This document shows positions 1 to 64,000 of a stretch of 64,000 bases of DNA, piece by piece (positions within the stretch are counted from its first letter, which is position 1; each line of letters opens with the position of its first letter). Source of the stretch: Chelatococcus asaccharovorans (GTDB lineage Bacteria; Pseudomonadota; Alphaproteobacteria; Rhizobiales; Beijerinckiaceae); NCBI RefSeq assembly GCF_003201475.1, contig NZ_QJJK01000002.1, positions 310,001-374,000 of the forward strand. The letters run 5' to 3'. Made by a program: the position numbers and the translations under genes. The notes below the pieces were generated by a model. The model was given only the letters and a program-made list of their open reading frames with translations, was not told where the DNA came from and did not search any database.

Positions 1-289
1 GACCGTCCACCCGGCCGTTGAGCCGGAGCCAGGGCCCGACATGACTCAAGGGCAGCGACAGCAGCCCTGCCCGGTCCAGCGTGACAGGTCCCGCCTCGTG
101 CGGGCACCAGGTCAGCCCCTCCGGGGAGATATCGGCCCTGACCGCCAGGGTGGCGCCCGCATCGGCTTCAAGCACATGGATGAACCAACGGGCCTCCGCC
201 GCCCAGGCGGTTTCATAGGGCTCGGTCTGGAAATCGCCCGATAGCGGAACATTGCGTTCGATAACGGCCGTGAAAGCGCGAGGGAGCAT
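1..289 (-). CDS. Unknown protein, N-terminal part (runs off the left edge)
   Basis: The first 96 codons of a minus-strand gene are visible. It starts with ATG at 289-287, five bases after the stop of the DUF6772-like gene, so the two are probably co-transcribed. The visible peptide begins MLPRAFTAVIERNV and has no signal peptide or membrane segment. It is rich in tryptophan and short beta-like stretches, for example GPWLRL near the left edge. I do not recognise the family. The C-terminal part lies outside the window, so neither length nor domain content can be judged. Confidence 0.6.
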   Translation of the reverse strand, partial: MLPRAFTAVIERNVPLSGDFQTEPYETAWAAEARWFIHVLEADAGATLAVRADISPEGLTWCPHEAGPVTLDRAGLLSLPLSHVGPWLRLNGRVDG

Positions 290-294
290 CGGAA

Positions 295-1230
295 TCACCA
301 ATCGACGGAGACGAGGACCGAATCGAGGAACAGGAAGTTGCGGACAGCCCTATGGGTCTTCACATCGATGGTGAAGTTGAGCAGGCGCTCCAGGCCCCAG
401 TATCCATGCTCGAAACGTGGCACCGGAATGGCGCGGAGGTCCATGATCTTGTCGTTGACCTGAAGCTCCACATTGCGCCCGGCTTCCGTATCGAACAGAT
501 AGCGGAGATAGTGCCAATTCAACTTGGTCGGCACTTCGTTGTAGCACAGGGCCTGCTGGCCGTCGGGCACATCCGCCCAGTCGTCGGGATGCGCCACGTG
601 ATAGTCCTGGACGGGCGCACCCCCGCTCTTCTCCATCAAGGTCGTTGTCTGCACGGAGGTCTTGTAAAGCCACTTCCGCGTAAGCTCTCCGGACGCATTC
701 GTGTTCTGATAGCGCAGAGAGCAATGATAACGCCGGCCGTATTCGCGGTCGCAGACGTCGTTTCCGATCGTGAAATCGCCGAAATCATAGACGCTGGGAT
801 CCACATTACCATCGGACACCTGATGGTCGGGCCTCGCGCCGATCCACTGCTCCGCCTTGAAGCAGAAATAGGTCTCGAATTGCACGAGGCCGGACTTGAC
901 CGACGTCGCGCGCTTGATGGCAAGCGCCATATGATTGGGCCGCGGTCGCGTGGCAAGCTTCAGGGCATAGGTCCCGCTTAGCGGACCATGCGTCCCGATG
1001 TCGAAGAACGAACATGTGCTGAGCTGCGGCGGACGCATATCGGCAAGGACCGTGCGCACATGATCGAGATCACCGTCATGGTTGCCGATGAGTTCGCACC
1101 AGCCGTTCACGCCGCAGTCGAAATCGTCATGAAAGAGGATGCGCGGCAGCGGATTGAACCGGCTGAGGGCAGGATTGGCGGCAACGAGCGCCGAGCGAAG
1201 GGCGGCAGCATCAGGCATGCGATTGTCCAT
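295..1230 (-). CDS. DUF6772-like protein of unknown function
   Basis: This is a soluble protein of about 311 residues. It contains a conserved-looking N-terminal block (DDFDCGVNGW, IGNHDGDLD, DMRPPQLS) that I associate with the DUF6772 family; this is recognition from memory. The open frame extends upstream to 1314, but that extension crosses a perfect 14-bp palindrome at 1266-1279. I therefore prefer the internal ATG at 1230-1228 (MDNRMPDAAAL); ATG 1218 is also possible. No signal peptide follows from this start. Tryptophans, aromatic residues and alternating strands suggest a beta-sandwich fold, possibly carbohydrate-related, but no catalytic motif is evident. The gene is divergent from a GntR regulator, which probably controls it. 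Confidence 0.6.
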   Translation of the reverse strand: MDNRMPDAAALRSALVAANPALSRFNPLPRILFHDDFDCGVNGWCELIGNHDGDLDHVRTVLADMRPPQLSTCSFFDIGTHGPLSGTYALKLATRPRPNHMALAIKRATSVKSGLVQFETYFCFKAEQWIGARPDHQVSDGNVDPSVYDFGDFTIGNDVCDREYGRRYHCSLRYQNTNASGELTRKWLYKTSVQTTTLMEKSGGAPVQDYHVAHPDDWADVPDGQQALCYNEVPTKLNWHYLRYLFDTEAGRNVELQVNDKIMDLRAIPVPRFEHGYWGLERLLNFTIDVKTHRAVRNFLFLDSVLVSVDW

Positions 1231-1265
1231 CGGGAAGGGATACACCGCAAGGAAGCTAGCGCCAC

Positions 1266-1303
1266 GCATACTTGTATGCAAGAACACAAATAATCTTGTA
1301 TGC
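1266..1303. promoter_or_regulatory. Candidate GntR operator between divergent genes
   Basis: A perfect palindrome GCATAC-TT-GTATGC occupies 1266-1279. A second copy of its right half, CTTGTATGC, lies at 1295-1303 in direct orientation. The pair sits between the DUF6772-like gene (-) and the GntR gene that starts at 1331 (+). This is the usual position for an autoregulated GntR operator. Binding by the 1331-2107 regulator is inferred from position only. Confidence 0.5.
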
Positions 1304-1330
1304 TTATTTTTCACGTGCTAAAACACAGCC

Positions 1331-2107
1331 ATGATCGCCACCCCCCTCCAGACACCCGCATCGGCCTCCGTTTCGGAGGAGGTCTACCGTGCCATTCGCG
1401 GTGCTATTCTCGACCTCACGCTCGAGCCGGGGAGCACTATTTCCGAGAATGCGCTGGCCCGTGAACTCGGCGCTAGCCGCACACCCGTTCGCGAAGCCAT
1501 CCAGAGGCTCGAGCGCGACCGGCTGCTGTTCGTGTTTCCGCAACGCGGCACCGTTGTCGCGCCGCTGGATCTCGACGAGTTCCGCTCGGCCTACTTCGTC
1601 CGCTCCTCACTTGAATGCGCCGCCGCTGCTGAGGCGGCCCGGCTCGCCGGGCCGGCCGACGTGGCCCGCCTGCGCCAGCATGTCGACGCGCACACGGCCG
1701 CGCTGGCTGTCGCGGACGAAAGCACCTTCTTCGCGCTGAACGATGCCTTCCACCTGGAGATCATGACCATTGCCGGTGTTCCCAGCGTCTGGAGCGTGGT
1801 GCAGAACGCGAAGGTGCATCTGGACCGCGTGCGTATCGCCCATCTGACACGCGCGAGCACTTACCCCCTCGCGCCGATCGTCGAGGAGCATCGCCAGCTT
1901 GTTGCGGCGATTGCAGCCGGCACGCCGGATGAGGCGGCGGCCGTCATGCATGCCCATATCGCCAAGGTGCTGCATCGCGTCGACCTGTTGCGGGATCTGC
2001 GGCCGGAACTGTTTGAGATGCCCCGCGAACTCACCGCGCAGATCAGAACCATCTCCGGCCCGGCCGCGGCCGGCCGGCGCCTGCATTCCAACGATAAATC
2101 ACAATGA
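1331..2107 (+). CDS. GntR-family transcriptional regulator, FCD type
   Basis: This 258-residue regulator has a winged-helix GntR domain at about residues 10-75 (EEVYRAIRGAIL, the recognition region SRTPVREAIQRLE, and the wing QRGTVV). An all-helical FCD ligand-binding domain follows at about 80-220. Histidines in FHLEI and EEHRQL are in positions where FCD domains commonly bind a metal that helps hold a carboxylate ligand. The protein probably represses or activates the divergent DUF6772-like gene and the binding-protein gene that begins 22 bases after its stop. The palindrome at 1266-1279 is the likely operator. The ligand is not predictable. Confidence 0.9.
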   Translation: MIATPLQTPASASVSEEVYRAIRGAILDLTLEPGSTISENALARELGASRTPVREAIQRLERDRLLFVFPQRGTVVAPLDLDEFRSAYFVRSSLECAAAAEAARLAGPADVARLRQHVDAHTAALAVADESTFFALNDAFHLEIMTIAGVPSVWSVVQNAKVHLDRVRIAHLTRASTYPLAPIVEEHRQLVAAIAAGTPDEAAAVMHAHIAKVLHRVDLLRDLRPELFEMPRELTAQIRTISGPAAAGRRLHSNDKSQ

Positions 2108-2129
2108 CTCGTCTATTTGGGAGGAGCCC

Positions 2130-3485
2130 ATGTATCACGATCCACGGAGGCCTTTGTCACGCCGCCGGCTGATCCAGATTGCCGCCGCCGGTGGGGCACT
2201 TGCCCTGGCGCATCGGGCCAATGCCCAGGACCGCAACGCGCCCGCCTCCCTCAAGCGTGGCGGGACAACCCTGCAGATGCGCGCCTGGGAGCGCTATCCG
2301 GCCGCCGACATCCCGGGCCTCAATCGCTATCTCGACGCGACACCTGGCCTTTCCATCGAATGGGTGAGCACACCCTATTCCCGCTACCGCGACCGCATGA
2401 TTGCGGAATTCATTTCGCAGGCTCCGCTCGACATCGTTCAACTTCCGGAAAGTGAAATCGCCGCCTGGGCCGACAGCGGATGGCTCAAACCCCTCGATGG
2501 CACCCCCGGCCTCGATGCACTCCTCGCGGCAGCCACACCGGCGGCGCGAGAAGGGGTCAAGGGCGTCGACGGCAAGGTCTATGGCCTGCCCTATCTAAGC
2601 GATGCCTTCGGCCTGGCCTATGATGAGGACACATTGCACAAGGCCGGCTTCGACAAGCCCGCGCGCAATCTCGATGAACTCAAAACCCAGATGCTCGCCA
2701 TCAAGAAGGCAGGCATCGACGAGTTTCCGCTTAGTCTCGCCATGAAGCGTCAGCCCGGCAACTTCTGGAGCCTGTGGGCCACCGTGTACGCCTCCGGCGG
2801 GGACATGTTCGACGCCGAGAATCAACCCGTTTTCGACAAGGCCGACAATCCGCTGAAGGCGATCCTGGAGTGGTACGCCGCGGCGCTCAACGAATGGAAG
2901 ATCGTCGGCCAGGAGGATATGCAACGTGACTGGGGCGCGTCACGCACCGGCATTCGCACGGGCATCGTCAAATTCGGCTACATGGCCCAGTATGCCCTGG
3001 CGGAATTCAACGTCTGGCCGGATTCAAAAGTCGCCGGACGAATCAAGATGGCACTGGTGCCTGGCCTCGGTCCGGAATGCATTGCAACGGTCAGCTACGC
3101 TCATAGCGTCGGCCTCGCGGCAACGACAAGAAATCCGGATCACGCGTGGAATATTCTCAAATACTACGCCGGAACCGACAAGGACGGACAGTTCACCTTG
3201 CCGCGGGAGCGCCTGCTCGGCGAGGGGGGCCGCTCCCCCTATCCCGCCCTCTATCAGGACGCGGCGGTGAAGGAGCTCGTCGCCAAGATGACCGGCGGCG
3301 ATGACGGCGACTTCCAGAAACTCTCGCGCCTGTCCCGTCTGCGCCAGGCGACCAAGACCGCATGGTACGCGGAGTGGGAGCTCTTCATGATGGCCCAGTT
3401 CCAGGAGGCCATGATGGGTCGCACGGGCATCGCCGAGGCGATCAAGAAGTCGGCGGATGAGGCCCGCCGCCTGGCCAAGGCCTGA
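2130..3485 (+). CDS. Tat-exported extracellular solute-binding protein, sugar-ABC type
   Basis: This 451-residue protein begins with a twin-arginine signal peptide: SRRRLIQ at residues 10-16, a hydrophobic stretch, then an AHRANA-type cleavage site near residue 29. The mature part looks like a family 1 extracellular solute-binding protein of carbohydrate ABC importers, with LPYLSDAFGLAYDEDTLHKAG in the usual hinge position. ATG 2130 was chosen because GGAGGAG lies just upstream and the signal peptide starts there. No permease or ATPase gene follows; the next gene is convergent. It is therefore an orphan binding protein here and may serve a transporter encoded elsewhere. Confidence 0.85.
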   Translation: MYHDPRRPLSRRRLIQIAAAGGALALAHRANAQDRNAPASLKRGGTTLQMRAWERYPAADIPGLNRYLDATPGLSIEWVSTPYSRYRDRMIAEFISQAPLDIVQLPESEIAAWADSGWLKPLDGTPGLDALLAAATPAAREGVKGVDGKVYGLPYLSDAFGLAYDEDTLHKAGFDKPARNLDELKTQMLAIKKAGIDEFPLSLAMKRQPGNFWSLWATVYASGGDMFDAENQPVFDKADNPLKAILEWYAAALNEWKIVGQEDMQRDWGASRTGIRTGIVKFGYMAQYALAEFNVWPDSKVAGRIKMALVPGLGPECIATVSYAHSVGLAATTRNPDHAWNILKYYAGTDKDGQFTLPRERLLGEGGRSPYPALYQDAAVKELVAKMTGGDDGDFQKLSRLSRLRQATKTAWYAEWELFMMAQFQEAMMGRTGIAEAIKKSADEARRLAKA

Positions 3486-3549
3486 CGATCGGAAACCGAT
3501 GCCATTATCTCTTGGGGACGCGGCCGCAATCCCGGAGCTGACCCGCGTG

Positions 3550-3571
3550 GATGGGATCGTCCGATCCCATC
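3550..3571. terminator. Perfect hairpin between convergent genes
   Basis: GATGGGATCG and CGATCCCATC form a perfect 10-bp stem around two bases. It lies between the end of the plus-strand binding-protein gene (3485) and the end of the minus-strand oxidoreductase gene (3666). The placement suits a bidirectional terminator. There is no following T-tract, so a protein-binding palindrome is an alternative. Confidence 0.35.
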
Positions 3572-3665
3572 TACCGCCATGCGTTCGCCGATTGTGTATT
3601 GAAAAGCGATTGGCCCGCAACAAGCGGACTTGTTCGGGGCCGCGGGAGACGATCGACCGGACCCT

Positions 3666-4664
3666 TCATTCGGAGCATTGCAGGACGATCTTGCCGCTCA
3701 TGCCCTTTTCCTGGGCTCGATGGGCATCGGCAATGGCCGCGAGCGGCATGTCCGTAGCAATCGTCGGGCGCAAGCTGCCCGCCTCAAGCATGGTTGTTAT
3801 GTGGTCGACCGCCGCACCAATACTTTGCGGCGACAGGATATAGTTCGACACGAGCCGGATCAGGGCAGCTTTTCGCTGGAGAGCGTAATAGGGAATCACG
3901 GGGTTGGGCTGGCTCGTCGACGAATAGCTGACGATCATTCCGCCGGTCGCAATGACGCGCATGTCGAAATCGATGTTCGCTCCAAAATCGACCTCGATCA
4001 GCCTGTCGATCCCGTCTGGACAGGCGGCCAACACGGCCTCATCAGCATCCGCGGCGCGCGTGTCGATCACGCACTCCGCCCCGCCCGCGCGGGCGATTGC
4101 CGCGCGCGCATCTGAACGCGCTGTCGCAATCACCTGTGCGCCCGCGGCGCTCGCCATCTGGACCGCAAGCTCGCCGACCGCGCCTCCGCCCCCCTGCACA
4201 AGGACTGTTTTGCCGGCAACGGGCCCGTCCGCGAAGACGGCAAAATGCGCCGTGATGGCGGGAACGCCGAGGCAGGCCCCGACGCGGTAATCCACCCCGT
4301 CCGGAAGCGGTGCAAGATTGGCGACCGGCACCGCAAGCCATTCCGCAGCGGTCCCATATTCAATCGTTGGACGCAGAAAGGTTCGGCCCGGAACGCTCCA
4401 CAGCCAAGCGCGGCGACCGACCCAGGGCTGTCCGACCGCATCGGCCGCGGCGACAACCTCACCCGCGCCGTCACAATGTGCGACGATCCTGTGGCCGGGC
4501 CACGCCGCGCCGCCCCAGCCGGCCCTGCGTTTGACATCCGATGGATTGATCCCGGAGGTTGCGACGCGCATCAGCACCTCGCCGGGGCGCAAGTCCGGCT
4601 TCGGGATGTCACCTATTGTCAGGACATCGGGAGAGCCAAAGCTGTCAAAGAACGCCGCGCGCAT
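3666..4664 (-). CDS. MDR-family NADPH:quinone reductase-like oxidoreductase
   Basis: This 332-residue member of the medium-chain dehydrogenase/reductase superfamily has an N-terminal GroES-like domain (about 1-120) and a Rossmann domain. The nucleotide-binding motif GGGGAVGE is at residues 158-165, followed by an ATARSD stretch typical of NADP(H) binding. The cysteine pattern of zinc alcohol dehydrogenases is missing, so it resembles zeta-crystallin or quinone-oxidoreductase members that use NADPH without zinc. It starts 12 bases after the stop of the gamma-glutamyltransferase-like gene and is probably in that operon under the Lrp-type regulator. The substrate is unknown. Confidence 0.85.
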   Translation of the reverse strand: MRAAFFDSFGSPDVLTIGDIPKPDLRPGEVLMRVATSGINPSDVKRRAGWGGAAWPGHRIVAHCDGAGEVVAAADAVGQPWVGRRAWLWSVPGRTFLRPTIEYGTAAEWLAVPVANLAPLPDGVDYRVGACLGVPAITAHFAVFADGPVAGKTVLVQGGGGAVGELAVQMASAAGAQVIATARSDARAAIARAGGAECVIDTRAADADEAVLAACPDGIDRLIEVDFGANIDFDMRVIATGGMIVSYSSTSQPNPVIPYYALQRKAALIRLVSNYILSPQSIGAAVDHITTMLEAGSLRPTIATDMPLAAIADAHRAQEKGMSGKIVLQCSE

Positions 4665-4676
4665 GGTTTCCTCGCC

Positions 4677-6464
4677 TCAACGGCCAATGGCCAGCCCTTG
4701 CATGCCCCTGGGGCCCGAGGCCGCCCGCAGGTGCCGGCCCTCGCGCGAGGCCGCGGACAAGCGCCCCTCGCTCCAGGCCGGGCCAACGCGCACCACATGA
4801 CCCCTTGCCCGGAGTTCGTCGATCGTCGCCGAAGGCACATTCTCCTCGACCACGAGCAGCCCGGGTTCGGCCTGACGGGGCCAGAACGACGCCGGAAAAT
4901 GCTCGCTGTGCCAGGCCGGCGCATCGATGGCCTGCTGCAGGTTCATGCCGCCATGGACGACCCGCAGGAAATACTGCAGGTTCCACTGGTCCTGCTGGTC
5001 GCCCCCCGGCGTACCCCAGGCGAGCCAAGGCTCGCCGTCACGCATCGCGAATGACGGCGTCAGCGTCGTGCGCGGCCGTTTTCCCGGCGCGAGTGAATTC
5101 GGCAGGCCACGCTGGAGCCAGAACATCTGCGCGCGCGTGCCGAGCGGAAAGCCAAGCCCCGGAATGACGGGCGAACTCTGGAGCCAGCCACCGCTCGGCG
5201 TGGCCGAGATCATGTTGCCGTCGCGGTCGATGATATCGAAATGCACCGTATCCCCACGTTCGGCGGGAAGGTCCGCCAGGGTCGGCTCCCCGGCCCCCTC
5301 GACTGCGGCAGGAACGGCAGCATGCGCGACGACGGGAATGGGCCGTCCGAGCTCCCCCACCTGGCCGGGACGAAGCGCGAGGGATGCATGCTCGCCGATC
5401 AACGTCCTGCGCGCAGCATTGTAGTCCGCCGATAGCAAGACCTCCAGCGGCACCGCAGTAAAATCCGGATCGCCATAGAAGGACTCGCGATCGGCGAAGG
5501 CGAGCTTCGCCGCCTCGACTTGCAGATGGATGAAATCCGCACCGCTGGGATCGAGGCCGTCAAGCCCGAATCCGGCCAGCAAGGCCAGTTGCTGGAGAAG
5601 CACCGGCCCCTGGCTCCAGGGCCCCGTCTTGTACACCGTGTAACGGCCGTAGTCGTAGCTGACCGGCTCCTCCACATGGGCCTGCCACCCTGCCATGTCC
5701 TGCCCTGTCAGCAGGCCGGGATTGCGGCGGCCCGACACGTCGAATACCCGCTCCGTCCGGCAAAACCGATCGATGGCCTCGGCGATGAAGCCCTGGCTCC
5801 ACACGCGCCGCGCACGCTCGATCTCCTGCTCACGGCTGCCGCCCGCGGCCTCGCGGAGAACGCGGGCATAGGTGCGCGCCAAGGACGTGTTGGCGAAGAA
5901 CTCGCCGACCTTCGGCACCGCATTGTTGGGCAGGAAGACTTCAGCCGAGCTCGGCCAATGCTCACGAAAAAGGGAGGCGACGGAGGCGATGCCGGCGGCG
6001 ATCCGGGGAATGACAGGCACGCCGTGTTCCGCGTAGTAGATAGCCGGCGCAAGAACCTCCGCCAAACGCAGCGTGCCATAGTCCCGCAGCAACAGCATCC
6101 ATGCATCGAATGAGCCGGGGATGCAGGCTGCAAGCAGCCCGGTGCCGGGCACGAGATCGAGCTCCATCTGCTCGAACGCCTCGATCGTCGCCGCTGCCGG
6201 CGCGGGCCCCTGCCCGCAAATGACGTCGGTGCGCCCGGAGCGGCTGTCGTGGACGATGATCGGCGTGTCGCCGCCCGGCCCGTTAAGATGCGGTTCGACG
6301 ATCTGCAAGGTGAACGCCGTCGCCACCCCGGCATCGAACGCGTTCCCGCCGCGCTCCAACATCGACATCCCGACGGCGGTCGCGATCCAGTGCGTCGATG
6401 TCACCACACCGAAACTGCCTTCGATCTCAGGGCGCGTGGTGAAAGCTGGCGCGCGTGATGGCAT
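4677..6464 (-). CDS. Gamma-glutamyltransferase family protein
   Basis: This 595-residue Ntn-hydrolase is related to gamma-glutamyltranspeptidases, which mature by autocleavage in front of a catalytic threonine. The N-terminal GGNAFDAGVA motif (39-48), the HLNGPGGD region (59-66) and GDTVHFDIID around Thr406, the expected nucleophile, are all present, as is the GGW region near 427. Full length fits the family. No export signal is seen at the N-terminus, so it is likely cytoplasmic and may act as an acylase or amidase on an imported gamma-glutamyl or amide compound rather than as periplasmic GGT. It is co-directional with, and just downstream of, the Lrp-like regulator. Confidence 0.88.
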   Translation of the reverse strand: MPSRAPAFTTRPEIEGSFGVVTSTHWIATAVGMSMLERGGNAFDAGVATAFTLQIVEPHLNGPGGDTPIIVHDSRSGRTDVICGQGPAPAAATIEAFEQMELDLVPGTGLLAACIPGSFDAWMLLLRDYGTLRLAEVLAPAIYYAEHGVPVIPRIAAGIASVASLFREHWPSSAEVFLPNNAVPKVGEFFANTSLARTYARVLREAAGGSREQEIERARRVWSQGFIAEAIDRFCRTERVFDVSGRRNPGLLTGQDMAGWQAHVEEPVSYDYGRYTVYKTGPWSQGPVLLQQLALLAGFGLDGLDPSGADFIHLQVEAAKLAFADRESFYGDPDFTAVPLEVLLSADYNAARRTLIGEHASLALRPGQVGELGRPIPVVAHAAVPAAVEGAGEPTLADLPAERGDTVHFDIIDRDGNMISATPSGGWLQSSPVIPGLGFPLGTRAQMFWLQRGLPNSLAPGKRPRTTLTPSFAMRDGEPWLAWGTPGGDQQDQWNLQYFLRVVHGGMNLQQAIDAPAWHSEHFPASFWPRQAEPGLLVVEENVPSATIDELRARGHVVRVGPAWSEGRLSAASREGRHLRAASGPRGMQGLAIGR

Positions 6465-6505
6465 CGCTGAACCCTTGCCATGAAGAATGGGAAACGCGTG
6501 GAACG

Positions 6506-7024
6506 TCAGGCCTCAGCCGCCTCCTGCAGCGGCTCGCGGGCAGCGTCCGCCCCATCGAGATATTCAAACCAGTCGCCCCAGGTCCACGTGCTCTTGAGAA
6601 CCTCGGCGAGCTGGCAGGTTTCTATGCTGGTAATCGCCGGAATGCGCTGCGGCAGCTCTTCGCTGACGAAGCGGTGAAGGTCGCGAGTATCGCGGTGCAG
6701 CGTCTGGATGAACAGATCGACCGATCCGAAGGCGGACCCCACAAAGCGCACATTGGGATAGGAGGAGAGGATCATCCCCGCCTCCTTCACATGTCCCGGC
6801 TTAACGCGGATCAGGATCATCGCATAGACCTCGACGCCGAGTGCGAGCGGACTACCGACCGCCGTCACGCGGATGAGCCCCTCTTCCTGTAGTCGCGTCA
6901 CGCGGAACCGCACTGTTCCCTCGGAAATATCGAGCTCGCGCGCGATATCCCGAAAGGTCCGTCGCCCATCACGGGCCAGGGCGGCGACGATCCGCCGGTC
7001 CAGTTTGTCCAATGGTCCGGGCAC
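6506..7024 (-). CDS. Lrp/AsnC-family transcriptional regulator
   Basis: This 172-residue protein has an N-terminal AsnC-type helix-turn-helix at about residues 5-60 (LDRRIVAALARDGRR, then ELDISEGTVRFRV). A RAM ligand-binding domain at about 65-145 follows, with alternating strands and the GSVDLFIQ stretch. Proteins of this family sense amino acids or related small molecules. It is first in a minus-strand group with the GGT-like and MDR genes and is divergent from the ABC importer that begins at 7219. A palindrome at 7163-7177 in the shared region is a plausible site. The C-terminal tail after about residue 155 is longer than usual. Confidence 0.92.
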   Translation of the reverse strand: MPGPLDKLDRRIVAALARDGRRTFRDIARELDISEGTVRFRVTRLQEEGLIRVTAVGSPLALGVEVYAMILIRVKPGHVKEAGMILSSYPNVRFVGSAFGSVDLFIQTLHRDTRDLHRFVSEELPQRIPAITSIETCQLAEVLKSTWTWGDWFEYLDGADAAREPLQEAAEA

Positions 7025-7162
7025 TCCGGGCTCCTATTTTGCCACGCTCAAATTTTCGGCGGTCCGCTCACGTTATATGCGCAGATCGTCTCCATCACCA
7101 CATTGACGACCGTCATCAATCGACATATCATTTTCGCATTCCGCAATAACACGCAACTATTT

Positions 7163-7177
7163 TTACGCAAAGCGTAA
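7163..7177. promoter_or_regulatory. Candidate Lrp/AsnC operator
   Basis: TTACGC-AAA-GCGTAA is a perfect inverted repeat about 40 bases upstream of the ABC importer binding-protein gene. It lies in an AT-rich 194-bp region divergent from the Lrp-like gene. A related half-site (TTTCGCATTCCGCAA) lies just upstream at about 7132-7146. Assignment to the adjacent Lrp-like protein is inferred from position and symmetry. Confidence 0.4.
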
Positions 7178-7218
7178 CGGACTGACATCACAGTCACCCA
7201 TAACAGAGGGGACGGGGA

Positions 7219-8277
7219 ATGAAGGTGTCTCGCATCATCGCGATGGCCAGCGCCGCGCTCGGCATCGGCTTGCTCACATATCCGGCCAAAAGCGCCGAGC
7301 CCACGGAAATCACTTTTTTCATCTGGGCCGGTTCGAACCAGGGCATCGTGCCGACTGAAGTCATCGAGAAATATCGGAAAGATCATCCGGATGTTAAGAT
7401 CAACATCCTGGAATCGAATAATACGATCACTTATCCCAAGATGGTCGCGGCCTATCGCACCACACCGGACAAGCCGCTGGTTCATTGCGGGTTCTTTAAC
7501 GTCGATTCGATCACCAAGGGTGATGTCGAGGGTCTATGGGCCCCTCTCGACCCGAAACGCGTGACGAATCTGGCCAATATCGAACCGAAATACGCCCGCC
7601 CCGATAACAAGGGCACGCCTTATATGATGTCCGGCATCGGCATTCTCTATAACAAGAATGTCGTGAAGGAACCGCCGACGACATGGGCCGACATGTGGGA
7701 CCCCAAGAACAGGGGCCGCATCACGATGTTCGACTATGACAACCGCATGCTCGTGATTGCAGCACGGCTGAACGGCGGCGGCGAAGACAATATCGACCCC
7801 GGCTTCAAGGTCTGGTCGGAGAACGCCAAGAATTTCCGCGCTCTCGTGGACTCCAATGATGCCGTCAAGAACCTCCTTGTCTCAGGCGATGCATGGATGG
7901 CCCCTTGGTTCTCGGGCCTGTCCTATGTCTGGATCCGCGAAGGCGCTCCCCTCGGCTTCGCCATTCCGAAGGAAGGCACGATCGGCTTTCCGCTGTATCT
8001 CAGCATGGTCCAGGGCGTGAATCCCGCGCAGAAAGCCGTCTGCGAGGACCTGATCAACGCGTTGATGTCGCCAGCCAATGCCGGGCGTTATTCAAAGCTT
8101 ACTTTTGCGGTATCGCTGGTGAAGAACGCCACGCTCGATGACGAGCAGAAGAACGATCCGCTGCTGAACGCGGAACTTGCCGCGACCTCCATTCCCTTCG
8201 ACTACGGCTCCATCGGCCAGGATGCCGCGGAATGGCGCGAGCGCTGGGACCGCGAGGTCAAGTTCAAACTCCGTTGA
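7219..8277 (+). CDS. Polyamine-type ABC transporter substrate-binding protein
   Basis: This 352-residue periplasmic binding protein resembles the PotD/PotF class of spermidine/putrescine importers. A Sec signal peptide occupies about residues 1-25 (hydrophobic run ending near AKSAEP). The mature part contains FFIWAGSNQG and the GIGILYNKN hinge strand. GAGGGGACGGGG lies directly before the ATG and serves as ribosome site. It heads an operon with the ATPase and two permeases. Two metabolic enzymes and a peptidase-like protein follow, so the real ligand may be an amino-acid or amide derivative rather than a polyamine. Confidence 0.88.
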   Translation: MKVSRIIAMASAALGIGLLTYPAKSAEPTEITFFIWAGSNQGIVPTEVIEKYRKDHPDVKINILESNNTITYPKMVAAYRTTPDKPLVHCGFFNVDSITKGDVEGLWAPLDPKRVTNLANIEPKYARPDNKGTPYMMSGIGILYNKNVVKEPPTTWADMWDPKNRGRITMFDYDNRMLVIAARLNGGGEDNIDPGFKVWSENAKNFRALVDSNDAVKNLLVSGDAWMAPWFSGLSYVWIREGAPLGFAIPKEGTIGFPLYLSMVQGVNPAQKAVCEDLINALMSPANAGRYSKLTFAVSLVKNATLDDEQKNDPLLNAELAATSIPFDYGSIGQDAAEWRERWDREVKFKLR

Positions 8278-8329
8278 GATAAGCCGGGCGGCAGACGCCG
8301 CCCGCACCCACGGCGACAAGGAATGCCAC

Positions 8330-9418
8330 GTGACCTCCGACGTTGAATTCCGCAATGTCTCGAAATTCTTCGGGACCCATGCCGCAGTCGACAACATTTC
8401 TTTCTCCGTACCGGCCGGGAGCTTTTTCTCGCTTCTCGGCCCCTCCGGTTGCGGCAAGTCCACCACGTTGCGCATGACGAGCGGATTCGAATTTCCCGAT
8501 CGCGGCGACATCCTGATTGCGGGTGAGAACATGGCCGGCATTGCCGCCTATCGGCGCCCGACGAACATGGTCTTCCAGCGCTGGGCGCTCTTCCCGCATA
8601 TGACCGTCTTCGACAACATCGCCTTCGGGCTGAGCGTCGAGCGGCAGCCGCGCGACATCATCCGTCGTCGCGTCGGCGAGGCGCTGGAACTCGTCGGGCT
8701 CACACAATTTGCATCACGCAAGCCCCGGCAACTCTCCGGCGGCCAGATGCAGCGCGTTGCGCTGGCACGCGCCCTGGTGAAGCGCCCGAAAGTCCTTCTG
8801 CTCGACGAGCCGCTCGGCGCGCTCGATCTCAAGCTGCGCATGCAGATGCAACTGGAGTTGAAACGTATTCAGCGCGAGGTCGGCACCACATTCATCTATG
8901 TCACCCATGATCAGGGCGAAGCGCTGACGATGTCCGACCAGATCGCCGTGATGAACAACGGTCGCATCGACCAGCTTGGCTCACCACAGGAGATCTATGA
9001 CCATCCCGCCACGCGCTTCGTGGCGGGTTTCATCGGCAATGCCAATCTGCTCCCCGTCCAACTCGCCGCAGAAGGCGCCGGCCGGAGTGCTGGAATGGCA
9101 ACCGTGTCGATGGGGGGCTTTACCTTTCCGACACAGATCGCGCAGGAGCCGACCGGCGACAAAGGCTGGATCGTCATCCGCTACGAGCGCATCCGCGTCG
9201 GCGACGCCGCCCGCGCCATGCCGATCCGCACGCAGGCCCGCGTGCGCGACGCGATCTTTGCCGGCTCGACAGTGCACTATGTCATGGCGATCGAGCCGGC
9301 CGGCACAGAGATCACCGTCGAGACCGGACATGACGGCCTGTCCAGCCCGCTCATGCAGGGCAGCCTCGTCGACATCGGTTGGGAGCCGGGCGTGACGCGG
9401 CTGTTCGGCGATGTCTGA
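8330..9418 (+). CDS. Polyamine-type ABC transporter ATP-binding protein
   Basis: This 362-residue ATPase of the PotA type has Walker A GPSGCGKST, the signature LSGGQMQRVALAR, Walker B VLLLDEPLGALD and the switch histidine in YVTHD. The C-terminal TOBE-like regulatory domain (about residues 270-362) is intact. The GTG at 8330 is taken as start because AAGGA lies seven bases upstream and the peptide begins right at the VEFRNVSK strand; the frame is open further upstream. It follows the binding-protein gene by 52 bases and overlaps the first permease gene by 8 bases. Confidence 0.92.
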   Translation: MTSDVEFRNVSKFFGTHAAVDNISFSVPAGSFFSLLGPSGCGKSTTLRMTSGFEFPDRGDILIAGENMAGIAAYRRPTNMVFQRWALFPHMTVFDNIAFGLSVERQPRDIIRRRVGEALELVGLTQFASRKPRQLSGGQMQRVALARALVKRPKVLLLDEPLGALDLKLRMQMQLELKRIQREVGTTFIYVTHDQGEALTMSDQIAVMNNGRIDQLGSPQEIYDHPATRFVAGFIGNANLLPVQLAAEGAGRSAGMATVSMGGFTFPTQIAQEPTGDKGWIVIRYERIRVGDAARAMPIRTQARVRDAIFAGSTVHYVMAIEPAGTEITVETGHDGLSSPLMQGSLVDIGWEPGVTRLFGDV

Positions 9419-10316
9419 GGCAGCCACGGTCGATCTCGCGGCGCGCGGCCTCGCCGCACCGAAAGCTCGCGGCGAATGGCGCCGACGTGCCATGCCTTGG
9501 CTCATGCTGGCGCCGAGCCTGGCGTTGATGCTCTACGCCTTCGTTCTGCCGATGCTCACCTTCTTCGAGTATTCGTTCTATACATTCCGGCGCGGAAAGC
9601 TCCTCGACGAATTCTCGCTCACCACCTATCGCCGCTTCCTGTTCGATGCCTACTACCAGACCATCGTCCTCGATACATTGTGGATGGCCACGCTGACAAC
9701 GCTGCTGGCACTCGCCATCGGCTACCCGCTGGCCTTCGCCCTGTGGCGCCTCGAGCGCCCCTGGATGAAACGATGGCTGTCCTTGATCATCTTCTCGCCA
9801 ATCATCGTCAGCGTCGTCGTGCGCTCCTACGGCTGGATCGTGCTGCTGGCGGATCAGGGACCCGTGAACTGGATCCTGAAAACGTCAGGCCTCGCGGCCG
9901 AGCCGGTGACCCTCGTCTTCAACCTGGTCGGGGTCGTCCTCAGCCTGGCCCATGTGTTCCTGCCCTTTGTCGTCTTCCCCATCTATTCCTCGATGAGCCG
10001 GATCGACCCTGCCTTGCGCGAAGCGGCGATGGATCTCGGCGCCGGCTGGCTGCGCACGTTCCGCAGCATCACCCTGCCCTTGACCCTGCCGGGCGTCGTC
10101 GCAGCCGTGCAGATCGCCTTTACCCTCGCCCTCGGTGCCTTCGTCACGCCGGCCATGCTGGGTGGCGGCCGCGTGCTGGTTCTGCCACTACAAGTCTATA
10201 ATGCCACAGCGGAGATCAACTGGCCGGTTGCAGCCGTCGGCGGGCTCGTCCTTCTGGTGATCGCGATCATCGTGGTCGCGCTCTGCAACCGTCTTCTCAA
10301 ATACAGCGAGGCGTGA
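9411..10316 (+). CDS. Polyamine-type ABC transporter permease (PotB-like)
   Basis: This 301-residue inner-membrane permease has about six hydrophobic segments beginning near residue 28 (WLMLAPSLALMLY). The cytoplasmic EAA loop is EAAMDLGAGWLRTFRSITLPL, near residues 204-224. Such proteins pair with a PotC-like subunit and a PotA-like ATPase. The ATG overlaps the end of the ATPase gene by 8 bases, showing translational coupling. It lies directly before the second permease gene with a one-base gap. Confidence 0.92.
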   Translation: MSEAATVDLAARGLAAPKARGEWRRRAMPWLMLAPSLALMLYAFVLPMLTFFEYSFYTFRRGKLLDEFSLTTYRRFLFDAYYQTIVLDTLWMATLTTLLALAIGYPLAFALWRLERPWMKRWLSLIIFSPIIVSVVVRSYGWIVLLADQGPVNWILKTSGLAAEPVTLVFNLVGVVLSLAHVFLPFVVFPIYSSMSRIDPALREAAMDLGAGWLRTFRSITLPLTLPGVVAAVQIAFTLALGAFVTPAMLGGGRVLVLPLQVYNATAEINWPVAAVGGLVLLVIAIIVVALCNRLLKYSEA

Positions 10317-10317
10317 G

Positions 10318-11172
10318 ATGCAGGCTGCAGCATCCGGCATTCGAATACGCTACCTTTTTCTCTGGGCATTTACGCTGCTCGGTGTTCTGTTCATCATCGC
10401 GCCACTCTTCGTCGTGGTCGTGAACTCCTTCTCGTCGGTCGCTTATAACGTCTTCCCGCCGGAAGGCTTCTCCCTGCGCTGGTACCAGAACCTCGCCGGC
10501 CAGGCGGCGTTCTATGCGGGTGCCTGGCGCAGTCTCGTTCTGGCCACACTGGCCACCCTCGGCGCGTTGATCATCGGAACCATGGCGGGCTACGCTCTTG
10601 TGCGCTATCGCCTGCCCATGCCGAACCTGGTGAAGGCTTTCATGCTGTCACCCATCGTCATGCCGAAGATCGTCCTCGGCGTGGCGCTGTTCATGTTCTT
10701 CGTGCGCATTGGCACCCTGGGCGGTTATTCGAGCCTTCTCTTCACCCACATGCTCGTCGTGCTGCCCTTCGTGATCTCCCTGATCGCCGCGGCTCTGTTC
10801 AGCTTCGACTGGACGTTGCAGGAGGCCGCGATGGATCTCGGCGCCGGTCCGTTGGAGACCTTCTTCCGGGTGATACTGCCGGAGATTTCGGTTTCCGTCG
10901 TGGTTGCCGGGGTCTTCGCCTTCGTAACCTCCTTCGACCAGGTCGAGACCACGCTCTTTCTCGTCAGGCCCGGCGATAATACGCTGCCCGTCGAAATGTT
11001 TCTTTACCTGCAGAAATGGCAGGATCCGACCATCGCGGCCCTGTCGACGGTTCTCATTCTCTTTGCCGTCGCCATCATCGGCGGGCTCAGCCTTGTTCTG
11101 CGCGACCAGAAGCTACCGCTCGATGTGGGCGGCTCTCGAACGGAAACCACGGCAAAGGAAACGACGGCATGA
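10318..11172 (+). CDS. Polyamine-type ABC transporter permease (PotC-like)
   Basis: This 284-residue membrane protein has six predicted hydrophobic segments and the EAA loop QEAAMDLGAGPLETFFRVILP near residues 170-190. It is the second transmembrane subunit of the importer. The stop codon overlaps the start of the M28-like peptidase gene in an ATGA arrangement at 11169-11172. Importer and enzyme are therefore likely translated together, which suggests that the peptidase-like protein acts on the imported compound. Confidence 0.92.
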   Translation: MQAAASGIRIRYLFLWAFTLLGVLFIIAPLFVVVVNSFSSVAYNVFPPEGFSLRWYQNLAGQAAFYAGAWRSLVLATLATLGALIIGTMAGYALVRYRLPMPNLVKAFMLSPIVMPKIVLGVALFMFFVRIGTLGGYSSLLFTHMLVVLPFVISLIAAALFSFDWTLQEAAMDLGAGPLETFFRVILPEISVSVVVAGVFAFVTSFDQVETTLFLVRPGDNTLPVEMFLYLQKWQDPTIAALSTVLILFAVAIIGGLSLVLRDQKLPLDVGGSRTETTAKETTA

Positions 11173-12929
11173 GCGCCCCTTCACTGAAAGCCGTCACCGA
11201 GGCCGTCGACGGCCCGTTGATGATGCGCCATATGCGTCTCTTCGATCGCTATACAAAGGTCGCGGGGACGCCGACCGAACTTGAAAGCCTGCGCTACTGC
11301 GAAGGTGAAATGAAGTCTTACGGCTTCACCACAGAGATCATCCTCCATGACGCCTATATCAGCATTCCCGTCAGGGGCGAGGTCATTCTCGACGGGCGCG
11401 CGTTGCGCGCCATCACGCATTCCTTCTCGCGACCGTCACCCGCCGCCGGCCTCACGGCCGAGGTGGTCGATCTCGGGTCGGGAACCGCCGCCGATTTCGC
11501 GCGCCAGGATGTCACCGGCAAGCTTGTACTGATCGACGGCATCGCCAATCCCGCCGCCGCGCTACGCGCCTCGCAGGCCGGCGCTGCCGGCCAGATCCAT
11601 GTCAGTCCGCACGAACACCTTCACGAGATGTGCGTATCCCCGGTCTGGGGCAGCCCCACGCATGAGACGGTCGATCGCCTGCCGAAGACGGTCATTGTGC
11701 AAATCCCATTCGACGAAGGGCAGGCGTTACGCCGCCGGCGACAGGAAGACCCGTCGCTGCAGGTCACCGTCCACGCCGAGGTCGATACGGGATGGCGTAA
11801 AACGCCGATACTGGTCGCCGATCTGATGACCGGGCCGGAGCCACAGGAACAACCTTACATCTTCTATACGGGCCATCACGACACCTGGTATTACGGCGTC
11901 ATGGACAATGGCGGCGCCAATGCCACGATGATGGAAGTGTCCCGGATCGCGGCGCTTCATCGGTCCGCCTGGCGGCGGGGCCTGCGTGTCGTCTTCTGGT
12001 CCGGCCACTCCCAGGGGCGCTATTCCAGTTCGTCCTGGTATTCCGACAAGAATTGGGAAGACATCGACGCCCGCGCCCTGGTTCACGTCAATGTCGACTC
12101 GACCGGCGGCCTCGGCAATACTGTCGTCGGGGACACAAGTTGCGCCGCTGAACTGCGACCCCTCGCGGCCGAAGCTGTCATGGCCTACAGCGGCCAGACG
12201 TTCAACAACAGGCGCCAGAGCCGCGCGGGCGATCAGTCCTTCTGGGGCATCGGTGTTCCCGGCATCTTCCAGAACATGAGCGAGCAGCCGGCTTCCCCGG
12301 ATGCGGAGACGAATGCCTCCGCCTCGGTGTTCGGCGGCGGCAACCGCGTCGGCCACGGCACGGGATGGTGGTGGCACAATCCGGCGGACACCCTGGACAA
12401 GATCGATGAAGCGATCCTCGTCCGCGACACCAAGATCTATATGCACGCCGTGTGGCGGCTGCTCACGGACAGAATTCTGCCGCTCGACTATGCGGAACAT
12501 GCCCGCTATCTCGCCGCGACTCTCAAGGAGTTGCAGGATGCGGCAGGCTCTCGCTTCGACCTTAGCCTGCTCATGGCGCGCGCGGCCCGGCTGGAGGCGC
12601 TGGCGAGCCAGCTCAACGCCCTTTCGCAGACGGCCGATGAAGGAAGCGCCGAGACCATCAACGCGACGCTGAAGGCGGTCGCCCGCGCGCTGGTGCCGGT
12701 GGACTACACGGAGAAGGATCGCTTCACCCAGGATCCGGCTCTCGCGGTTGGGGCCTATCCCGGGTTGCAGCCCATCCGGCAATTCGCGACGCTCGATCCC
12801 GACAGCGACGCCGCCAAATTCCTGCATGTCGGCATGATGCGAGCCCACAATCGCACCGCGACGGCCCTGGCGGAGGCTATCCGGGCCATCGAAGCCTGCC
12901 TTCACACTCTCGGCGCCACTGCGCGATAG
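11169..12929 (+). CDS. M28-family peptidase-like protein with altered catalytic motif
   Basis: This 586-residue protein has a PA-like insert (about 70-200) and an M28 zinc-peptidase core from about 210. GHHDTW at 235-240 and DNGGAN at 246-251 match the metal-binding histidine/aspartate and bridging aspartate of the family. In the next motif, where M28 enzymes have a pair of glutamates (usually GEE), this protein has WSGHSQGRY (277-285), so the general base and one zinc ligand are replaced. A C-terminal helical region follows from about 450. No signal peptide is seen. It may be an amidohydrolase with modified chemistry or a non-hydrolytic relative. It overlaps the permease gene by 4 bases. Confidence 0.8.
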   Translation: MSAPSLKAVTEAVDGPLMMRHMRLFDRYTKVAGTPTELESLRYCEGEMKSYGFTTEIILHDAYISIPVRGEVILDGRALRAITHSFSRPSPAAGLTAEVVDLGSGTAADFARQDVTGKLVLIDGIANPAAALRASQAGAAGQIHVSPHEHLHEMCVSPVWGSPTHETVDRLPKTVIVQIPFDEGQALRRRRQEDPSLQVTVHAEVDTGWRKTPILVADLMTGPEPQEQPYIFYTGHHDTWYYGVMDNGGANATMMEVSRIAALHRSAWRRGLRVVFWSGHSQGRYSSSSWYSDKNWEDIDARALVHVNVDSTGGLGNTVVGDTSCAAELRPLAAEAVMAYSGQTFNNRRQSRAGDQSFWGIGVPGIFQNMSEQPASPDAETNASASVFGGGNRVGHGTGWWWHNPADTLDKIDEAILVRDTKIYMHAVWRLLTDRILPLDYAEHARYLAATLKELQDAAGSRFDLSLLMARAARLEALASQLNALSQTADEGSAETINATLKAVARALVPVDYTEKDRFTQDPALAVGAYPGLQPIRQFATLDPDSDAAKFLHVGMMRAHNRTATALAEAIRAIEACLHTLGATAR

Positions 12930-12941
12930 GACGACATTGCC

Positions 12942-13733
12942 ATGCTTCTGGACGGTCAGACGGCGTTCATCACCGGCGGCGGCGGTCGCCTCGGCCGGGC
13001 CATAGCCCGCTCCTGCCAGCGGGAAGGTGCCGCGGTTGTCATCGCGGACCTGAACCTCGCCGCGGCGAAGGCGGTCGCGGCGGATCTCGCCTCATCCGGC
13101 CGCACGGCCGCGGTCGCGGGCGACGTCTCCCGCAAGGACGACGTCCTGCGCATGGTCGATGAAGCGGAGGCTGCGCTCGGCCTGCCCGACATTCTCATCA
13201 ATGCGCATGGGATCTTCCCGAACATCCCGGTTCTCGAGGTCGAGGTCGACGACTGGGACCGGATCTTTGCGATCAATGTGCGGGGGACAATGCTCCCGGT
13301 GCAGACGTTTGCGCAGCGGTGGATCGACAGGGGCGTCAAGGGCTCGATCGTCAACCTGTCGTCGGGCGCCGCGACGTCAGCCCGGGCGGGCGGCGCCGGA
13401 TATAACGGCTCGAAAGCGGCCGTCAGCATGATGACTGAGGTGATGGCGATCGAATTCGGGCCGCACGGCATCCGCGTCAATGCGGTGGCGCCCGGCCTTG
13501 TGATGGACGAGGTCTGGGAGAGGGACAGCGGCGCGGATCTGCATCCCTATGCCGAGCTCATGCTGCGCGGCACCCCGCTCGGACGCACAGGACACCCGGA
13601 CGATATCGCCGAGGCCGTCACGTTCTTGGCCTCGTCCAAGGCCTCGCCTTGGACGACCGGGTCGATCCTCAAGGTCACCGGCGGCTCGCACTGCGGCCGC
13701 ACGCACATGCCGCTCTCAAGGAACATGCGGTGA
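12942..13733 (+). CDS. SDR-family oxidoreductase
   Basis: This 263-residue classical short-chain dehydrogenase/reductase has the cofactor motif TGGGGRLG at about residues 11-18. An aspartate follows strand beta2 (VIADLN), suggesting NAD(H) preference. The catalytic set is a serine in VNLSSG with YNGSK around residues 148-152. The C-terminal ILKVTGG is typical of the family. It lies 12 bases after the peptidase-like gene, and its stop overlaps the start of the next gene (TGATG). It is probably part of the breakdown path for the compound taken up by this operon. Confidence 0.92.
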   Translation: MLLDGQTAFITGGGGRLGRAIARSCQREGAAVVIADLNLAAAKAVAADLASSGRTAAVAGDVSRKDDVLRMVDEAEAALGLPDILINAHGIFPNIPVLEVEVDDWDRIFAINVRGTMLPVQTFAQRWIDRGVKGSIVNLSSGAATSARAGGAGYNGSKAAVSMMTEVMAIEFGPHGIRVNAVAPGLVMDEVWERDSGADLHPYAELMLRGTPLGRTGHPDDIAEAVTFLASSKASPWTTGSILKVTGGSHCGRTHMPLSRNMR

Positions 13734-14743
13734 TGGCCTCCCCCTTCGTCATCATCGGTGCCGGGGCGATCGGCAGCATCGTCGGCGCGCATCTGATCCG
13801 CTCCGGTCACGACGTCGTCTTCATCGAGGCCAACGCGGCCCATGCGGATGCCATCAGGCGCGACGGCCTCAGGATCAGTGGCCATCTCGACGCGGTGGTC
13901 CGGCCCGCTGTACACGCGCCGTCAGCCTATGACGGACCGATGGAGCATGTGCTGCTCGCGGTGAAGTCGCGCGACACGATTGCCGCCCTCACGCCCTTCG
14001 CCGATCGCCTTGCGGCCGGCGGCTATGTCGTTTCACTGCAGAACGGGCTTGAGGAAGACAAGATCGCGGCCATCATCGGCAGGGAACGCACGATCGGCGC
14101 CTATCTCACGTTCGGCGGCTACTACAAGGAACCCGGCCATATCGTCTATGGCGGGCCCGGCAGTTTCAAACTGGGCGAGCTTGACGGCCGCGAGACACCG
14201 CGCGTCTTGGCGCTGCAAGCGGCCTTCTCCGCACAGCAGCCCATCGATGTTACGAACAATATCTTCGGTTATCTCTGGTCGAAGATAGCCTTGGGATCCG
14301 TTTACTTCGGCACGGCCATTGTCGATGCCCCTGTCCTTGACATCTACGACGACCCGCGCGCGCGGTCGATCCTGGCGGTCCTTGCGGGAGAAGCCGTAGG
14401 AGTGGCGGATGCGAGCGGTGTCCGGACCGAGAACTGCGACGGCTTCGACCCCAAGGCATTCCGGCTCGATCAGCCTGCCGACGAAACGGCACGGGCCGCG
14501 TCCTGGGACGCCCAGCGCGTCTATTGGCGGAGCCATGACAACACGCATACGGGGGTCTGGCGGGATCTGAAGATTCATCGCCGCAAGACAGAAGTGGAAT
14601 TCCAGGTCGGAGCCGTCATTCGCATCGCCGACGACGTGGGCGTGCCTGTGCCGCATCTCAAACGCCTGAAAATGATCGTGGAGAGCATAGAGAACGGCGA
14701 ACGCACGCAGGATTGGGGGGCGCTTTACGACATCGTAGCTTGA
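13733..14743 (+). CDS. Ketopantoate reductase (PanE/ApbA)-like dehydrogenase
   Basis: This 336-residue protein has an N-terminal Rossmann domain beginning FVIIGAGAIGS (residues 5-15). A helical C-terminal domain follows, with SKIALGSV near the position of the catalytic lysine in 2-dehydropantoate 2-reductases. Family members reduce 2-oxo acids or oxidise 2-hydroxy acids with NADP(H). Because it sits at the end of an importer-catabolic operon, a role in degradation is more likely than pantothenate synthesis. The ATG shares a base with the preceding stop codon. Confidence 0.85.
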   Translation: MASPFVIIGAGAIGSIVGAHLIRSGHDVVFIEANAAHADAIRRDGLRISGHLDAVVRPAVHAPSAYDGPMEHVLLAVKSRDTIAALTPFADRLAAGGYVVSLQNGLEEDKIAAIIGRERTIGAYLTFGGYYKEPGHIVYGGPGSFKLGELDGRETPRVLALQAAFSAQQPIDVTNNIFGYLWSKIALGSVYFGTAIVDAPVLDIYDDPRARSILAVLAGEAVGVADASGVRTENCDGFDPKAFRLDQPADETARAASWDAQRVYWRSHDNTHTGVWRDLKIHRRKTEVEFQVGAVIRIADDVGVPVPHLKRLKMIVESIENGERTQDWGALYDIVA

Positions 14744-14805
14744 CCACAGCCCTCCGCGCCGCGAACCTGTGAATCTGGAGACATGACCGCCCTTTCCTCC
14801 AGACG

Positions 14806-14818
14806 ATATATGATATAT
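14806..14818. promoter_or_regulatory. Operator copy 1: ATATAT-G-ATATAT
   Basis: This perfect 13-bp palindrome with a central G ends 28 bases before the sulfurtransferase start. The same 13-mer occurs at 17508-17520 (central C on this strand) and 23503-23515, each in front of a transcription unit. It is a strong candidate for the binding site of the FCD-GntR regulator encoded at 16746-17432. Confidence 0.7.
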
Positions 14819-14846
14819 TCGTTGGCGCGAACGGAGGGTGTGTGGC

Positions 14847-15713
14847 GTGGAAAGCTTTCTCGTTGAGCCGTCGTGGCTCGAAGCGAAGCTCGGCTCGGAT
14901 GATCTGGTCGCGCTGGATTGCGCCTGGTTTGTGCCGGAGGCCGGCCGCAGCGGGCTGGACGCTTTTCGGGCGGAACATATTCCGACGGCGCGCCACTTTG
15001 ATCTCAATGTCGCATCGGATGCGGCCTCGCCCTACCCCAACATGATGCCGAGCCTGTCCCAGTTTGCGGCCGTTGCCGGTGCGCTCGGCATCGACAATGC
15101 CACGACGGTGGTCATCTACGACGCAGGCTATGTATCCGCGCGCGTGTGGTGGATGTTCCGCCGCTTCGGCCATGAGAAGGTCTACATTCTCGACGGCGGC
15201 TTGCGCCGCTGGAAGGCGGAAGGCCGGCCGCTCGAGAGCGGCGAGCCAGCACCTGCTGCGGCCAGGACCTTCGAAGCCACGCCGCCGGTCACCGATATAG
15301 CCGGCTGGGTCGACGTGGCCGTCGCGCTGAGCGAAGGCACGGCCCAGGTGGTCGATGCCCGCACACCCGAGCGCTTCTCCGGCGCTCTGCCGTCGGGCTA
15401 TCCAGGCCTTGCGCCGGGACACATGCCCGGCGCCGTCAATCTGCCCTGGACGACCATGCTGCATCAGGACGGCGATTACCGCTTCAGCTCTCCCGAGGAA
15501 GCGGAAGCGGCCTTCCGCGCGGCCGGCGTCGACCCGGACCAGCCGATCATCGCGACATGCGGTTCCGGCGTCACCGCCGCCGTGCTGGCCTTCCAGCTCC
15601 TGCGCATGGGAAAGACGGATTGGACGATCTACGACGGCTCCTGGAACGAATGGGGACGCCGCAGCGACCTGCCGCGGGAATCCCTCGGCACGGCGGACAA
15701 TGCCAACGGCTGA
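14847..15713 (+). CDS. 3-mercaptopyruvate/thiosulfate sulfurtransferase (double rhodanese)
   Basis: This 288-residue protein has two rhodanese domains: inactive N-terminal (about 1-140) and catalytic C-terminal (about 160-280). The active-site loop is CGSGVTA starting at Cys238, the form typical of 3-mercaptopyruvate sulfurtransferases rather than thiosulfate enzymes. It would transfer sulfur from 3-mercaptopyruvate, the keto acid of cysteine, to a thiol or cyanide, leaving pyruvate. The GTG at 14847 was chosen because GGAGGG lies 8 bases upstream; GTG 14838 is an alternative. The operator copy at 14806-14818 links it to the GntR regulon. The VOC-type gene follows after 41 bases. Confidence 0.88.
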   Translation: MESFLVEPSWLEAKLGSDDLVALDCAWFVPEAGRSGLDAFRAEHIPTARHFDLNVASDAASPYPNMMPSLSQFAAVAGALGIDNATTVVIYDAGYVSARVWWMFRRFGHEKVYILDGGLRRWKAEGRPLESGEPAPAAARTFEATPPVTDIAGWVDVAVALSEGTAQVVDARTPERFSGALPSGYPGLAPGHMPGAVNLPWTTMLHQDGDYRFSSPEEAEAAFRAAGVDPDQPIIATCGSGVTAAVLAFQLLRMGKTDWTIYDGSWNEWGRRSDLPRESLGTADNANG

Positions 15714-15754
15714 GCCGTCCGCCGCCTTTCCTGTGATTGCCACGAGGAGCCACC

Positions 15755-16528
15755 GTGAGCGCTGCCTTCGACCATCTCATCGTCCTCGTGCATGATCTCG
15801 ACGCGGCCGCGCGAGATTTTGAGAAGCTCGGCTTCACGATCAGCGAGCGTCACGACAGTGTCGCCGGATCCATGGAGAACCGCTTCATAAGTTTTGCGGA
15901 TGGCTCCTACCTGCTGCTCAGCGCCTTTGCCGATCCTGCAGCGGCCGAGAAGCACCGGCTTGGCCCTCTCCTGCAACGCGGCGAGGGCTGGGCCGACTAT
16001 TCCTTCGCCATCGCGGGCATCGAAGAGATAACAGCTCAGCTCCAGGCGCAGCATGCGCCGATACGGGGGCCGGTGCAGGTCTCCAATACGGTCGCCAGTG
16101 GCGAGAACTGGTCGCTCGACCTCCTGATGACGGGTATTGGCGCAGGCGGCGACGACGCCCTGCCGTTCATCGTCGAGGACCGCGCAGGGCGCATGCATCG
16201 CATTCCGGCCGCGCCCCATCACCGCAACGGAGCGACCGGCATCGCCGGCGTGAGGGTAGCGACCCCTTCAGCCGATACGGTGATCCAGACCCTGCAGGCC
16301 ATCCTCGGCGAAGCGATCGCGCTCTCGCGCACAGAGGCGCATGGCCGTCCGGCGACGCGGCTGTCCTTTGGCACGGGTTGGGTCGAGGTTTTCGAGGATC
16401 TATCCGTCAACAACGGAACGGGCGGCCTCTTCGAGGCGGTCATCGCCACGCCGATCGCCCAGCAGGACCCCGATCCCAAGCTCACGCATGGCGCGGCCAT
16501 CCGTTTCGTGGTTCCAGCAGGCAGTTGA
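15755..16528 (+). CDS. Glyoxalase-like (VOC) domain protein
   Basis: This 257-residue protein starts with the vicinal-oxygen-chelate fold signature FDHLIVLVHDLDAAARDFEKLGF (near residues 5-27). A second, weaker half follows (IAGVRVATPSADTV). The length and layout fit the glyoxalase-like domain group rather than a single-domain glyoxalase I. His7 could be a metal ligand. GAGGAG precedes the GTG start at 15755. It is probably co-transcribed with the sulfurtransferase and may handle a reactive or thiol-containing intermediate; the reaction is unknown. Confidence 0.8.
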   Translation: MSAAFDHLIVLVHDLDAAARDFEKLGFTISERHDSVAGSMENRFISFADGSYLLLSAFADPAAAEKHRLGPLLQRGEGWADYSFAIAGIEEITAQLQAQHAPIRGPVQVSNTVASGENWSLDLLMTGIGAGGDDALPFIVEDRAGRMHRIPAAPHHRNGATGIAGVRVATPSADTVIQTLQAILGEAIALSRTEAHGRPATRLSFGTGWVEVFEDLSVNNGTGGLFEAVIATPIAQQDPDPKLTHGAAIRFVVPAGS

Positions 16529-16552
16529 ATAAAGGCTTTGCAAGCCGCCCGC

Positions 16553-16677
16553 GTGTCATCCCCGGCGAGATTGGCAAAGCCAATCGAGGGAAGGGGATCC
16601 AGACATATCAAGCGCTTGACGCGTTGCCCTGGATTCCCTTCCCCTCGGGCCCTACGGCCCTCGGCCGGGAATGACAC
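16553..16677. repeat. Long imperfect palindrome between convergent genes
   Basis: The element begins with GTGTCAT and ends with ATGACAC. Complementary inner arms (GGAAGGGGATCCAG against CTGGATTCCCTTCCCC) surround a short spacer. It fills most of the 217-bp region between the ends of the VOC gene (+) and the GntR gene (-). It has the form of the mosaic palindromic repeats found scattered in Hyphomicrobiales genomes, and its RNA could also act as a terminator in either direction. Confidence 0.6.
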
Positions 16678-16745
16678 CGCCTCAAGGAAGCGCTGAGCTT
16701 TTCAAAAGCCTGTTAGATAAAGCAAGTCCGTCTCGACGAAAGGAC

Positions 16746-17432
16746 TCACGCGGCGCTGGAGCTCTCGCGCGCGTTGATGGCGGCAAGGACGCGCTTGGCG
16801 CCATCGTCGATCGCACGCTCGATCGCCGCCCGTGCATCGCCGGCGGATCGCCGACGCAGGGCGTCGAGGAGCTCGTTGTAATTGACATGGACCGTCAGGG
16901 GCCGGCGTTCCTCCGGATAGAGATAGTTGAAACCGGGGCCTGCGCGCAGCCACAGCGTCTCGATGACGCTGATCAATGTCGGCATCGCGGCCGCACTGTA
17001 GAGAGCAAAGCGGAATTCCTTGTTCTTCATCAGGGCGGCGTGGGGCTCGCCGGCAGATTTTGCGGCCAGATATTGCGCCAGGAGCTCTTCCATCCGCGCG
17101 ATATCGACGGCGGTGATGACAATCGCGGCTTTTGCCGCCGCAAGTCCCTCGACCGCCTTTCGGACTTCCGAAAGCTCCAAATATTGTGCAGCATTCAGCG
17201 CGGGTACGCGGAAGGATTGGGCGGGCTCGGCCGTGAGAATGCCCGTCGCGGCAAAGCGCACGAGCGCCTCCCGGACAGGGGTGATGCTCATCCCCAGCGT
17301 ATCGGCAAGTTCCTTGGTGACAAGGCGCGTGCCAGGCTCCAGGCGCCCTTCGATCAGAGCATTGCGGAGTTCTTCTTCGACGTAGCCGACAAGGCTCTTG
17401 CGCGGCGCCGCGCTGAAGGAACCAATGCTCAC
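16746..17432 (-). CDS. GntR-family transcriptional regulator, FCD type (probable regulator of the ATATATSATATAT sites)
   Basis: This 228-residue regulator has a winged helix at about residues 10-75 (VEEELRNALIEGRLEPG, then SITPVREALVRF) and an FCD domain behind it. The frame is open to 17516, but that extension would cross the operator at 17508-17520 and has no typical GntR sequence. GTG 17432 with GAGGG just upstream is preferred. The protein is divergent from the dipeptide-type ABC operon. The operator between them recurs in front of the sulfurtransferase and the D-cysteine desulfhydrase genes, so it probably controls all three units and itself. The effector is probably a carboxylate product of the pathway. 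Confidence 0.85.
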   Translation of the reverse strand: MSIGSFSAAPRKSLVGYVEEELRNALIEGRLEPGTRLVTKELADTLGMSITPVREALVRFAATGILTAEPAQSFRVPALNAAQYLELSEVRKAVEGLAAAKAAIVITAVDIARMEELLAQYLAAKSAGEPHAALMKNKEFRFALYSAAAMPTLISVIETLWLRAGPGFNYLYPEERRPLTVHVNYNELLDALRRRSAGDARAAIERAIDDGAKRVLAAINARESSSAA

Positions 17433-17507
17433 AATGCCCTCATGCTTTGCATAGCTGCCTGAATTTTTACCATGGCACCCTCGCCGCTCACACCTTGTGC
17501 ATCTCGG

Positions 17508-17520
17508 ATATATCATATAT
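17508..17520. promoter_or_regulatory. Operator copy 2: ATATAT-C-ATATAT
   Basis: This is the same 13-bp palindrome as at 14806-14818 and 23503-23515. It sits in the divergent region between the GntR gene (start 17432, minus strand) and the ABC binding-protein gene (start 17595, plus strand). The position fits repression of both directions. Confidence 0.7.
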
Positions 17521-17594
17521 CGTCACAACACTCACAGACTTTTCTGCCTTTTGTCGCGCAGCTTGCTGCAGCCACCAGAGAAAAGGTCACCGTC

Positions 17595-19097
17595 ATGAGA
17601 CAATTGAAAGCGTTTGCCTTGGCGGCGGCTGTGCTGCTGTCGACCTCCACCGCCTGGGTGCAAGACAGTTTGGCCCAGAGCAGCCAGATCACGATTGCAC
17701 GGCCGGTCTCGACCACCGCAATGGACCCCGGCTTCCTCCGCGAAGCGGCGACGATCGTCGACAACATCTTCGACACGCTGGTCATGCGGGACAAGTCGAT
17801 GCAGCTTGTTCCCGGGCTCGCCGAGTCCTGGAAGCCAATCGACGACACCACCTGGGAATTCAAGCTCCGCCAGGGCGTCAAGTTTCACAATGGCGAGGAT
17901 TTCAACGCGGATGCGGTGAAATTCACGATCGATCGCATCATCGATCCTGCGGCGAAGTCGCCGACCCTGTCCTACATCAGGACCGTCGCAGGCGTTGACG
18001 TCATCGACCCCTACACAGTGCGCATCAGGACGACCGAGCCGGACCCGCTCCTGCCCACGCGCATGAGCCGTTACCCCGCCTATATCGTGCCGCCGGGCTA
18101 TGTGAAGCAGGTCGGCAACGACGGCTTCGCCACGAAGCCCGTGGGTACCGGGGCCTACCAATTCGTCGAGTTCATCCCCGATCAGCACGTCAAGCTGAAG
18201 GCCAATCCAGGCTACTGGCGCGGCAAGCCGGCGATCGAGCAGGTGACGTGGCGGGCCATCCCCGACGGAACGGCACGCATCACGGCGCTTGTCACCGGCG
18301 AAGTCGATCTGATCGAGGGCGTGCCCGTCGATCTCGCGCCGATGATTGCGGGCAGCAGCGATGCCGACCTCGTCCAGGTCAAGAACGGCGGCCTGACCAT
18401 CTATCTCGGCCTCGTCATGAAGGACAAGCCGCTCGACAACGTGAAGGTCCGTCAGGCCCTGAACATGGCGATCGACCGCAAGGGTATCGTCGACAACATC
18501 CTCAAGGGCATGGCGACGCCGAAGGGCACGCAGGTCGGCCCGGCCGACTTCGGCTATCTCGACATTCCTCCACCCGCCTATGATCCCAAGAAGGCCAAGG
18601 CGCTGCTCGCAGAGGCCGGTTTCCCGGATGGCTTCCGCATCAAGATGCAGTCGACCCTGCGCTACATGAAGGACGGCGAGGTCGCCCAGGCCATCGCGCA
18701 GCAGCTCGGCGACATCGGCGTGAAGGTCGACCAGGAGGTGCTGGACTGGTCCGTCTATGTGCAGCAGGTGCCACGCAAGGGGCCGATCTTCATGCTTGGC
18801 TGGGGTTCGACGCAGACGCTTGATGCCGATGCCGCGGTCTATGCCATCCTGCGGACCGGCGAGCCCTATTCGACCGCGTCCATCCCCGCGCTCGACAAGC
18901 TTCTCGACGAAAGCCGCAAGATTGTCGATCCTGAGGCGCGCAAGAAAGTCCTCCACGCTATTCAGGAGCTCTCCGCCGAGCAGGTGCCTCTGATTACGCT
19001 GTATCAAGAGGACTCGCTCTATGGCAAAGCAAAGAGCCTTAATTTCGAAGGACGGCCCGATGCGCGCATCCCGGTCTTCGAGATGAGCAAGCGCTGA
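17595..19097 (+). CDS. Dipeptide/oligopeptide-type ABC transporter substrate-binding protein
   Basis: This 500-residue family 5 extracellular binding protein (DppA/OppA class) has a Sec signal peptide at about residues 1-28 (hydrophobic run FALAAAVLLSTST, cleavage near LAQSS). The mature part contains the family hallmarks LAESWKP, FKLRQGVKFHNGEDFNADAV and the conserved GTGAYQFVEF. It captures short peptides or amino-acid conjugates in the periplasm. It is first in an operon with two permeases, the M20-like enzyme and the ornithine-cyclodeaminase-like enzyme. No ATPase genes are present here, so the ATP-binding subunits must be encoded elsewhere. Confidence 0.92.
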   Translation: MRQLKAFALAAAVLLSTSTAWVQDSLAQSSQITIARPVSTTAMDPGFLREAATIVDNIFDTLVMRDKSMQLVPGLAESWKPIDDTTWEFKLRQGVKFHNGEDFNADAVKFTIDRIIDPAAKSPTLSYIRTVAGVDVIDPYTVRIRTTEPDPLLPTRMSRYPAYIVPPGYVKQVGNDGFATKPVGTGAYQFVEFIPDQHVKLKANPGYWRGKPAIEQVTWRAIPDGTARITALVTGEVDLIEGVPVDLAPMIAGSSDADLVQVKNGGLTIYLGLVMKDKPLDNVKVRQALNMAIDRKGIVDNILKGMATPKGTQVGPADFGYLDIPPPAYDPKKAKALLAEAGFPDGFRIKMQSTLRYMKDGEVAQAIAQQLGDIGVKVDQEVLDWSVYVQQVPRKGPIFMLGWGSTQTLDADAAVYAILRTGEPYSTASIPALDKLLDESRKIVDPEARKKVLHAIQELSAEQVPLITLYQEDSLYGKAKSLNFEGRPDARIPVFEMSKR

Positions 19098-19102
19098 AGA
19101 CT

Positions 19103-19942
19103 ATGACGCGGTTCTGGAACGCCGGCCGGAACGCCGACGCTATCTTTGCCATCAGCCTTCTGGTCGCCGTCTGTGCGCTCAGTATTCTGGTGCCGTTGCT
19201 CTGGCCGCTGGACCCGATCCGCGGCCAGCTGACGGCGACGTTCCGGCCGCCGATGAGTGTCGTCGGGGGGCAACTGCACCCCCTTGGCACCGACCAGCTG
19301 GGCCGCGATCTCCTCGCGCGGCTCGGCCTCGGCACCGCGATCTCCCTCGGCATCGTCCTCTTCGCTTCGGTCATCGCCGTGGTGCTCGGCACGACGCTCG
19401 GGATGATCGCAGGCTATTTCGGCGGCTGGCTGGATGTCGTGATCATGCGCGCCGTCGATATCCAGCTCGCCATTCCCTTCATCCTGCTCATCCTGCTGAT
19501 CGTGGCCGTGGTCGGGCCCTCGATGCTCAACCTCATCGTCGTGCTCGGCGTCACAGGCTGGGCCATCTTCGCGCGGGTTGCCCGTGCGAGGACGCTGGAA
19601 GTGCGCGAGCTCGAGTATATCGACGCGTCGCGCGCCATCGGACTACCCAACTTCGCCATCCTCCTGCGGCATGTGCTGCCGAACATCGCTGGCTCGCAGA
19701 TCGTCCTGCTGACGCTTGACCTGCCGCGGCTGATCATCCTGGAGGCCTCCGTCGGCTTTCTCGGTCTCGGCGTGCAGCCGCCGACGCCGACGCTCGGCAA
19801 TCTGATCGGCGAGGGCCGATCCTTCATCCTCCTTGCCAACTGGCTCGTCCTGTACCCCGGCCTCGTCATCGGCTGCCTCGTCGTCGGCTGCAATCTCCTG
19901 GGGGATTGGCTGGTCCGCCGCGCCGACCGCAGAGGCGCTTGA
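19103..19942 (+). CDS. Dipeptide-type ABC transporter permease (DppC-like)
   Basis: This 279-residue permease has an N-terminal hydrophobic segment (ISLLVAVCALSILVPLLW). The HPLGTDQLGRDLLARL motif, characteristic of DppC/OppC subunits, is at about residues 58-73, and five further membrane segments follow. The EAA-type loop lies around DASRAIGLPN. It begins five bases after the binding-protein stop. In most dipeptide operons the DppB-like gene comes first; here the DppC-like gene precedes it. Confidence 0.92.
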   Translation: MTRFWNAGRNADAIFAISLLVAVCALSILVPLLWPLDPIRGQLTATFRPPMSVVGGQLHPLGTDQLGRDLLARLGLGTAISLGIVLFASVIAVVLGTTLGMIAGYFGGWLDVVIMRAVDIQLAIPFILLILLIVAVVGPSMLNLIVVLGVTGWAIFARVARARTLEVRELEYIDASRAIGLPNFAILLRHVLPNIAGSQIVLLTLDLPRLIILEASVGFLGLGVQPPTPTLGNLIGEGRSFILLANWLVLYPGLVIGCLVVGCNLLGDWLVRRADRRGA

Positions 19943-19944
19943 CC

Positions 19945-20865
19945 GTGAAAGCGCTGATCTTCATTGCCAACCGCGCCGCGCAGGGCATCATCGTGATGCT
20001 CGGCGTGTCGGCCATCGTGTTCTTTGCCCTTTTCCTGACAGGTGATCCCGCAGCCCTGATGATGTCGCCCGACGCCTCGCGCGCCGAGATTGAGGCCTTT
20101 CGCCAGGCGATGGGCTTCAATGATCCGATCTGGGTCCAATACGGGCGGTTCCTCGGTGGCGTCCTCTCGGGGGAGTTTGGCAATTCGCTGCGTTTCCAGC
20201 GCCCGGCGCTGGACCTGCTCCTCGAGCGCCTGCCCGCGACCGCGCTTCTCGCCTGCACCGCCCTGCTGTGGAGTTCGCTGCTCGGCTTTTTCCTGGGCAC
20301 CATCGCCGCCGTCCGCAAGGACAGCGCGATCGATTTCGCCATCCGGGTGATTTCCCTGCTCGGACAGGCCATCCCGGTCTTCTGGCTGGCGCTCATCCTG
20401 ATCATCGTCTTCGCGCTCAATCTGCGCTGGCTGCCGAGCAGCGGCATCGGCACGGCCAAGCAGTTGATCCTGCCGTCGATCGCGCTCGGCGCCTATTATC
20501 TTAGCGCCATCACCCGGCTGGTGCGCGCCAGTCTCATCGAGGTGCTGGGCGAGAACTACATTCGCACCGCCCGCGCGAAGGGCGTGCAAGGCTGGTCGCT
20601 CGTGGTCCACCATGCTCTGCGCAATGCGCTGATCCCGGTTATCACCGTACAGGGGATCTATTTCGCGTCCCTGCTCGGCGGCGCGCTCGTCACCGAGATC
20701 ATCTTTGCCTGGCCCGGCATCGGGCGGCTGGCGGTGGAATCCATCCAGAATCGCGATTTCCCCGTGGTCCAGGCCGTCGTCCTCTTCGCGGCTTTCGTCT
20801 TCGTCGTCGTCAACTTCCTCGTCGATCTCGCCTATCTCTGGCTCAATCCGAGGATCAGGCTGTGA
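19945..20865 (+). CDS. Dipeptide-type ABC transporter permease (DppB-like)
   Basis: This 306-residue permease has six hydrophobic segments. It contains the DppB/OppB features LTGDPAALM near the N-terminus, MGFNDPIWVQYGRFL, and the loop YIRTARAKGV used for contact with the ATPase. The GTG at 19945 lies two bases past the previous stop, with AGAGG a short way upstream. The stop codon overlaps the GTG start of the M20-like gene by 4 bases, so the permease and the enzyme are translationally coupled. Confidence 0.92.
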   Translation: MKALIFIANRAAQGIIVMLGVSAIVFFALFLTGDPAALMMSPDASRAEIEAFRQAMGFNDPIWVQYGRFLGGVLSGEFGNSLRFQRPALDLLLERLPATALLACTALLWSSLLGFFLGTIAAVRKDSAIDFAIRVISLLGQAIPVFWLALILIIVFALNLRWLPSSGIGTAKQLILPSIALGAYYLSAITRLVRASLIEVLGENYIRTARAKGVQGWSLVVHHALRNALIPVITVQGIYFASLLGGALVTEIIFAWPGIGRLAVESIQNRDFPVVQAVVLFAAFVFVVVNFLVDLAYLWLNPRIRL

Positions 20866-22229
20866 CTTCGGCGCTTTCAGACCTCGCCCGGGACGCGCTC
20901 GACCTCACCGAAGCGTGGTGCCGGATTCCGTCGGTGCGGGGTGACGACCAGGCGCTCGACCGCCAGGCCGCCGCCATCAGCGACTGGCTCAATCGTGAGC
21001 TCGGCGCGGAGATCGTCAATGATCGCCGCCGCGACGGCCGGCCCGCCGTCATCCATGCGCGGCTCGATGTGGGCGCCCCCCACACCGTCATCCTCTACAA
21101 TATGTACGACGTCATGCCCGCCGATCCCGCCGGCTGGTCCGTCGCGCCCTTTACCGGTGGCATCGTCGACCTGCCGGACATCGGCTCCTGTTTCATTGCC
21201 CGCGGGGCGGAAAACAACAAGGGCCCGCTGGCCGGCATGCTGGCCGTGCTGAAACAGATGGCCGACAGCGGCGCCTTAGCCGTCAATGTCGAGATCCTGG
21301 TGGATGGCGAGGAGGAAAGCGGCAGCGGCGCGCTGCGCGCCTATCTGCTCGATCCCGCCTGCCCCGTCCGCGCCAGCATCGGCGGGCTGTTCCCGTCGCT
21401 CTGCGAATACGGCGGCGGCCCGCCGCGCGTCTATCTCGGCTTCTCCGGCATCGCCAAGGGCGGGATCCGCGTGGAAGGCGGGGCATGGGGTGGTCCGCGC
21501 GCGGCCATCCACTCGAGCAATGCGCCCTGGATCGCCAATCCCGCGAGCCGTCTCATCGAAGCCCTCGCCCTGTTTGGACGGTCGCCGACCGGTGAACTCG
21601 ACAGGGTCACGCTCGACGCGGAGGCGCGCTCGATCGTCGCCGCGCTTGCGGCAAGCTTTGACTTGCAAGCCGAATTGCGCTTCCGCAAGACCGATCGCTT
21701 CGCGCTGGACGGCGACGCGGAAGCCCTGCTGACGCATGTTCTGACGACCGCGTCCGCCACGATCAACGCGCTCGCGACGGAGCCCGTCGCCGGCGACGCC
21801 ATCATTCCGGCCGCGGCCCGGGCGACATTCGACCTGCGCTGTCCGCCTCCCCTCGATCCCGCGCGCTATCTCGACGCCTTCCGCGAAACCCTACGCGCGG
21901 ACGCCCTCGACGGCGTCATGCTGACCGTCGCGGATAGCTATCCCGGGACGCGCTTCGCCCGGGACGCGGCCGGCGTCGCGGCCTTGCTGGCGGCCTATGC
22001 GGCGACGTCAACACCGCCGCAAATCTGGCCCTGGGCGATCGGCGCGGCGCCCGGCTATGCCTTTGCACGCCACGCTGATTCGTTTCTCATCGGCGGCGCG
22101 GGGCGCGGCGGCAACGCCCATGGCATTGGTGAATTCATGACGCTGGAAGGCCTTGAGCGCTTCCTCACCTCCATTGCGATCTGGCTGGGCGAGATGGCTA
22201 AGGCACCCGCGCCGGAGAGGAGCCCATGA
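20862..22229 (+). CDS. M20-family peptidase-like protein with substituted zinc ligands
   Basis: This 455-residue protein has the M20/ArgE/DapE fold: a catalytic domain with a dimerisation domain inserted at about 190-320. The general-base region DGEEESGS (148-155) and the late AHG histidine are present. The usual H-x-D zinc motif reads NMYDVMP (80-86), with Met81 where histidine is expected. The RG-DDKG motif reads RGAENNKG (114-121), with Asn118 in place of the bridging aspartate. Two classical zinc ligands are thus replaced, so metal content or mechanism may differ. The gene overlaps the permease gene and the following cyclodeaminase gene by 4 bases each, so it probably acts on the imported peptide or amide. 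Confidence 0.82.
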   Translation: MTSALSDLARDALDLTEAWCRIPSVRGDDQALDRQAAAISDWLNRELGAEIVNDRRRDGRPAVIHARLDVGAPHTVILYNMYDVMPADPAGWSVAPFTGGIVDLPDIGSCFIARGAENNKGPLAGMLAVLKQMADSGALAVNVEILVDGEEESGSGALRAYLLDPACPVRASIGGLFPSLCEYGGGPPRVYLGFSGIAKGGIRVEGGAWGGPRAAIHSSNAPWIANPASRLIEALALFGRSPTGELDRVTLDAEARSIVAALAASFDLQAELRFRKTDRFALDGDAEALLTHVLTTASATINALATEPVAGDAIIPAAARATFDLRCPPPLDPARYLDAFRETLRADALDGVMLTVADSYPGTRFARDAAGVAALLAAYAATSTPPQIWPWAIGAAPGYAFARHADSFLIGGAGRGGNAHGIGEFMTLEGLERFLTSIAIWLGEMAKAPAPERSP

Positions 22230-23212
22230 TCACGTTGCGCTATCTCTCGCGCGCCGATGTCATCGCGGCCGGCGGGGGCGACTGGCCGCTGGCCGTCGCG
22301 GATGTGCGCGAGGCGACCCGCCTGCTGCGCACGGGCGAGGCCGGCATGGAGGCCGAGAGCGTGATGCCCATGGGCAGCGATCCACGCGCCAAGGCCTATG
22401 GCCTGCCGGCCTTCGTTGGCGGCTCCTATGATGCGGCGGGCCTAAAATGGGCGGTGCATCGACCGGAAAGCCGGGGCGATCTGCCGAGCATCACCAACAC
22501 CACCTTCATCAATCGCCTCAGCGACGGACGCCCGCTTGGGCTGGTGGAGAGTGCCTATCTCACACGGATGCGCACGGCCGCCGTCTCCGCTCTCGCCATG
22601 GAGCATCTCCTGCCGAGCCCGCCTGCCCGCGTCGCCATTCTCGGCGCCGGCGCGCAGGCTGAGGCGCATCTCGCCATGGTGCTGGCGCTGTTTCCCTCCG
22701 TATCCGAGATCCGGATGTGGAACCGGACCGGCAGCAGGCTGGAGGCGCTCCTTGCGGGCAAGCCGTCGCGGGCCGGCGTCACGCTCGTCCGCTGCGCCGC
22801 GATTGCAGAGGCCACCGCGGAGGCTGACGTCATCCTGAGCTGCACGTCCGCGTCGGATCCGATCCTCGACGACAAGGCCGTGCGGCCCGGCCGGCTGATC
22901 GTTCAGGTCGGCTATCACGAGGTCTCCTTTGCCGCGATCGCCGCCAGTGACGTGGTCGCCGTCGACCTGTGGGGCGACTTTGCCGAGAAGAGCGCGAAAA
23001 GCCTGTTCCAGATGTATCGCGCCGGCCAGTTTCCGCCCGCGCGTGTCGCCGCCGATCTCGCCCGACTGGTCGTGGATGGCTGGCGCCCGCCGGCAGGGGC
23101 TTCGCTCTATTTCTCCAGCTTTGGCCTCAACCTGTTCGACATCGCCCTGGCGGCACGCGTCCTGAACCAAGCGGAGGTTGGGGGCATAGGCGCTACCCTG
23201 CCCTATCTCTAG
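22226..23212 (+). CDS. Ornithine cyclodeaminase/mu-crystallin family protein
   Basis: This 328-residue member of the OCD/mu-crystallin family has a Rossmann motif with ILGAGAQAEAHLAMV around residues 135-149 and the RTAAVSALA helix before it. Relatives include ornithine cyclodeaminase, ketimine reductase, alanine dehydrogenase of archaea and tauropine-like enzymes. In this setting an imine or ketimine reductase acting on a cyclic sulfur amino acid product would fit, but that is inference. It is the last gene of the operon beginning at 17595. Confidence 0.88.
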   Translation: MITLRYLSRADVIAAGGGDWPLAVADVREATRLLRTGEAGMEAESVMPMGSDPRAKAYGLPAFVGGSYDAAGLKWAVHRPESRGDLPSITNTTFINRLSDGRPLGLVESAYLTRMRTAAVSALAMEHLLPSPPARVAILGAGAQAEAHLAMVLALFPSVSEIRMWNRTGSRLEALLAGKPSRAGVTLVRCAAIAEATAEADVILSCTSASDPILDDKAVRPGRLIVQVGYHEVSFAAIAASDVVAVDLWGDFAEKSAKSLFQMYRAGQFPPARVAADLARLVVDGWRPPAGASLYFSSFGLNLFDIALAARVLNQAEVGGIGATLPYL

Positions 23213-23240
23213 GATCAATCCACATTCAGCACTTTTAGCT

Positions 23241-23386
23241 GTCATGGCCGGGCTTGTCATTGAAGTCGGGCTTGCTCGACTTCAACTTGTCCAACGCGGA
23301 ACTCGGCAACAGCCGAGTTCCGTTGCCATCTCGATGTATCGAAACGCCTTCCCTATCGGGATCACCGGGACAAGCCCGGTGATGAC
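23241..23386. repeat. Mosaic palindromic intergenic repeat
   Basis: Outer arms GTCATGGCCGGGCTTGTC and GACAAGCCCGGTGATGAC are complementary with two mismatches. Two smaller hairpins lie inside: GAAGTCGGGC against GCTCGACTTC, and GCGGAACTCGG against CCGAGTTCCG. It occupies much of the 361-bp space between the cyclodeaminase gene and the D-cysteine desulfhydrase gene, in front of the third operator copy. No gene is seen in the space. Confidence 0.65.
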
Positions 23387-23502
23387 GGTGGAAACTTTTT
23401 GCAGTTTTGAATGTCGATTCAGCCTAGAGCCATTCGGCGCAGCAGGAGACGTGCCCGCGGCGATGACGGCGAAACCACCGCGCCGCAGTTTTGACAGTTT
23501 CG

Positions 23503-23515
23503 ATATATGATATAT
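23503..23515. promoter_or_regulatory. Operator copy 3: ATATAT-G-ATATAT
   Basis: This is an identical 13-bp palindrome to those at 14806-14818 and 17508-17520, ending 58 bases before the ATG of the D-cysteine desulfhydrase gene. It brings that gene into the proposed GntR regulon. Confidence 0.7.
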
Positions 23516-23573
23516 TTTCTTTCCATCCTTCTCTGACGCCGGCCCGTAGGCTGCGCGACCCTAAGGACATCCC

Positions 23574-24578
23574 ATGAAGCTCGAAGACATTCCGCGCCTC
23601 TCCCTCGGCTTTCTCCCGACGCCGATCGAAAAGCTCGATCGGCTCAGCGCCGAGTTCGGCATCGATCTCTCCGTCAAGCGCGACGACTTCACCGGCTTCG
23701 GCGGGGGTGGCAACAAGGTCCGGAAGCTCGAATTTCTAATGGCCGACGCCGTCGCCCAGGGCGTCAAGGTCCTGATCACGACGGGCGGACACCAGTCCAA
23801 CCACGCGCGGATGACCGCCGCGGCCGCACGGAAATTCGGGATGAAACCCATCCTCGTGCTGCGCGGCAACAGCCCGGCGGTGCTGCAGGGCAATCTGCTG
23901 CTCGACCATCTCCTCGGCGCCGAGATCGATTTCCTCGATCCGGACGCCTATTTCACCGAGATCAATCCGCGCATGCAGCATCACGCGGATCAGGCCACGG
24001 CCCGTGGCGAAAAGCCCTATATCATCCCACTCGGCGGCGCGAGTGCGCTGGGCGCAATGGGCTATGTCGCAGCCGTGAAGGAACTCGCCGCGCAATATAC
24101 CGCCGCCGGAGAGGCCGCGCCCGATCTCATCGTCGCCCCGGTCGGCTCGGGCGGCACGCTCGCCGGGCTTCTCATCGGCTGCGCCCTGTTCTGGCCCGAC
24201 ACCAAGGTCGCCGGTATTGCCGTGAGCGGCAGCGCCGTGCCGTTTTCCGAGCGCATTGCCGTCATGGCCAATGCCGGGGCCGAGCTGCTCGATTTCGACA
24301 GGCGCTTCGATCCTGCCGATATCCGTATCGAGAACGACTATGTAGGCGCGGGCTATGCAATCCCGAGCCTAGAGGGCAACGCCGCGATCACCAAGGTCGC
24401 GCAGGCGGAGGGCATGTTCCTCGACCCGGTCTATACCGGCAAGGCCGTCGCCGGTCTGCTCGACTGCGTCAAACGCGGCTCCATCCCCCAGGGCAGCAAG
24501 GTGCTGTTCGTCCATTGCGGCGGATCGCCGGCCCTCTTCCCCCATGCGGAACTCTTGACGCAAGACCGCACAAACTGA
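23574..24578 (+). CDS. D-cysteine desulfhydrase (PLP-dependent, ACC-deaminase fold)
   Basis: This 334-residue fold-type II PLP enzyme has its PLP lysine in GGGGNKVRKLEF (about Lys48), TGGHQSNHAR around residues 74-83, and the phosphate-binding GSGGTLAG loop. ACC deaminases carry Glu and Leu at two diagnostic sites. Here the first reads DPVYTGKA, with Thr, and the second VLFVHCGG, with Cys. This argues for D-cysteine desulfhydrase activity (D-cysteine to pyruvate, sulfide and ammonia) rather than ACC ring opening. The gene stands alone behind the third regulon operator. Together with the sulfurtransferase it points to a cysteine-derived substrate. Confidence 0.87.
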   Translation: MKLEDIPRLSLGFLPTPIEKLDRLSAEFGIDLSVKRDDFTGFGGGGNKVRKLEFLMADAVAQGVKVLITTGGHQSNHARMTAAAARKFGMKPILVLRGNSPAVLQGNLLLDHLLGAEIDFLDPDAYFTEINPRMQHHADQATARGEKPYIIPLGGASALGAMGYVAAVKELAAQYTAAGEAAPDLIVAPVGSGGTLAGLLIGCALFWPDTKVAGIAVSGSAVPFSERIAVMANAGAELLDFDRRFDPADIRIENDYVGAGYAIPSLEGNAAITKVAQAEGMFLDPVYTGKAVAGLLDCVKRGSIPQGSKVLFVHCGGSPALFPHAELLTQDRTN

Positions 24579-24593
24579 AGCGGCCTCGGGCGT

Positions 24594-25511
24594 TCAGGCT
24601 GCCCCGGCCAGCAGGCGTTCGACCTCGTCGGCGTCCGGGCAGCCTTCGCGTCCGCCAAAGCGTGTCACCTTGACGGCGGCTGCGGCGGATCCAAAGCGCA
24701 AGGCCTGCGCGACGTCCTCGCCGCGGCCGATCGCCAGGGCGAGCGCGCCATGGAAGACGTCCCCCGCGCCGAGCGTGTCGCGGACATCCACCTTGAACGC
24801 GGGCATGTGCCGCAACTGTCCGTGCTCGAGCCAGTAGAGTCCCTTCGCGCCGTCCGTGACCACCGGGACCCCCGGCGTGCGCCGGGCCAGTCGCCTCAGG
24901 CCCTCTTCCACCTCCGGGCTCCCGGTATTCTCCGCGAGCGCCTGCCGCGAGAAGGCGGCGATGCAGGACAGCGCGAGAAGCTCATCGGGAATGACGGGAA
25001 TGTCGCCGTCGAGGACCGTTGGAACGCCCGCGGCGCGCGCGCGGCGCATCATATGGAGCGCGCCATTCGACCAGCGGGCGTCGGCGAGCAGGGCATCGGT
25101 GCCCGCGGGCAGATCCACATTCGCGACCGTGGTGGGCAGGTTCGGATCGGTATAGCTGACGATCTGCCGCTCCCCGGCCCCGTCGATCATGATTGAGGCC
25201 AGGGTCGTCTTCGCGCCCGGATGAACCATCATCAGATCGGTGTTGATGCCGCGCGACCTCAGTTCGTCGAGCGCCTGCCGACCGATCGGATCGTCACCGA
25301 CCCGCGCCATCAGATGCGCCTCGCCGCCGAGCCGCTGGATCGCCACCGCGGCCGTACCGGCATTGCCGCCGCCAACGGCATGAAAGCTCTTCGCGCGAAA
25401 TTTCAATGGACCGACAGGGAAGCTGTCCAGGCCGAAGATGAAATCCATCGTCGTGGTGCCGACACAGACGATACGCGCCGGGCGTGGGGGAGAAGCAAAT
25501 GTGTCCATCAT
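24594..25511 (-). CDS. PfkB-family sugar kinase, YihV (sulfofructose kinase)-like
   Basis: This kinase of about 305 residues has the ribokinase fold. The N-terminal strand VCVGTTTMDF, GGGNAGTAAVAIQRLGG, VLDGDIP and the catalytic DTLGAGDVFHGALA (Asp as base) are all present. These stretches, together with ADARW and the GGREGCPD tail, match my memory of the YihV group, whose founding member phosphorylates 6-deoxy-6-sulfofructose. No aldolase, isomerase or sulfolactaldehyde gene is nearby, so the true sugar is open. ATG 25511 (or 25508) lies at the usual distance before the first strand; the frame is open to 25559. It is convergent with the desulfhydrase gene. Confidence 0.83.
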   Translation of the reverse strand: MMDTFASPPRPARIVCVGTTTMDFIFGLDSFPVGPLKFRAKSFHAVGGGNAGTAAVAIQRLGGEAHLMARVGDDPIGRQALDELRSRGINTDLMMVHPGAKTTLASIMIDGAGERQIVSYTDPNLPTTVANVDLPAGTDALLADARWSNGALHMMRRARAAGVPTVLDGDIPVIPDELLALSCIAAFSRQALAENTGSPEVEEGLRRLARRTPGVPVVTDGAKGLYWLEHGQLRHMPAFKVDVRDTLGAGDVFHGALALAIGRGEDVAQALRFGSAAAAVKVTRFGGREGCPDADEVERLLAGAA

Positions 25512-25641
25512 GACGGAAGTATAGCGGCTCTGCAGCGCTATGACACAGGGGTCATCCATCCCATCGGCAGGATTGCCGGCGCGTCCATCGGCGTAACGAT
25601 GATCGAAAGCTTTCGATCCGTTTCAGCGGGATAAAATAAAC

Positions 25642-26409
25642 TTAACGCAGATATTGCTTGTGCCGCGCGGGCTCGTAGACGAGATCCGCGACAGGCTCGC
25701 CCTCCAGAATATGCTCCGCGATGATGCGATCGAGCATGGCTTCGTCAACGCCGCCGTAATAGCTGCCTTCTGGATATACCTGAATGACCGGCGCCAGATT
25801 GCACGGGCCGAGGCAGGTCGTCTTGGCGCTCATGGTGCCCCCCGCGACGTTGCGCAGGTCGAGCCGCGCCTGCGCGTTGCGCAGATGGCCCCAGAGGACG
25901 GCGCTTCCCGCGTTGTTGCAGGGACCGCCCTGGCAGACGAGAACGCGGCGCGCATGCGCCGGCACAACCGATCCCTCTTGGCTCGCCTTGGCCCGTGGCG
26001 GCACGGGCGGCGCCACAGCCGCTGCCTCCAACCCTTCTTCGAGCCATGCCGCGAAGGCCGGCAGCGCCGCGGGCAAGGGTCCGATGCGAATCAGCGGCCA
26101 GCCCGCCGGCTCCTCCTCCGCCCAGCGCTGGATGACGCGCAGAAGCCAGGCTTTCAGGCTGGGCTCGGCAGGCAGAAACAGCGGGATCAACCACAGTTCG
26201 TCATAACCGGCATCCCGCAGCCGGCTCATGGCCTCGCGCAGAGAGGGCGTCCCCTGTTCCGTGAAAGCATAGGACACATCCTCGACCGCAGCCGCTGCCC
26301 GCGTCTGTCGCAGGCGCGCGACATGATCCGCCAGTTCGGCATGCGGGGCGGCCGCGACGGCCGATCGGGCAAGGAGGATGGCCGCAATACGTGGTGCCGG
26401 ACATGTCAT
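25642..26409 (-). CDS. CbiX-like domain fused to a [2Fe-2S] thioredoxin-like ferredoxin
   Basis: Residues 1-135 of this 255-residue protein have the pattern of a CbiX/SirB half-domain (ELWLIPLFLPAEPSLKAWLL). Residues 150-230 are a thioredoxin-like ferredoxin with Cys159, Cys164, Cys199 and Cys203 (CQGGPC, CLGPCN). The histidine that opens the active site in CbiX proteins (HGS) is replaced by ARSAVA, and the second metal-binding histidine after PLFL is also missing. The first domain is therefore unlikely to be a normal chelatase. It begins 22 bases after the FecCD permease gene in the riboswitch-controlled operon, so it probably works in cobalamin or corrinoid uptake and handling, perhaps in reduction. 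Confidence 0.82.
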   Translation of the reverse strand: MTCPAPRIAAILLARSAVAAAPHAELADHVARLRQTRAAAAVEDVSYAFTEQGTPSLREAMSRLRDAGYDELWLIPLFLPAEPSLKAWLLRVIQRWAEEEPAGWPLIRIGPLPAALPAFAAWLEEGLEAAAVAPPVPPRAKASQEGSVVPAHARRVLVCQGGPCNNAGSAVLWGHLRNAQARLDLRNVAGGTMSAKTTCLGPCNLAPVIQVYPEGSYYGGVDEAMLDRIIAEHILEGEPVADLVYEPARHKQYLR

Positions 26410-26431
26410 GCGCGTGGCCCCTGTTCGATAG

Positions 26432-27490
26432 TCATAGATTGCGCTGGCGCTTCAGCACCACCACGAAGAACAATCCGCCGATAGCCGCCGTCATCACGCC
26501 GAGCGGCAACTCGCGGGGGGCCATGAGCCAGCGCGATGCCGCGTCGACCCAAACGGCGAATATCGCGCCCATCAGCCCGGCGATCGGCACCGTGCGCCGC
26601 ATGCGCGCGCCGACCAGCCACCGCGCGCAATGGGGGATGATGAGACCGATGAAGCCGACCGCGCCGGAGGCCGCGACGAAGACACCGGTCATCAGCGCCG
26701 TCGCCGCGAACATTTCGAGCCTGAGCTTCTTCACGCTGACGCCGAGCGTGTGGGCGCCCTCGTCGCCGAGCGAGAGCGCATCGAGGTCACGCGCCCGGTG
26801 CATCACCCAGGCCGTCCCGAGGATGAGCGCGATGAGCGGACCGGCGAGGATGTTCCAGCGCGCGTTTCCGAAAGAGCCCATCATCCAGAAGATCGCGCCT
26901 TCGGCGCCGCGATCGCTGGCATTGAAGATCAGAACATTGGTCGCCGCCATCAGGACGAAATGCACGGCGACGCCGGTGAGAACCAGTCGCTCGGTCCCGA
27001 AGCCGCCGTTCTCGCGCGCCAGTACGAAGACCGCCGCCATCGACACCAGCGCGCCCGCGAAGGCTGCGAGCGGCAGGGTCAGCGCGCCGAGAAAGGCCCC
27101 GGTATAGAGGATGACCGTGACCGCGCCGACGGCCGCGCCGGATGAGACGCCGAAGAGATAAGGATCGGCGAGCGGATTGCGGGTGATGCTCTGCAGGACC
27201 GCCCCGACGATACCGAGCCCGGCGCCGACCATGGCGCCGAGGAGCGCGCGGGGGATGCGCAGATCGAGAATGATGTGCTGCTGTCCGCGCGACCAGCTCG
27301 CGACCTCCCCGGTCGGCGAGAGAGCTTCCCGCACGATCGCCAAGGCCGTGCCCGGCGGCACATGGACCGACCCGATGCCCACCGTGAGCACGGTCGACAC
27401 CACGACGGCAATGCCCAGCATGACGGCGAGCGATATCAGCGGGTCCGGCCTCGCGGTGGCCGATCCAGTCCGCGCCGGGGAGGAGGTCAT
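26432..27490 (-). CDS. FecCD/BtuC-type ABC transporter permease (cobalamin importer)
   Basis: This 352-residue inner-membrane protein has about ten hydrophobic segments. It carries the family landmarks LRIPRALLGAMVGAGLGIVGAVLQ, NPLADPYLFGVSSGAA, and the cytoplasmic loop GAHTLGVSVKKLR, which contacts the ATPase. Such permeases import cobalamin, haem or ferric siderophores. The upstream cobalamin riboswitch and the BtuF-like partner point to a corrinoid. It lies between the binding-protein and CbiX-ferredoxin genes with short gaps. Confidence 0.9.
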   Translation of the reverse strand: MTSSPARTGSATARPDPLISLAVMLGIAVVVSTVLTVGIGSVHVPPGTALAIVREALSPTGEVASWSRGQQHIILDLRIPRALLGAMVGAGLGIVGAVLQSITRNPLADPYLFGVSSGAAVGAVTVILYTGAFLGALTLPLAAFAGALVSMAAVFVLARENGGFGTERLVLTGVAVHFVLMAATNVLIFNASDRGAEGAIFWMMGSFGNARWNILAGPLIALILGTAWVMHRARDLDALSLGDEGAHTLGVSVKKLRLEMFAATALMTGVFVAASGAVGFIGLIIPHCARWLVGARMRRTVPIAGLMGAIFAVWVDAASRWLMAPRELPLGVMTAAIGGLFFVVVLKRQRNL

Positions 27491-27496
27491 TGGCGC

Positions 27497-28510
27497 TCAG
27501 TCCTTGAAGAGTTCGGGATGGACAGCGCGCGCGAGCCGCTCCAGGGCCTGGACGTTACGCGTCGATGGCGAACGCTCCTGGTAGCTCATGAAAAGGAAAT
27601 TGCGGTTCTTGACCGCAGATACATTCCGCAAGGCAGGTGCCGACGTCAGGTAGGCGATGCTTTGCTCGGGCGGAATACGCGGATTGGAAATGACGATCCA
27701 TTCCGGATCACGCTCGATGACCGCGTCCCAGCTCACCGGTACATAGGAATCCTTGATGTCGTCGAAAATATTCTCGCCGCCCGCCAGATTGAAGAGATGG
27801 CGCGGCATCCCCTCCGCACCGATCGAGCGAGGCGGGGTATCGCTGTTGCAGTCGCCGCAATACATGATGCGGGGACGCCGCTTGGCCTGCGCCGTGCGCT
27901 CGGTCACCGCCGCGACGCGCTTGCGGAAATCCGCGACCATCGCCTCGGCCTTCGGCGTGACATCGAAGATGCGGCCGAGAGCAAGCGCGTCGGCGTACAT
28001 CGTGTCCATTGAGATGGGCGGGCGCGGGCCGATGCGGATGCAGCTTTCGTAAAGCACATAAGTCTTGACGCCAAGGTCATCCAGCTTCTTCGGCGTCACG
28101 CCGGACGCCTCGCTGAAGCCATATTGCCAGCCGGCAAAGTAAAAATCGGCATCCTGGCCGAGAATGGCTTCCGTCGTCGGATAGCGCTCGGAAAACTGCG
28201 GCACGCGGGCAAGCCTGCCCTCCGGATCGTCGACGCCCTTGGCGACGCCGCCGATGCCGGCCACACCAACGAACCGGTCAATCAACCCCATGTCGAGAAC
28301 GGTCTGGACCATGTTGAAATCATTGACCACGGGCCGCTTTGGCGGCGCGTCGAAGGTCACCTTATCGAAACAGGATTGGACCTCGACCGGGAAGGCCATC
28401 GCCTTGGACCCTGCCGCATCGAGAAGCCCGACCGCCGCCGCGACGCCAAAGAAGGCGCCCGTGATCGCCGGCCGCAGCCGCTGTCTGGAATATGTCATGG
28501 AAACCATCAT
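27497..28510 (-). CDS. BtuF-like periplasmic substrate-binding protein
   Basis: This 337-residue cluster-A binding protein has a signal peptide in about residues 1-38 (RPAITGAFFGVAAAVGLLDAAG, cleavage near KAMAFP). The mature domain contains KRPVVNDFNMVQTVLDMGL, the AGIGG loop and a long linking helix. The C-terminal lobe has DPEWIVISNPR. This architecture serves vitamin B12 and siderophore importers. ATG 28510 was selected because longer starts would run into the ATPase gene; ATG 28498 is also possible. Two cysteines (CFDKV, ESCIR) are present. Control by the riboswitch suggests a corrinoid ligand. Confidence 0.87.
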   Translation of the reverse strand: MMVSMTYSRQRLRPAITGAFFGVAAAVGLLDAAGSKAMAFPVEVQSCFDKVTFDAPPKRPVVNDFNMVQTVLDMGLIDRFVGVAGIGGVAKGVDDPEGRLARVPQFSERYPTTEAILGQDADFYFAGWQYGFSEASGVTPKKLDDLGVKTYVLYESCIRIGPRPPISMDTMYADALALGRIFDVTPKAEAMVADFRKRVAAVTERTAQAKRRPRIMYCGDCNSDTPPRSIGAEGMPRHLFNLAGGENIFDDIKDSYVPVSWDAVIERDPEWIVISNPRIPPEQSIAYLTSAPALRNVSAVKNRNFLFMSYQERSPSTRNVQALERLARAVHPELFKD

Positions 28511-28545
28511 CGGGAGTTGCCTGGAGAGTTGCCAGTGGAATGCCC

Positions 28546-29400
28546 TTATGCCGGGCCGGGAAGGTGAAAGCTCAGTCGCGGATGGCCCGTGCGCGGGTCC
28601 TGGTCGCGCTCGACATCGACGCCGTAGACCGAAGCGATGAGGGCAGGCTCCAGCACATGGTCCGGGGGGCCGATCCGGCGGATGCGCCCCTGATCGAGAA
28701 GGCAGAGGCGATCGCACCAGCGCGCCGCGATATTGAGATCATGCAGCGTGGCGACGACGGTGATGCCCAATCGGCGCGCCACATCGAGCACGGCGAGCTG
28801 ATGGCGGATATCGAGATGGTTGGTCGGCTCGTCGAGGATGAGCAGGGATGGCTGCTGCGCGAGCGCCCGGGCAAAGAGCACGCGCTGTTTCTCGCCGCCC
28901 GAAAGCGGCGCGAAAGGCAGTTTGCGCCAGGCCAGGAGATCCACCGCAACGAGGGCCTGTTCGATCGCGGCTTCGTCATCCGCGCGCGCACTCCGCGGCA
29001 GCCGGCGATGGGGAAGGCGCCCGAGCGCCACCACCTCCTCGATGGTGAGCCCCAGGCCCGCTTCCGCGTGCTGGGCCAGCACGGCCACCGCGCAGGCGCG
29101 CCTGGCCGAATCCATGGCGAACAGATCCTGGCCATCGAGTTGGATGCTGCCGTTGTCCGGCCTGTGCCATGCGTAGAGGCACCGCAGCAGCGTGGATTTT
29201 CCGCTGCCGTTCGGCCCGATGATGCCGAAGCGCTCACCCGGGTTAAGCGCCAGGGCGACACCGTCGAGCAGCTTGCGCTGGGCGATCGAGAAGTCGAGAT
29301 CGACAGCGTCGAGGCTCGCCCCACCGGTCATGGAGCGGTGTCCAGGTGTGGACACGGCCTGATACGGGGAAAAATCCGCCGGACGATCTAGCGAGGCCAT
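28546..29400 (-). CDS. FepC/BtuD-type ABC transporter ATP-binding protein
   Basis: This ATPase of up to 284 residues has Walker A GPNGSGKST (62-70), signature LSGGEKQRVLFARAL, Walker B LLILDEPTNHLD and the switch histidine in VATLHDLN. It energises the BtuC-like permease. It is the first gene behind the cobalamin riboswitch. The N-terminal 23 residues are atypical, and ATG 29331 (MTGGASLDAVDLDF) is a good alternative start. Confidence 0.9.
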   Translation of the reverse strand: MASLDRPADFSPYQAVSTPGHRSMTGGASLDAVDLDFSIAQRKLLDGVALALNPGERFGIIGPNGSGKSTLLRCLYAWHRPDNGSIQLDGQDLFAMDSARRACAVAVLAQHAEAGLGLTIEEVVALGRLPHRRLPRSARADDEAAIEQALVAVDLLAWRKLPFAPLSGGEKQRVLFARALAQQPSLLILDEPTNHLDIRHQLAVLDVARRLGITVVATLHDLNIAARWCDRLCLLDQGRIRRIGPPDHVLEPALIASVYGVDVERDQDPRTGHPRLSFHLPGPA

Positions 29401-29536
29401 GGATCAGTCATTCGTCGGCGAATGACGATCCAACCGCGCAGACGGCGCGACACACGTTTCCCATGCCTTGGGCATGGCTGATGGATAAGCCACAGGACCT
29501 CCTTTTCCGTCCCACCGACGGATTGGCACTATCGTG

Positions 29537-29720
29537 TTGGCCGGTCTCCTGGCTCGCGGTTGCTTGCGCCGGGCGCCTTCCCAGTCCATCCGGACCAGTG
29601 GCTCGATGCCCTTTGCCTGCCGCTTACAGTTGCGGGGGCAGCTGCGGCTTCGCGATGGAACCTCAAGGGTTGCCACGCTCACCGCATTCCCGTTTCACCC
29701 CGCCAAGGCGGGGCACCAAC
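29537..29720 (-). promoter_or_regulatory. Cobalamin riboswitch (AdoCbl-type)
   Basis: Read on the minus strand, this leader shows the classical landmarks in order. GGTGCC opens a GC-rich stem (about 29719-29699), followed by GAAACGGGAA, GGTGAGCGTGGC, CCGCAACTGTAAGCGG, GAGCCACTGG and GGGAAGGC. Last comes the B12 box GAGCCAGGAGACCGGCC at 29555-29539. It lies 137 bases upstream of the ABC ATPase gene and should reduce expression of the uptake operon when adenosylcobalamin is plentiful. Confidence 0.93.
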
Positions 29721-29783
29721 ACAGCCTGCTTGTAGTGCACGCTCATCGCCACTGCAATGCAATTTCACGAGTGCTATCCGGTC

Positions 29784-29808
29784 GCATATGATATGTAATA
29801 ACATTACA
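29784..29808. promoter_or_regulatory. Palindromic sites upstream of the cobalamin riboswitch
   Basis: Two overlapping palindromes lie here: CATAT-G-ATATG (within 29784-29796) and TGTAAT-AAC-ATTACA (29794-29808). The second, with flanking AT-rich bases, resembles sites of Fur-superfamily metal regulators such as Zur. The first resembles the GntR operator of this window in only four of six bases per arm. The position fits the promoter of the riboswitch-led operon. Confidence 0.35.
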
Positions 29809-29844
29809 TTTTCGATTGACTACACGACCTTCCGTAAAGGGTCA

Positions 29845-29865
29845 ACGGCGGAATTTTTCCGCCGT
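29845..29865 (-). terminator. Hairpin downstream of the cupin gene
   Basis: ACGGCGG and CCGCCGT form a perfect 7-bp stem around seven bases. It lies 95 bases past the end of the minus-strand cupin gene and before the promoter of the riboswitch operon. No T-tract follows the stem, so the assignment as terminator is tentative. Confidence 0.3.
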
Positions 29866-29959
29866 CGCGCGCGAGGACGGAGCGGCTGTGCGACGGGATC
29901 GCCGCGCCATTCGCACTGCTCTAAACCCCGCGTGGGCCGGCGACCGCGCCGGCGATTGA

Positions 29960-30475
29960 TCAGGCACCCGGCGCCTTGTGGATGGGGTCTACCCAGTACA
30001 CCTCTTCAGGCCGCTCCACCGGATCGACGTCGGTGATATTGACCACCACCGCCTCGTTGTCCGAACGCACCAGCACGCATTCGAGGGGCTCGGCAGGGTC
30101 GGCATTGATCTCCTGATGCGGGACATAGGGCGGCACAAAGATGAAGTCGCCCGGCCCGGCTTCCGCCACATATTCGAGCCGCTCGCCCCAGCGCATGCGC
30201 GCCTTGCCGCGCAGCACATAGATGATGCTCTCGAGTTCCCCGTGGTGATGCACGCCGGTCTTGGCGTCGGGCTGGATCGTCACCGTGCCCGCCCAGATCT
30301 TTTGCGCGCCGACACGGGCGTGATTGATCGCGGCCTGTCGAAACATGCCGGGCGTCTGGGCCGTATTGGCATCAAGCTGGTCGCCCTTGATGACGCGGAC
30401 GCCATCGTGCTTCCAGCGATCCGCCGCCGGCGCATCCTCATGCGCATGCGCATGATCGTGTGAATGCTCGCTCAT
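29960..30475 (-). CDS. Cupin-domain protein with histidine-rich N-terminus
   Basis: This 171-residue protein has a histidine-rich head (HSHDHAHAHED, residues 4-14) and a single cupin barrel at about residues 60-150. The metal-binding motif 1 is present as HHHGELESIIYVLRGKA, and motif 2 as PGDFIFVPPYVPHQE. Such proteins bind a divalent metal and can be dioxygenases, isomerases or metal carriers. ATG 30475 is chosen because the peptide before it looks non-coding. It lies next to the cobalamin-controlled operon, and the histidine head would suit cobalt, nickel or zinc binding. The function is not known. Confidence 0.82.
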   Translation of the reverse strand: MSEHSHDHAHAHEDAPAADRWKHDGVRVIKGDQLDANTAQTPGMFRQAAINHARVGAQKIWAGTVTIQPDAKTGVHHHGELESIIYVLRGKARMRWGERLEYVAEAGPGDFIFVPPYVPHQEINADPAEPLECVLVRSDNEAVVVNITDVDPVERPEEVYWVDPIHKAPGA

Positions 30476-30808
30476 TGGTCCATCCCGTCGTTGGCGCCGT
30501 GTCAGCACCGCTGGCTGCGCGCGGCTGATCAGCCGTCTTTTCCAGCCAATCTTTGACATCCGGATCATCTCTACGCCAGTCATAATCGCGAAAGAGCGCT
30601 GAGCGGCCACGGGCGACCCGCCGCGGACAACGGGGCATCGGCATCGACAGCGCGACCGGTTCGGGCTATCCCGGATCGGTAAGGCCTCCCACTGGTGGAG
30701 GGTCTCTTGCGACGGCTCAGTTCGAACGGGTGGATCCTCCATGCGCGATCACATCAGAAGCCCATTCCCGATGATGATAGGGCACCCTCGACCGGCGGGA
30801 TCCGCATC
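30476..30808. other. 333-bp intergenic region with no supported gene
   Basis: This is the divergent region between the cupin gene (-) and the nitroreductase-like gene (+). Both flanking frames stay open for part of it, but the translated peptides do not look like extensions of either protein. I see no clear operator, riboswitch or terminator. Confidence 0.5.
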
Positions 30809-31687
30809 ATGAGCGCCGAGGCTGCGAGCACGACCGGCGATCCCTTAGTCCTTCGTTCCGACGTCGACGCGAGCGACACCCCGGAGCAGCTGCTGGCCGC
30901 ACGCTATGGCCGAGCCTGGTCGGACCAGGCGCTCCCGTGGAACGAGGTCATCGCCACGTTGCTCAGCCATCGCTCCGTACGGGCCTATCTGCCGAAGGCG
31001 CTGCCGGATGGTACGCTCGAGACGTTGGTCGCCGCCGCCCAGTCGGCGTCAAGCTCGTCGAACCTGCAGACATGGAGCGTCATTGCGGTCACGGATCCGG
31101 CGCGCAAGGACCGCCTCGCCACCCTCGCAGCCGATCAGGATGCCGTGCGTGAAGCGCCTCTCCTGCTTGTCTGGCTCGCGGACCTCAGCCGCCTGCAGCG
31201 CCTCGGCGACGCGCGGGACCGGGCGGTCGAAGGCCTCGCCTATCTGGAGTTGCTGTTCGTCGCCATCATCGATGCCGCACTTGCGGCGCAGAATGCCCTG
31301 GTCGCGGCCGAGAGCCTGGGCCTTGGCGGCGTCTATATCGGCGCCATGCGCAACAGACCGGCCGAGGTGGCCGCCGAACTCGGGCTGCCGCCACAGGTCT
31401 TTGCGGTCTTCGGACTGTGCATCGGCTACCCCGATCCCGCGCGGCAATCCGGTGTCAAGCCACGGCTCGGACAGAACGTGGTGTTGCACCGCGAGCGATA
31501 CGTTGTGCCCGCCCGCGATGAGGTGGCGGACTATGACGAAACCATGGAGGCTTTCCAACGGGAGCAAGCCATGGGGCCGATCCCCTGGTCCGAACGCGTC
31601 CTGCAGCGGGTGGCGGGTGCCGGGTCACTGTCCGGCCGCGATCAAATGCGCGCCATCCTCGAAGCGCTCGGCTTCGGCCTGCGCTGA
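30809..31687 (+). CDS. NADPH-dependent nitroreductase-like flavoprotein (NfsA/FRP type)
   Basis: This 292-residue protein of the nitroreductase fold has the FMN-binding HRSVRAYL stretch at about residues 53-60 and SSSNLQTWSVIAV in the second FMN contact. GLCIGYPDP lies near residue 205, followed by the long C-terminal arm (VLHRERY) seen in NfsA and flavin reductases. Members reduce nitroaromatics, quinones or flavins with NADPH. ATG 30809 was chosen over the longer frame because GGCGGGA lies just upstream. It is monocistronic. It is clearly different from the cobalamin enzyme BluB, which is shorter. Confidence 0.85.
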   Translation: MSAEAASTTGDPLVLRSDVDASDTPEQLLAARYGRAWSDQALPWNEVIATLLSHRSVRAYLPKALPDGTLETLVAAAQSASSSSNLQTWSVIAVTDPARKDRLATLAADQDAVREAPLLLVWLADLSRLQRLGDARDRAVEGLAYLELLFVAIIDAALAAQNALVAAESLGLGGVYIGAMRNRPAEVAAELGLPPQVFAVFGLCIGYPDPARQSGVKPRLGQNVVLHRERYVVPARDEVADYDETMEAFQREQAMGPIPWSERVLQRVAGAGSLSGRDQMRAILEALGFGLR

Positions 31688-31930
31688 CAGCATGCGGTGA
31701 GCCGCGCGAAAGCGCGCTGGCGGCCATCCTCATGATCGAGCCGCCCGCGGGGCATCCGAGACCCGTGACGCGGGCCCCCCTCAACACTCCAGACCGGCGG
31801 CCGGGTCCAGTTCTTTCCTCTCGCCGAGCAGTATGCTAACCATCAAGCACGAGAGTGTTGCGCGCGCAGAGATGATCTGAGAGCATGCCCGAAGACGGTG
31901 ACAGTACAGACGATAGTCGATACCGATTTA

Positions 31931-32003
31931 GTGGAATGAATTTGACATTCGGTCCCCGCTCGATGTCGGCCTCAAGATCGAATGTCAAATTCGAAAATTC
32001 CAC
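31931..32003. repeat. Inverted repeat with GAATTTGACATTCG core
   Basis: GTGGAAT..GAATTTGACATTCG at the left is matched by CGAATGTCAAATTCG..ATTCCAC at the right, with a loop of about 30 bases. It lies in the 537-bp gene-free region before the TerC-CBS gene. The core 14 bases match exactly. No reading frame with protein-like sequence crosses it. Confidence 0.6.
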
Positions 32004-32019
32004 GCGAATCATAAAAGCC

Positions 32020-32097
32020 CTAGTGGTTCTTCTGTTTCCAACATTTGCCCACGGCGTGGATGCGAAGGGGACGCAAATGTTGGAAACGAACCACTAG
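32020..32097. repeat. Inverted repeat with 25-bp arms
   Basis: Arms at 32020-32048 and 32073-32097 (CTAGTGGTTC..GTTTCCAACATTTGC and its complement) pair almost fully; only a 4-base insertion in the left arm breaks the match. The loop is about 24 bases. It follows the 31931-32003 repeat directly and ends about 130 bases before the TerC-CBS start. The rest of 31688-32224 holds nothing else I can support. Confidence 0.65.
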
Positions 32098-32224
32098 CCT
32101 GGTGCCGATTTTGCGTCGCCAGCACAACTCTCATGTCCTAAGCTACAAGTGGCAAGACGTGCGCCTCGGATATCTGGTCCGGGGCTTTTTGCGCTTGTCC
32201 GATACCCTGTAAGAAGGCCCACCG

Positions 32225-33781
32225 ATGGAATTCCTCGCAGATCCGAATATCTGGATCGGCCTCATCACCCTTGTCGTCCTGGAAGTCGTTCTCGGCATCG
32301 ACAACCTTGTCTTCATCGCCATCCTGGCCGACAAGCTTCCCCCCAGCCAGCGCAACAAGGCCCGCATTATCGGGCTCTCGCTGGCCCTCATCATGCGCGT
32401 CGGCCTCCTGTTCTCGATCACCTGGATCGTGACGCTGACGCAACCGCTTTTCAGCCTGGCCACCTTCTCCTTCTCGGGCCGCGATCTCATCCTGATCATC
32501 GGCGGCGTCTTCCTCCTGGCGAAGGGCACGATGGAGCTCCACGAGAGGCTGGAGGGAGCGCACAAGCCCAAGGCGGGGAAAATCGTTCACGCCGTCTTCT
32601 GGCAGGTGATCGTGCAGATCGTCGTGCTCGATGCGGTCTTCTCACTCGACAGCGTCATCACCGCCGTCGGCATGGCCGACAATCTCTGGGTCATGATCAC
32701 CGCCGTCTGCGTGGCGATGGCCGTGATGATGGCCGCATCGAAACCGCTGATGGCCTTCGTTTCAAAGCATCCGACCGTCGTCATCCTCTGCCTGGGCTTT
32801 CTGCTCATGATCGGCTTCAGCCTGGTGGTCGAGGGCTTCGGACTGCATATCCCGAAGGGATATCTCTATGCGGCAATCGGCTTCTCGGTTCTGATCGAGG
32901 CCGCAAACCAGTTCGGCCGCCACAACAGGGAAAAGCTGATCACGACGGGGGACCTCCGCGAACGCACGTCAGAAGCGGTGCTGCGCATGCTCGGTGGCCA
33001 GGTGGGCGAGGCGCCGCTGGGAGAAACCATCGACGTCATCGCCGAGCAGGCAATGCAAGGGGCGGTGTTCAAGCCCGAGGAAAAGGAGATGATCCGCGGC
33101 GTGCTCGCCCTGGGTGAACGTCCCGTCAGCTCGATCATGTCGCCGCGCAACGAGGTCGAGTGGCTGGATCTCAACAAGAGCACGGACGAACTCCATGCCG
33201 CGGTCCGCAAGCTCACGCACGGCAGGGTCATCCTGGCGCGCGACAGGGTGGACGACTTCGTCGGCGTCGCGATCACCAAGGAACTGCTGAATGCCCTGAT
33301 CGACGGCAGCGCCATCGATTGGGCCCGCGTCTCGCGTCAGCCGATCATCGTGCACGAGACAACCGATGTGCTGACGGTCATGGAGCAGTTGCGCCGCTCG
33401 CCGGTCCAGATGGCGATGATCGTCGACGAATACGGCTCCTTCGAAGGCATCGCCACACCGACGGATGTGCTCGAAGCCATTGCCGGGGAATTTCCCGACA
33501 TGGATGAGGAAGCGGCCGCCCTCGACCGCCAGGACGACGGCACCTGGTTGGTCGACGGGTTCATCGACGTGCGCCAGCTCAGCGGCGCGATCGGTCACGA
33601 TCTGGTCGACGACCAGAATCGCTACTCGACCCTCGGTGGCTACATCCTCACACAGCTCGGGCATCTGCCGGTGGCAGGCGAAGCCCTGGAGGCCGATGGG
33701 CTTCGGTTCGAGATCGTCTCGCTCGACAAGCGCAGCATCGGCAAGGTCCGGATCAGCCTGACCGATGACGCCGGCCGCTGA
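32225..33781 (+). CDS. TerC-family membrane protein with CBS and CorC_HlyC domains
   Basis: This 518-residue protein has an N-terminal TerC-like integral membrane domain (about 1-240, starting [13 protein letters not shown]). The paired acidic motifs [10 protein letters not shown] (near residue 20) and [10 protein letters not shown] (near 137) probably form a metal site. Two CBS repeats (about 300-425) and a C-terminal CorC_HlyC domain (about 435-510) follow. This is the layout of the YoaE/YegH group. TerC proteins are linked to manganese or other metal efflux and to loading of exported metalloenzymes. I checked the leader for the yybP-ykoY manganese riboswitch and did not see it. Confidence 0.9.
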
Positions 33782-33915
33782 CCATCGCGATCATGGCCCG
33801 CATGGATGCTGCGCGTCGCTGGCCGCTCTTCGAAGCCGCGCGCGTCGCTGGCGAAACCCGTCGGCAGCGACCGAACTGGACAAGCTTCAGGATTGGCGAC
33901 GGCCCGCCCTCTCGC

Positions 33916-34377
33916 TCACAGGCTTTCCGCAAGGATCGGCCGGACTTCGAGTGAATTCTCGCCGCGGTGGAAGGCGACGGCCAGGCGGAAGGAATGGGCG
34001 ACGCGTAGCGCCCGATCCATGAAAATCGACGCCACATCCGAGGGGCACAGCGCCCGGACCGTTGCCTGAAAGAGCGTGAGCCAACGCCGGAAATGCTCCT
34101 CGCCGAGGCCGGGGATGGCGAGATGCGGAGCAAGCGGCCGTCCCTCGTAACGGCCTGTGCGCAGCAGCATCGAGGACCAGAAATCGCACATCTTGGCCAG
34201 ATGACGCGGCCATTGCTCGGCAGCGATCGCGCCGTTGAAGACGGGCCCCAGCAGTTCATCCTCGCGGATCCGCGCATAAAAGCCATGCACGACGGCATGG
34301 ATCATCGCCTCGTCGAGAACGGCGGGAAGCGGCGTGCCGTCCGCCAGGAATGTGCGCGGCGCGGGTCGGCCCTTCAT
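33916..34377 (-). CDS. Group III truncated haemoglobin
   Basis: This 153-residue protein has the group III truncated-globin pattern: LDEAMIHAVVHGFYARIREDELLGPVF in helices A-B/C, KMCDFWSSMLL in helix E and EEHFRRWLTLF with His95 as the likely proximal haem ligand. Proteins of this group bind oxygen or nitric oxide. The ATG overlaps the stop of ccoS by 4 bases, so it is the last gene of the cbb3 operon. A role in NO handling or oxygen supply to the oxidase is plausible, and an Rrf2/NsrR-like regulator sits at the other end of the operon. Confidence 0.9.
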   Translation of the reverse strand: MKGRPAPRTFLADGTPLPAVLDEAMIHAVVHGFYARIREDELLGPVFNGAIAAEQWPRHLAKMCDFWSSMLLRTGRYEGRPLAPHLAIPGLGEEHFRRWLTLFQATVRALCPSDVASIFMDRALRVAHSFRLAVAFHRGENSLEVRPILAESL

Positions 34378-34592
34378 GGCTCTCGTCCTTTCTGCTCCGT
34401 GGTTCCCGCCTCGGCAGACCGCGAGCCGCCGGATGCGGCCCCTGCCCGATCGCCGTCGGGATCAAGGAAGATTCTCTCACCCGCGCCTTGAAGGTCGTCG
34501 TACTGGCTGGCGCGCAACGACCAGAAGAAGGCCGCAAGCGCGGCTCCGCCGAGGACGAGCGCCAGGGGAATGAGGAAAACGAGGCTGCTCAT
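34374..34592 (-). CDS. ccoS: cbb3 oxidase maturation protein CcoS
   Basis: This 72-residue protein has one N-terminal membrane helix (LVFLIPLALVLGGAALAAFFW), then RASQYDDLQGAGERIF, the family signature. The polar tail is longer than in most CcoS proteins. CcoS is required for cofactor insertion into cbb3 oxidase. It overlaps the P-type ATPase gene upstream and the truncated haemoglobin gene downstream by 4 bases each. Confidence 0.92.
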   Translation of the reverse strand: MSSLVFLIPLALVLGGAALAAFFWSLRASQYDDLQGAGERIFLDPDGDRAGAASGGSRSAEAGTTEQKGREP

Positions 34593-36853
34593 CGGCCGGG
34601 CTCCAATGCCGGCCCCAGTGCAGCTGCATCCCCGCCAGCGGGCCGCGCGCGGGGGCGGGCGGTCCATCCGGACCCGAGGCGCAGAGCATTCGCGACGACG
34701 ATGACGGACGACAACGACATCGCCAGGGCCGCGATCAAGGGGGTCACCAGGCCGGCAATGGCGATCGGCAGGGCAATCATGTTGTAGATAACGGCCAGTG
34801 CGAAATTCTGGCGGATCAGGCGGCCGGCGTCCCGCGCCACGGCGACCGCCGTCGGCACCGCATCGAGACTATCACGCAGAAACACGAAATCCGCAGCGTT
34901 GCGCCCGATATCGGCGGCCGTGGCCGGTGCCATCGAGACATGGGCGGCGGCGAGCGCCGGGGCATCGTTGAGACCATCGCCAACCATCAGGACCTTGTGA
35001 CCGGCGGCGGCCAGCGCCCTCAAGCGCTCCACCTTCCCGACCGGCAGCAACCGCGCCGCGAAGTCTCCCATGCCGAGCCGCCTCGCGACGGCGCTGACCA
35101 CCGCCTCCCGATCACCGGACAGAATGGTGAGGCCGATGCCGGCATCGCGCAGCCGGCTGACGGCCTCATCGGCGCCGGGACGCAGGGTATCCTCGAAGGT
35201 GAAGCGCACGACAAGCGCCCCGTCGCGGCTCAGCACCGTCCCGGCCGCCCTGTCGGCGGCCGCGCCATCCGCGAGAGCCCATTCCCCTCGCCCCAGGCGA
35301 TAGCGCGCGCCGCCGATCCACGCTTCGATGCCGAGGCCCGGCCACTCGACGACGTCCGCGAGGGGAATGGCGGTCACCGCGCTCTCGGCCGCGATGGCCT
35401 GCGAATAGGGATGCTTCGACCGCGCGCCGAGCGCCGCGGCGATGGCCAGCGCCCCACCGTCAATGGCGTCCCTGTCGAGAAGTCGTGGTCGGCCCAGCGT
35501 CAGGGTCCCGGTCTTGTCGAAGGCGATGGCGTCGATCTCGGCCAGGCGTTCGAGCCCCGCGCCATCCTTGACCATGATGCCATTCTCGAACAGGCGGCGC
35601 GCCGCCACCACCTGCACGATCGGCACCGCAAGCCCCAAGGCGCAGGGGCAGGTGATGATGAGCACCGCAATCGCGATGGTGACAGCCCGGTGCCAGTCGC
35701 CGGTCGCCGCCATCCAGCCGATGAAGGTCAGCAAGGCGGTGGCATGGACGACCGGTGAATAGAGCTGAGCGGCACGATCGGCGAGGCGGCGATAGCGGGC
35801 GCGACCGCCCTCGGCCGCTTCCATCAGGCGGACCATCTCCGCCAGGAAGGAGTTCTCCGCCCGAACCGACGCGACCACCGTCAGGGGTGCGGAGAGGTTG
35901 AGCGTTCCCGCCTGGACCGTCGCGCCGGGTTCGACCCGCCGCGGAACGCCTTCCCCGGTCGCGATGGCGCAGTCGAGGTCGGACATGCCCTCTTCCACCA
36001 CACCATCGACAGGCACGCGGTCACCGGCGGCAAGCAGGATGCGCATCCCCGGCTCGATCGCCGCGACGGGCAGATAGTCCCGGCTGCCGTCCGCACGCAG
36101 CACCGTCGCGCCCCGTGGTGCGAGCCGCACGAGACCACGGACGGCGGCGCGTGCTTTGTCCCGCATCACATGGTCGAGCGTGCGGCCGATCAGGAGGAAA
36201 AAGATCAGCGAGGTCGCGGCGTCGAAATAGGCATGTCGGCCATTGTGGATCGTGTCATAGAGGCTGAGGCCGAAGGCAAGACAGACGCCGACCGAAATCG
36301 GCACGTCCATATTGGTGCGGCCATGGCGCAGCGCGCGCCACGCCGAGGCAAAGAAGATGCGCCCGGAATAGAGGAGGCAGACCAAGGCCAGCGCCGCCGA
36401 GATCCAGTGAAAGGCTTGGCGGGTTTCCGTATCGGCACCCGACCAGACGGAGACCGACAGCAGCATGATATTCATGGCCGCGAAACCGGCAACCGCCAGG
36501 GCGCGGATCAGGCGTCCGAGCTCCGGATCCTTGCGGCCACCATCCACCTCCGACAGGTGGCCGGGAAAGCCGAGCCGCTCCAGCGTCTCCAGCACATCCG
36601 GCGGCGCGGCGCCGCGCCATTTCACGGTGGCGCGCTTCGTCGACAGATTGACGCGGACATGGTCCACACCCGGCAGCTGCATCAGGCCGTGCTCGACGGT
36701 GCGGATGCAGCCGGCGCAGTGCACGCCCGGCACCGACAGATCCGTCTGATAGAGCCCGTCACCCAGATCCCGGCTTGCGAGCCGGACTTCCTCGCGCGCG
36801 GCGATGCGGGCGACGTCCGCCAGCGTGTCGACCGGTAGCGCGCAACAGCTCAT
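34589..36853 (-). CDS. ccoI: Copper-type P1B ATPase for cbb3 oxidase assembly (CcoI/FixI)
   Basis: This 754-residue P1B-type ATPase has an N-terminal heavy-metal domain with GVHCAGC (Cys46, Cys49). The intramembrane metal site CPC lies in ITCPCALGLAVP, the phosphorylation motif is DKTGTLTLG, and the hinge is MVGDGLNDAPAL. CcoI exports copper to the periplasm for the CuB centre of cbb3 oxidase. ATG 36853 overlaps the stop of the DUF2189 gene and the peptide starts MSCCALP; the longer frame lies inside that gene. In this operon it takes the place of fixI but is not preceded by fixG. Confidence 0.93.
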   Translation of the reverse strand: MSCCALPVDTLADVARIAAREEVRLASRDLGDGLYQTDLSVPGVHCAGCIRTVEHGLMQLPGVDHVRVNLSTKRATVKWRGAAPPDVLETLERLGFPGHLSEVDGGRKDPELGRLIRALAVAGFAAMNIMLLSVSVWSGADTETRQAFHWISAALALVCLLYSGRIFFASAWRALRHGRTNMDVPISVGVCLAFGLSLYDTIHNGRHAYFDAATSLIFFLLIGRTLDHVMRDKARAAVRGLVRLAPRGATVLRADGSRDYLPVAAIEPGMRILLAAGDRVPVDGVVEEGMSDLDCAIATGEGVPRRVEPGATVQAGTLNLSAPLTVVASVRAENSFLAEMVRLMEAAEGGRARYRRLADRAAQLYSPVVHATALLTFIGWMAATGDWHRAVTIAIAVLIITCPCALGLAVPIVQVVAARRLFENGIMVKDGAGLERLAEIDAIAFDKTGTLTLGRPRLLDRDAIDGGALAIAAALGARSKHPYSQAIAAESAVTAIPLADVVEWPGLGIEAWIGGARYRLGRGEWALADGAAADRAAGTVLSRDGALVVRFTFEDTLRPGADEAVSRLRDAGIGLTILSGDREAVVSAVARRLGMGDFAARLLPVGKVERLRALAAAGHKVLMVGDGLNDAPALAAAHVSMAPATAADIGRNAADFVFLRDSLDAVPTAVAVARDAGRLIRQNFALAVIYNMIALPIAIAGLVTPLIAALAMSLSSVIVVANALRLGSGWTARPRARPAGGDAAALGPALEPGR

Positions 36854-37635
36854 GCGATCGCCCTGTAGCTGTGCCAGGTCGCATGGCCGAGCAGCGGGAA
36901 CACGACGATCAGGCCAATCAGGCCGGTCGCCACGCTGAGAAGGAACAACGCCAGCACGATGGCCCCCCAGGCCAGCATGACGGGCAGATTGTTCCATACG
37001 AGCGAGATGCTTGTGCCCATCGCCGTGAAGGCATCGGTCTTCTCGTCAAGCAGCATGGGGATCGCGAAGGTGCTGATGGCGAAGGAGAAGGCCGCGAACA
37101 GGCCGCCGACGGCGCTGCCGACGACCAGCATCCCCCACCCCTCCGGGGTGTTGAGCAGCATGGCGACCACGCCGTCGAGGCCCGGAAAGGCCCTCAGCCC
37201 GAAGAACAGCGCGTAGATGATCACCGCCGCCCGCATCCAGACGAGCATCAGCAGGCACAGGATCGCCCCGGTGTACCAGACCTGCGCACCGGACGCCGCC
37301 TTGACGAACAGCATCCGCGCAAGACTGACGGACCGACCGTCCTCGATGTCGCGGCTTTTCTGATAGAGGCCAATCGCGACAAGCGGGCCCACGACCATGA
37401 AGCCGGCCAGCGCCGGGAAGAGAATATAGTCGAGCTTGAGCCGGAACAGCTCCCAGACGATGACAATGGATACGGCGAATATGGCCAGCCCATAGGCGAG
37501 GCTGGGCAGGGGCTTGTGCCAGAGGTCGCGCCAACCTTTAGCCAGCCAATCAAAGGCCGCACGGGCCGGCAGATTGCGCCGGCGGCGGGCGGCAAGCGGC
37601 AGTGGCATAGCCTCGATGGTGTCGTTCGTTCCCAT
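36850..37635 (-). CDS. DUF2189-type membrane protein
   Basis: This 261-residue integral membrane protein has about six hydrophobic segments, beginning SLAYGLAIFAVSIVIVWELF. The stretches FPALAGFMVVGPLVAIGLYQKSR and FAISTFAIPMLLDEK match the DUF2189 family as I know it. GGAGGGGAC lies just before ATG 37635. It sits between the small membrane protein and the copper ATPase gene, in the place where ccoG/ccoH normally occur. An accessory role in cbb3 assembly or respiration is inferred from position only. Confidence 0.85.
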   Translation of the reverse strand: MGTNDTIEAMPLPLAARRRRNLPARAAFDWLAKGWRDLWHKPLPSLAYGLAIFAVSIVIVWELFRLKLDYILFPALAGFMVVGPLVAIGLYQKSRDIEDGRSVSLARMLFVKAASGAQVWYTGAILCLLMLVWMRAAVIIYALFFGLRAFPGLDGVVAMLLNTPEGWGMLVVGSAVGGLFAAFSFAISTFAIPMLLDEKTDAFTAMGTSISLVWNNLPVMLAWGAIVLALFLLSVATGLIGLIVVFPLLGHATWHSYRAIA

Positions 37636-37648
37636 ACTGTCCCCTCCC

Positions 37649-37858
37649 TCAGCAGGCCGACCGGGCGGCACGGAAAGTACCTGCAGCCCCTGTCGATTTC
37701 TCGTGGGGCACGCAGTCCGGCTGCGAGACAACCGCCACATAGACGAGATGGGCATTGGCCGCGATGAGCAGCGCGATGCCGGCGCCGGCTATCGCCAGAG
37801 CCACAAAGCGCCAGTTGATGCGGGACACGTGGGGTGTCGTCGCTGGATGCCCGGTCAT
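37649..37858 (-). CDS. Small single-span membrane protein in the cbb3 operon
   Basis: This 69-residue protein has a cytoplasmic start (MTGHPATTPHVSRINWR), one membrane helix (FVALAIAGAGIALLIAANAHLVYVAV) and a tail with CVPH. The ATG overlaps the stop of ccoP in an ATGA arrangement. It could be a reduced FixH/CcoH-like factor or another small assembly protein, but the sequence does not show the conserved CcoH domain. Two cysteines occur in the tail (DCVP and the final residue). Confidence 0.65.
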   Translation of the reverse strand: MTGHPATTPHVSRINWRFVALAIAGAGIALLIAANAHLVYVAVVSQPDCVPHEKSTGAAGTFRAARSAC

Positions 37859-38859
37859 GGCTTTCCCCCACCCCCGGTTCCGTTCTTGCCAAGCGAAGCA
37901 TCCTCAGCAAGAGACGCATCCTGGCCAAGAGACGCATCCTTTCCAAGAGACGCATCCTTTCCAAGAGACCCATCCTTGCCAAGAGACCCATCCTGGCCAA
38001 GCGTGCCGACGTAGAGCGTGAGCAGCTTGATGTCAGCCGGCGACAGGCGACCCTGCCAATGCGGCATATGTCCCTGCCGGCCGCCGTAGATCGTCGTATA
38101 GACCGACTGCGCGTCGCCGCCGTAGATCCAGTGCGGGTCCGTCAGGTCCGGCGCGCCGACATCGCGAATGCCTTTCCCATTCTCGCCGTGGCAGGAGACG
38201 CAGTTGGCCTTGAACACCTCCTTGCCGGCGGGAAGTCGCGCCTGCTCGCTCGCATTGAGCGGCTGGCCCGACAGCGAGCGGACATAGGCGGCAACGCTGT
38301 TCACCTGATCCGACGTCAGGATGCCGTCGCGCCCAAAGGCCAGCATCTGCGAGACGCGGGTGCCCCCGTCGGTGGAGTTGATGCCGGCGCGGATCGTCTG
38401 GGCGATCGTCTCGGGATCGCCACCCCAGAGCCACGCGCCCGCGGTGAGATTGGGAAAGCCGGGGCCTCCCGTTCCCTTCACGCCGTGACAGACGGCGCAA
38501 TTGTCGGCGAAGAGCGTAGGCCCGGTTTCGCGCACATGGCGCATCAGGGCCTCGTCGCCGGCGATCTCGGCGAAGCTCTTATTGGCGATCTTATCCATCC
38601 AGCCGGCGCGCGCCGCCGCGGCTTCCTGAACCTGGCGGGTCACCACCTCACGCTGGTCAAACCCCAGAATACCCTTCGTATACGTACTGAAAAGCGGCCA
38701 GGCTGGCATGAATATCCAGTATATAATCGCAAATAGCGTCGTTACTGCAAGAAAAAACAGGACGAAACGCGGAACCGGCGTGTTGAGCTCTTCGATTCCA
38801 TTCCATTCATGGCCGGTTGTCATCCGACCTGTGACGGGGTCTCTGTGTTCCGTTCCCAT
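37855..38859 (-). CDS. ccoP: cbb3-type cytochrome c oxidase diheme subunit CcoP
   Basis: This 334-residue subunit has an N-terminal membrane anchor (FVLFFLAVTTLFAIIYWIF, about 32-50). Two cytochrome c domains follow, with haem sites CAVCH (121-125) and CVSCH (220-224). It passes electrons from cytochrome c to CcoO and CcoN. After the normal end of the fold (LTLYVGTLGQ) there is an extra tail of about 45 residues made of roughly seven six-residue repeats of the type D-A-S-L-G-K, which I have not seen in CcoP. It lies after ccoQ with a 3-base gap. Confidence 0.95.
   Translation of the reverse strand: MGTEHRDPVTGRMTTGHEWNGIEELNTPVPRFVLFFLAVTTLFAIIYWIFMPAWPLFSTYTKGILGFDQREVVTRQVQEAAAARAGWMDKIANKSFAEIAGDEALMRHVRETGPTLFADNCAVCHGVKGTGGPGFPNLTAGAWLWGGDPETIAQTIRAGINSTDGGTRVSQMLAFGRDGILTSDQVNSVAAYVRSLSGQPLNASEQARLPAGKEVFKANCVSCHGENGKGIRDVGAPDLTDPHWIYGGDAQSVYTTIYGGRQGHMPHWQGRLSPADIKLLTLYVGTLGQDGSLGKDGSLGKDASLGKDASLGQDASLAEDASLGKNGTGGGGKP
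37882..38003. repeat. 18-bp tandem repeat inside the 3' end of ccoP
   Basis: The unit AAGAGACGCATCCTTTCC (plus strand) is repeated about seven times with point changes (TTTCC/TGGCC/TTGCC, GACGC/GACCC). It is in frame with ccoP, so each copy adds six residues. The central copies are almost identical, which indicates recent slippage or expansion and likely strain-to-strain copy-number variation. Confidence 0.9.
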
Positions 38860-38862
38860 CGC

Positions 38863-39033
38863 CTAATCCCCCGGCCGGTCGTCTTTATTGAAAATGCTGT
38901 TCTTGGCCCGGTCGAAGCGCTTTCGATTCGAGGGCCACAGCGCATAGACCAGGACCACTGCGGCCAGCGCGATCAGGTAGAACAGGCCCCAGCTCTTCGA
39001 GAAGGCCACGAGCGTTTGATGATCGAACGTCAT
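38863..39033 (-). CDS. ccoQ: cbb3-type oxidase small subunit CcoQ
   Basis: This 56-residue protein has one membrane helix (WGLFYLIALAAVVLVYALWP) followed by the conserved PSNRKRFDRAKNSIF tail. CcoQ stabilises the cbb3 complex. ATG 39033 begins MTFDHQTLVAFSKSW. It lies between ccoO and ccoP with very short gaps, the usual gene order. Confidence 0.93.
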   Translation of the reverse strand: MTFDHQTLVAFSKSWGLFYLIALAAVVLVYALWPSNRKRFDRAKNSIFNKDDRPGD

Positions 39034-39037
39034 CGTC

Positions 39038-39766
39038 TCACTCCTGTGCCGCTGCGGTCTTCTGCGCCGCATCGGTCAGGCGGCCCAGCACCTGGAGATA
39101 GGCGACGAGCGCATCCATCTCCGTCAGCCGACCGGCGCTGCCATCGAAGGCGCGGACGTTGGTCGCCTCGCCATAGCGCGCCGTCACGCCGCTCGCATAG
39201 GGGCTGTCGGGATTGGCCTGTCCGTAGGCATCGGCGCCCGCATTGGCGATCATGTCGTCGGTATAGGGAACGCCTACCCTGCGCTGCGCGGCCAGATGCA
39301 AGCCGAGATCGTCGGTCTTGAGTCCATTGCGCTTCAGCCAGGCGTAGCGCGGCATCACCGATTGCGGCACGACATCGCGCGGGTTGATGAGATGCGCGAC
39401 CTGCCAGGCGTCGGAATATTTGCCACCGACGCGCGCGAGATCCGGGCCGGTGCGTTTGGACCCCCACAGCATGGGGTGATCATATTGGGATTCGACCGCC
39501 AGCGAGAACGGGCCATAGCGCTCGACTTCGTCGCGCAGCGTTCGGATCATCTGGGAGTGGCAGGCATAGCAGCCCTCCCGGATGTAGATGTTGCGGCCGG
39601 CAACCTCCAGCGGCGTATAAACACGCATGTCGGGCGCCTGCTCGACCGTCTCGTGGATCGTGAAGAGGGGCGCGATCTCAACGAAGCCGCCGATGGCCGA
39701 CACGCCGACAATGGCCAAGACGAAGCCGATGGCGCTGCGTTCGAGTTTCCGGTGAAAATTCGGCAT
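39038..39766 (-). CDS. ccoO: cbb3-type cytochrome c oxidase monoheme subunit CcoO
   Basis: This 242-residue subunit has an N-terminal membrane anchor (FVLAIVGVSAIGGFVEI). The haem c motif CYACH is at residues 66-70, directly after GRNIYIREG, as expected, and VPQSVMPRY supplies the axial methionine region. ATG 39766 fits the family start. It is placed four bases after ccoN and before ccoQ. Confidence 0.95.
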   Translation of the reverse strand: MPNFHRKLERSAIGFVLAIVGVSAIGGFVEIAPLFTIHETVEQAPDMRVYTPLEVAGRNIYIREGCYACHSQMIRTLRDEVERYGPFSLAVESQYDHPMLWGSKRTGPDLARVGGKYSDAWQVAHLINPRDVVPQSVMPRYAWLKRNGLKTDDLGLHLAAQRRVGVPYTDDMIANAGADAYGQANPDSPYASGVTARYGEATNVRAFDGSAGRLTEMDALVAYLQVLGRLTDAAQKTAAAQE

Positions 39767-39770
39767 CGTC

Positions 39771-41420
39771 TTATTCCCCCGGCACGAGTGCAGCGCTGGC
39801 CGGCACGTCGACCGTGTCACGCCCGGCCGCCTCGGCCCGCCGCGACATGCGGATCGTCATCCAGATATTGTAGGAAGCAACGACAGCCCCGGCGAAGAAG
39901 AACAACCCGCCGACCGTCCGCGCGATATAATAGGGACGCATCGCGACCAGACTGTCGATGAAGGAATAGGCGAGCGTCCCGCTGTCGTTATAGGTCCGCC
40001 ACATCAGCCCCTGGATGATGCCCGAGTTCCACATCGCGAAGACGTAGATGATGGTGCCGATCAGCGCGAGCCAGAAATGCACCTCCACCAGCGCCGGCGA
40101 ATAGATGCGCTCCTGTTTCCACATCCAGGGAACGAGCGCGTAGAGCGAGCCGAAGGTGATCATCGCCACCCAGCCGAGCGCGCCGGCATGGACGTGGCCG
40201 ATGGTCCAATCCGTGTAATGCGACAGCGAATTGACGGCGCGGATCGCCATGAACGATCCCTCGAAGGTCGACAGTCCGTAGAAGACGGCCGCAACCATCA
40301 TGAAGCGCAGCGTGGCATCGTCGCGCACCTTGTGCCACGCGCCGTTCAACGTCGCCAGCGCATTGCCGGCCGAGGCCCATGACGGCACCAGGAGCACGAT
40401 GGAGAAGGTCATGCCGAGCGTCTGCACCCACTGCGGCAAGGCCGTATAGTGCAAGTGATGCGAGCCCGCCCACATATACATGAAGGTGATGCCCCAGAAG
40501 CTGATGATCGACAGCCGGTAGGAGAAAATCGGTCGCCCGGCACGCTTCGGCAGATAGTAATACATCATGCCCAGGAAGCCCGCGGTCAGGAAGAACGCCA
40601 CGGCATTATGCCCGTACCACCATTGCGTCATCGCGTCCTGCACGCCGGAGAACAGCGAATAGCTCTTGGCATGCCCCAGCGAGACCGGCACCGCGAGGTT
40701 GTTGACGATGTGCAGGATCGCCACGACCAGGATGAAGGCCATGTAGTACCAGTTCGCCACATAGATATGCGGCTCCTTGCGGCGCTGCAGCGTGCGGATA
40801 TAGATCAGGAAATAGACGACCCAGACGATGACGAGCCAGAGGTCTGCATACCATTCGGGTTCGGCATATTCCTTTGACTGGGTCACCCCCATGAAATAGC
40901 CGCTCGCCGCCAGCACGCAGAACAGGTTGTAGCCGATCAGCACGAACCACGGACTGAACTGATCCGGCAGCCGCGCCCGTGAGGTGCGCTGAAGAACATG
41001 GAGGGATGTCGCGATCAGGGCATTACCGCCAAAGCCAAAGATCACGCCCGAGGTATGGACAGGCCGGAGGCGGCCGAAACTGGCCCAGGCGGCATCGAAG
41101 GTCAGATCGGGCCAGGCGAGAAGCGCAGCCACCCAGACCCCAAAGAACATGCCGATCACGGCCCAGATCATCGCCAGAACGATGCCGGCCTTCGTCGGAT
41201 CATCGTAGTATTGCGAAAGGCGATCTTCCGGGGGTTCCGGATCGAGATACCGGGTGGCCACCAGGGCGATGACCCCAAGACTGAAAGCCAGGACGATGAA
41301 GCCATGTGCGCCGATGAGATCGTTGCGCCCGACAATCGCCATGGCGAGCCCGCAAACGGCAATGAGCCCCGCTATCACAAGGGCGAGCCTTCGCTCCGAA
41401 ACCGTTAGTCCTGAGACCAT
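39771..41420 (-). CDS. ccoN: cbb3-type cytochrome c oxidase catalytic subunit CcoN
   Basis: This 549-residue haem-copper oxidase subunit I has twelve hydrophobic segments plus an extra N-terminal pair. The histidines that hold the low-spin haem, the high-spin haem and CuB are visible in VHTSGVIFGF, WYGHNAVAFF, GSHHLHYT and IGHVHAGALGW. The enzyme reduces oxygen to water at high affinity and pumps protons under microaerobic conditions. It follows the Rrf2-like regulator gene by only 20 bases, so its promoter is probably further upstream, near the FNR-type box at 42349. Confidence 0.96.
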   Translation of the reverse strand: MVSGLTVSERRLALVIAGLIAVCGLAMAIVGRNDLIGAHGFIVLAFSLGVIALVATRYLDPEPPEDRLSQYYDDPTKAGIVLAMIWAVIGMFFGVWVAALLAWPDLTFDAAWASFGRLRPVHTSGVIFGFGGNALIATSLHVLQRTSRARLPDQFSPWFVLIGYNLFCVLAASGYFMGVTQSKEYAEPEWYADLWLVIVWVVYFLIYIRTLQRRKEPHIYVANWYYMAFILVVAILHIVNNLAVPVSLGHAKSYSLFSGVQDAMTQWWYGHNAVAFFLTAGFLGMMYYYLPKRAGRPIFSYRLSIISFWGITFMYMWAGSHHLHYTALPQWVQTLGMTFSIVLLVPSWASAGNALATLNGAWHKVRDDATLRFMMVAAVFYGLSTFEGSFMAIRAVNSLSHYTDWTIGHVHAGALGWVAMITFGSLYALVPWMWKQERIYSPALVEVHFWLALIGTIIYVFAMWNSGIIQGLMWRTYNDSGTLAYSFIDSLVAMRPYYIARTVGGLFFFAGAVVASYNIWMTIRMSRRAEAAGRDTVDVPASAALVPGE

Positions 41421-41440
41421 TTATTTGCCCTTCCCCAGGT

Positions 41441-41887
41441 TTAGGCGATCGCCTCGCTGATACCGAGCAAGGGCTTGAGCACAGCCCTGTTGCGGACGAT
41501 GTCAGCGAGCGTGTACGTGTCGAGGACTGCGAGATAGGCCGCGAGCGCTTCGGCGAACACACCCTTCAGCCTGCAGGCCGGCGAGATCGCACAGGTGCCG
41601 CCGACCCCTTGCATGCATTCGACCAACGAGAAATCCTCCTCCGTCGCGCGCACGAGCGCACCGATATTGATCTCGGCCGGCGCCTTGGCGATACGGATGC
41701 CGCCGGATCGCCCACGGATCGTCTCGATCAAACCAAGGTTGCGCAACGTAAGCGCGACCTTGAGAAGGTGGTTCCGCGAAAGGCCATAGGTCACAGCGAC
41801 ATCATTCACCGTGCAGACACCGTCCGGCCGCAATGCGGCATAGATCAGCATTCTGAGCGCATAGTCGGTATGAAACGTCATGCGCAT
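41441..41887 (-). CDS. Rrf2-family regulator, NsrR-like (iron-sulfur)
   Basis: This 148-residue regulator has an N-terminal winged helix (MRMTFHTDYALRMLIY, then SRNHLLKVALTLRNLG). The iron-sulfur cysteines Cys91, Cys99 and Cys105 (ECMQGVGGTCAISPAC) have the three-cysteine spacing of NsrR and RirA. NsrR-type proteins sense nitric oxide. ATG 41887 gives the typical start; ATG 41881 would give an ATGA overlap with the preceding gene. Its place inside the cbb3 operon, with a group III haemoglobin at the end, suggests feedback from NO or iron-sulfur status on respiration. Confidence 0.9.
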   Translation of the reverse strand: MRMTFHTDYALRMLIYAALRPDGVCTVNDVAVTYGLSRNHLLKVALTLRNLGLIETIRGRSGGIRIAKAPAEINIGALVRATEEDFSLVECMQGVGGTCAISPACRLKGVFAEALAAYLAVLDTYTLADIVRNRAVLKPLLGISEAIA

Positions 41888-42402
41888 CGCTGGACGTCCC
41901 GCGGTGCGCGGAGCGCCGAGAGCGCGTCGATCGACAGCCCAACCAGCAACACAACCTTCAGGGCTTCCGCGGCGATGTAGAGGCGATGGTGAGGCGTGCC
42001 CGGCACCATGACTCCGGCGATTATCTGGCTGACCCGTGCATCGAGCAGAGGCAGCAACCATACGGCCTGGATGATCAGCACGAGAGCGAGGATGGCAATG
42101 ACGCCCAGGCGCAGGTTGCGCGACTGCGGCGAGAGAAGTGTGGTTGCGAACACTATTGCGCAAAGGGCCCACTCGGTTTTCGAAAGCAATGCGAAGGTGA
42201 CACGACCAACGTCGAGCGCGGTTGGCAGATCCAGCGATGGCGCCTGGAACTTCACCGGTGTTGCCAGAAACGATACGCCGAGCAGCCCCCCGAGCCAGAT
42301 CATGGCGACAAAGCCAAATGCAATGTCGCTGAAACTCCGCCAAACGCTTTGATCGCGATCAAATTGCGGCAGGACCTTTTGTGAGTCACGTGCATCCGGC
42401 AT
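41878..42402 (-). CDS. Four-span membrane protein of unknown function (DUF4149-like)
   Basis: This protein of up to 174 residues has four hydrophobic segments and the stretch WLGGLLGVSFLATPVKFQ near residue 40. The general pattern is that of DUF4149-like or TMEM205-like proteins, which is only a tentative match. It is the first gene of the cbb3 operon and overlaps the Rrf2-like gene. The FNR-type box at 42349-42362 lies inside its first codons. Either the true start is further in (for example ATG 42303) or transcription of the cco genes begins inside this frame. Confidence 0.6.
   Translation of the reverse strand: MPDARDSQKVLPQFDRDQSVWRSFSDIAFGFVAMIWLGGLLGVSFLATPVKFQAPSLDLPTALDVGRVTFALLSKTEWALCAIVFATTLLSPQSRNLRLGVIAILALVLIIQAVWLLPLLDARVSQIIAGVMVPGTPHHRLYIAAEALKVVLLVGLSIDALSALRAPRDVQRCA
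42349..42362. promoter_or_regulatory. FNR/FixK-type anaerobox TTGAT-CGCG-ATCAA
   Basis: This is a perfect match to the FNR/FixK consensus TTGAT-N4-ATCAA. It lies upstream of the whole minus-strand operon that contains ccoNOQP. Activation of cbb3 oxidase genes by FNR or FixK at such boxes is well established in Alphaproteobacteria. It falls within the first 20 codons of the annotated 174-residue gene. Confidence 0.8.
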
Positions 42403-42519
42403 TGCTCCTCCTGCATCGCAATCGCACCGGCCTTTAAAGCGGTATTATAGATGCCACTTTTTTCACAGACAAGAGCAAAGCCGGCCACGCCATCTCATGC
42501 CGCCGGTCTAGTCTAGGGC

Positions 42520-42618
42520 AAAGTCCGTCTTTCGCGGACTTGCTCCGCTCAACAATAGACGAGCAAATTCACCAACTTGGATGGTATCAAACGATTCCAT
42601 CCAAGCCGGATTTGCTCT
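42520..42618. repeat. Palindromic intergenic repeat pair
   Basis: A small hairpin (AAGTCCG-TCTTTCG-CGGACTT, about 42520-42542) is followed by a larger one. GAGCAAATTCACCAACTTGG..ATGG at 42561-42584 faces CCATCCAAGCCGGATTTGCTC at 42597-42617. The 296-bp region between the four-span membrane gene and the AhpD-like gene holds nothing else I can support. It is probably a mobile or dispersed repeat, or the terminator of units ending here. Confidence 0.55.
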
Positions 42619-42698
42619 AATGCCACGACGATGCTGCGACTCTCGGAAGCGGGGTGCGTGATGACACGACACAGCCCCGGGGGACTGCCGGCAATATC

Positions 42699-43412
42699 TC
42701 ACACGCGATCGGGATGCCCGCCCTGGCGCGGCGTCTCCGCCCAGGCGCGATAGCGCGGCGACGGCGTGACGTCTCCGCGCGCCATCAGGTCCACCCATAC
42801 GCCACAGGCATCGAGGAAATGGTTCACGCCGACCGGCCACATGATGAGGCTCATGGCCTCAACCAGCGCGTCCTCCGAACCACCAAGGCGATAAATCGCG
42901 CGGATATGGGCGGCCAGGCCCCATTTATGGCCGAGTGCTGCTTGCATCCCGGCCATGGCGAGGTGGCTGAGCCCGGCCGGCAGGAGGCTCTCGTCGATCA
43001 GCGCCTCGAAATCCGCGAGATAGGCGTCCTGGCCGGCAAGTCCCGGGAAGGACGACGACCAGCTCCGGTCCATGAAGGCAAAGGCTTCGGCGCCGAAGGC
43101 GAAGGCAGCGAGCCGCGTCAGCAAGCGCGCTTGATCCTGCGTGCCGCCCTCCTTGAAGAAGAGCTCGACGTGGTGGGTGCCGATCGCCTCCTTCGCCGCA
43201 ATCAGGATGGCCAGCCAGACGACCTCGCGCTCGAAGCCGGACAGATGCCTGTCCGTCTGCGTCAGCGCCTTGTACATGGCGAAATAGGCATCCTGGAGGT
43301 CCGGCGCGGCAACCGCCATCGCGCCGTGATGCGGCAGGAGAAAGCCTCGCCCCCGCCGCAGCGTCTCGATGCGTTCCTTGAGTTCGGCCGGGACGTCATT
43401 ATCCTGCGCCAT
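42699..43412 (-). CDS. Carboxymuconolactone decarboxylase/AhpD-like protein
   Basis: This 237-residue helical protein has an AhpD/CMD core: FEREVVWLAILIAAKEAIGTHHVELF at about residues 84-105, with conserved histidines. The CxxC pair of true AhpD peroxidases is not present. It shares RGFLLPHHGAMAVAAP with the protein at 49182-49892 (RGYLLPHHGLMAITAP), so the two are paralogues in one cluster. It is the last gene of the minus-strand operon that starts with the SDR at 47398, four bases after the permease gene. It may be a decarboxylase, hydrolase or detoxification partner of the pathway. Confidence 0.8.
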   Translation of the reverse strand: MAQDNDVPAELKERIETLRRGRGFLLPHHGAMAVAAPDLQDAYFAMYKALTQTDRHLSGFEREVVWLAILIAAKEAIGTHHVELFFKEGGTQDQARLLTRLAAFAFGAEAFAFMDRSWSSSFPGLAGQDAYLADFEALIDESLLPAGLSHLAMAGMQAALGHKWGLAAHIRAIYRLGGSEDALVEAMSLIMWPVGVNHFLDACGVWVDLMARGDVTPSPRYRAWAETPRQGGHPDRV

Positions 43413-43416
43413 CAGA

Positions 43417-44262
43417 TCAGCTCCGCCAGCGAAGGAGCCAGCCTTCCGTCACCTTGAGCAGCCCGTTGATGATCGCGCCGACGACAGCCAGGATCAGGAT
43501 GCCGGCAAAGACCGAATTGGTGTCGAAGAGGCCCGTTGCCTGGGCAATGATGAAGCCGATGCCGCGGTTGGCCGACATGAACTCGCCAATGACGGTGCCG
43601 ACCAGCGCATAGGGCACCGAAACCTTGAGCCCCGTGATGACCCAGGCCGTCGCCGAGGGAATGATGACCGTGCGCATCACGCCCCATTGCGAGGCGCCCA
43701 TGATCTGCGTGGCGTGAATATAGATTGGGTTCACTTCGCGCACGCCGGAGAACGTGTTGAGAAACACGACAAAGAAAACGATCGACGCGGAGACGGCGAT
43801 CTTCGACTCGATTCCGATGCCGAACCAGATGATGAAAAGGGGCGCCAGCGCGAGCTTCGGAATACTGTAGAGAGCGGTGATATAGGGATCGAGCACCTCG
43901 GCAAGAAAGGCAAATTTGCCGAAGAGAAGCCCGAGCGCAAAGCCGATCGCCGAGCCTATGAGGAAGCCGATGGCGGTCGCATAGAGCGTGATCGAAAGAT
44001 GGCGGACAAGTTCGCCATTCAAAAGCCAAGTATAGATCTTGCCGAAGACCGCGCTGGGCGAGGACACGAAGAAGGGATCGATCAAACGGCCCGACGCCCA
44101 TTGCCAGAAGGCGAGGAAAAAGACACCGAAAGCCAGCTGGCAGACATAGACCAGAACCTTGCGCCGCACGAGGCCGGCCTCGAAATCGCGCACGGCCTTC
44201 GATGGCGCACTCGTGCCGACTGCGGCCCCTTCATCGATCTGCATGGCCTGTCCTTTGCTCAC
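43417..44262 (-). CDS. SsuC/TauC-type ABC transporter permease
   Basis: This 281-residue inner-membrane permease of the nitrate/sulfonate/taurine class has six hydrophobic segments, beginning KVLVYVCQLAFGVFFLAFW. The ATPase-contact loop lies around ATQIMGASQWGVMRTVIIP. The start overlaps the ATPase gene stop by 4 bases. The substrate class (sulfonate, nitrate, pyrimidine precursor or aromatic acid) cannot be read from the permease. Confidence 0.9.
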   Translation of the reverse strand: MSKGQAMQIDEGAAVGTSAPSKAVRDFEAGLVRRKVLVYVCQLAFGVFFLAFWQWASGRLIDPFFVSSPSAVFGKIYTWLLNGELVRHLSITLYATAIGFLIGSAIGFALGLLFGKFAFLAEVLDPYITALYSIPKLALAPLFIIWFGIGIESKIAVSASIVFFVVFLNTFSGVREVNPIYIHATQIMGASQWGVMRTVIIPSATAWVITGLKVSVPYALVGTVIGEFMSANRGIGFIIAQATGLFDTNSVFAGILILAVVGAIINGLLKVTEGWLLRWRS

Positions 44263-45047
44263 AGATCTTCACCCTTGGCGATCTCCGGCGAGAGCTCACG
44301 CCAAAGATTATCGTAAGCAGCCTCGAACTGCGGAAGAAAGCGAACCTTGAAGACATCGCGCGGATAGGGAATATCGATCTGCTCGATATATTTGATACGC
44401 CCAGGACGCCCGGAGAAGACGACGACGCGGGAGGCCAAGGCAATCGCTTCGGCAAGGTCATGGGTCACGAAGACAATCGTCTTCTTGTGCTCCTGCCAGA
44501 TGCGAAGGAGCTGCTGCTGCATCACCAGCTTCAGCTGGGCATCAAGCGCGCCGAAAGGCTCGTCCATCAGCAGCGTTTTCGGCTCATAGGCCAGCATCTG
44601 CGCCAGCGCCACACGCTTGCGCATGCCGCCGGACAGTTCCTTCGGAAAGGCCTTACCGAACCCGCGGAGATCGACGAGCGCGAGCATCTCCTCGACGCGC
44701 TTCTGCCGCTCCGTCGACGGCACGCCGCGATACTCAAGCGGAAGGCTGATGTTGCGCTCGACGGTCCGCCACGGCAACACGCTGTCGGCCTGGGTCAGAT
44801 AGCCGACACGCCGGTTGATCGATGCAACCTGGCGGCCTTCGTGAACGATCTCGCCCGAGGTCATCGGAATGATGCCGGCGATCATATTGAGCAACGTCGA
44901 TTTCCCGCACCCGGACGGGCCGACGAAGGCGACGAACTCGCCTTCCTCGATCGTCAACGAGACGTGGTCAAGCGCGACAACCTCGCGGCCGCGCCCCACG
45001 TATCGCTTGTCCACCTGCTCAATGCGGATGGCTGCCTCGGGCATCAC
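44259..45047 (-). CDS. SsuB/TauB-type ABC transporter ATP-binding protein
   Basis: This 262-residue ATPase has Walker A GPSGCGKST, signature LSGGMRKRVALAQML, Walker B TLLMDEPFGALD and switch histidine in FVTHDLAEA. It fits the nitrate/sulfonate importer class. It overlaps both the binding-protein gene and the permease gene by 4 bases, so all three are translationally coupled. Confidence 0.92.
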   Translation of the reverse strand: MMPEAAIRIEQVDKRYVGRGREVVALDHVSLTIEEGEFVAFVGPSGCGKSTLLNMIAGIIPMTSGEIVHEGRQVASINRRVGYLTQADSVLPWRTVERNISLPLEYRGVPSTERQKRVEEMLALVDLRGFGKAFPKELSGGMRKRVALAQMLAYEPKTLLMDEPFGALDAQLKLVMQQQLLRIWQEHKKTIVFVTHDLAEAIALASRVVVFSGRPGRIKYIEQIDIPYPRDVFKVRFLPQFEAAYDNLWRELSPEIAKGEDL

Positions 45048-46114
45048 AGTCCCTTCATCGCTGCATCCGCCACCGACGGATCACAGACCGTGTCGAAGGA
45101 AATGGTGCTCGGCAGGGCCGCGGCGCCCATCTGCTGGTTGACGGTGTTGATGAAAGCGATGTTCTTGTCGAGCAAAGCGCGCTTCGGGGTCGGATCATCG
45201 AAGTAGATCGCGCCGTTGTTCGCGAAGGCAAGGTCGAAGGTGGCCGGCTCGAGCCCCTCGAACCAGTCCTTGGCCCAGGCCTTGAACTTCTCCGGCTCGT
45301 TCTTGATAGACCGCAGGGAGAGCGCGATGCCGCGCGCGTAGCGTTCCAACGCGTCGCGCTTGCTGGCGATAGTCGCCTCGCCGCTCGACGCCACGATATA
45401 CTGCACCTCCTTCATTTCAGTCGGCGGATTGAGCGCCATCTGAAAGAGATAACCACAGTCCTGCTTCTGCACAGCCATGTCGGCGGTGGGCGACGACAGG
45501 CAGAAACCTTCGATCACGCCCTGCTGCAGGGCGGCGAGGATCGCCGGCCCGCCGCCCTGGATCGGTACGAGCTGGAAATCCTTGTTGGCGTCGAGCCCGA
45601 CCGTCGAGGCGAGATAGCGGAAGAGCGCGTCAGGCGCCGCGCCCGGGCCGGTCGTGCCGAGCTTGAGCCCCTTGAGCGCCTCGATCTTCTTGTTCTGCGG
45701 CGACTTTTCGTCGACGCCACGCTTCGCCAGGATGTCTTTTTTCAGGAGGATATGGCTCGCATACCGATTGACGGTCGCGATGAAGGTGCGGATCTGCAGG
45801 TTCTGGGTGCGCGCCCGCAGGGCCTCACCGGGATCGCCCAGCACGATGTCGACACCGCCGCCCTGTAGCGCAGCGATATTGGTGCCGCGATTGGACGCAT
45901 TGGAATTGACCTTGACCCGCGCCTCGGTGAAGAAGCCAGCCGCGTTCGCATAGTCCTCGGCTGCCCAGAGCCAGGATTTGGACGTCGACCGCAAAGTCGT
46001 CAGCTCGGGCATCGAGGACTGGGCATAAACGGTCTTGGGCAGAAAACTCGCGGCCGCGAGACCTCCTGCTGAAGCCAGAACCGAACGGCGAGAAAAAACT
46101 GAATTGCTTGCCAT
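45044..46114 (-). CDS. SsuA/NMT1-type substrate-binding protein, Tat-exported
   Basis: This 356-residue binding protein has a twin-arginine signal peptide (SRRSVLASAGGLAAASFLP, about residues 8-26, cleavage near VYAQ). The NMT1/SsuA-like domain follows, with LQGGGVDIVLGDPGEAL, LKGLKLGTTGPGAAPDALFR and QQGVIEGFCLSSP. It delivers the ligand to the permease-ATPase pair encoded downstream. The family covers aliphatic sulfonates, taurine, nitrate and phthalate-like ligands. The neighbouring oxidoreductases suggest an organic acid or alcohol. Confidence 0.9.
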   Translation of the reverse strand: MASNSVFSRRSVLASAGGLAAASFLPKTVYAQSSMPELTTLRSTSKSWLWAAEDYANAAGFFTEARVKVNSNASNRGTNIAALQGGGVDIVLGDPGEALRARTQNLQIRTFIATVNRYASHILLKKDILAKRGVDEKSPQNKKIEALKGLKLGTTGPGAAPDALFRYLASTVGLDANKDFQLVPIQGGGPAILAALQQGVIEGFCLSSPTADMAVQKQDCGYLFQMALNPPTEMKEVQYIVASSGEATIASKRDALERYARGIALSLRSIKNEPEKFKAWAKDWFEGLEPATFDLAFANNGAIYFDDPTPKRALLDKNIAFINTVNQQMGAAALPSTISFDTVCDPSVADAAMKGL

Positions 46115-46149
46115 GCTTCTCTTCCCCTTTATCTGTTGAGATTATGTCG

Positions 46150-46638
46150 TTATTGCCAAAGCAATTCGGCGTTCGATCCAATTTCGACGATCCGGTGGAC
46201 CGCCCCCATGATGAGGGCGTGATCCTCCTCGTGGGGCAAGCCCGAAACCGCGAGCGCACCAACGATCTGCCGTCCGGCGAACAGCGGGACGCCGCCGCCC
46301 ATGTCGATCACCGCCTTCGGATCCGCCCAGCCAACATCGGACAGGACACGCCCCGTCGCGCGCAGATGATGAAACCACCAAAGTGAACTATGTCCGCAGT
46401 TGAACACGGTATTGATCTTGAGATCGAGAAAATGCGCGTTGTCCAGACCGGTCCCGTCCTGTGCGAGCATCAGAACGGTCCGTCGCCCCAGGACGATCTT
46501 CACGCAGAGTGGGGCCGGCGCTTGCGCCAGCAAGTCCCGGCCGAGCTCATGCAAGACATCCGCGCCAAGCGCCAGCCTTGCTAAGAGACGCTCATCCGCC
46601 TCGATGGCGGCTTTGGCAGCCGCATGATCAACGCCCAT
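46150..46638 (-). CDS. UPF0303/HbpS-like haem-degrading-domain protein
   Basis: This 162-residue protein resembles the HbpS/GlcG-like group and the UPF0303 subfamily. KIVLGRRTVLMLAQDGTGLDNAHFLDLKINTV and the GGGVPLFAGRQIVGALAVSGLPHEEDH region are the landmarks. Proteins of this type bind haem or act as small accessory factors in catabolic operons. It lies between the SDR and binding-protein genes on the same strand. The specific role is unknown. Confidence 0.78.
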   Translation of the reverse strand: MGVDHAAAKAAIEADERLLARLALGADVLHELGRDLLAQAPAPLCVKIVLGRRTVLMLAQDGTGLDNAHFLDLKINTVFNCGHSSLWWFHHLRATGRVLSDVGWADPKAVIDMGGGVPLFAGRQIVGALAVSGLPHEEDHALIMGAVHRIVEIGSNAELLWQ

Positions 46639-46648
46639 AACGCTCCCC

Positions 46649-47398
46649 TCACGCTGCCAGCACGATGCCGCCCGTGACGTTCAAAATCGTGCCGGTCATG
46701 TAGGCTGAATGCGGTCCGCACAGAAAGCGGACCGGACCGGCAACGTCGTCGGCCGTCCCGATGCGCCGCAGGGGAATGGCGTCAGGATCGGGCTTCGAGA
46801 AACCCGCCGTCATCTCCGTGGCGATCACGCCGGGAGCAACAGCATTGCACAGAATACCATACGGACCGCCGTTGCGCGCGACATGGCGGGCCATCGCCGC
46901 AACCGCGCCCTTCGACGCGGAATACTCCGTGCCGACAATGACGCCGCCCTGATAATAGGCCATGGAGCTCACCAGAACGATGCGCCCGTAACGGCGCGCG
47001 CTCATATGCGGCCAGCAGGCGGCGATGGAGGCCTGGGTTCCATTGACATTCACATCGATGACACGATCCCACTGCTCCCAGTCGCCGGCGACCGTGCCGG
47101 GTGGGCAGATTCCCGCATTGCAGACAAGAATATCGAGACGCTTTTCGGACGCGATAATGTCATCGGCCAGCGCGACAGAGGCCGCCCGATCGACGACATC
47201 GAGCCGACACCCATAGGCCCGGCCGCCAGCCTCGGCGATTCCGGCGACAGTCTCATCGCAGGACAACAGATCAGCGGCATAGACGGTCGCCCCGTCCTCG
47301 GCGAGAGCCCGGCAGACCGCAGCGCCGATACCGCGCGCGCCGCCCGTGACGAGCGCAACCTGTCCCGCGAGCGGCCCCTTGCCTGAATCAACCTGCAT
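46649..47398 (-). CDS. SDR-family oxidoreductase
   Basis: This 249-residue classical short-chain dehydrogenase/reductase has the cofactor motif TGGARGIG (about residues 19-26). An aspartate ends beta2 (VYAADLL), suggesting NAD(H). VLVSSMAYY carries the catalytic serine and YSASK the tyrosine and lysine. ATG 47398 follows GGAGAGGG. It heads the minus-strand operon of importer and accessory genes and is divergent from the GMC oxidoreductase gene. The two may act one after the other on the same alcohol. Confidence 0.92.
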   Translation of the reverse strand: MQVDSGKGPLAGQVALVTGGARGIGAAVCRALAEDGATVYAADLLSCDETVAGIAEAGGRAYGCRLDVVDRAASVALADDIIASEKRLDILVCNAGICPPGTVAGDWEQWDRVIDVNVNGTQASIAACWPHMSARRYGRIVLVSSMAYYQGGVIVGTEYSASKGAVAAMARHVARNGGPYGILCNAVAPGVIATEMTAGFSKPDPDAIPLRRIGTADDVAGPVRFLCGPHSAYMTGTILNVTGGIVLAA

Positions 47399-47492
47399 CA
47401 AACCCTCTCCCCCGCTGTGCAATTCAAGGCATTGGCGCCTCGACGTGCATGCGGCCTTTACAAGTTGTTATTACCCTCAAGTTCTGTTATTC

Positions 47493-47521
47493 TTGTTATA
47501 AACAAAGTACAAGTTATTTGT
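47493..47521. promoter_or_regulatory. Tandem palindromes in the divergent SDR/GMC promoter
   Basis: TTGTT-ATA-AACAA (47493-47505) and ACAA-GTTAT-TTGT (47509-47521) are two adjacent inverted repeats 16 bases apart, in an AT-rich stretch just before the GMC gene. A further ACAAGTTGTTATT lies at about 47460. The GntR/UTRA protein encoded at 50792-51598 is the best candidate to bind here; this is inferred from cluster position. Confidence 0.5.
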
Positions 47522-47535
47522 CAAACGGGGCTTCC

Positions 47536-49149
47536 GTGGGATTCGACTTCATCATCGTCGGCGCTGGCTCGGCCGGTTGCGTCCTCGCCAACCGTCTGTC
47601 CGCAGACCCGCGTCATCGTGTGCTCCTGCTGGAAGCCGGCGGATCGGACTGGAACCCGCTGTTCCGCGTTCCACTGATGACCGGCGTGTTGTTGCGCAGC
47701 CGTTACGCCAATTGGTTCTATCGTACGGAACCCGAGCCCCATCTCAATAACAGGCAATTGTTTTGGCCACGCGGTCGCGTGCTCGGCGGCTCATCGGCCA
47801 TCAATGGCATGGTCTATACCCGCGGCACGCCCCTCGACTATGACGGCTGGGCGCAGATGGGCCTGCCGGCGTGGTCGTTCGACAAGGTTCTGCCGGCCTT
47901 CAAGCGCAGCGAGAGCTATCAGCCAGGGGCGAACGCCTTTCACGGCGGCGGCGGGCCTCTGCCGATCTCGCGGCCGAACACCCCCAATCCTCTCTTCGAT
48001 GCCTTCGTGGCAGCAGGCCAGCAGGCCGGCTATCCCTTCAATCCGGATTTCAACGGTGAAAGCCAGGAGGGTTTCGGCCGCTACGATTTCACCACCAGGA
48101 ACGGCGAGCGCTGGAGCACGGCGCGCGCCTTCCTCGATCCCGCACGGCGCCGCCCCAATCTCACGATTCGCACGGATGCTCGCCTCCTGAAGGTTATCGT
48201 CGAGAACGGACGCGCGACAGGCGTCGAGGTCCTGGCCGGGCGCGATCGGCAGACCATCCGCACGGATGGCGAGGTCATTCTATCCTGCGGCACGGTGAAC
48301 TCGCCCGCGGCGCTCATGCATTCCGGGATCGGCGACGGCGCGGTGCTTGCCGGTCTTGGCATCCCGGTCGTGCAGGATCTCAAAGGCGTGGGCAAGAACC
48401 TGCAGGACCACCTCCTCGCCAGGGTGGAACATGCCTGCCTCGAACCCGTCACGCTTTACGGCACGCTGCGCGGCGACCGGGCGGCTTTCGCCCTCCTCCG
48501 GGCGATCTTTCTGAAGAGCGGGCCGGCATCCTCCTTCCCGCTCGAGGGTGGCGCCTTCTTCAAGTCGGATCCTGCGCTTGACGAGCCGGACCTGCAATCG
48601 CATTTCCTCCCCGGCCTCTCGACGGCCGCACTCCGGCTGCCGTTTCTGGCCAAACCGAAGGGCCGCTACGACGGCCATGGGTTCTTCGCCAATGTCTACC
48701 AGTTGCGGCCGCACAGCCGGGGCGAGATCACGATCGGCAGTGCCGACCCGCTGGCGGCACCCCTGATCAAGCCCAATTACCTCTCGGATCCGGCAGATCT
48801 ACGCGTCCTCCGGGAAGGTGTGAAGGCCCTGCGGCGCGTTTTCGCGCAGCCGGCGTTTGATCGCTTCCGCGGCCCCGAACTCGCCCCCGGCCCCGATGTG
48901 GTCTCGGACAGGGATATCGAGCAATGGCTTCGGGGGGTGGCCGACACCGTTTTTCATCCGGTCGGCAGTTGCCGCATGGGCACGGATGACGGGGCCGTTG
49001 TCGATCAGCATCTGCGCGTTCACGGGGTGGCGGGGCTGCGTGTCGTCGATGCGTCCGTCATGCCGCGCATGCCGTCGTCCAACACGCATGCGCCGACCGT
49101 GATGATCGCCGAACGCGCCAGCGACTTCATCCTCGGGGAGCCGGCGTGA
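47536..49149 (+). CDS. GMC-family FAD-dependent alcohol oxidoreductase
   Basis: This 537-residue glucose-methanol-choline oxidoreductase has the FAD motif FIIVGAGSAGCVLANRL (5-21) and LLLEAGG. The GMC signatures are WPRGRVLGGSSAINGM and CGTVNSPAALMHSGIG. The C-terminal catalytic region has FHPVGSCRMG and NTHAPTVMIAER. It oxidises an alcohol to an aldehyde, passing electrons to FAD and then oxygen or a quinone. The GTG start at 47536 places the FAD motif at the very N-terminus, as usual. It is divergent from the SDR-importer operon. Confidence 0.93.
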   Translation: MGFDFIIVGAGSAGCVLANRLSADPRHRVLLLEAGGSDWNPLFRVPLMTGVLLRSRYANWFYRTEPEPHLNNRQLFWPRGRVLGGSSAINGMVYTRGTPLDYDGWAQMGLPAWSFDKVLPAFKRSESYQPGANAFHGGGGPLPISRPNTPNPLFDAFVAAGQQAGYPFNPDFNGESQEGFGRYDFTTRNGERWSTARAFLDPARRRPNLTIRTDARLLKVIVENGRATGVEVLAGRDRQTIRTDGEVILSCGTVNSPAALMHSGIGDGAVLAGLGIPVVQDLKGVGKNLQDHLLARVEHACLEPVTLYGTLRGDRAAFALLRAIFLKSGPASSFPLEGGAFFKSDPALDEPDLQSHFLPGLSTAALRLPFLAKPKGRYDGHGFFANVYQLRPHSRGEITIGSADPLAAPLIKPNYLSDPADLRVLREGVKALRRVFAQPAFDRFRGPELAPGPDVVSDRDIEQWLRGVADTVFHPVGSCRMGTDDGAVVDQHLRVHGVAGLRVVDASVMPRMPSSNTHAPTVMIAERASDFILGEPA

Positions 49150-49181
49150 GCACCGCGGCAAGCCTGCCGCGCTCGAGGCTT

Positions 49182-49892
49182 TCAACGCGCGGCACGGCTC
49201 GCCTCGTCGAAACCACCCTGGCCCGACAGATGCGCCCAGTCGTGGAACGATTGCGAAGCAGGGACTTTGCCGTCGACAATGAGCTCACGCCACACACGCG
49301 CGGCCTCGACGAAATGCGGGACGCTGCCGGGAAACATCGTCAGGGAGACCGCTTCCGCCAGATCCAGTTCCGGCACGCCATCCGCGTAGGCCGCCACGAT
49401 CTGCAGGGCCAGCGCATCCCAGCCCGCCTTGCAGACGAACACGGCGGCCGCGGCCATGTGCACAAGGCGCATCGAAACGTCGCGCGCCGCGGAGCGCAAG
49501 GCGCGCTGATAGATGGCAGGCGGATCGCAGGCCGGCAGGTGGGAAAGCCAGTTCTTGTTGACGAACCGATAGGATTCGAAGCCGAGCGCCAGCGCGGTGA
49601 CCGTCAGGATAACGTCGATCTCCTCGTCGGTGCCGCCCGCGGCCTTGAACTTGGCGATATGATGGGTGGCGATCGCCTCGTCGGTCGCGATCAGAATGGC
49701 GAGCCATACAAACTCGCGATCGTGGTGGCTCAAGACGCGGTCATCAAGGGCCATCGCGGTATAGGCGGCGTCATAGGCTTCCAGCAGCGCTGGCGCGGTA
49801 ATGGCCATCAGTCCGTGGTGGGGCAGCAGATAGCCGCGCTTGGCACGGATGCCGGACAACAGCTCTGTCAGGTCGAGCGGCGTGGTTACCAT
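49182..49892 (-). CDS. Carboxymuconolactone decarboxylase/AhpD-like protein (second copy)
   Basis: This 236-residue paralogue of the protein at 42699-43412 shares RGYLLPHHGLMAITAPALLEAYDAAY and EFVWLAILIATDEAIATHHIAKFK. The CxxC redox pair is again missing; paired histidines (THH) remain. The ATG at 49892 is divergent from the SDR gene at 49933 with a 40-bp gap, and the end is convergent with the GMC gene. Two forms of this protein in one gene cluster may form a mixed complex or act on successive intermediates. Confidence 0.8.
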   Translation of the reverse strand: MVTTPLDLTELLSGIRAKRGYLLPHHGLMAITAPALLEAYDAAYTAMALDDRVLSHHDREFVWLAILIATDEAIATHHIAKFKAAGGTDEEIDVILTVTALALGFESYRFVNKNWLSHLPACDPPAIYQRALRSAARDVSMRLVHMAAAAVFVCKAGWDALALQIVAAYADGVPELDLAEAVSLTMFPGSVPHFVEAARVWRELIVDGKVPASQSFHDWAHLSGQGGFDEASRAAR

Positions 49893-49932
49893 CGAGACTT
49901 TTCCTCAAATCAGCATGCAAGGTCTTTCGGAC

Positions 49933-50697
49933 ATGACAAGTAATACAAGTCTGGCCTCCCGTCGCCTGCTTGTTACCGGTGCGGGTTCCGGCATCGGCCT
50001 GGCGTTCCTCCGTCTGGCGCTTGCGGACGGAGCGCACTGCGTCGCCCTTGTTCGCGACCAGGCCGAAGGCGACAGGCTTGTCAGGGAGGATGGCCTCGCC
50101 GGGCTCGCCGCAGAGAACGTCATCGCCGCGGATTTGACGGACTTCGCGCGGTCCGCCGACTGTGTGCAGCGCGCGGCAACCCGCCTCGGCGGCCTCGACG
50201 GCCTGGTGTCCTGCGCGGGCATTTTCGATCACCGGCCTGGGCTTGAGACGGACGTTGCAGATTGGCAGCGCGTCCTCGATATCAATCTCACGGCCGGTTT
50301 CACCCTCGCGCGCGACTGCGCGCTCGCCATGGGTGCGGGCGCGCCGAACGCCATCACATTCGTCTCAAGCCAGATCGGCATCGTCGGGCATCCGCGCGCG
50401 GCCGCCTATGCGGCGTCGAAAGCCGGACTGAACGGGCTCACCAAGGCGCTTGCCCTGGAACTTGCGCCGCGCGGCATTCGCGTGAATGCGGTCGCGCCCG
50501 GCCCCATCACGACCCCGATGACCGCCGTTGCCCGGGCCGATGCCGCCCGCGCGGAGAAACTGACGGCAAGCATCCCGCTTGGCCGCTTCGGTGAGGCCGA
50601 TGAGGTCGCCGAGGCGCTGCGTTTCCTGACCTCCGCAGGCGCTTCCTTCGTCACCGGGCAGATCCTCTGTGTGGACGGCGGTGTGACGGCGGCTTAA
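49933..50697 (+). CDS. SDR-family oxidoreductase
   Basis: This 254-residue classical SDR has the cofactor motif TGAGSGIG (about 14-21), VSSQIGIVGH with the catalytic serine, YAASKAGL with tyrosine and lysine, and a typical C-terminal GQILCVDGGVTAA. The first strand is LLVTGAG and the residue after beta2 is not acidic (CVALVRDQ), so NADP(H) is possible. ATG 49933 is used; ATG 49915 is in frame. It lies before the GntR/UTRA gene and divergent from the second AhpD-like gene, in the same catabolic cluster. Confidence 0.92.
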   Translation: MTSNTSLASRRLLVTGAGSGIGLAFLRLALADGAHCVALVRDQAEGDRLVREDGLAGLAAENVIAADLTDFARSADCVQRAATRLGGLDGLVSCAGIFDHRPGLETDVADWQRVLDINLTAGFTLARDCALAMGAGAPNAITFVSSQIGIVGHPRAAAYAASKAGLNGLTKALALELAPRGIRVNAVAPGPITTPMTAVARADAARAEKLTASIPLGRFGEADEVAEALRFLTSAGASFVTGQILCVDGGVTAA

Positions 50698-50791
50698 GAG
50701 GAAGGCACAAAGCTGCTTGATATCGCCATCGTTGCGTGCAGGCTGCCGTGAAGAAAAAGCGTATCATCGTGACGGGGAAAGTGGAGCAACA

Positions 50792-51598
50792 ATGGCGATC
50801 GGCATCACCAAGCGGCCGAAAGACGTGCGGCAGGAGGTCGCTGCTCCTCTGCATCATCAAGTCTATGTCGTCCTGCGGCAGCAGATCGTCGATGGCGACT
50901 ACCCGGCCGGTAAAGCTTTGCCGTCCGAGCACAAGCTCGAAGACTTGTTCAACGTCTCGCGCATCACCGTGAGACGTGCCCTCGATCGCCTGGCGGCGGA
51001 AGGACTGATCGTACGTCGCCATGGCAAGGGCAATTTTGCGCAACCCGTGATCACCCCGCCACCGATCGACACCAGCCTGCGCGGCATGCTCGAGAACTTG
51101 CTCGCCATGGGTCTCAAGACGCGGGTCGATCTGATCGAATTCGACTATGTGCCGGCGACCGCCGAAATCGCCGCGCGGCTCGAACTGGAACCAGGTGCCA
51201 TCGTGCAGCGCGCGGTACGCGTCCGGCGCCATGAGGATACACCCTTTTCGTTCCTCACGACCTATGTGCCCGAGGCTGTGGGGCGTCACTACGGAGCCGA
51301 CCAATTGCTCGAAAGGCCGTTGCTGAGCCTGTTTGAAAAGGCAGGCCTAACGGTTGCGCGCGCGGACCAGACCATCACGGCGAAGCTCGCCGATACGCGG
51401 GTCGCGCCGCTGCTCGATGTCGACATCGGCGCCGCATTGCTCGGTATCCGGCGCATTGTCCGCGACGAGAATGGCACGCCCATCGAGTTTCTCGAGGCGC
51501 TTTACAGGCCTGACATCTATGAATACCAGATGTCGATGACCCGAAAGGGAAAAAAGCAGGAGTTCATCTGGTCCGATACTGGTTCCACGAACCAGTAG
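50792..51598 (+). CDS. GntR-family transcriptional regulator, HutC/UTRA type
   Basis: This 268-residue regulator has a winged helix at about residues 15-85 (PLHHQVYVVLRQQIVDGDYPAGKALPSEHKL, then SRITVRRALDRL and the wing HGKGNFA). A UTRA effector domain (about 105-245) follows, with PFSFLTTYVPE and the late PIEFLEALYRPDIYEY. GTGGAG precedes ATG 50792. It closes the catabolic cluster and probably controls the divergent SDR/GMC promoter, where tandem palindromes are seen. The effector is unknown. Confidence 0.92.
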   Translation: MAIGITKRPKDVRQEVAAPLHHQVYVVLRQQIVDGDYPAGKALPSEHKLEDLFNVSRITVRRALDRLAAEGLIVRRHGKGNFAQPVITPPPIDTSLRGMLENLLAMGLKTRVDLIEFDYVPATAEIAARLELEPGAIVQRAVRVRRHEDTPFSFLTTYVPEAVGRHYGADQLLERPLLSLFEKAGLTVARADQTITAKLADTRVAPLLDVDIGAALLGIRRIVRDENGTPIEFLEALYRPDIYEYQMSMTRKGKKQEFIWSDTGSTNQ

Positions 51599-51692
51599 AA
51601 GGCGATCGGGCAAAGGTGCGATTGAACGCGCGGAGGGACGACTGAACGGAAACGACGAATTCGCAGCCTCACCGCGAGCGACGCGCGTTCAG

Positions 51693-53246
51693 GTGCTCGC
51701 CGCGATCGCCATTTCCCTTGGCCTCGTCGCCGCCCTCACGGTATCCCTGCCCTTTGCGCGCCGGCCCACACATGGCACAGAGATCATCCTGCCCGCCTAC
51801 GCCGCCGCGACCTTCATTCTCGAAATCATCACCGCCGCGCTCCTCTTTTCACTGTTCAATGCGCAACGCACGCGCGCATTGCTCCTGCTCGCGGCAGGCT
51901 ATCTGTTCTCTGCCCTGACCGTGCCGACCTGGGCGCTGTCATTTCCCGGCGTGTTCGACGGCCTCGGGATCGACCTCGGCTTGCAGACCACAGCGGTCCT
52001 CGCAAGCATGCGGCGGCTTGGCTTCCCCCTGTTCATTCTGGCCTATGCCCTGTCTCCCCTATGTGGGCAGGCGAAGGGGCCGCCGGGCCGCGCCATCGGC
52101 ATCAGCATCCTCGGCGTCTGCCTGGCCGTGGCGTCCATGACGGGTCTCGTCCTCGCCAACTACACCCGGCTGCCCGCCTTCATGCTGGATGGTCGCCAGG
52201 TCAACGCCCTGTGGTTCCATGTCCCTTCGCTGGCGATGGGGCTCTACGGCCTCGACATTGTCCTGCTTCTCTACCGACGCCGGGCGTTGCTGGACATCTG
52301 GGTGTGCCTCGTCCTCTTCTCGCTCGTTATAGAATTGCTGTTGATATCCTATCTGGGCGGAGCGATCCGCTTCAGTGTCGGCTGGTGGACGGGACGTATC
52401 TACGGGCTCATCGCCGCGAGCCTGATCCTGCTGGTTCTTCTTTCGGAGACCACACGTCTTCATGCCCGTCTCATGCAGACCATCGCTGCCGAGCGACGCA
52501 TACGCCAGAACCGCCTGATCGCCATGGAAGCCCTGTCCGCATCGATCGCCCACGAGATCAACCAGCCTCTCGCCAGCATGGTGACCAACGCCGACGCGGC
52601 CCTGCGCTGGCTCGCCAGGCAGGAGCCACGGATCGACAACGCCGAAGCCGCGCTGCGGCGCATCGTCGACGACGGGCATCGTGCCAACAAGGTTGTTGCC
52701 GGTATCCGCGCGACGTTCAGCAAGGGCACGCAGGAACGCGCCGCGTTGAAGCTCAATACCGTGGTGTCGGATGCGTTACGCACGGCCGCGCCAGAGGCCG
52801 GCCATTGGGGCATTGCGTTGGAACTCGACCTCGACCCGACGCTGCCACCCGTGATCGGCAACGCCGTCCAGTTGCTTCATGTGCTCCGCAATCTCGTCGA
52901 AAACGCCATTGATGCCGTAAAATCCGGCGGGGAGCGGCCGCGCCACATCCGTGTCACCACCCGGGCCGAGGCGATGGGCGAGGTGCGGGTGAGCGTGGAG
53001 GACAACGGCAGCGGGATCCCGCGCGCGATCGCCGATCGCCTGTTCGATCCCTTCGTCTCCACCAAGCCGGGCGGCATGGGCATGGGGCTGATGTTCTGCC
53101 GATCGGTGATTGAAGCCCACGGAGGCCGTATCTCAGTGGAATCGCGGGACCCGCGCGGCGCCATCTTCCATTTCACCCTGCCTGCCGCCATTGTATCGGC
53201 GGTGGAACCAGTCCCGTTCGATGTGAGTGCGCAGGTAAACCGATGA
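51693..53246 (+). CDS. Membrane sensor histidine kinase
   Basis: This kinase of at least 517 residues has an N-terminal sensor of about seven hydrophobic segments (residues 1-255) of the MASE type, without a periplasmic domain. A HisKA domain has His287 in SIAHEINQP. The HATPase domain has NLVENAIDAV, EDNGSGIP, FDPFVSTKPGGMGMGL. The GTG at 51693 leaves little cytoplasmic head. An in-frame CTG at 51642 behind GGAGGG would add 17 residues. The 4-base overlap with the FixJ-type gene shows that the pair is one two-component system. The signal could be redox or quinone-related. Confidence 0.88.
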   Translation: MLAAIAISLGLVAALTVSLPFARRPTHGTEIILPAYAAATFILEIITAALLFSLFNAQRTRALLLLAAGYLFSALTVPTWALSFPGVFDGLGIDLGLQTTAVLASMRRLGFPLFILAYALSPLCGQAKGPPGRAIGISILGVCLAVASMTGLVLANYTRLPAFMLDGRQVNALWFHVPSLAMGLYGLDIVLLLYRRRALLDIWVCLVLFSLVIELLLISYLGGAIRFSVGWWTGRIYGLIAASLILLVLLSETTRLHARLMQTIAAERRIRQNRLIAMEALSASIAHEINQPLASMVTNADAALRWLARQEPRIDNAEAALRRIVDDGHRANKVVAGIRATFSKGTQERAALKLNTVVSDALRTAAPEAGHWGIALELDLDPTLPPVIGNAVQLLHVLRNLVENAIDAVKSGGERPRHIRVTTRAEAMGEVRVSVEDNGSGIPRAIADRLFDPFVSTKPGGMGMGLMFCRSVIEAHGGRISVESRDPRGAIFHFTLPAAIVSAVEPVPFDVSAQVNR

Positions 53247-53863
53247 CGGATTCCCTTGTCTATGTCGTCGACGATGACCATTCCATGAGGATGTCTCTCG
53301 ACAGCCTGCTGTCATCGGAGGGATACACCGTGCGGACGTTCGAGTCGGCGCAGGCTTTCCTGGATGCAATCCATCCTGAGCTGCCCGCCTGCCTCGTCCT
53401 CGACGTGCGCCTGCGCGGCGCGAGCGGGCTCGAGTTCCAGCGCGAGCTTGGGCGCGCCGGCATCCTGACGCCGATCGTCTTCATCACCGGCCATGGTGAT
53501 GTGCCGATGTCCGTTGCGGCCATGAAGGCCGGCGCCGTTGAATTCCTGCTGAAACCTTTCCGGGACCAGGATCTTCTCGATGCCGTTCACAACGGCATCG
53601 AGCAAGACCGCCGGCGACGCATGCTGGATCAGCAGATCGCGGAGTTGCGCGATCGCTATCAATCCATGACGCCGCGGGAACGCGAAATCATGCCCCTGGT
53701 CGCCAGCGGCCTGATGAACAAGCAGATCGCCATGGATCTCAAGCTCAGCGAGGTAACCGTAAAGGTTCATCGCGCCCAGGTCATGGCGAAGATGCGCGCG
53801 AAAACCTTGCCCGATCTCGTGCGCATCGTCGACCGGCTCGAGAGTGCTATCCCCAGGATGTAG
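53243..53863 (+). CDS. FixJ/TtrR-type response regulator
   Basis: This 206-residue response regulator has a receiver domain with acidic pocket VVDDD (8-12), phospho-acceptor Asp54 in LVLDVRL, FITGHGD and LLKPF. A LuxR-type helix-turn-helix occupies about 140-195 (TPREREIMPLVASGLMNKQIA, then EVTVKVHRAQVM). It works with the kinase directly upstream. Target genes are not visible, but the cbb3 operon or the hydrolase genes nearby are possibilities. Confidence 0.93.
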   Translation: MTDSLVYVVDDDHSMRMSLDSLLSSEGYTVRTFESAQAFLDAIHPELPACLVLDVRLRGASGLEFQRELGRAGILTPIVFITGHGDVPMSVAAMKAGAVEFLLKPFRDQDLLDAVHNGIEQDRRRRMLDQQIAELRDRYQSMTPREREIMPLVASGLMNKQIAMDLKLSEVTVKVHRAQVMAKMRAKTLPDLVRIVDRLESAIPRM

Positions 53864-53976
53864 GCGAGCGACCCCTTTGTAGAGTTGCGTTGACCGGGGC
53901 GGCTCGCGATGCTGCTTAGCATTCACGACAGGCAGAACGGGTCGCAGGACGAGCGGCGGCCCGACGAGAACGGATC

Positions 53977-54342
53977 ATGTCGGATCGCAAAGTCTTTGCC
54001 ATCGTTGATGACGATGAAGCCTGCCTTGCGGCGATATCCAGCCTGGTCAACGCACTCGGCTATTGCACGCGCTGCTTCGCGAACCCCGCCGATTTCCTCG
54101 CCTCGGATGTGTTGCGCAATGTGCAGGGCCTGATCGCGGATATTCGATTGCCTGGAATAAGCGGAGTTCTCCTCCATGATGCCCTGGTGAAAAGCGGCAT
54201 CACATTGCCGACCATGCTGATGACGGCCTATCCGGATGACACGACACGGGCCCATGTCCTTCGGCATGGCGTATCGGCCTACGTCAGCAAGCCGGTATCG
54301 CCCGACGACCTGCTCGCCTTCCTCCAGGCTGCATTTGCCTAG
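53977..54342 (+). CDS. Single-domain response regulator (receiver only)
   Basis: This 121-residue CheY-like protein has the acidic pocket VDDDE (10-14), phospho-acceptor Asp55 (LIADIRLPG), a threonine in LMTAYPD and a lysine in VSKPVSP. It lacks an output domain. Downstream of the kinase and FixJ-type regulator by 113 bases, it may act as a phosphate sink or modulate the kinase, as FixT-like or other lone receivers do. Confidence 0.88.
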   Translation: MSDRKVFAIVDDDEACLAAISSLVNALGYCTRCFANPADFLASDVLRNVQGLIADIRLPGISGVLLHDALVKSGITLPTMLMTAYPDDTTRAHVLRHGVSAYVSKPVSPDDLLAFLQAAFA

Positions 54343-54539
54343 AGCTGCGGTGTTCTTCTTGAATTCCCCGTCATTCCAAAGCTTCGCGTCAGTGAGGAAC
54401 CCGCGCCGCCCCACGATCCGTTCAAGCGATCCTATACTCAGGTCCAATAGCCGTTAGATCTGCGGACAACTGTGCCGCCGGAGAACCTGTCGGTAAAATG
54501 GCTGTGCCCGCACGCAGAGGCCCCGCAAAGGACCCCCCA

Positions 54540-55193
54540 ATGCCGACCGCCACGCCCGTTCCCGATAATCGCCTGATCGATCCAAGCAACCACGCGCTCA
54601 TTCTCATCGACTTCCAGTCGCAGATGTCCTTCGCAACCCAGTCGATCGACGCCGTCACCCTGCGCAACAACGCCGCGCTGATCTCCCAGGCCGCGGCCGG
54701 CTTCAAGGTGCCGACGATCCTGACGACCGTTGCCGAAAAGAGCTTTTCGGGACCGATGTTCGATGAGATCACCGAGGCTTTCCCGGGCCAGGCGATGCTC
54801 GATCGGACATCGATGAATGCCTGGGAGGATGCCGCCGTCATTGCGCGGGTCAATGAAATCGGCAAGCCAAGGCTCGTGCTTGCGGGTCTGTGGACCAGTG
54901 TCTGTATCGTCGGCCCCGCCCTCTCCGCTCTCGCGCAGGGCTTCGAGGTCTATGTCGTTGCCGACGCCTGCGGTGACGTCTCCGCGGAAGCGCATGAGCG
55001 CGCGATGGCGCGCATGGTCCAGGCCGGCGTCGTACCCATGACGTCTCTGCAGTATCTGCTCGAGCTCCAGCGCGACTGGGGTCGGGCCGAGACTTACGAC
55101 CTCACAACAGGTATCGCCAAAAGGTTTGGCGGCGCGTATGGTCTAGGCATCATCTATGCCAAGTCGATGTTCGGCGCGTCCGAGGGGCATTGA
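54540..55193 (+). CDS. Isochorismatase-family (cysteine hydrolase) protein, YcaC-like
   Basis: This 217-residue cysteine hydrolase of the isochorismatase superfamily has catalytic Asp24 (LILIDFQSQM) and nucleophile Cys122 (TSVCIVGPA). The cis-peptide region precedes the cysteine (LVLAGLWTS). The C-terminal extension and overall sequence fit the YcaC group of octameric hydrolases with unknown natural substrate. ATG 54540 begins MPTATPVPDN. It is followed after 102 bases by an alpha/beta hydrolase gene on the same strand. Confidence 0.88.
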   Translation: MPTATPVPDNRLIDPSNHALILIDFQSQMSFATQSIDAVTLRNNAALISQAAAGFKVPTILTTVAEKSFSGPMFDEITEAFPGQAMLDRTSMNAWEDAAVIARVNEIGKPRLVLAGLWTSVCIVGPALSALAQGFEVYVVADACGDVSAEAHERAMARMVQAGVVPMTSLQYLLELQRDWGRAETYDLTTGIAKRFGGAYGLGIIYAKSMFGASEGH

Positions 55194-55295
55194 AGACCAG
55201 CTACGGCCCAGCGCGACGCCTTACTGTGCCTTCCGCCGCGGTTTGCAGAGCCAGGCCGTGATCGCTTCCATTGCAACACTGAAGGATCAGCCTCC

Positions 55296-56126
55296 ATGCC
55301 CAGCATCACCACCAAAGACGGCGTCGAGATCTTCTTCAAGGACTGGGGTCCGAAGGACGCGCAGCCCATCGTCTTCCATCACGGATGGCCCCTGAGCGCC
55401 GATGACTGGGACGCGCAGTTGCTTTTCTTCCTCGCCAAGGGCTACCGCGTGGTGGCCCATGACAGGCGTGGGCATGGACGGTCCACCCAGGTCGGCGATG
55501 GCCACGACATGGACCACTATGCCGCCGATGCCGCGGCAATGGTCGAGCATCTCGACCTGAAGAACGCGGTTCATGTCGGCCATTCGACCGGAGGCGGCGA
55601 GGCGCTTCACTACACCGTCCGGCATGGCAAGGGCCGCGTCGCCAAACTGGTGCTCATCAGCGCCGTGCCACCGCTGATGCTGAAGACCGACGCCAACCCC
55701 GGTGGCCTGCCGATCGAGGTCTTCGACAGCTTCCGCAAGGCGCTGGCCGATAACCGCGCGCAGTTCTTCCTCGATGTCCCTACAGGCCCGTTCTACGGCT
55801 TCAACCGCTCAGGGGCGAAGATCTCGCAAGGCGTGATCGAGAATTGGTGGCGCCAGGGCATGATGGGCGGCGCCAAGGCGCATTACGATGGCATCAAAGC
55901 TTTTTCGGAGACCGACTTTACGGAGGATCTCAAAGCCGTCGAGGTGCCGACGCTCGTCATGCATGGCGACGACGACCAGATCGTTCCTTTCGCCGATTCC
56001 GCGCCTTTGTCGGCCAAATTGGTCAAGGGGGCGACACTGAAAGTCTATCCCGGCTTCCCGCACGGCATGTGCACCACCCATGCCGATACCATCAACGCCG
56101 ACCTGTTGGCGTTCATCCAGGGATAA
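55296..56126 (+). CDS. Alpha/beta hydrolase, non-haem chloroperoxidase-like
   Basis: This 276-residue alpha/beta hydrolase has oxyanion-region [11 protein letters not shown] (28-38), nucleophile Ser97 in GHSTGGGE, an acid in [10 protein letters not shown] and the catalytic histidine in FPHGM. The pattern is that of cofactor-free haloperoxidases/aryl esterases (perhydrolases). It is likely a cytoplasmic esterase or perhydrolase. It is on the same strand as the isochorismatase-like and amidohydrolase genes but spaced by about 100 bases or more, so shared transcription is uncertain. Confidence 0.9.
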
Positions 56127-56256
56127 GCCGCGGCGCTGGCGCAAGGCCGAGATACCGATGGGGTGCGGGTGGCCCCCGAGTCGCCCCCCATCATGAGCCG
56201 GCGGTCACGGACCGGCCGCGCCGCCGCGCGGGCCCACGCTTACCCAAGGTGACATC

Positions 56257-58122
56257 ATGGCCACCACCGCCGATCTCATTCTGTTCAATGGCAAGGTCAC
56301 CACGCTCGACCGTGGCAATCCTCAGGCGGAAGCCGTCGCGATCAAGGATGGACGCATCCTGTTCGCGGGGGCCGATGCCGATGCCATGGCGCATGCGGGC
56401 CCCGAGACAGCAAGGATCGACGTGGCCGGACGTCGCGTGATCCCGGGGCTGATCGACAGCCACATGCACATCATCCGCGGTGGGCTGAACTACAACATGG
56501 AGTTGCGCTGGGACGGCGTGCGCTCGCTCACCCATGCCATGGACATGCTGAGGGCGCAGGTCGCCGTCACGCCACCCCCGCAATGGGTGCGCGTCGTCGG
56601 TGGCTTCACCGCGCACCAGTTCGCCGAGAAGCGGCTGCCGACACTTGACGAGATCAATGCCGCGGCGCCCGACACACCGGTCTTCATTCTCCACCTCTAT
56701 GACCGCGCGCTGCTGAACGGCGCCGCCTTGCGCGCCGTCGGCTATACCAAGGACACGCCGGATCCGGCCGGCGGCGAGATCGTGCGGGATGCCCGGGGAA
56801 ACCCGACCGGGCTCATGATCGCGCGACCCAACGCCACCATTCTCTATGCCACGCTCGCCAAAGGGCCGCGCCTGCCAGCCGAGTACCAGAAGAACTCGAC
56901 GCGACATTTCATGCGCGAGGTCAACCGCCTCGGTATCACCAGCGTCATCGATGCCGGCGGTGGTTTCCAGAACTATCCCGAGGACTATGCGATCATCGAG
57001 GAACTGCATCGCGAAGGGCAGCTCACCCTGCGCATTGCCTACAACCTTTTCACGCAAAAGCCGAAGGAGGAACTGGGCGATTTCGCGGGCTGGGCAAAAC
57101 AGGTCCGACCTGGCGACGGCGACGACCTCTATCGGCATAACGGCGCCGGCGAAATGCTGGTCTATAGTGCGGCCGACTTCGAGGACTTCCAGATGCCGCG
57201 GCCCGAGATGCCACCGAACATGGAGGATGATCTTGAGCCCGTCGTCCGCCTGCTCGCCGAGAACCGCTGGCCCTGGCGGCTGCACGCCACCTATGACGAA
57301 ACCATAGACCGCGCGCTCGATGTCTTCGAAAAGGTGAACCGCGATATTCCGCTTGAGGGCCTCAACTGGTTCTTCGACCATGCGGAAACGATCTCGGATC
57401 GCAATATCGAGCGCATCGCGACGCTCGGCGGCGGCATCGCCATCCAGCATCGCATGGCCTATCAGGGCGAATATTTCGCGGAGCGCTACGGCCATCGCGC
57501 AGCCGAGCGGACGCCGCCGATCCGGCGCATGCTCGATATGGGCGTCACCGTCGGCGCCGGCACCGACGCGACACGCGTTGCCTCCTACAATCCCTGGATC
57601 TCGCTGTACTGGCTCGTCACAGGCAAGACCGTCGGCGGCCTCTCGCTCTATCCAGCATCGAACCGCCTTGACCGGGAAGCCGCGCTGACCTTGTGGACGA
57701 CAGCCAACACCTGGTTCTCCAGCGAGGCCGGCAAGAAGGGCCAGATCAAGGTCGGCCAGCTGGCTGATCTTGCCGTTCTGTCGGCGGACTACTTCGCGGT
57801 GCCGGAGGATGCGATCCAGGACATCACGTCGGTGCTGACCTTGCTTGACGGGAAACCGGTGCATGGCGACGGGGACTTCAAGACCCTCGCGCCCGAACTG
57901 CCACCGCCGATGCCCGACTGGTCGCCCGTGCGCCAGTTCGGAGGCTACCAGGCGCGCTCCCGGCCGGACGGGCGAACGACAGCCTTCGCGCGGATGTGCG
58001 GCTGCGCGAATAGCTGCAATGTGCATGGGCACGGTCACGCGGCGGCCTGGGGTGCCGATATCCCCGCATCGGACGCGCGCTCGTTCTGGGGCGCGCTCGG
58101 CTGCGCATGTTGGGCCGTCTAG
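56257..58122 (+). CDS. YtcJ-like metal-dependent amidohydrolase
   Basis: This 621-residue amidohydrolase superfamily member has a composite beta-sandwich (about 1-65 and C-terminal part) and a TIM barrel with DSHMHI (67-72). Further metal or catalytic positions are near WRLHATYDE, WFFDHAE and GAGTDATR. YtcJ-like proteins hydrolyse N-acyl or imino bonds; the substrates are mostly unknown. After residue 565 there is a Cys/His-rich end (MCGCANSCNVHGHGHAAAWG and GCACW) that could bind metal. It precedes the MFS gene by 86 bases. Confidence 0.88.
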   Translation: MATTADLILFNGKVTTLDRGNPQAEAVAIKDGRILFAGADADAMAHAGPETARIDVAGRRVIPGLIDSHMHIIRGGLNYNMELRWDGVRSLTHAMDMLRAQVAVTPPPQWVRVVGGFTAHQFAEKRLPTLDEINAAAPDTPVFILHLYDRALLNGAALRAVGYTKDTPDPAGGEIVRDARGNPTGLMIARPNATILYATLAKGPRLPAEYQKNSTRHFMREVNRLGITSVIDAGGGFQNYPEDYAIIEELHREGQLTLRIAYNLFTQKPKEELGDFAGWAKQVRPGDGDDLYRHNGAGEMLVYSAADFEDFQMPRPEMPPNMEDDLEPVVRLLAENRWPWRLHATYDETIDRALDVFEKVNRDIPLEGLNWFFDHAETISDRNIERIATLGGGIAIQHRMAYQGEYFAERYGHRAAERTPPIRRMLDMGVTVGAGTDATRVASYNPWISLYWLVTGKTVGGLSLYPASNRLDREAALTLWTTANTWFSSEAGKKGQIKVGQLADLAVLSADYFAVPEDAIQDITSVLTLLDGKPVHGDGDFKTLAPELPPPMPDWSPVRQFGGYQARSRPDGRTTAFARMCGCANSCNVHGHGHAAAWGADIPASDARSFWGALGCACWAV

Positions 58123-58208
58123 ATCCAGCGGACCTGTGGACCTGTGCAGCGGTTTCGCGCCCGGCATTGCCCTCGACCATATAGGCTGTCGTATCCGTGG
58201 AGTAACAC

Positions 58209-59834
58209 TTGGCCAAAGACATCGATACGCCCTCTGGCAGCGCGCCTCCTCCGGGCGGGTTTGCACCACTGCGGCGTCCCGTCTTCGCTGTGCTGTGGGT
58301 CGCAACCGTCCTCGGCAATACCGGCACCTTCATGCGCGATGTGGCGAGCGCCTGGTTGGTGACCGATCTGTCCTCGTCGCCAACCGCCGTTGCTGCGGTG
58401 CAGGCTGCGGGAATGATCCCGGTATTCCTGCTGGCCATTCCTGCGGGCGTGCTATCCGACATTCTCGATCGCCGCCGCTTCCTCATCGCGATCCAGATCA
58501 TGCTCGGATGTGTGAGCGCGACCTTGATGCTGCTCGCCTATACCGGCCTCATGAGCATATCGCTGTTGATCGGCTTGACGTTCACCGGCGGTATCGGCGC
58601 CGCGCTCATGGGGCCGACATGGCAGTCCATCGTGCCGGAGCTGGTGCCGCGGTCGGAACTCAAGGCCGCCGTCGCGCTGAATTCGCTCGGCATCAACATC
58701 GCGCGGTCGATCGGGCCGGCGGCCGGTGGTTTCCTGCTCGCGGCTTTCGGCGCAACGGTGACCTACGGCGCGGACGTGGCAAGCTATCTCGTCGTGGTCG
58801 CCGCCCTCCTCTGGTGGAAACGCCCGAAAAATGCTGAGGACGACCTGGGCGAACATTTCGCGGGCGCCTTCCGTGCCGGCCTGCGCTATGCGCGGGCGAG
58901 CCGCGAGCTGCATATCGTGCTCTTTCGCGCTCTGGTCTTCTTCGCCTTCGCCAGTGCCGTGTGGGCCCTTCTCCCGCTCGTCACGCGCGAACTCCTCCAT
59001 GGCGATGCCGCGTTCTACGGCGTGCTCCTCGGCTCGGTCGGCCTGGGCGCCATCGGGGGGGCGTTTGTGCTCCCGATCTTGCGTTCGCGCCTCGGCACCG
59101 ATGGATTGATGCTGGCAGCAGCCATCGTCACGGGGTGCGCGGCGCTCGCGCTTGCGCTGGCCCCGCCACAATGGGCCGCTGTGGTGATCCTGCTCGCCAT
59201 GGGCTGTGCCTGGATCATTGCCCTGACGACGCTGAACGCGACGGCGCAGGCCATCCTGCCGAACTGGGTGAGGGGGCGCGCGCTTGCCGTCTACCTGACG
59301 GTGTTCAACGGCGCGATGGCGGGGGGCAGCCTCTGCTGGGGCCTCATCGCGCAGGAGGTTGGACTGTCATGGGCGCTCGTGGCATCAGCGGCAGGCCTCG
59401 TCGTGAGCGGGCTGCTCGTCCATCGTGTCGCCCTGCCGAAGGGCGAAGCGGACCTGACGCCCTCGCACCACTGGCCGGAGCCCCTCATCGCCGAACCGGT
59501 GGCCGATGACCGCGGTCCGGTCCTCATCCTCATCGAGTACCGGATAGCGAAGCGTGACCGCGCGGCCTTTCTCGCTGCCCTGGAGAGGCTGTCTCAGGCC
59601 CGCCGCCGCGACGGCGCCTATGGATGGGGGGTAACAGAGGATGCGTCCGATCCGGAGACGATCGTCGAGTGGTTCATGGTCGAGTCCTGGGCGGAGCATC
59701 TGCGCCAGCATCGTCGCGTATCCAGCGCCGATGCCGATGTCCAACGCGAAGTACGCCGCTTTCATGGGCTCGACGATGGACCAAAAGTCCGTCATCTGCT
59801 GGCGGTGAACAGCAGGCATCGACTGGGGGTCTAG
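58209..59834 (+). CDS. MFS transporter (EntS/MFS_3 type) with C-terminal monooxygenase-like domain
   Basis: This 541-residue protein has about 12 hydrophobic segments (residues 25-420). The early region NTGTFMRDVASAWLVTDL and GVLSDILDRRR (A loop) fit the MFS_3 group that includes enterobactin exporters. After the membrane part comes a cytoplasmic domain of about 100 residues (VLILIEYRIAKRDRAAFLAALERLSQ...WFMVESWAEHLRQHRR), similar in pattern to ABM ferredoxin-like domains. This fusion is known in the family. The start is taken as TTG 58209. The exported compound is unknown. Confidence 0.85.
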   Translation: MAKDIDTPSGSAPPPGGFAPLRRPVFAVLWVATVLGNTGTFMRDVASAWLVTDLSSSPTAVAAVQAAGMIPVFLLAIPAGVLSDILDRRRFLIAIQIMLGCVSATLMLLAYTGLMSISLLIGLTFTGGIGAALMGPTWQSIVPELVPRSELKAAVALNSLGINIARSIGPAAGGFLLAAFGATVTYGADVASYLVVVAALLWWKRPKNAEDDLGEHFAGAFRAGLRYARASRELHIVLFRALVFFAFASAVWALLPLVTRELLHGDAAFYGVLLGSVGLGAIGGAFVLPILRSRLGTDGLMLAAAIVTGCAALALALAPPQWAAVVILLAMGCAWIIALTTLNATAQAILPNWVRGRALAVYLTVFNGAMAGGSLCWGLIAQEVGLSWALVASAAGLVVSGLLVHRVALPKGEADLTPSHHWPEPLIAEPVADDRGPVLILIEYRIAKRDRAAFLAALERLSQARRRDGAYGWGVTEDASDPETIVEWFMVESWAEHLRQHRRVSSADADVQREVRRFHGLDDGPKVRHLLAVNSRHRLGV

Positions 59835-59843
59835 TCCGTCGCC

Positions 59844-60113
59844 CTGGAGCCGACAAATTTCATGCGCGGCCGCAACGCGGAGGGCACGGCTGTGAATGCC
59901 GTGCTTCCCGGTTGGATCAACACCGATCTCAGCCGCAGCGCCCGCGCCACCTTTCTCGAGCTGAACGACCGGGTCCTGGCGCGCACGCCGGCCGCACGAT
60001 GGGGAGAACCCGTGGATTTCGAGGGTATTGCGATCTTTCTTGCGAGCCCCGCCTCCGCTTTCATCAACGGCGCCGGGATCATGGTGGACGGTGGCTACGC
60101 CACGGTCGGATAG
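59844..60113 (+). pseudogene. C-terminal fragment of an SDR gene
   Basis: Only the last 85 or so residues of a short-chain dehydrogenase remain: VNAVLPGWINTDLS, then RWGEPVDFEGIAIFLASPASAFINGAGIMVDGGYA. The nucleotide-binding and catalytic halves are missing, and the fragment follows directly on the MFS gene. It is most likely the leftover of a deletion that also affected the neighbouring tctA gene. Confidence 0.75.
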
Positions 60114-60131
60114 CGGCGCTTACACGCGCGC

Positions 60132-60622
60132 CTATCCTTCGTCATCGGCAAAGATCTCCTTGCGACGCATCGAAACGCTGGGAAGCATCGCTATGACGAG
60201 CATGATCGCAGCCAGTACAAGCATCGTTGCACTGCGGCGATCAACCGTGTCGCAAATGTGCCGGCGGCGAAGGAACCGATCGCGGCGATCGCGAGCGCAG
60301 GGCCGGCCCGCCCCTGCCGGGCCATCTGATAGCCGTCTATCGCAGTGACCGCAAACGAGGCCTCGCCGGGCAGGTTGATCAGAATGGCCGTGGTCGAGCC
60401 GCCGTATTGCGCGCCATAGTAGACGCCGGCCGGCATGATCACCGATGCTTCGGGTGATACCTTGAAGGTAATGGCCAGGAGCATGGCGATGGTCGCCAGC
60501 GGCCCCACGCCCGGCAACACGCCGACCGCAGTCCCCAGGAACGCCCCGATGAAGCAAAAGAGCATATTCACAGGATTCAGCGCTGTGGTCATCCCAAGCG
60601 TCAAGTTGTGCAGAAGGTCCAT
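60132..60622 (-). pseudogene. Internally deleted, frame-shifted tctA
   Basis: Read from 60622 on the minus strand, the first 125 or so residues match TctA: CFIGAFLGTAVGVLPGVGP, YYGAQYGGSTTAILINLPGE and AIDGYQMARQGRAG. They agree closely with the intact TctA at 62754. At about 60245 the sequence jumps, in another frame, to a typical TctA C-terminus (SATMLVLAAIMLVIAML...). About 350 residues are missing. Read without the frame change, the first part ends at 60191. The gene cannot make a working permease. Confidence 0.85.
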
Positions 60623-60841
60623 GGCTCACCAATCCAGCCAAGGTCCACACAGAGCCACTGGCATCTGAAGTAATGCGATGAAATGGCGGCCCATCATCGG
60701 GAAGTATAAAATTACCTCTGAATAATCCATTTCAGCAGCCGGTGAGCATCATTCTGCCGTAAACCTCTCGCGCAGGAATGATATTCACCGTTCGTCTTTT
60801 ACGGGCAGAACCATGGACCGCGTGTAGACGATCGCCGGCAT

Positions 60842-60947
60842 CTAGAGCATTTTCGAGCGACGTGGACACCGGTTCGCGTGAAGAAAATGCGCTAAAACAA
60901 AGACATGGAGCATTTTCGCGATTCGGAGAAACGCGAAAATGCTCTAG
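60842..60947. repeat. Palindromic repeat with AGAGCATTTTCG arms
   Basis: CTAGAGCATTTTCG at 60842 and CGCGAAAATGCTCTAG ending at 60947 form the outer arms. Inside, GGTTCGCGTGAAGAAAATGCG and GGAGCATTTTCGCG make further pairing possible. This type (AGAGCATTTTC near a GGTTCGCGTGAAGAAAA segment) is, to my knowledge, common between genes in Hyphomicrobiales. It ends at the stop side of tctC and lies in the 321-bp region after the damaged tctA, where I see no other gene. Confidence 0.75.
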
Positions 60948-61921
60948 GGATTCTTCGTGCCGAAGAGCTTCACAAATTCGTCCACCAGGACTGCTTCGTC
61001 TTTGATCATGGTGACGAATTGCTCCGACGTGCCGGGCATTGGGGTGGCTCCCGACTTGGCCAGCAGAGCGACGACCGAGGGGTCCGTGAGGCTCTGGTTG
61101 ATGGCCGCATTGATCGTCGCCACGAGATCGGCCGGCATTCCGGGAGGGCCAAAGATCCCCCACCAGATTTGCGCCTTCTCCATGCCTTTGACGCCCACCT
61201 CCGCCATTGTCGGCGCTTTGGGCGCCCCTGGTGGATAATTGTCATCGGTATAGGCAAGGAGCCGCAGTTCCTTCCCCTCGATCTGTCCCAGGGTGCTCGC
61301 GATGGTGACAATCATCGCCTGGAGCCGGCCCGCGAGAAGATCGGTCTGGGCGTCAGAAGAGCTCTTGTAGTTGACCCCCTTGATCTTCAGCCCCGTGAGC
61401 TTGTTGAACAGCTCCATGTGCTGATGTTGTGTCGTTCCGATACCGGCATAGCCATAGAATGTCTTGTCGGGATTGGCCCTCGCATAGGCGATGAACTCGT
61501 CCACATTGTTCACGGGCAGGGCTGCCGGGACGACAAGCGCCGTCGGCGCACTGGCCATCGCGCCCAGTGGCGTCAGGTTCTTCAGGGGGTCGATATCGAC
61601 CTTCATGATCGGTTTGAAGCCCAGGATGCTGTTCGGCATCTCGACCAATGTGTAGCCATCCGGGGCAGCCCGTGCCACGGTATTGACCCCGGTTACCCCG
61701 CCGGCGCCCGGCCGGTTATCGACGACGAAGGGCTGGCCGAACCGCTTCGACAGGGCGTCTCCCAGGGCGCGGGTGAACGTATCGTTGCTGGCGCCGGGCG
61801 CGTAGGGCACGACGAGAGTTACAGGACGCGACGGCCAGGCCTGCGCGAAGGCTGCGCCGGACGGCACAAGTGGCAGGAGGCCAGCGAAAAGAAGAGCTCT
61901 GCGGGAGATATCGAGCGGCAT
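60944..61921 (-). CDS. TTT-family (Bug/TctC) substrate-binding protein
   Basis: This 325-residue tripartite tricarboxylate-type binding protein has a signal peptide with a twin-arginine look (ISRRALLFAGLLPLVPSGAAFA, about residues 4-26). Mature-domain hallmarks are PVTLVVPYAPGASNDT, FGQPFVVDNRPGAGG, GYTLVEMPN and the C-terminal helices with PADLVATINAAINQSL. Bug proteins bind carboxylates or small polar compounds. It is divergent from the tctB-tctA pair beginning at 62178, which probably forms the membrane partner now that the neighbouring tctA copy is broken. Confidence 0.93.
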   Translation of the reverse strand: MPLDISRRALLFAGLLPLVPSGAAFAQAWPSRPVTLVVPYAPGASNDTFTRALGDALSKRFGQPFVVDNRPGAGGVTGVNTVARAAPDGYTLVEMPNSILGFKPIMKVDIDPLKNLTPLGAMASAPTALVVPAALPVNNVDEFIAYARANPDKTFYGYAGIGTTQHQHMELFNKLTGLKIKGVNYKSSSDAQTDLLAGRLQAMIVTIASTLGQIEGKELRLLAYTDDNYPPGAPKAPTMAEVGVKGMEKAQIWWGIFGPPGMPADLVATINAAINQSLTDPSVVALLAKSGATPMPGTSEQFVTMIKDEAVLVDEFVKLFGTKNP

Positions 61922-62177
61922 AGGTCCACCTCCATTGAAGCATCCATCTCTGTGGATTCACGGGAGAATATCACAGGCTCAAGGAGACCGGGCCAAGAGG
62001 GCGGCAGTTTCGCGGGGCGAAATTGGGCAGAGCGGCGCATTGTCTGGGGCGCCATGTTTGATACTCGAAAGTAACACTGCCACGCCTTGCGAAACAATCG
62101 CTAGACGAAGAGCATTGCGCCAGCTTTGGCCATGACTCGTGCTATGGCAGATCATGGGGACCTGGGAGATCAGGACG

Positions 62178-62633
62178 ATGCGCGTTCGTCGGAGCAATCT
62201 CGCATGTGGCGCAGTTTTCACGGGCGTCGGGCTGTTTTTTGGAATCAATGCGTTGCTGGGCCTGCCGATCGGTCACGCTGCAGCGATGGGGCCCGGATAT
62301 TTCCCGATCGTCCTTGGCACAATTCTTTGCGCCCTTGGGACGGGCATCGCGCTCGCCGGAGAGGATCACGAGGCGCCGGCCCTGCCGCCTATCTCATGGC
62401 GGGCGATCATACTCGTCACGGGCGCCGCGTTGTTCTTCGGGATGACCGCGCGCGGTCTCGGCATGGCGCCGTCGCTCCTCATCGCGACCTTCATGGCTGC
62501 GATGGCAACGGGACAACTGACGCCGCGCAATGCGTCATTCCTCAGCATTGTCCTCACCCTCTTCAACATCGGCATTTTCGTGTTTGCGCTTCGGCTACCC
62601 TACGCGATCATCGGACCCTGGCTCGGCTTTTAG
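62178..62633 (+). CDS. TTT-family small membrane subunit (TctB-like)
   Basis: This 151-residue protein has four hydrophobic segments (AVFTGVGLFFGINALLG, GPGYFPIVLGTILCALGTGIAL, AIILVTGAALFFGM, FLSIVLTLFNIGIFVFAL). The GPGYFP motif at about residue 36 is typical of TctB. ATG 62178 (MRVRRSNLACG) is preferred over the earlier frame opening because GGGAGATCAGG lies directly upstream. The large subunit tctA follows after 120 bases. Together with TctC it forms a sodium- or proton-driven importer. Confidence 0.88.
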   Translation: MRVRRSNLACGAVFTGVGLFFGINALLGLPIGHAAAMGPGYFPIVLGTILCALGTGIALAGEDHEAPALPPISWRAIILVTGAALFFGMTARGLGMAPSLLIATFMAAMATGQLTPRNASFLSIVLTLFNIGIFVFALRLPYAIIGPWLGF

Positions 62634-62753
62634 GCGGGCGCCAAGGGTCGAAATAACGCGAATGCCCCTTGGTTCGGCGACGGCGCATCCCAGTCGCATT
62701 TGCACATCGCATACTGAACCATATACGCTTCACGACCTGTCGGGAATTTGCCA

Positions 62754-64000
62754 ATGGATCTTTTCAGCAATCTTGCCCTTGGCTTTGGGACGGCGCTGAC
62801 GCCAGGCAATCTCTTCTACTGCTTTGCTGGCGCATTGCTCGGAACCTTCATCGGCGTTCTGCCCGGTATTGGCCCGACAGCGACAATTGCCATGCTGCTG
62901 CCCCTGACCTACTATTTGTCCCCGACCTCTTCGCTCATCATGCTCGCGGGGATATATTACGGGTCGCAATACGGTGGCTCGACCACGGCTATTCTGATGA
63001 ACCTCCCAGGAGAGGTGTCGTCGTCCGTCACCGCCATCGATGGCTACCAGATGGCGCGGCAGGGCAAAGCCGGGAAGGCACTCGCCATCGCGGCCATCGG
63101 CTCGTTCGTGGCGGGCACCTTCGCCACCTTCGTCATCGCGCTGGTCGCGATCCCCCTGACGCGGATCGCGCTGCAGTTCGGTGCTCCGGAGAACTTCTCC
63201 CTCGTGCTCCTGGGGCTCGTCACATCGACGGCCCTCGCGCATGGGTCCGTGGTCAAGGCCATGGCCATGATCGTGACGGGAATGCTATTCGGCATGGTTG
63301 GCACCGATGTCGATAGCGGCGCCTACCGCTTTACCTTCGGTGTCATCGACCTGACCGACGGCCTCAGTATCGTCGCCGTCGCACTCGGGATATTCGGCCT
63401 GGCCGAGACCATACGAAACGTCGAATCCATGCCGGTGAGTGGTTCGGGGACCGCCCCGATCACCAGCCTCATGCCGCGGTGGAGCGACATCCGTGAATCC
63501 ATGGGCGCGATCGTCCGCGGAACCTGTCTCGGCACGGTCCTTGGCACGCTGCCGGGCGGCGGCTCAATCCTCTCTGCCTTCTTTTCCTACACGGTGGAGA
63601 AGCGGCTGTCCAAACACCCCGAGCGCTTTGGCAAGGGAGCGATTCAGGGCGTCGCTGGCCCGGAATCCGCCAACAATGCCGGCGCCCAGACCTCCTTCAT
63701 CCCGATGCTGACGCTCGGCATTCCGTCTCACCCCTTGATGGCCCTGATGATCGGTGCCCTGATGATCCAGGGCATATCGCCCGGCCCCAATGTGGTGCGA
63801 GACCAGCCGGCGTTGTTCTGGGGCGTCATTGCGTCCATGTGGATCGGCAATGCCATGCTGATCATCATCAACCTGCCGCTTGTCGGGCTGTGGGTGTCGC
63901 TCCTGAAGATTCCGTACCGGCTTCTCTTGCCGGCGATCGTCATCTTCTCGGCGATCGGCGTGTTCACCGTATCCAACAACGGGTTCGACGTGGCGATCCT
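62754..64000 (+). CDS. tctA: TTT-family large permease subunit TctA (runs off the right edge)
   Basis: The first 415 residues of TctA are visible, with hydrophobic segments from residue 17 onward. The conserved GVLPGIGPTATIAMLLPLTY and IYYGSQYGGSTTAILMNLPGE, and the second repeat GTLPGGGSILSAFFSYTVEKRLS...GVAGPESANNAGAQTSFIPMLTLGIPS, are all intact. About 90 residues should lie beyond the window. The ATG at 62754 gives MDLFSNLALGFGTAL, the usual TctA start, matching the start of the damaged copy at 60622. It works with TctB and a Bug-type binding protein. Confidence 0.95.
   Translation, partial: MDLFSNLALGFGTALTPGNLFYCFAGALLGTFIGVLPGIGPTATIAMLLPLTYYLSPTSSLIMLAGIYYGSQYGGSTTAILMNLPGEVSSSVTAIDGYQMARQGKAGKALAIAAIGSFVAGTFATFVIALVAIPLTRIALQFGAPENFSLVLLGLVTSTALAHGSVVKAMAMIVTGMLFGMVGTDVDSGAYRFTFGVIDLTDGLSIVAVALGIFGLAETIRNVESMPVSGSGTAPITSLMPRWSDIRESMGAIVRGTCLGTVLGTLPGGGSILSAFFSYTVEKRLSKHPERFGKGAIQGVAGPESANNAGAQTSFIPMLTLGIPSHPLMALMIGALMIQGISPGPNVVRDQPALFWGVIASMWIGNAMLIIINLPLVGLWVSLLKIPYRLLLPAIVIFSAIGVFTVSNNGFDVAI

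Follow-up and report, generated by a model that had tools for sequence, protein, structure and literature searches.

The question raised by this locus is whether a protein with the fold of the M20 metallopeptidases still uses metal after residues that bind zinc in its relatives have been replaced, and on what kind of substrate it would act. The window is the whole stretch of DNA that was analyzed (64,000 nt); all coordinates are positions within it, and residue numbers are those of its M20 protein. A sequence-only reading had placed Met at the histidine of the HxD motif and Asn at the bridging aspartate, and had suggested a subgroup with one metal, a different metal, or a different reaction such as amide or imine chemistry on the imported substrate.

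The gene and its product

The M20 gene shares 4 bases with the end of the DppB-type permease gene that precedes it and 4 bases with the start of the downstream gene for an ornithine cyclodeaminase family (OCD) enzyme; these overlaps at both ends place it inside a tightly packed operon (Table 1). The product belongs to the superfamily by its match to Pfam Peptidase_M20 (PF01546; 47.3 bits against a gathering cut-off of 24.6). Among NCBIfam models only sub-threshold relatives were found, the best being NF005034 (PRK06446) with 104.2 bits against a cut-off of 369, and the protein is not a member of that family. Its AF2 model (pLDDT 94.1) has the M20 fold, a catalytic domain with an inserted dimerisation domain, and matched Sso-CP2 (4mmo) with Z 39.7 over 422 residues. 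The window genome has 20 Peptidase_M20 matches, 18 of them above the cut-off; in a pattern scan, in which some paralogues lacked a readable motif, this M20 protein alone had an Asn-bearing RG motif. Comparison of the window gene with those of three congeners gave dN/dS values of 0.138−0.150.

Replacement of the Zn1 site

M20 enzymes of the DapE/ArgE kind bind two metals. In E. coli ArgE the Zn1 ligands are H80, D112, and E169, and this site is filled in both mono- and di-zinc structures; Zn2, with D112, E145, and H355 as its ligands, is the less occupied site, as it also is in most di-zinc DapE structures (PMC11270798). The zinc-loaded truncated DapE of V. cholerae has the same Zn1 and Zn2 ligand sets (PMC4012986), and PMC4320195 too assigns the C-terminal His to the second site.

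The two substitutions in the window protein were borne out by their codons (ATG for Met81 and AAC for Asn118) and by the alignment with Sso-CP2, in which NMYDV lies opposite NHYDV and AENNKG opposite ASDNKG. The GEEES and AHG motifs are retained, as had been claimed, at residues 149−153 and (as NAHG) 418−421, and Lys120 is retained as well. The number of replaced zinc ligands had to be corrected from two to three: Met81 and Asn118 stand, and the third Zn1 ligand, now Pro178-Ser179, had been overlooked. With this ligand also lost, the replaced residues amount to the full ligand set of a single site, which is filled even in mono-zinc ArgE. All of Zn1 (His, bridging Asp, and third Asp/Glu) has thus been replaced, with M81, N118, and P178-S179 in 80 of 80 family rows. 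In the Zn2 set, Glu152 and His420 are retained and Asp has become Asn118; the catalytic Glu, which precedes the ligand Glu, is present as Glu151 in every row (80/80). We conclude that the window protein, as judged from its ligand residues, is an M20 homologue that falls outside the ligand definition of the M20 dinuclear metallopeptidases and should not be classified among them. Arg326 is presumably the equivalent of the substrate contacts Arg258 of DapE and Arg264 of ArgE, an assignment made by motif position and not by structural superposition.

Table 1 Features of the M20 gene and its neighborhood (window coordinates)
Feature	Coordinates	Strand	Evidence or remark
Rhodanese, 3-mercaptopyruvate sulfurtransferase type; possible partner	14838..15713	+	NF008557 237.6 bits, just below cut-off 250
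GntR/FCD regulator, divergent from cassette	16746..17516	−	Profile matches
Dpp-type solute-binding protein (SBP_bac_5), ORF as listed	17472..19097	+	Profile matches
DppC-type permease	19103..19942	+	Pfam
DppB-type permease, ORF as listed	19906..20865	+	Profile matches
M20-fold protein, shifted metal ligands	20862..22229	+	ORF, GTG start, 455 aa
Met81, replaces HxD histidine (Zn1 ligand)	21102..21104	+	Codon ATG; alignments
Asp83, retained Asp of HxD	21108..21110	+	80/80 rows
Asn118, replaces bridging aspartate (Zn1 and Zn2 ligand)	21213..21215	+	Codon AAC; alignments
Glu151 (general base position) and Glu152 (Zn2 ligand position), both retained	21312..21317	+	80/80 rows
Pro178-Ser179 at third Zn1 ligand place (canonical relatives: Glu178 or Asp179)	21393..21398	+	Alignments
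WGGP insertion, residues 209−212; in most of shifted clade, absent from canonical rows	21486..21497	+	Alignment
His217, dimerisation-domain histidine, probable equivalent of DapE His194	21510..21512	+	80/80 rows
Arg326, conserved arginine	21837..21839	+	80/80 family rows; 19/19 rows of wider comparison
His420, retained C-terminal histidine (Zn2 ligand position)	22119..22121	+	80/80 rows
OCD (ornithine cyclodeaminase / mu-crystallin family enzyme)	22226..23212	+	Profile matches
PLP enzyme, D-cysteine desulfhydrase family	23574..24578	+	TIGR01275 307.6 bits vs cut-off 289.4; Pfam PALP

Conservation and searches for His/Asp relatives

Residues 81, 83, 118, 120, 151, 152, 178, 179, 217, 326, and 420 are identical in all 80 rows of the family alignment, the window protein included. 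Identities in this set start at 45%, and some rows are near-identical. Two rows were dropped from the alignment, L001, which represents the window, and L079, whose frame is interrupted between residues 81 and 118; L004 gave no match, and L002, L003, L081, and L086 were set aside as not family. Most of the rows (72 of 80) came from a contig scan whose patterns included YNMYDVMP, a string present in all 74 scan loci. Because this string was among the patterns, the 80-row set tests Asn118, the third ligand, and the retained residues, but not Met81.

For Met81 the evidence comes from plasmid, phylum, and class searches, which were not keyed to Met and are free of the pattern bias. A tblastn search of 72,556 plasmid records (E<=1e-30) gave seven records, all seven with Met/Asn (L082−L086, L167, and L168). 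The phylum search (398 genomes, E<=1e-30) gave 11 matches, and the 10 besides the window were all Met/Asn. The class search (190 genomes, E<=1e-12) gave, besides the window, three matches at E<=1e-34: L126 and L128 with Met/Asn, and L127 with Met81, Asp118, and a degenerate GEEES motif. Past a gap in the scores, all further matches (E 2.3e-18 or weaker, in 19 places including L002 of the window's own genome) were His/Asp proteins. Near relatives from the unbiased searches are therefore ligand-shifted only (Met/Asn, with one Met/Asp), and His/Asp proteins lie beyond a sharp score gap. The alignment of homologues that the sequence-only reading had proposed thus shows Met/Asn kept across species, with Met81 supported by the Met-independent searches and not by the pattern-scan rows, and its view of a conserved subgroup, distinct from a single-strain mutation, held. 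In the titles and abstract openings of open-licence literature on the operon or on metal-less M20 proteins, no description of the Met/Asn M20 clade was found.

A clade with further ligand losses

Phylogenetic analysis separated the shifted proteins from their canonical relatives. In a 69-row tree, made without the DapE/ArgE-type paralogues L100 and L101, 29 His/Asp rows were split from 40 shifted rows by a branch with 100/100 support. In a 40-row tree with these two paralogues as the outgroup, 22 shifted rows formed one clade (98/99) against 16 His/Asp dipeptidase-type rows; this tree was made without L127, which has a long branch, and other rows, and its outgroup branches are long. Both trees include the ligand columns themselves, and in the wider alignment, to which L102 and L103 contributed no protein, the close family is represented by a selection of its rows. 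The shifted M20-fold proteins thus form a single widespread clade of which the window protein is a member, and the window's subgroup belongs to this deep clade instead of being an operon-specific variant. Members come from Pseudomonadota and include plasmid proteins of Cytobacillus (L086, Bacillota) and Gemmatirosa (L157, Gemmatimonadota); archaeal members are a Thaumarchaeota MAG protein (L081) and two haloarchaeal plasmid proteins (L148 and L149). An inserted WG(R)GP before His217 is present in most shifted members and in none of the canonical rows; the exceptions are L081, which lacks it, L042, in which part is missing, and L096 and L147, which have other letters.

Distant members have lost further ligands. 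L147, from a Bosea plasmid, has His81 but Ala118, Leu152, and Ala420, and L148 and L149 have Met81, Lys118, Ile/Leu152, and Glu420. All three retain Asp83, Arg114, Lys120, Glu151, His217, Arg326, and Glu424. In Met/Asn rows both E152 and H420 are retained (36/36, three identical pairs among them), whereas in the Lys/Ala118 rows both are lost (3/3). L127 is an exception to this unit rule, with Asp118 and His420 present and Glu152 lost by alignment. Positions 118, 152, and 420 therefore vary nearly as a unit, which is the best evidence that a single metal is still bound by Asn118, Glu152, and His420 in the subgroup of the window protein. At positions 178/179 distant members have H/A, P/H, P/W, P/M, P/F, P/L, or P/K, all of them non-acidic and varied.

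The gene cassette

Recurrence of neighboring genes was counted in 67 loci, obtained from 80 by removing 12 judged to be near-duplicates and L081; some near-duplicates are left. The counts, which are lower bounds because simple gene calls were used, were M20 62, SBP 60, fused ABC ATPase 59 (a count that may include paralogues, since clusters were made by single linkage), OCD 54, GntR 52, permease C 50, PLP enzyme 48, permease B 44, second rhodanese type 38, HydA 18, BisC-type S/N-oxide reductase 16, FAD-dependent oxidoreductase 16, and SDR 15. Models of the BisC and caprolactamase types scored below their NCBIfam cut-offs on the neighbor representatives. Annotated examples of the cassette are found in Paracoccus (L083), Ewingella (L084), and Pantoea (L085 and L167). 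In the window genome the closest counterpart of the cassette ATPase, an ABC ATPase with 66% identity, is encoded on a different contig, and no close copy of the second rhodanese type is present (best 30%). The rhodanese near the window cassette differs in type from the one in most cassettes; its relatives lie near the cassette in L008, L019, and L026, with 61−72% identity.

More specific names for two neighbors were set aside on profile scores. For the PLP enzyme, ACC deaminase (TIGR01274) gave 216.5 bits against a cut-off of 392, and D-cysteate sulfo-lyase CuyA and XcbE gave 318.1 and 318.6 bits against a cut-off of 450. For the OCD enzyme, SbnB gave 140.3 bits against 326.9.

Homologues with the normal His and Asp in an otherwise identical context, which the sequence-only reading had named as the sign of a single-strain mutation or error, were sought through the OCD gene. 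Because the 67 loci had been found through the M20 gene, a search based on a neighbor is the fair test for such a copy. At E<=1e-35 the OCD enzyme matched in four of 398 genomes (its own, G578, G532, and G564); the same four hold the close M20 relatives, with the OCD and M20 genes within about 1.1 kb. Among 72,556 plasmid records (E<=1e-30) it matched in six, which are the six close-M20 records. In these four genomes and six records the M20 gene is adjacent or one gene away and always encodes Met/Asn; no His/Asp M20 was found in the cassette.

More distant members of the shifted clade lie in other gene contexts. Beside one of them, the Met/Asn protein L119, the next gene is close to the L-cysteine desulfhydrase Cds1 (544 bits, cut-off 600). 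This was the only neighborhood with a cysteine-desulfhydrase-like gene among the seven of L117−L123 (one of which ends at a contig end), and blastp (E<=1e-12) found no such gene beside L081, L086, or L147−L149.

Discussion

Taken together, these results argue that the window protein works with a single, loosely bound metal or with no metal at all, and that its substrate is probably an amino-acid compound that contains sulfur and is imported. Our tentative preference, to which we give a little less than even weight, is that it is an active enzyme that frees a cysteine-type amino acid with the help of a single metal at the former Zn2 site (Asn118, Glu152, and His420). In this scheme the Dpp-type system would import an amino-acid conjugate as the substrate, whose carboxylate would be held by Arg326 and His217; Glu151 would be the base, and one metal ion would lie at Asn118, Glu152, and His420. 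The released cysteine-type amino acid, perhaps of D configuration, would pass to the desulfhydrase-family enzyme, and the OCD-family enzyme and the sulfurtransferase would process the sulfur and the resulting imine or keto compound.

Several results are consistent with such an enzyme: the invariance of E151, E152, H420, H217, and R326 in the family rows; the Met/Asn residues of all unbiased matches in the 398 genomes (10/10 non-self) and the plasmid records (7/7); the support for the clade with an outgroup; the dN/dS values; and the near-unit variation of positions 118, 152, and 420, as expected for one remaining metal site. The ligand sets of ArgE (PMC11270798) and DapE (PMC4012986) place the counterparts of Glu152 and His420 at Zn2. 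For the substrate, the cysteine-desulfhydrase-family neighbor alone points to a class: OCD and PLP enzymes recur (54 and 48 of 67 loci), the PLP enzyme scores above the cut-off of the D-cysteine desulfhydrase family, and a Cds1-like gene lies beside one distant Met/Asn M20. Against this scheme, the mono-zinc form of ArgE fills Zn1, the site lost here, and the retained site is the one of lower occupancy (PMC11270798); since its Asp is now Asn as well, metal may not bind at all. L127 breaks the unit rule, and cysteine-desulfhydrase-like genes lie beside few distant members.

It is quite possible, if less probable, that the clade gave up zinc altogether. Glu151 and His217 of the partner subunit would then carry out acid-base chemistry with Arg326 holding the substrate, and Glu152 and His420 would act directly or structurally. 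Loss of the complete Zn1 site favors this proposal, as does the lower occupancy of the remaining site in ArgE and in the majority of di-zinc DapE structures (PMC11270798), and the stripped proteins L147−L149 keep it alive, because they lack the Zn2 ligands too yet retain Glu151, His217, and Arg326 along with Asp83, Arg114, Lys120, and Glu424. These three may themselves be inactive, however, and the retention of Glu152 and His420 in 36/36 Met/Asn rows is simply explained by a metal.

The loss of three metal ligands would also fit a non-catalytic pseudoenzyme that binds a ligand or serves as an assembly partner of the OCD or desulfhydrase enzymes or of the transporter, as would the recurrent place of the gene between permease and OCD/desulfhydrase genes and its 4-base overlaps in the window. 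We consider this improbable: the invariant base, Zn2 ligands, substrate Arg, and His are more than binding alone requires, and more distant members lie in other contexts.

Less probable still is a two-metal hydrolase in which Asn118 and the thioether of Met81 serve as ligands, the metal perhaps being a softer one. Met and Asn side chains can bind metals in proteins, and here they are fixed and not random; but the third ligand is Pro-Ser in the window protein, and the varied non-acidic residues at 178/179 of distant members indicate that the Zn1 site was not rebuilt in a constant way. A strain-specific mutation, decay, or sequencing error was rejected: Asn118 is one base from Asp, but the identical residues recur in separately sequenced genomes of many genera and, with the dN/dS of 0.138−0.150 and M81, N118, P178, and S179 shared by 80/80 rows, uphold the original view that this is not random decay.

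A broader reading, which we regard as somewhat unlikely, is that this M20 branch abandoned metal catalysis stepwise, with Zn1 going first (Met/Asn) and the second site later in some lines (Lys/Ala118), while the base Glu151, His217 with its role across subunits, and Arg326 as the carboxylate binder would have been retained throughout. If true, it would mean a metal-free acid-base class of M20 proteins with chemistry beyond ordinary peptide hydrolysis, here in the degradation of a compound of the cysteine type.

Automatic annotation labels M20 proteins as metal hydrolases, and annotated plasmid relatives carry the name "M20/M25/M40 family metallo-hydrolase". This label is unsafe for a branch that is easily recognized by MYDV, RGA-x-N-x-KGP, and WG(R)GP and in which Zn1 ligands are missing in nearly all sampled relatives, in bacteria and some archaea. 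The Met/Asn, Met/Asp, Met/Lys, and His/Ala proteins provide a natural series for studying metal loss in a dinuclear hydrolase and the later use of its fold. The branch also marks an uncharacterised import and breakdown cassette whose carriers, from the sources of the plasmid records, include plant and soil isolates.

Comparison with known systems

The metallo-carboxypeptidase Sso-CP2 of Sulfolobus solfataricus (4mmo) is the best solved relative of the window protein both by sequence (profile E 9.7e-68) and by fold (rmsd 2.2 over the 422 residues, 23% identity). The two have YN-x-YDV, HSSNAP, and NAH-x-x-x-E in common, but Sso-CP2 has the HxD His, the bridging Asp, and the third-position Glu, all three of which the window protein lacks.

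The mono-zinc crystal forms of DapE and ArgE (4o23, 3isz, and 7rsf) share the fold (Z 33.3, 31.5, and 30.9), the Glu base, the Zn2 Glu and His, and the dimerisation-domain His with the window protein, and they show that the M20 fold can be crystallised with a single metal. In ArgE, the metal common to both forms is Zn1 (PMC11270798), exactly the site missing in the window protein.

The 5-nitroanthranilate aminohydrolase, another M20 relative, is unusual in its use of metal and catalyzes a reaction other than peptide hydrolysis. Its structures (5k8m−5k8p) match the window protein in their M20-like fold (Z 27.4−28.4) with just 12−13% identity, and the comparison covered the fold and not the ligands.

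The carnosinase/CN2 and DUG1 dipeptidases (3dlj, 4ruh, 2zof, and 4g1p) have the same fold and M20 dipeptidase sequence type as the window protein; their PDB names are dipeptidases or metallodipeptidase, one title including Mn. Unlike the window protein, 3dlj and 4ruh have the HxD His and the bridging Asp in the alignments. Since the M20 relative DUG1, named in the PDB as a Cys-Gly metallodipeptidase, has a thiol dipeptide as its substrate, a thiol substrate alone does not explain the loss of metal ligands in the window protein.

Metal-ligand positions in divergent M20 proteins

In the alignment, numbered by the M20 protein of the window, two haloarchaeal M20-fold proteins (L148 and L149) carried Met81, Lys118, Ile/Leu152, and Glu420, so that every metal ligand was gone; both retained Glu151, the general base position, and the conserved residues His217 and Arg326. 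The shifted M20 protein of Bosea locus L147 had His81, Ala118, Leu152, and Ala420, and genes for a D-2-hydroxyacid dehydrogenase, a solute-binding protein, and two permeases were located upstream of it. In locus L127 (genome G723), Met81 was found together with Asp118, and the GEEES motif was degenerate; this protein, placed on a long branch of the tree, is a possible intermediate form.

A distant Met/Asn branch (L118−L122, from genomes G514, G340, G403, G536, and G560) was characterized by FMYDV or MMYDV. Because the N-termini of these proteins, judged by eye, resemble Tat, Sec, or lipoprotein signals, they are probably exported.

The M20 proteins of two loci grouped with alphaproteobacterial ones despite their record titles. 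That of L036 (titled Mycobacterium sp. KBS0706) neighbored Inquilinus locus L039 on very short branches, and that of L067 (a MAG titled Anaerolineae) had identity figures equal to those of L041, a locus from an alphaproteobacterial MAG. Either the records may be mislabeled or the bins may be mixed.

Gene neighborhoods

The M20 gene of Acetobacter okinawensis JCM 25146 (L079) spans two reading frames, with the break between residues 81 and 118. No match to a solute-binding protein or permease was found within the stretches examined of Acetobacter loci L069, L077, and L079. The fused ABC ATPase of the window's genome that most resembles that of the cassette is encoded apart from the importer genes. 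The Cytobacillus cluster, which contains a Met/Asn M20 gene, also encodes an Opp-type importer, one member of the succinylglutamate desuccinylase/aspartoacylase family, and two M14 metallopeptidases. Among the 67 loci, the cassette was adjoined by HydA (hydantoinase/oxoprolinase) genes in at least 18 and by a BisC-type molybdopterin S/N-oxide reductase in at least 16; L012, L014, L021, and L027 are among the loci with these recurrent neighbors.

Coordinates of M20 genes and associated features
Locus	Feature	Position	Strand	Location
L079	M20 gene	about 9178-10220		
L086	cluster containing Met/Asn M20	5803-15972		Cytobacillus plasmid
L119	gene close to L-cysteine desulfhydrase Cds1	7554-8642	(-)	directly after distant Met/Asn M20
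L147	shifted M20	5974-7437		Bosea sp. NBC_00550 plasmid
L148	M20-fold protein	5977-7458		haloarchaeal plasmid
L149	M20-fold protein	5983-7470		haloarchaeal plasmid
G000:C9	fused ABC ATPase closest to that of the cassette	33457-35271		other contig of the window's genome
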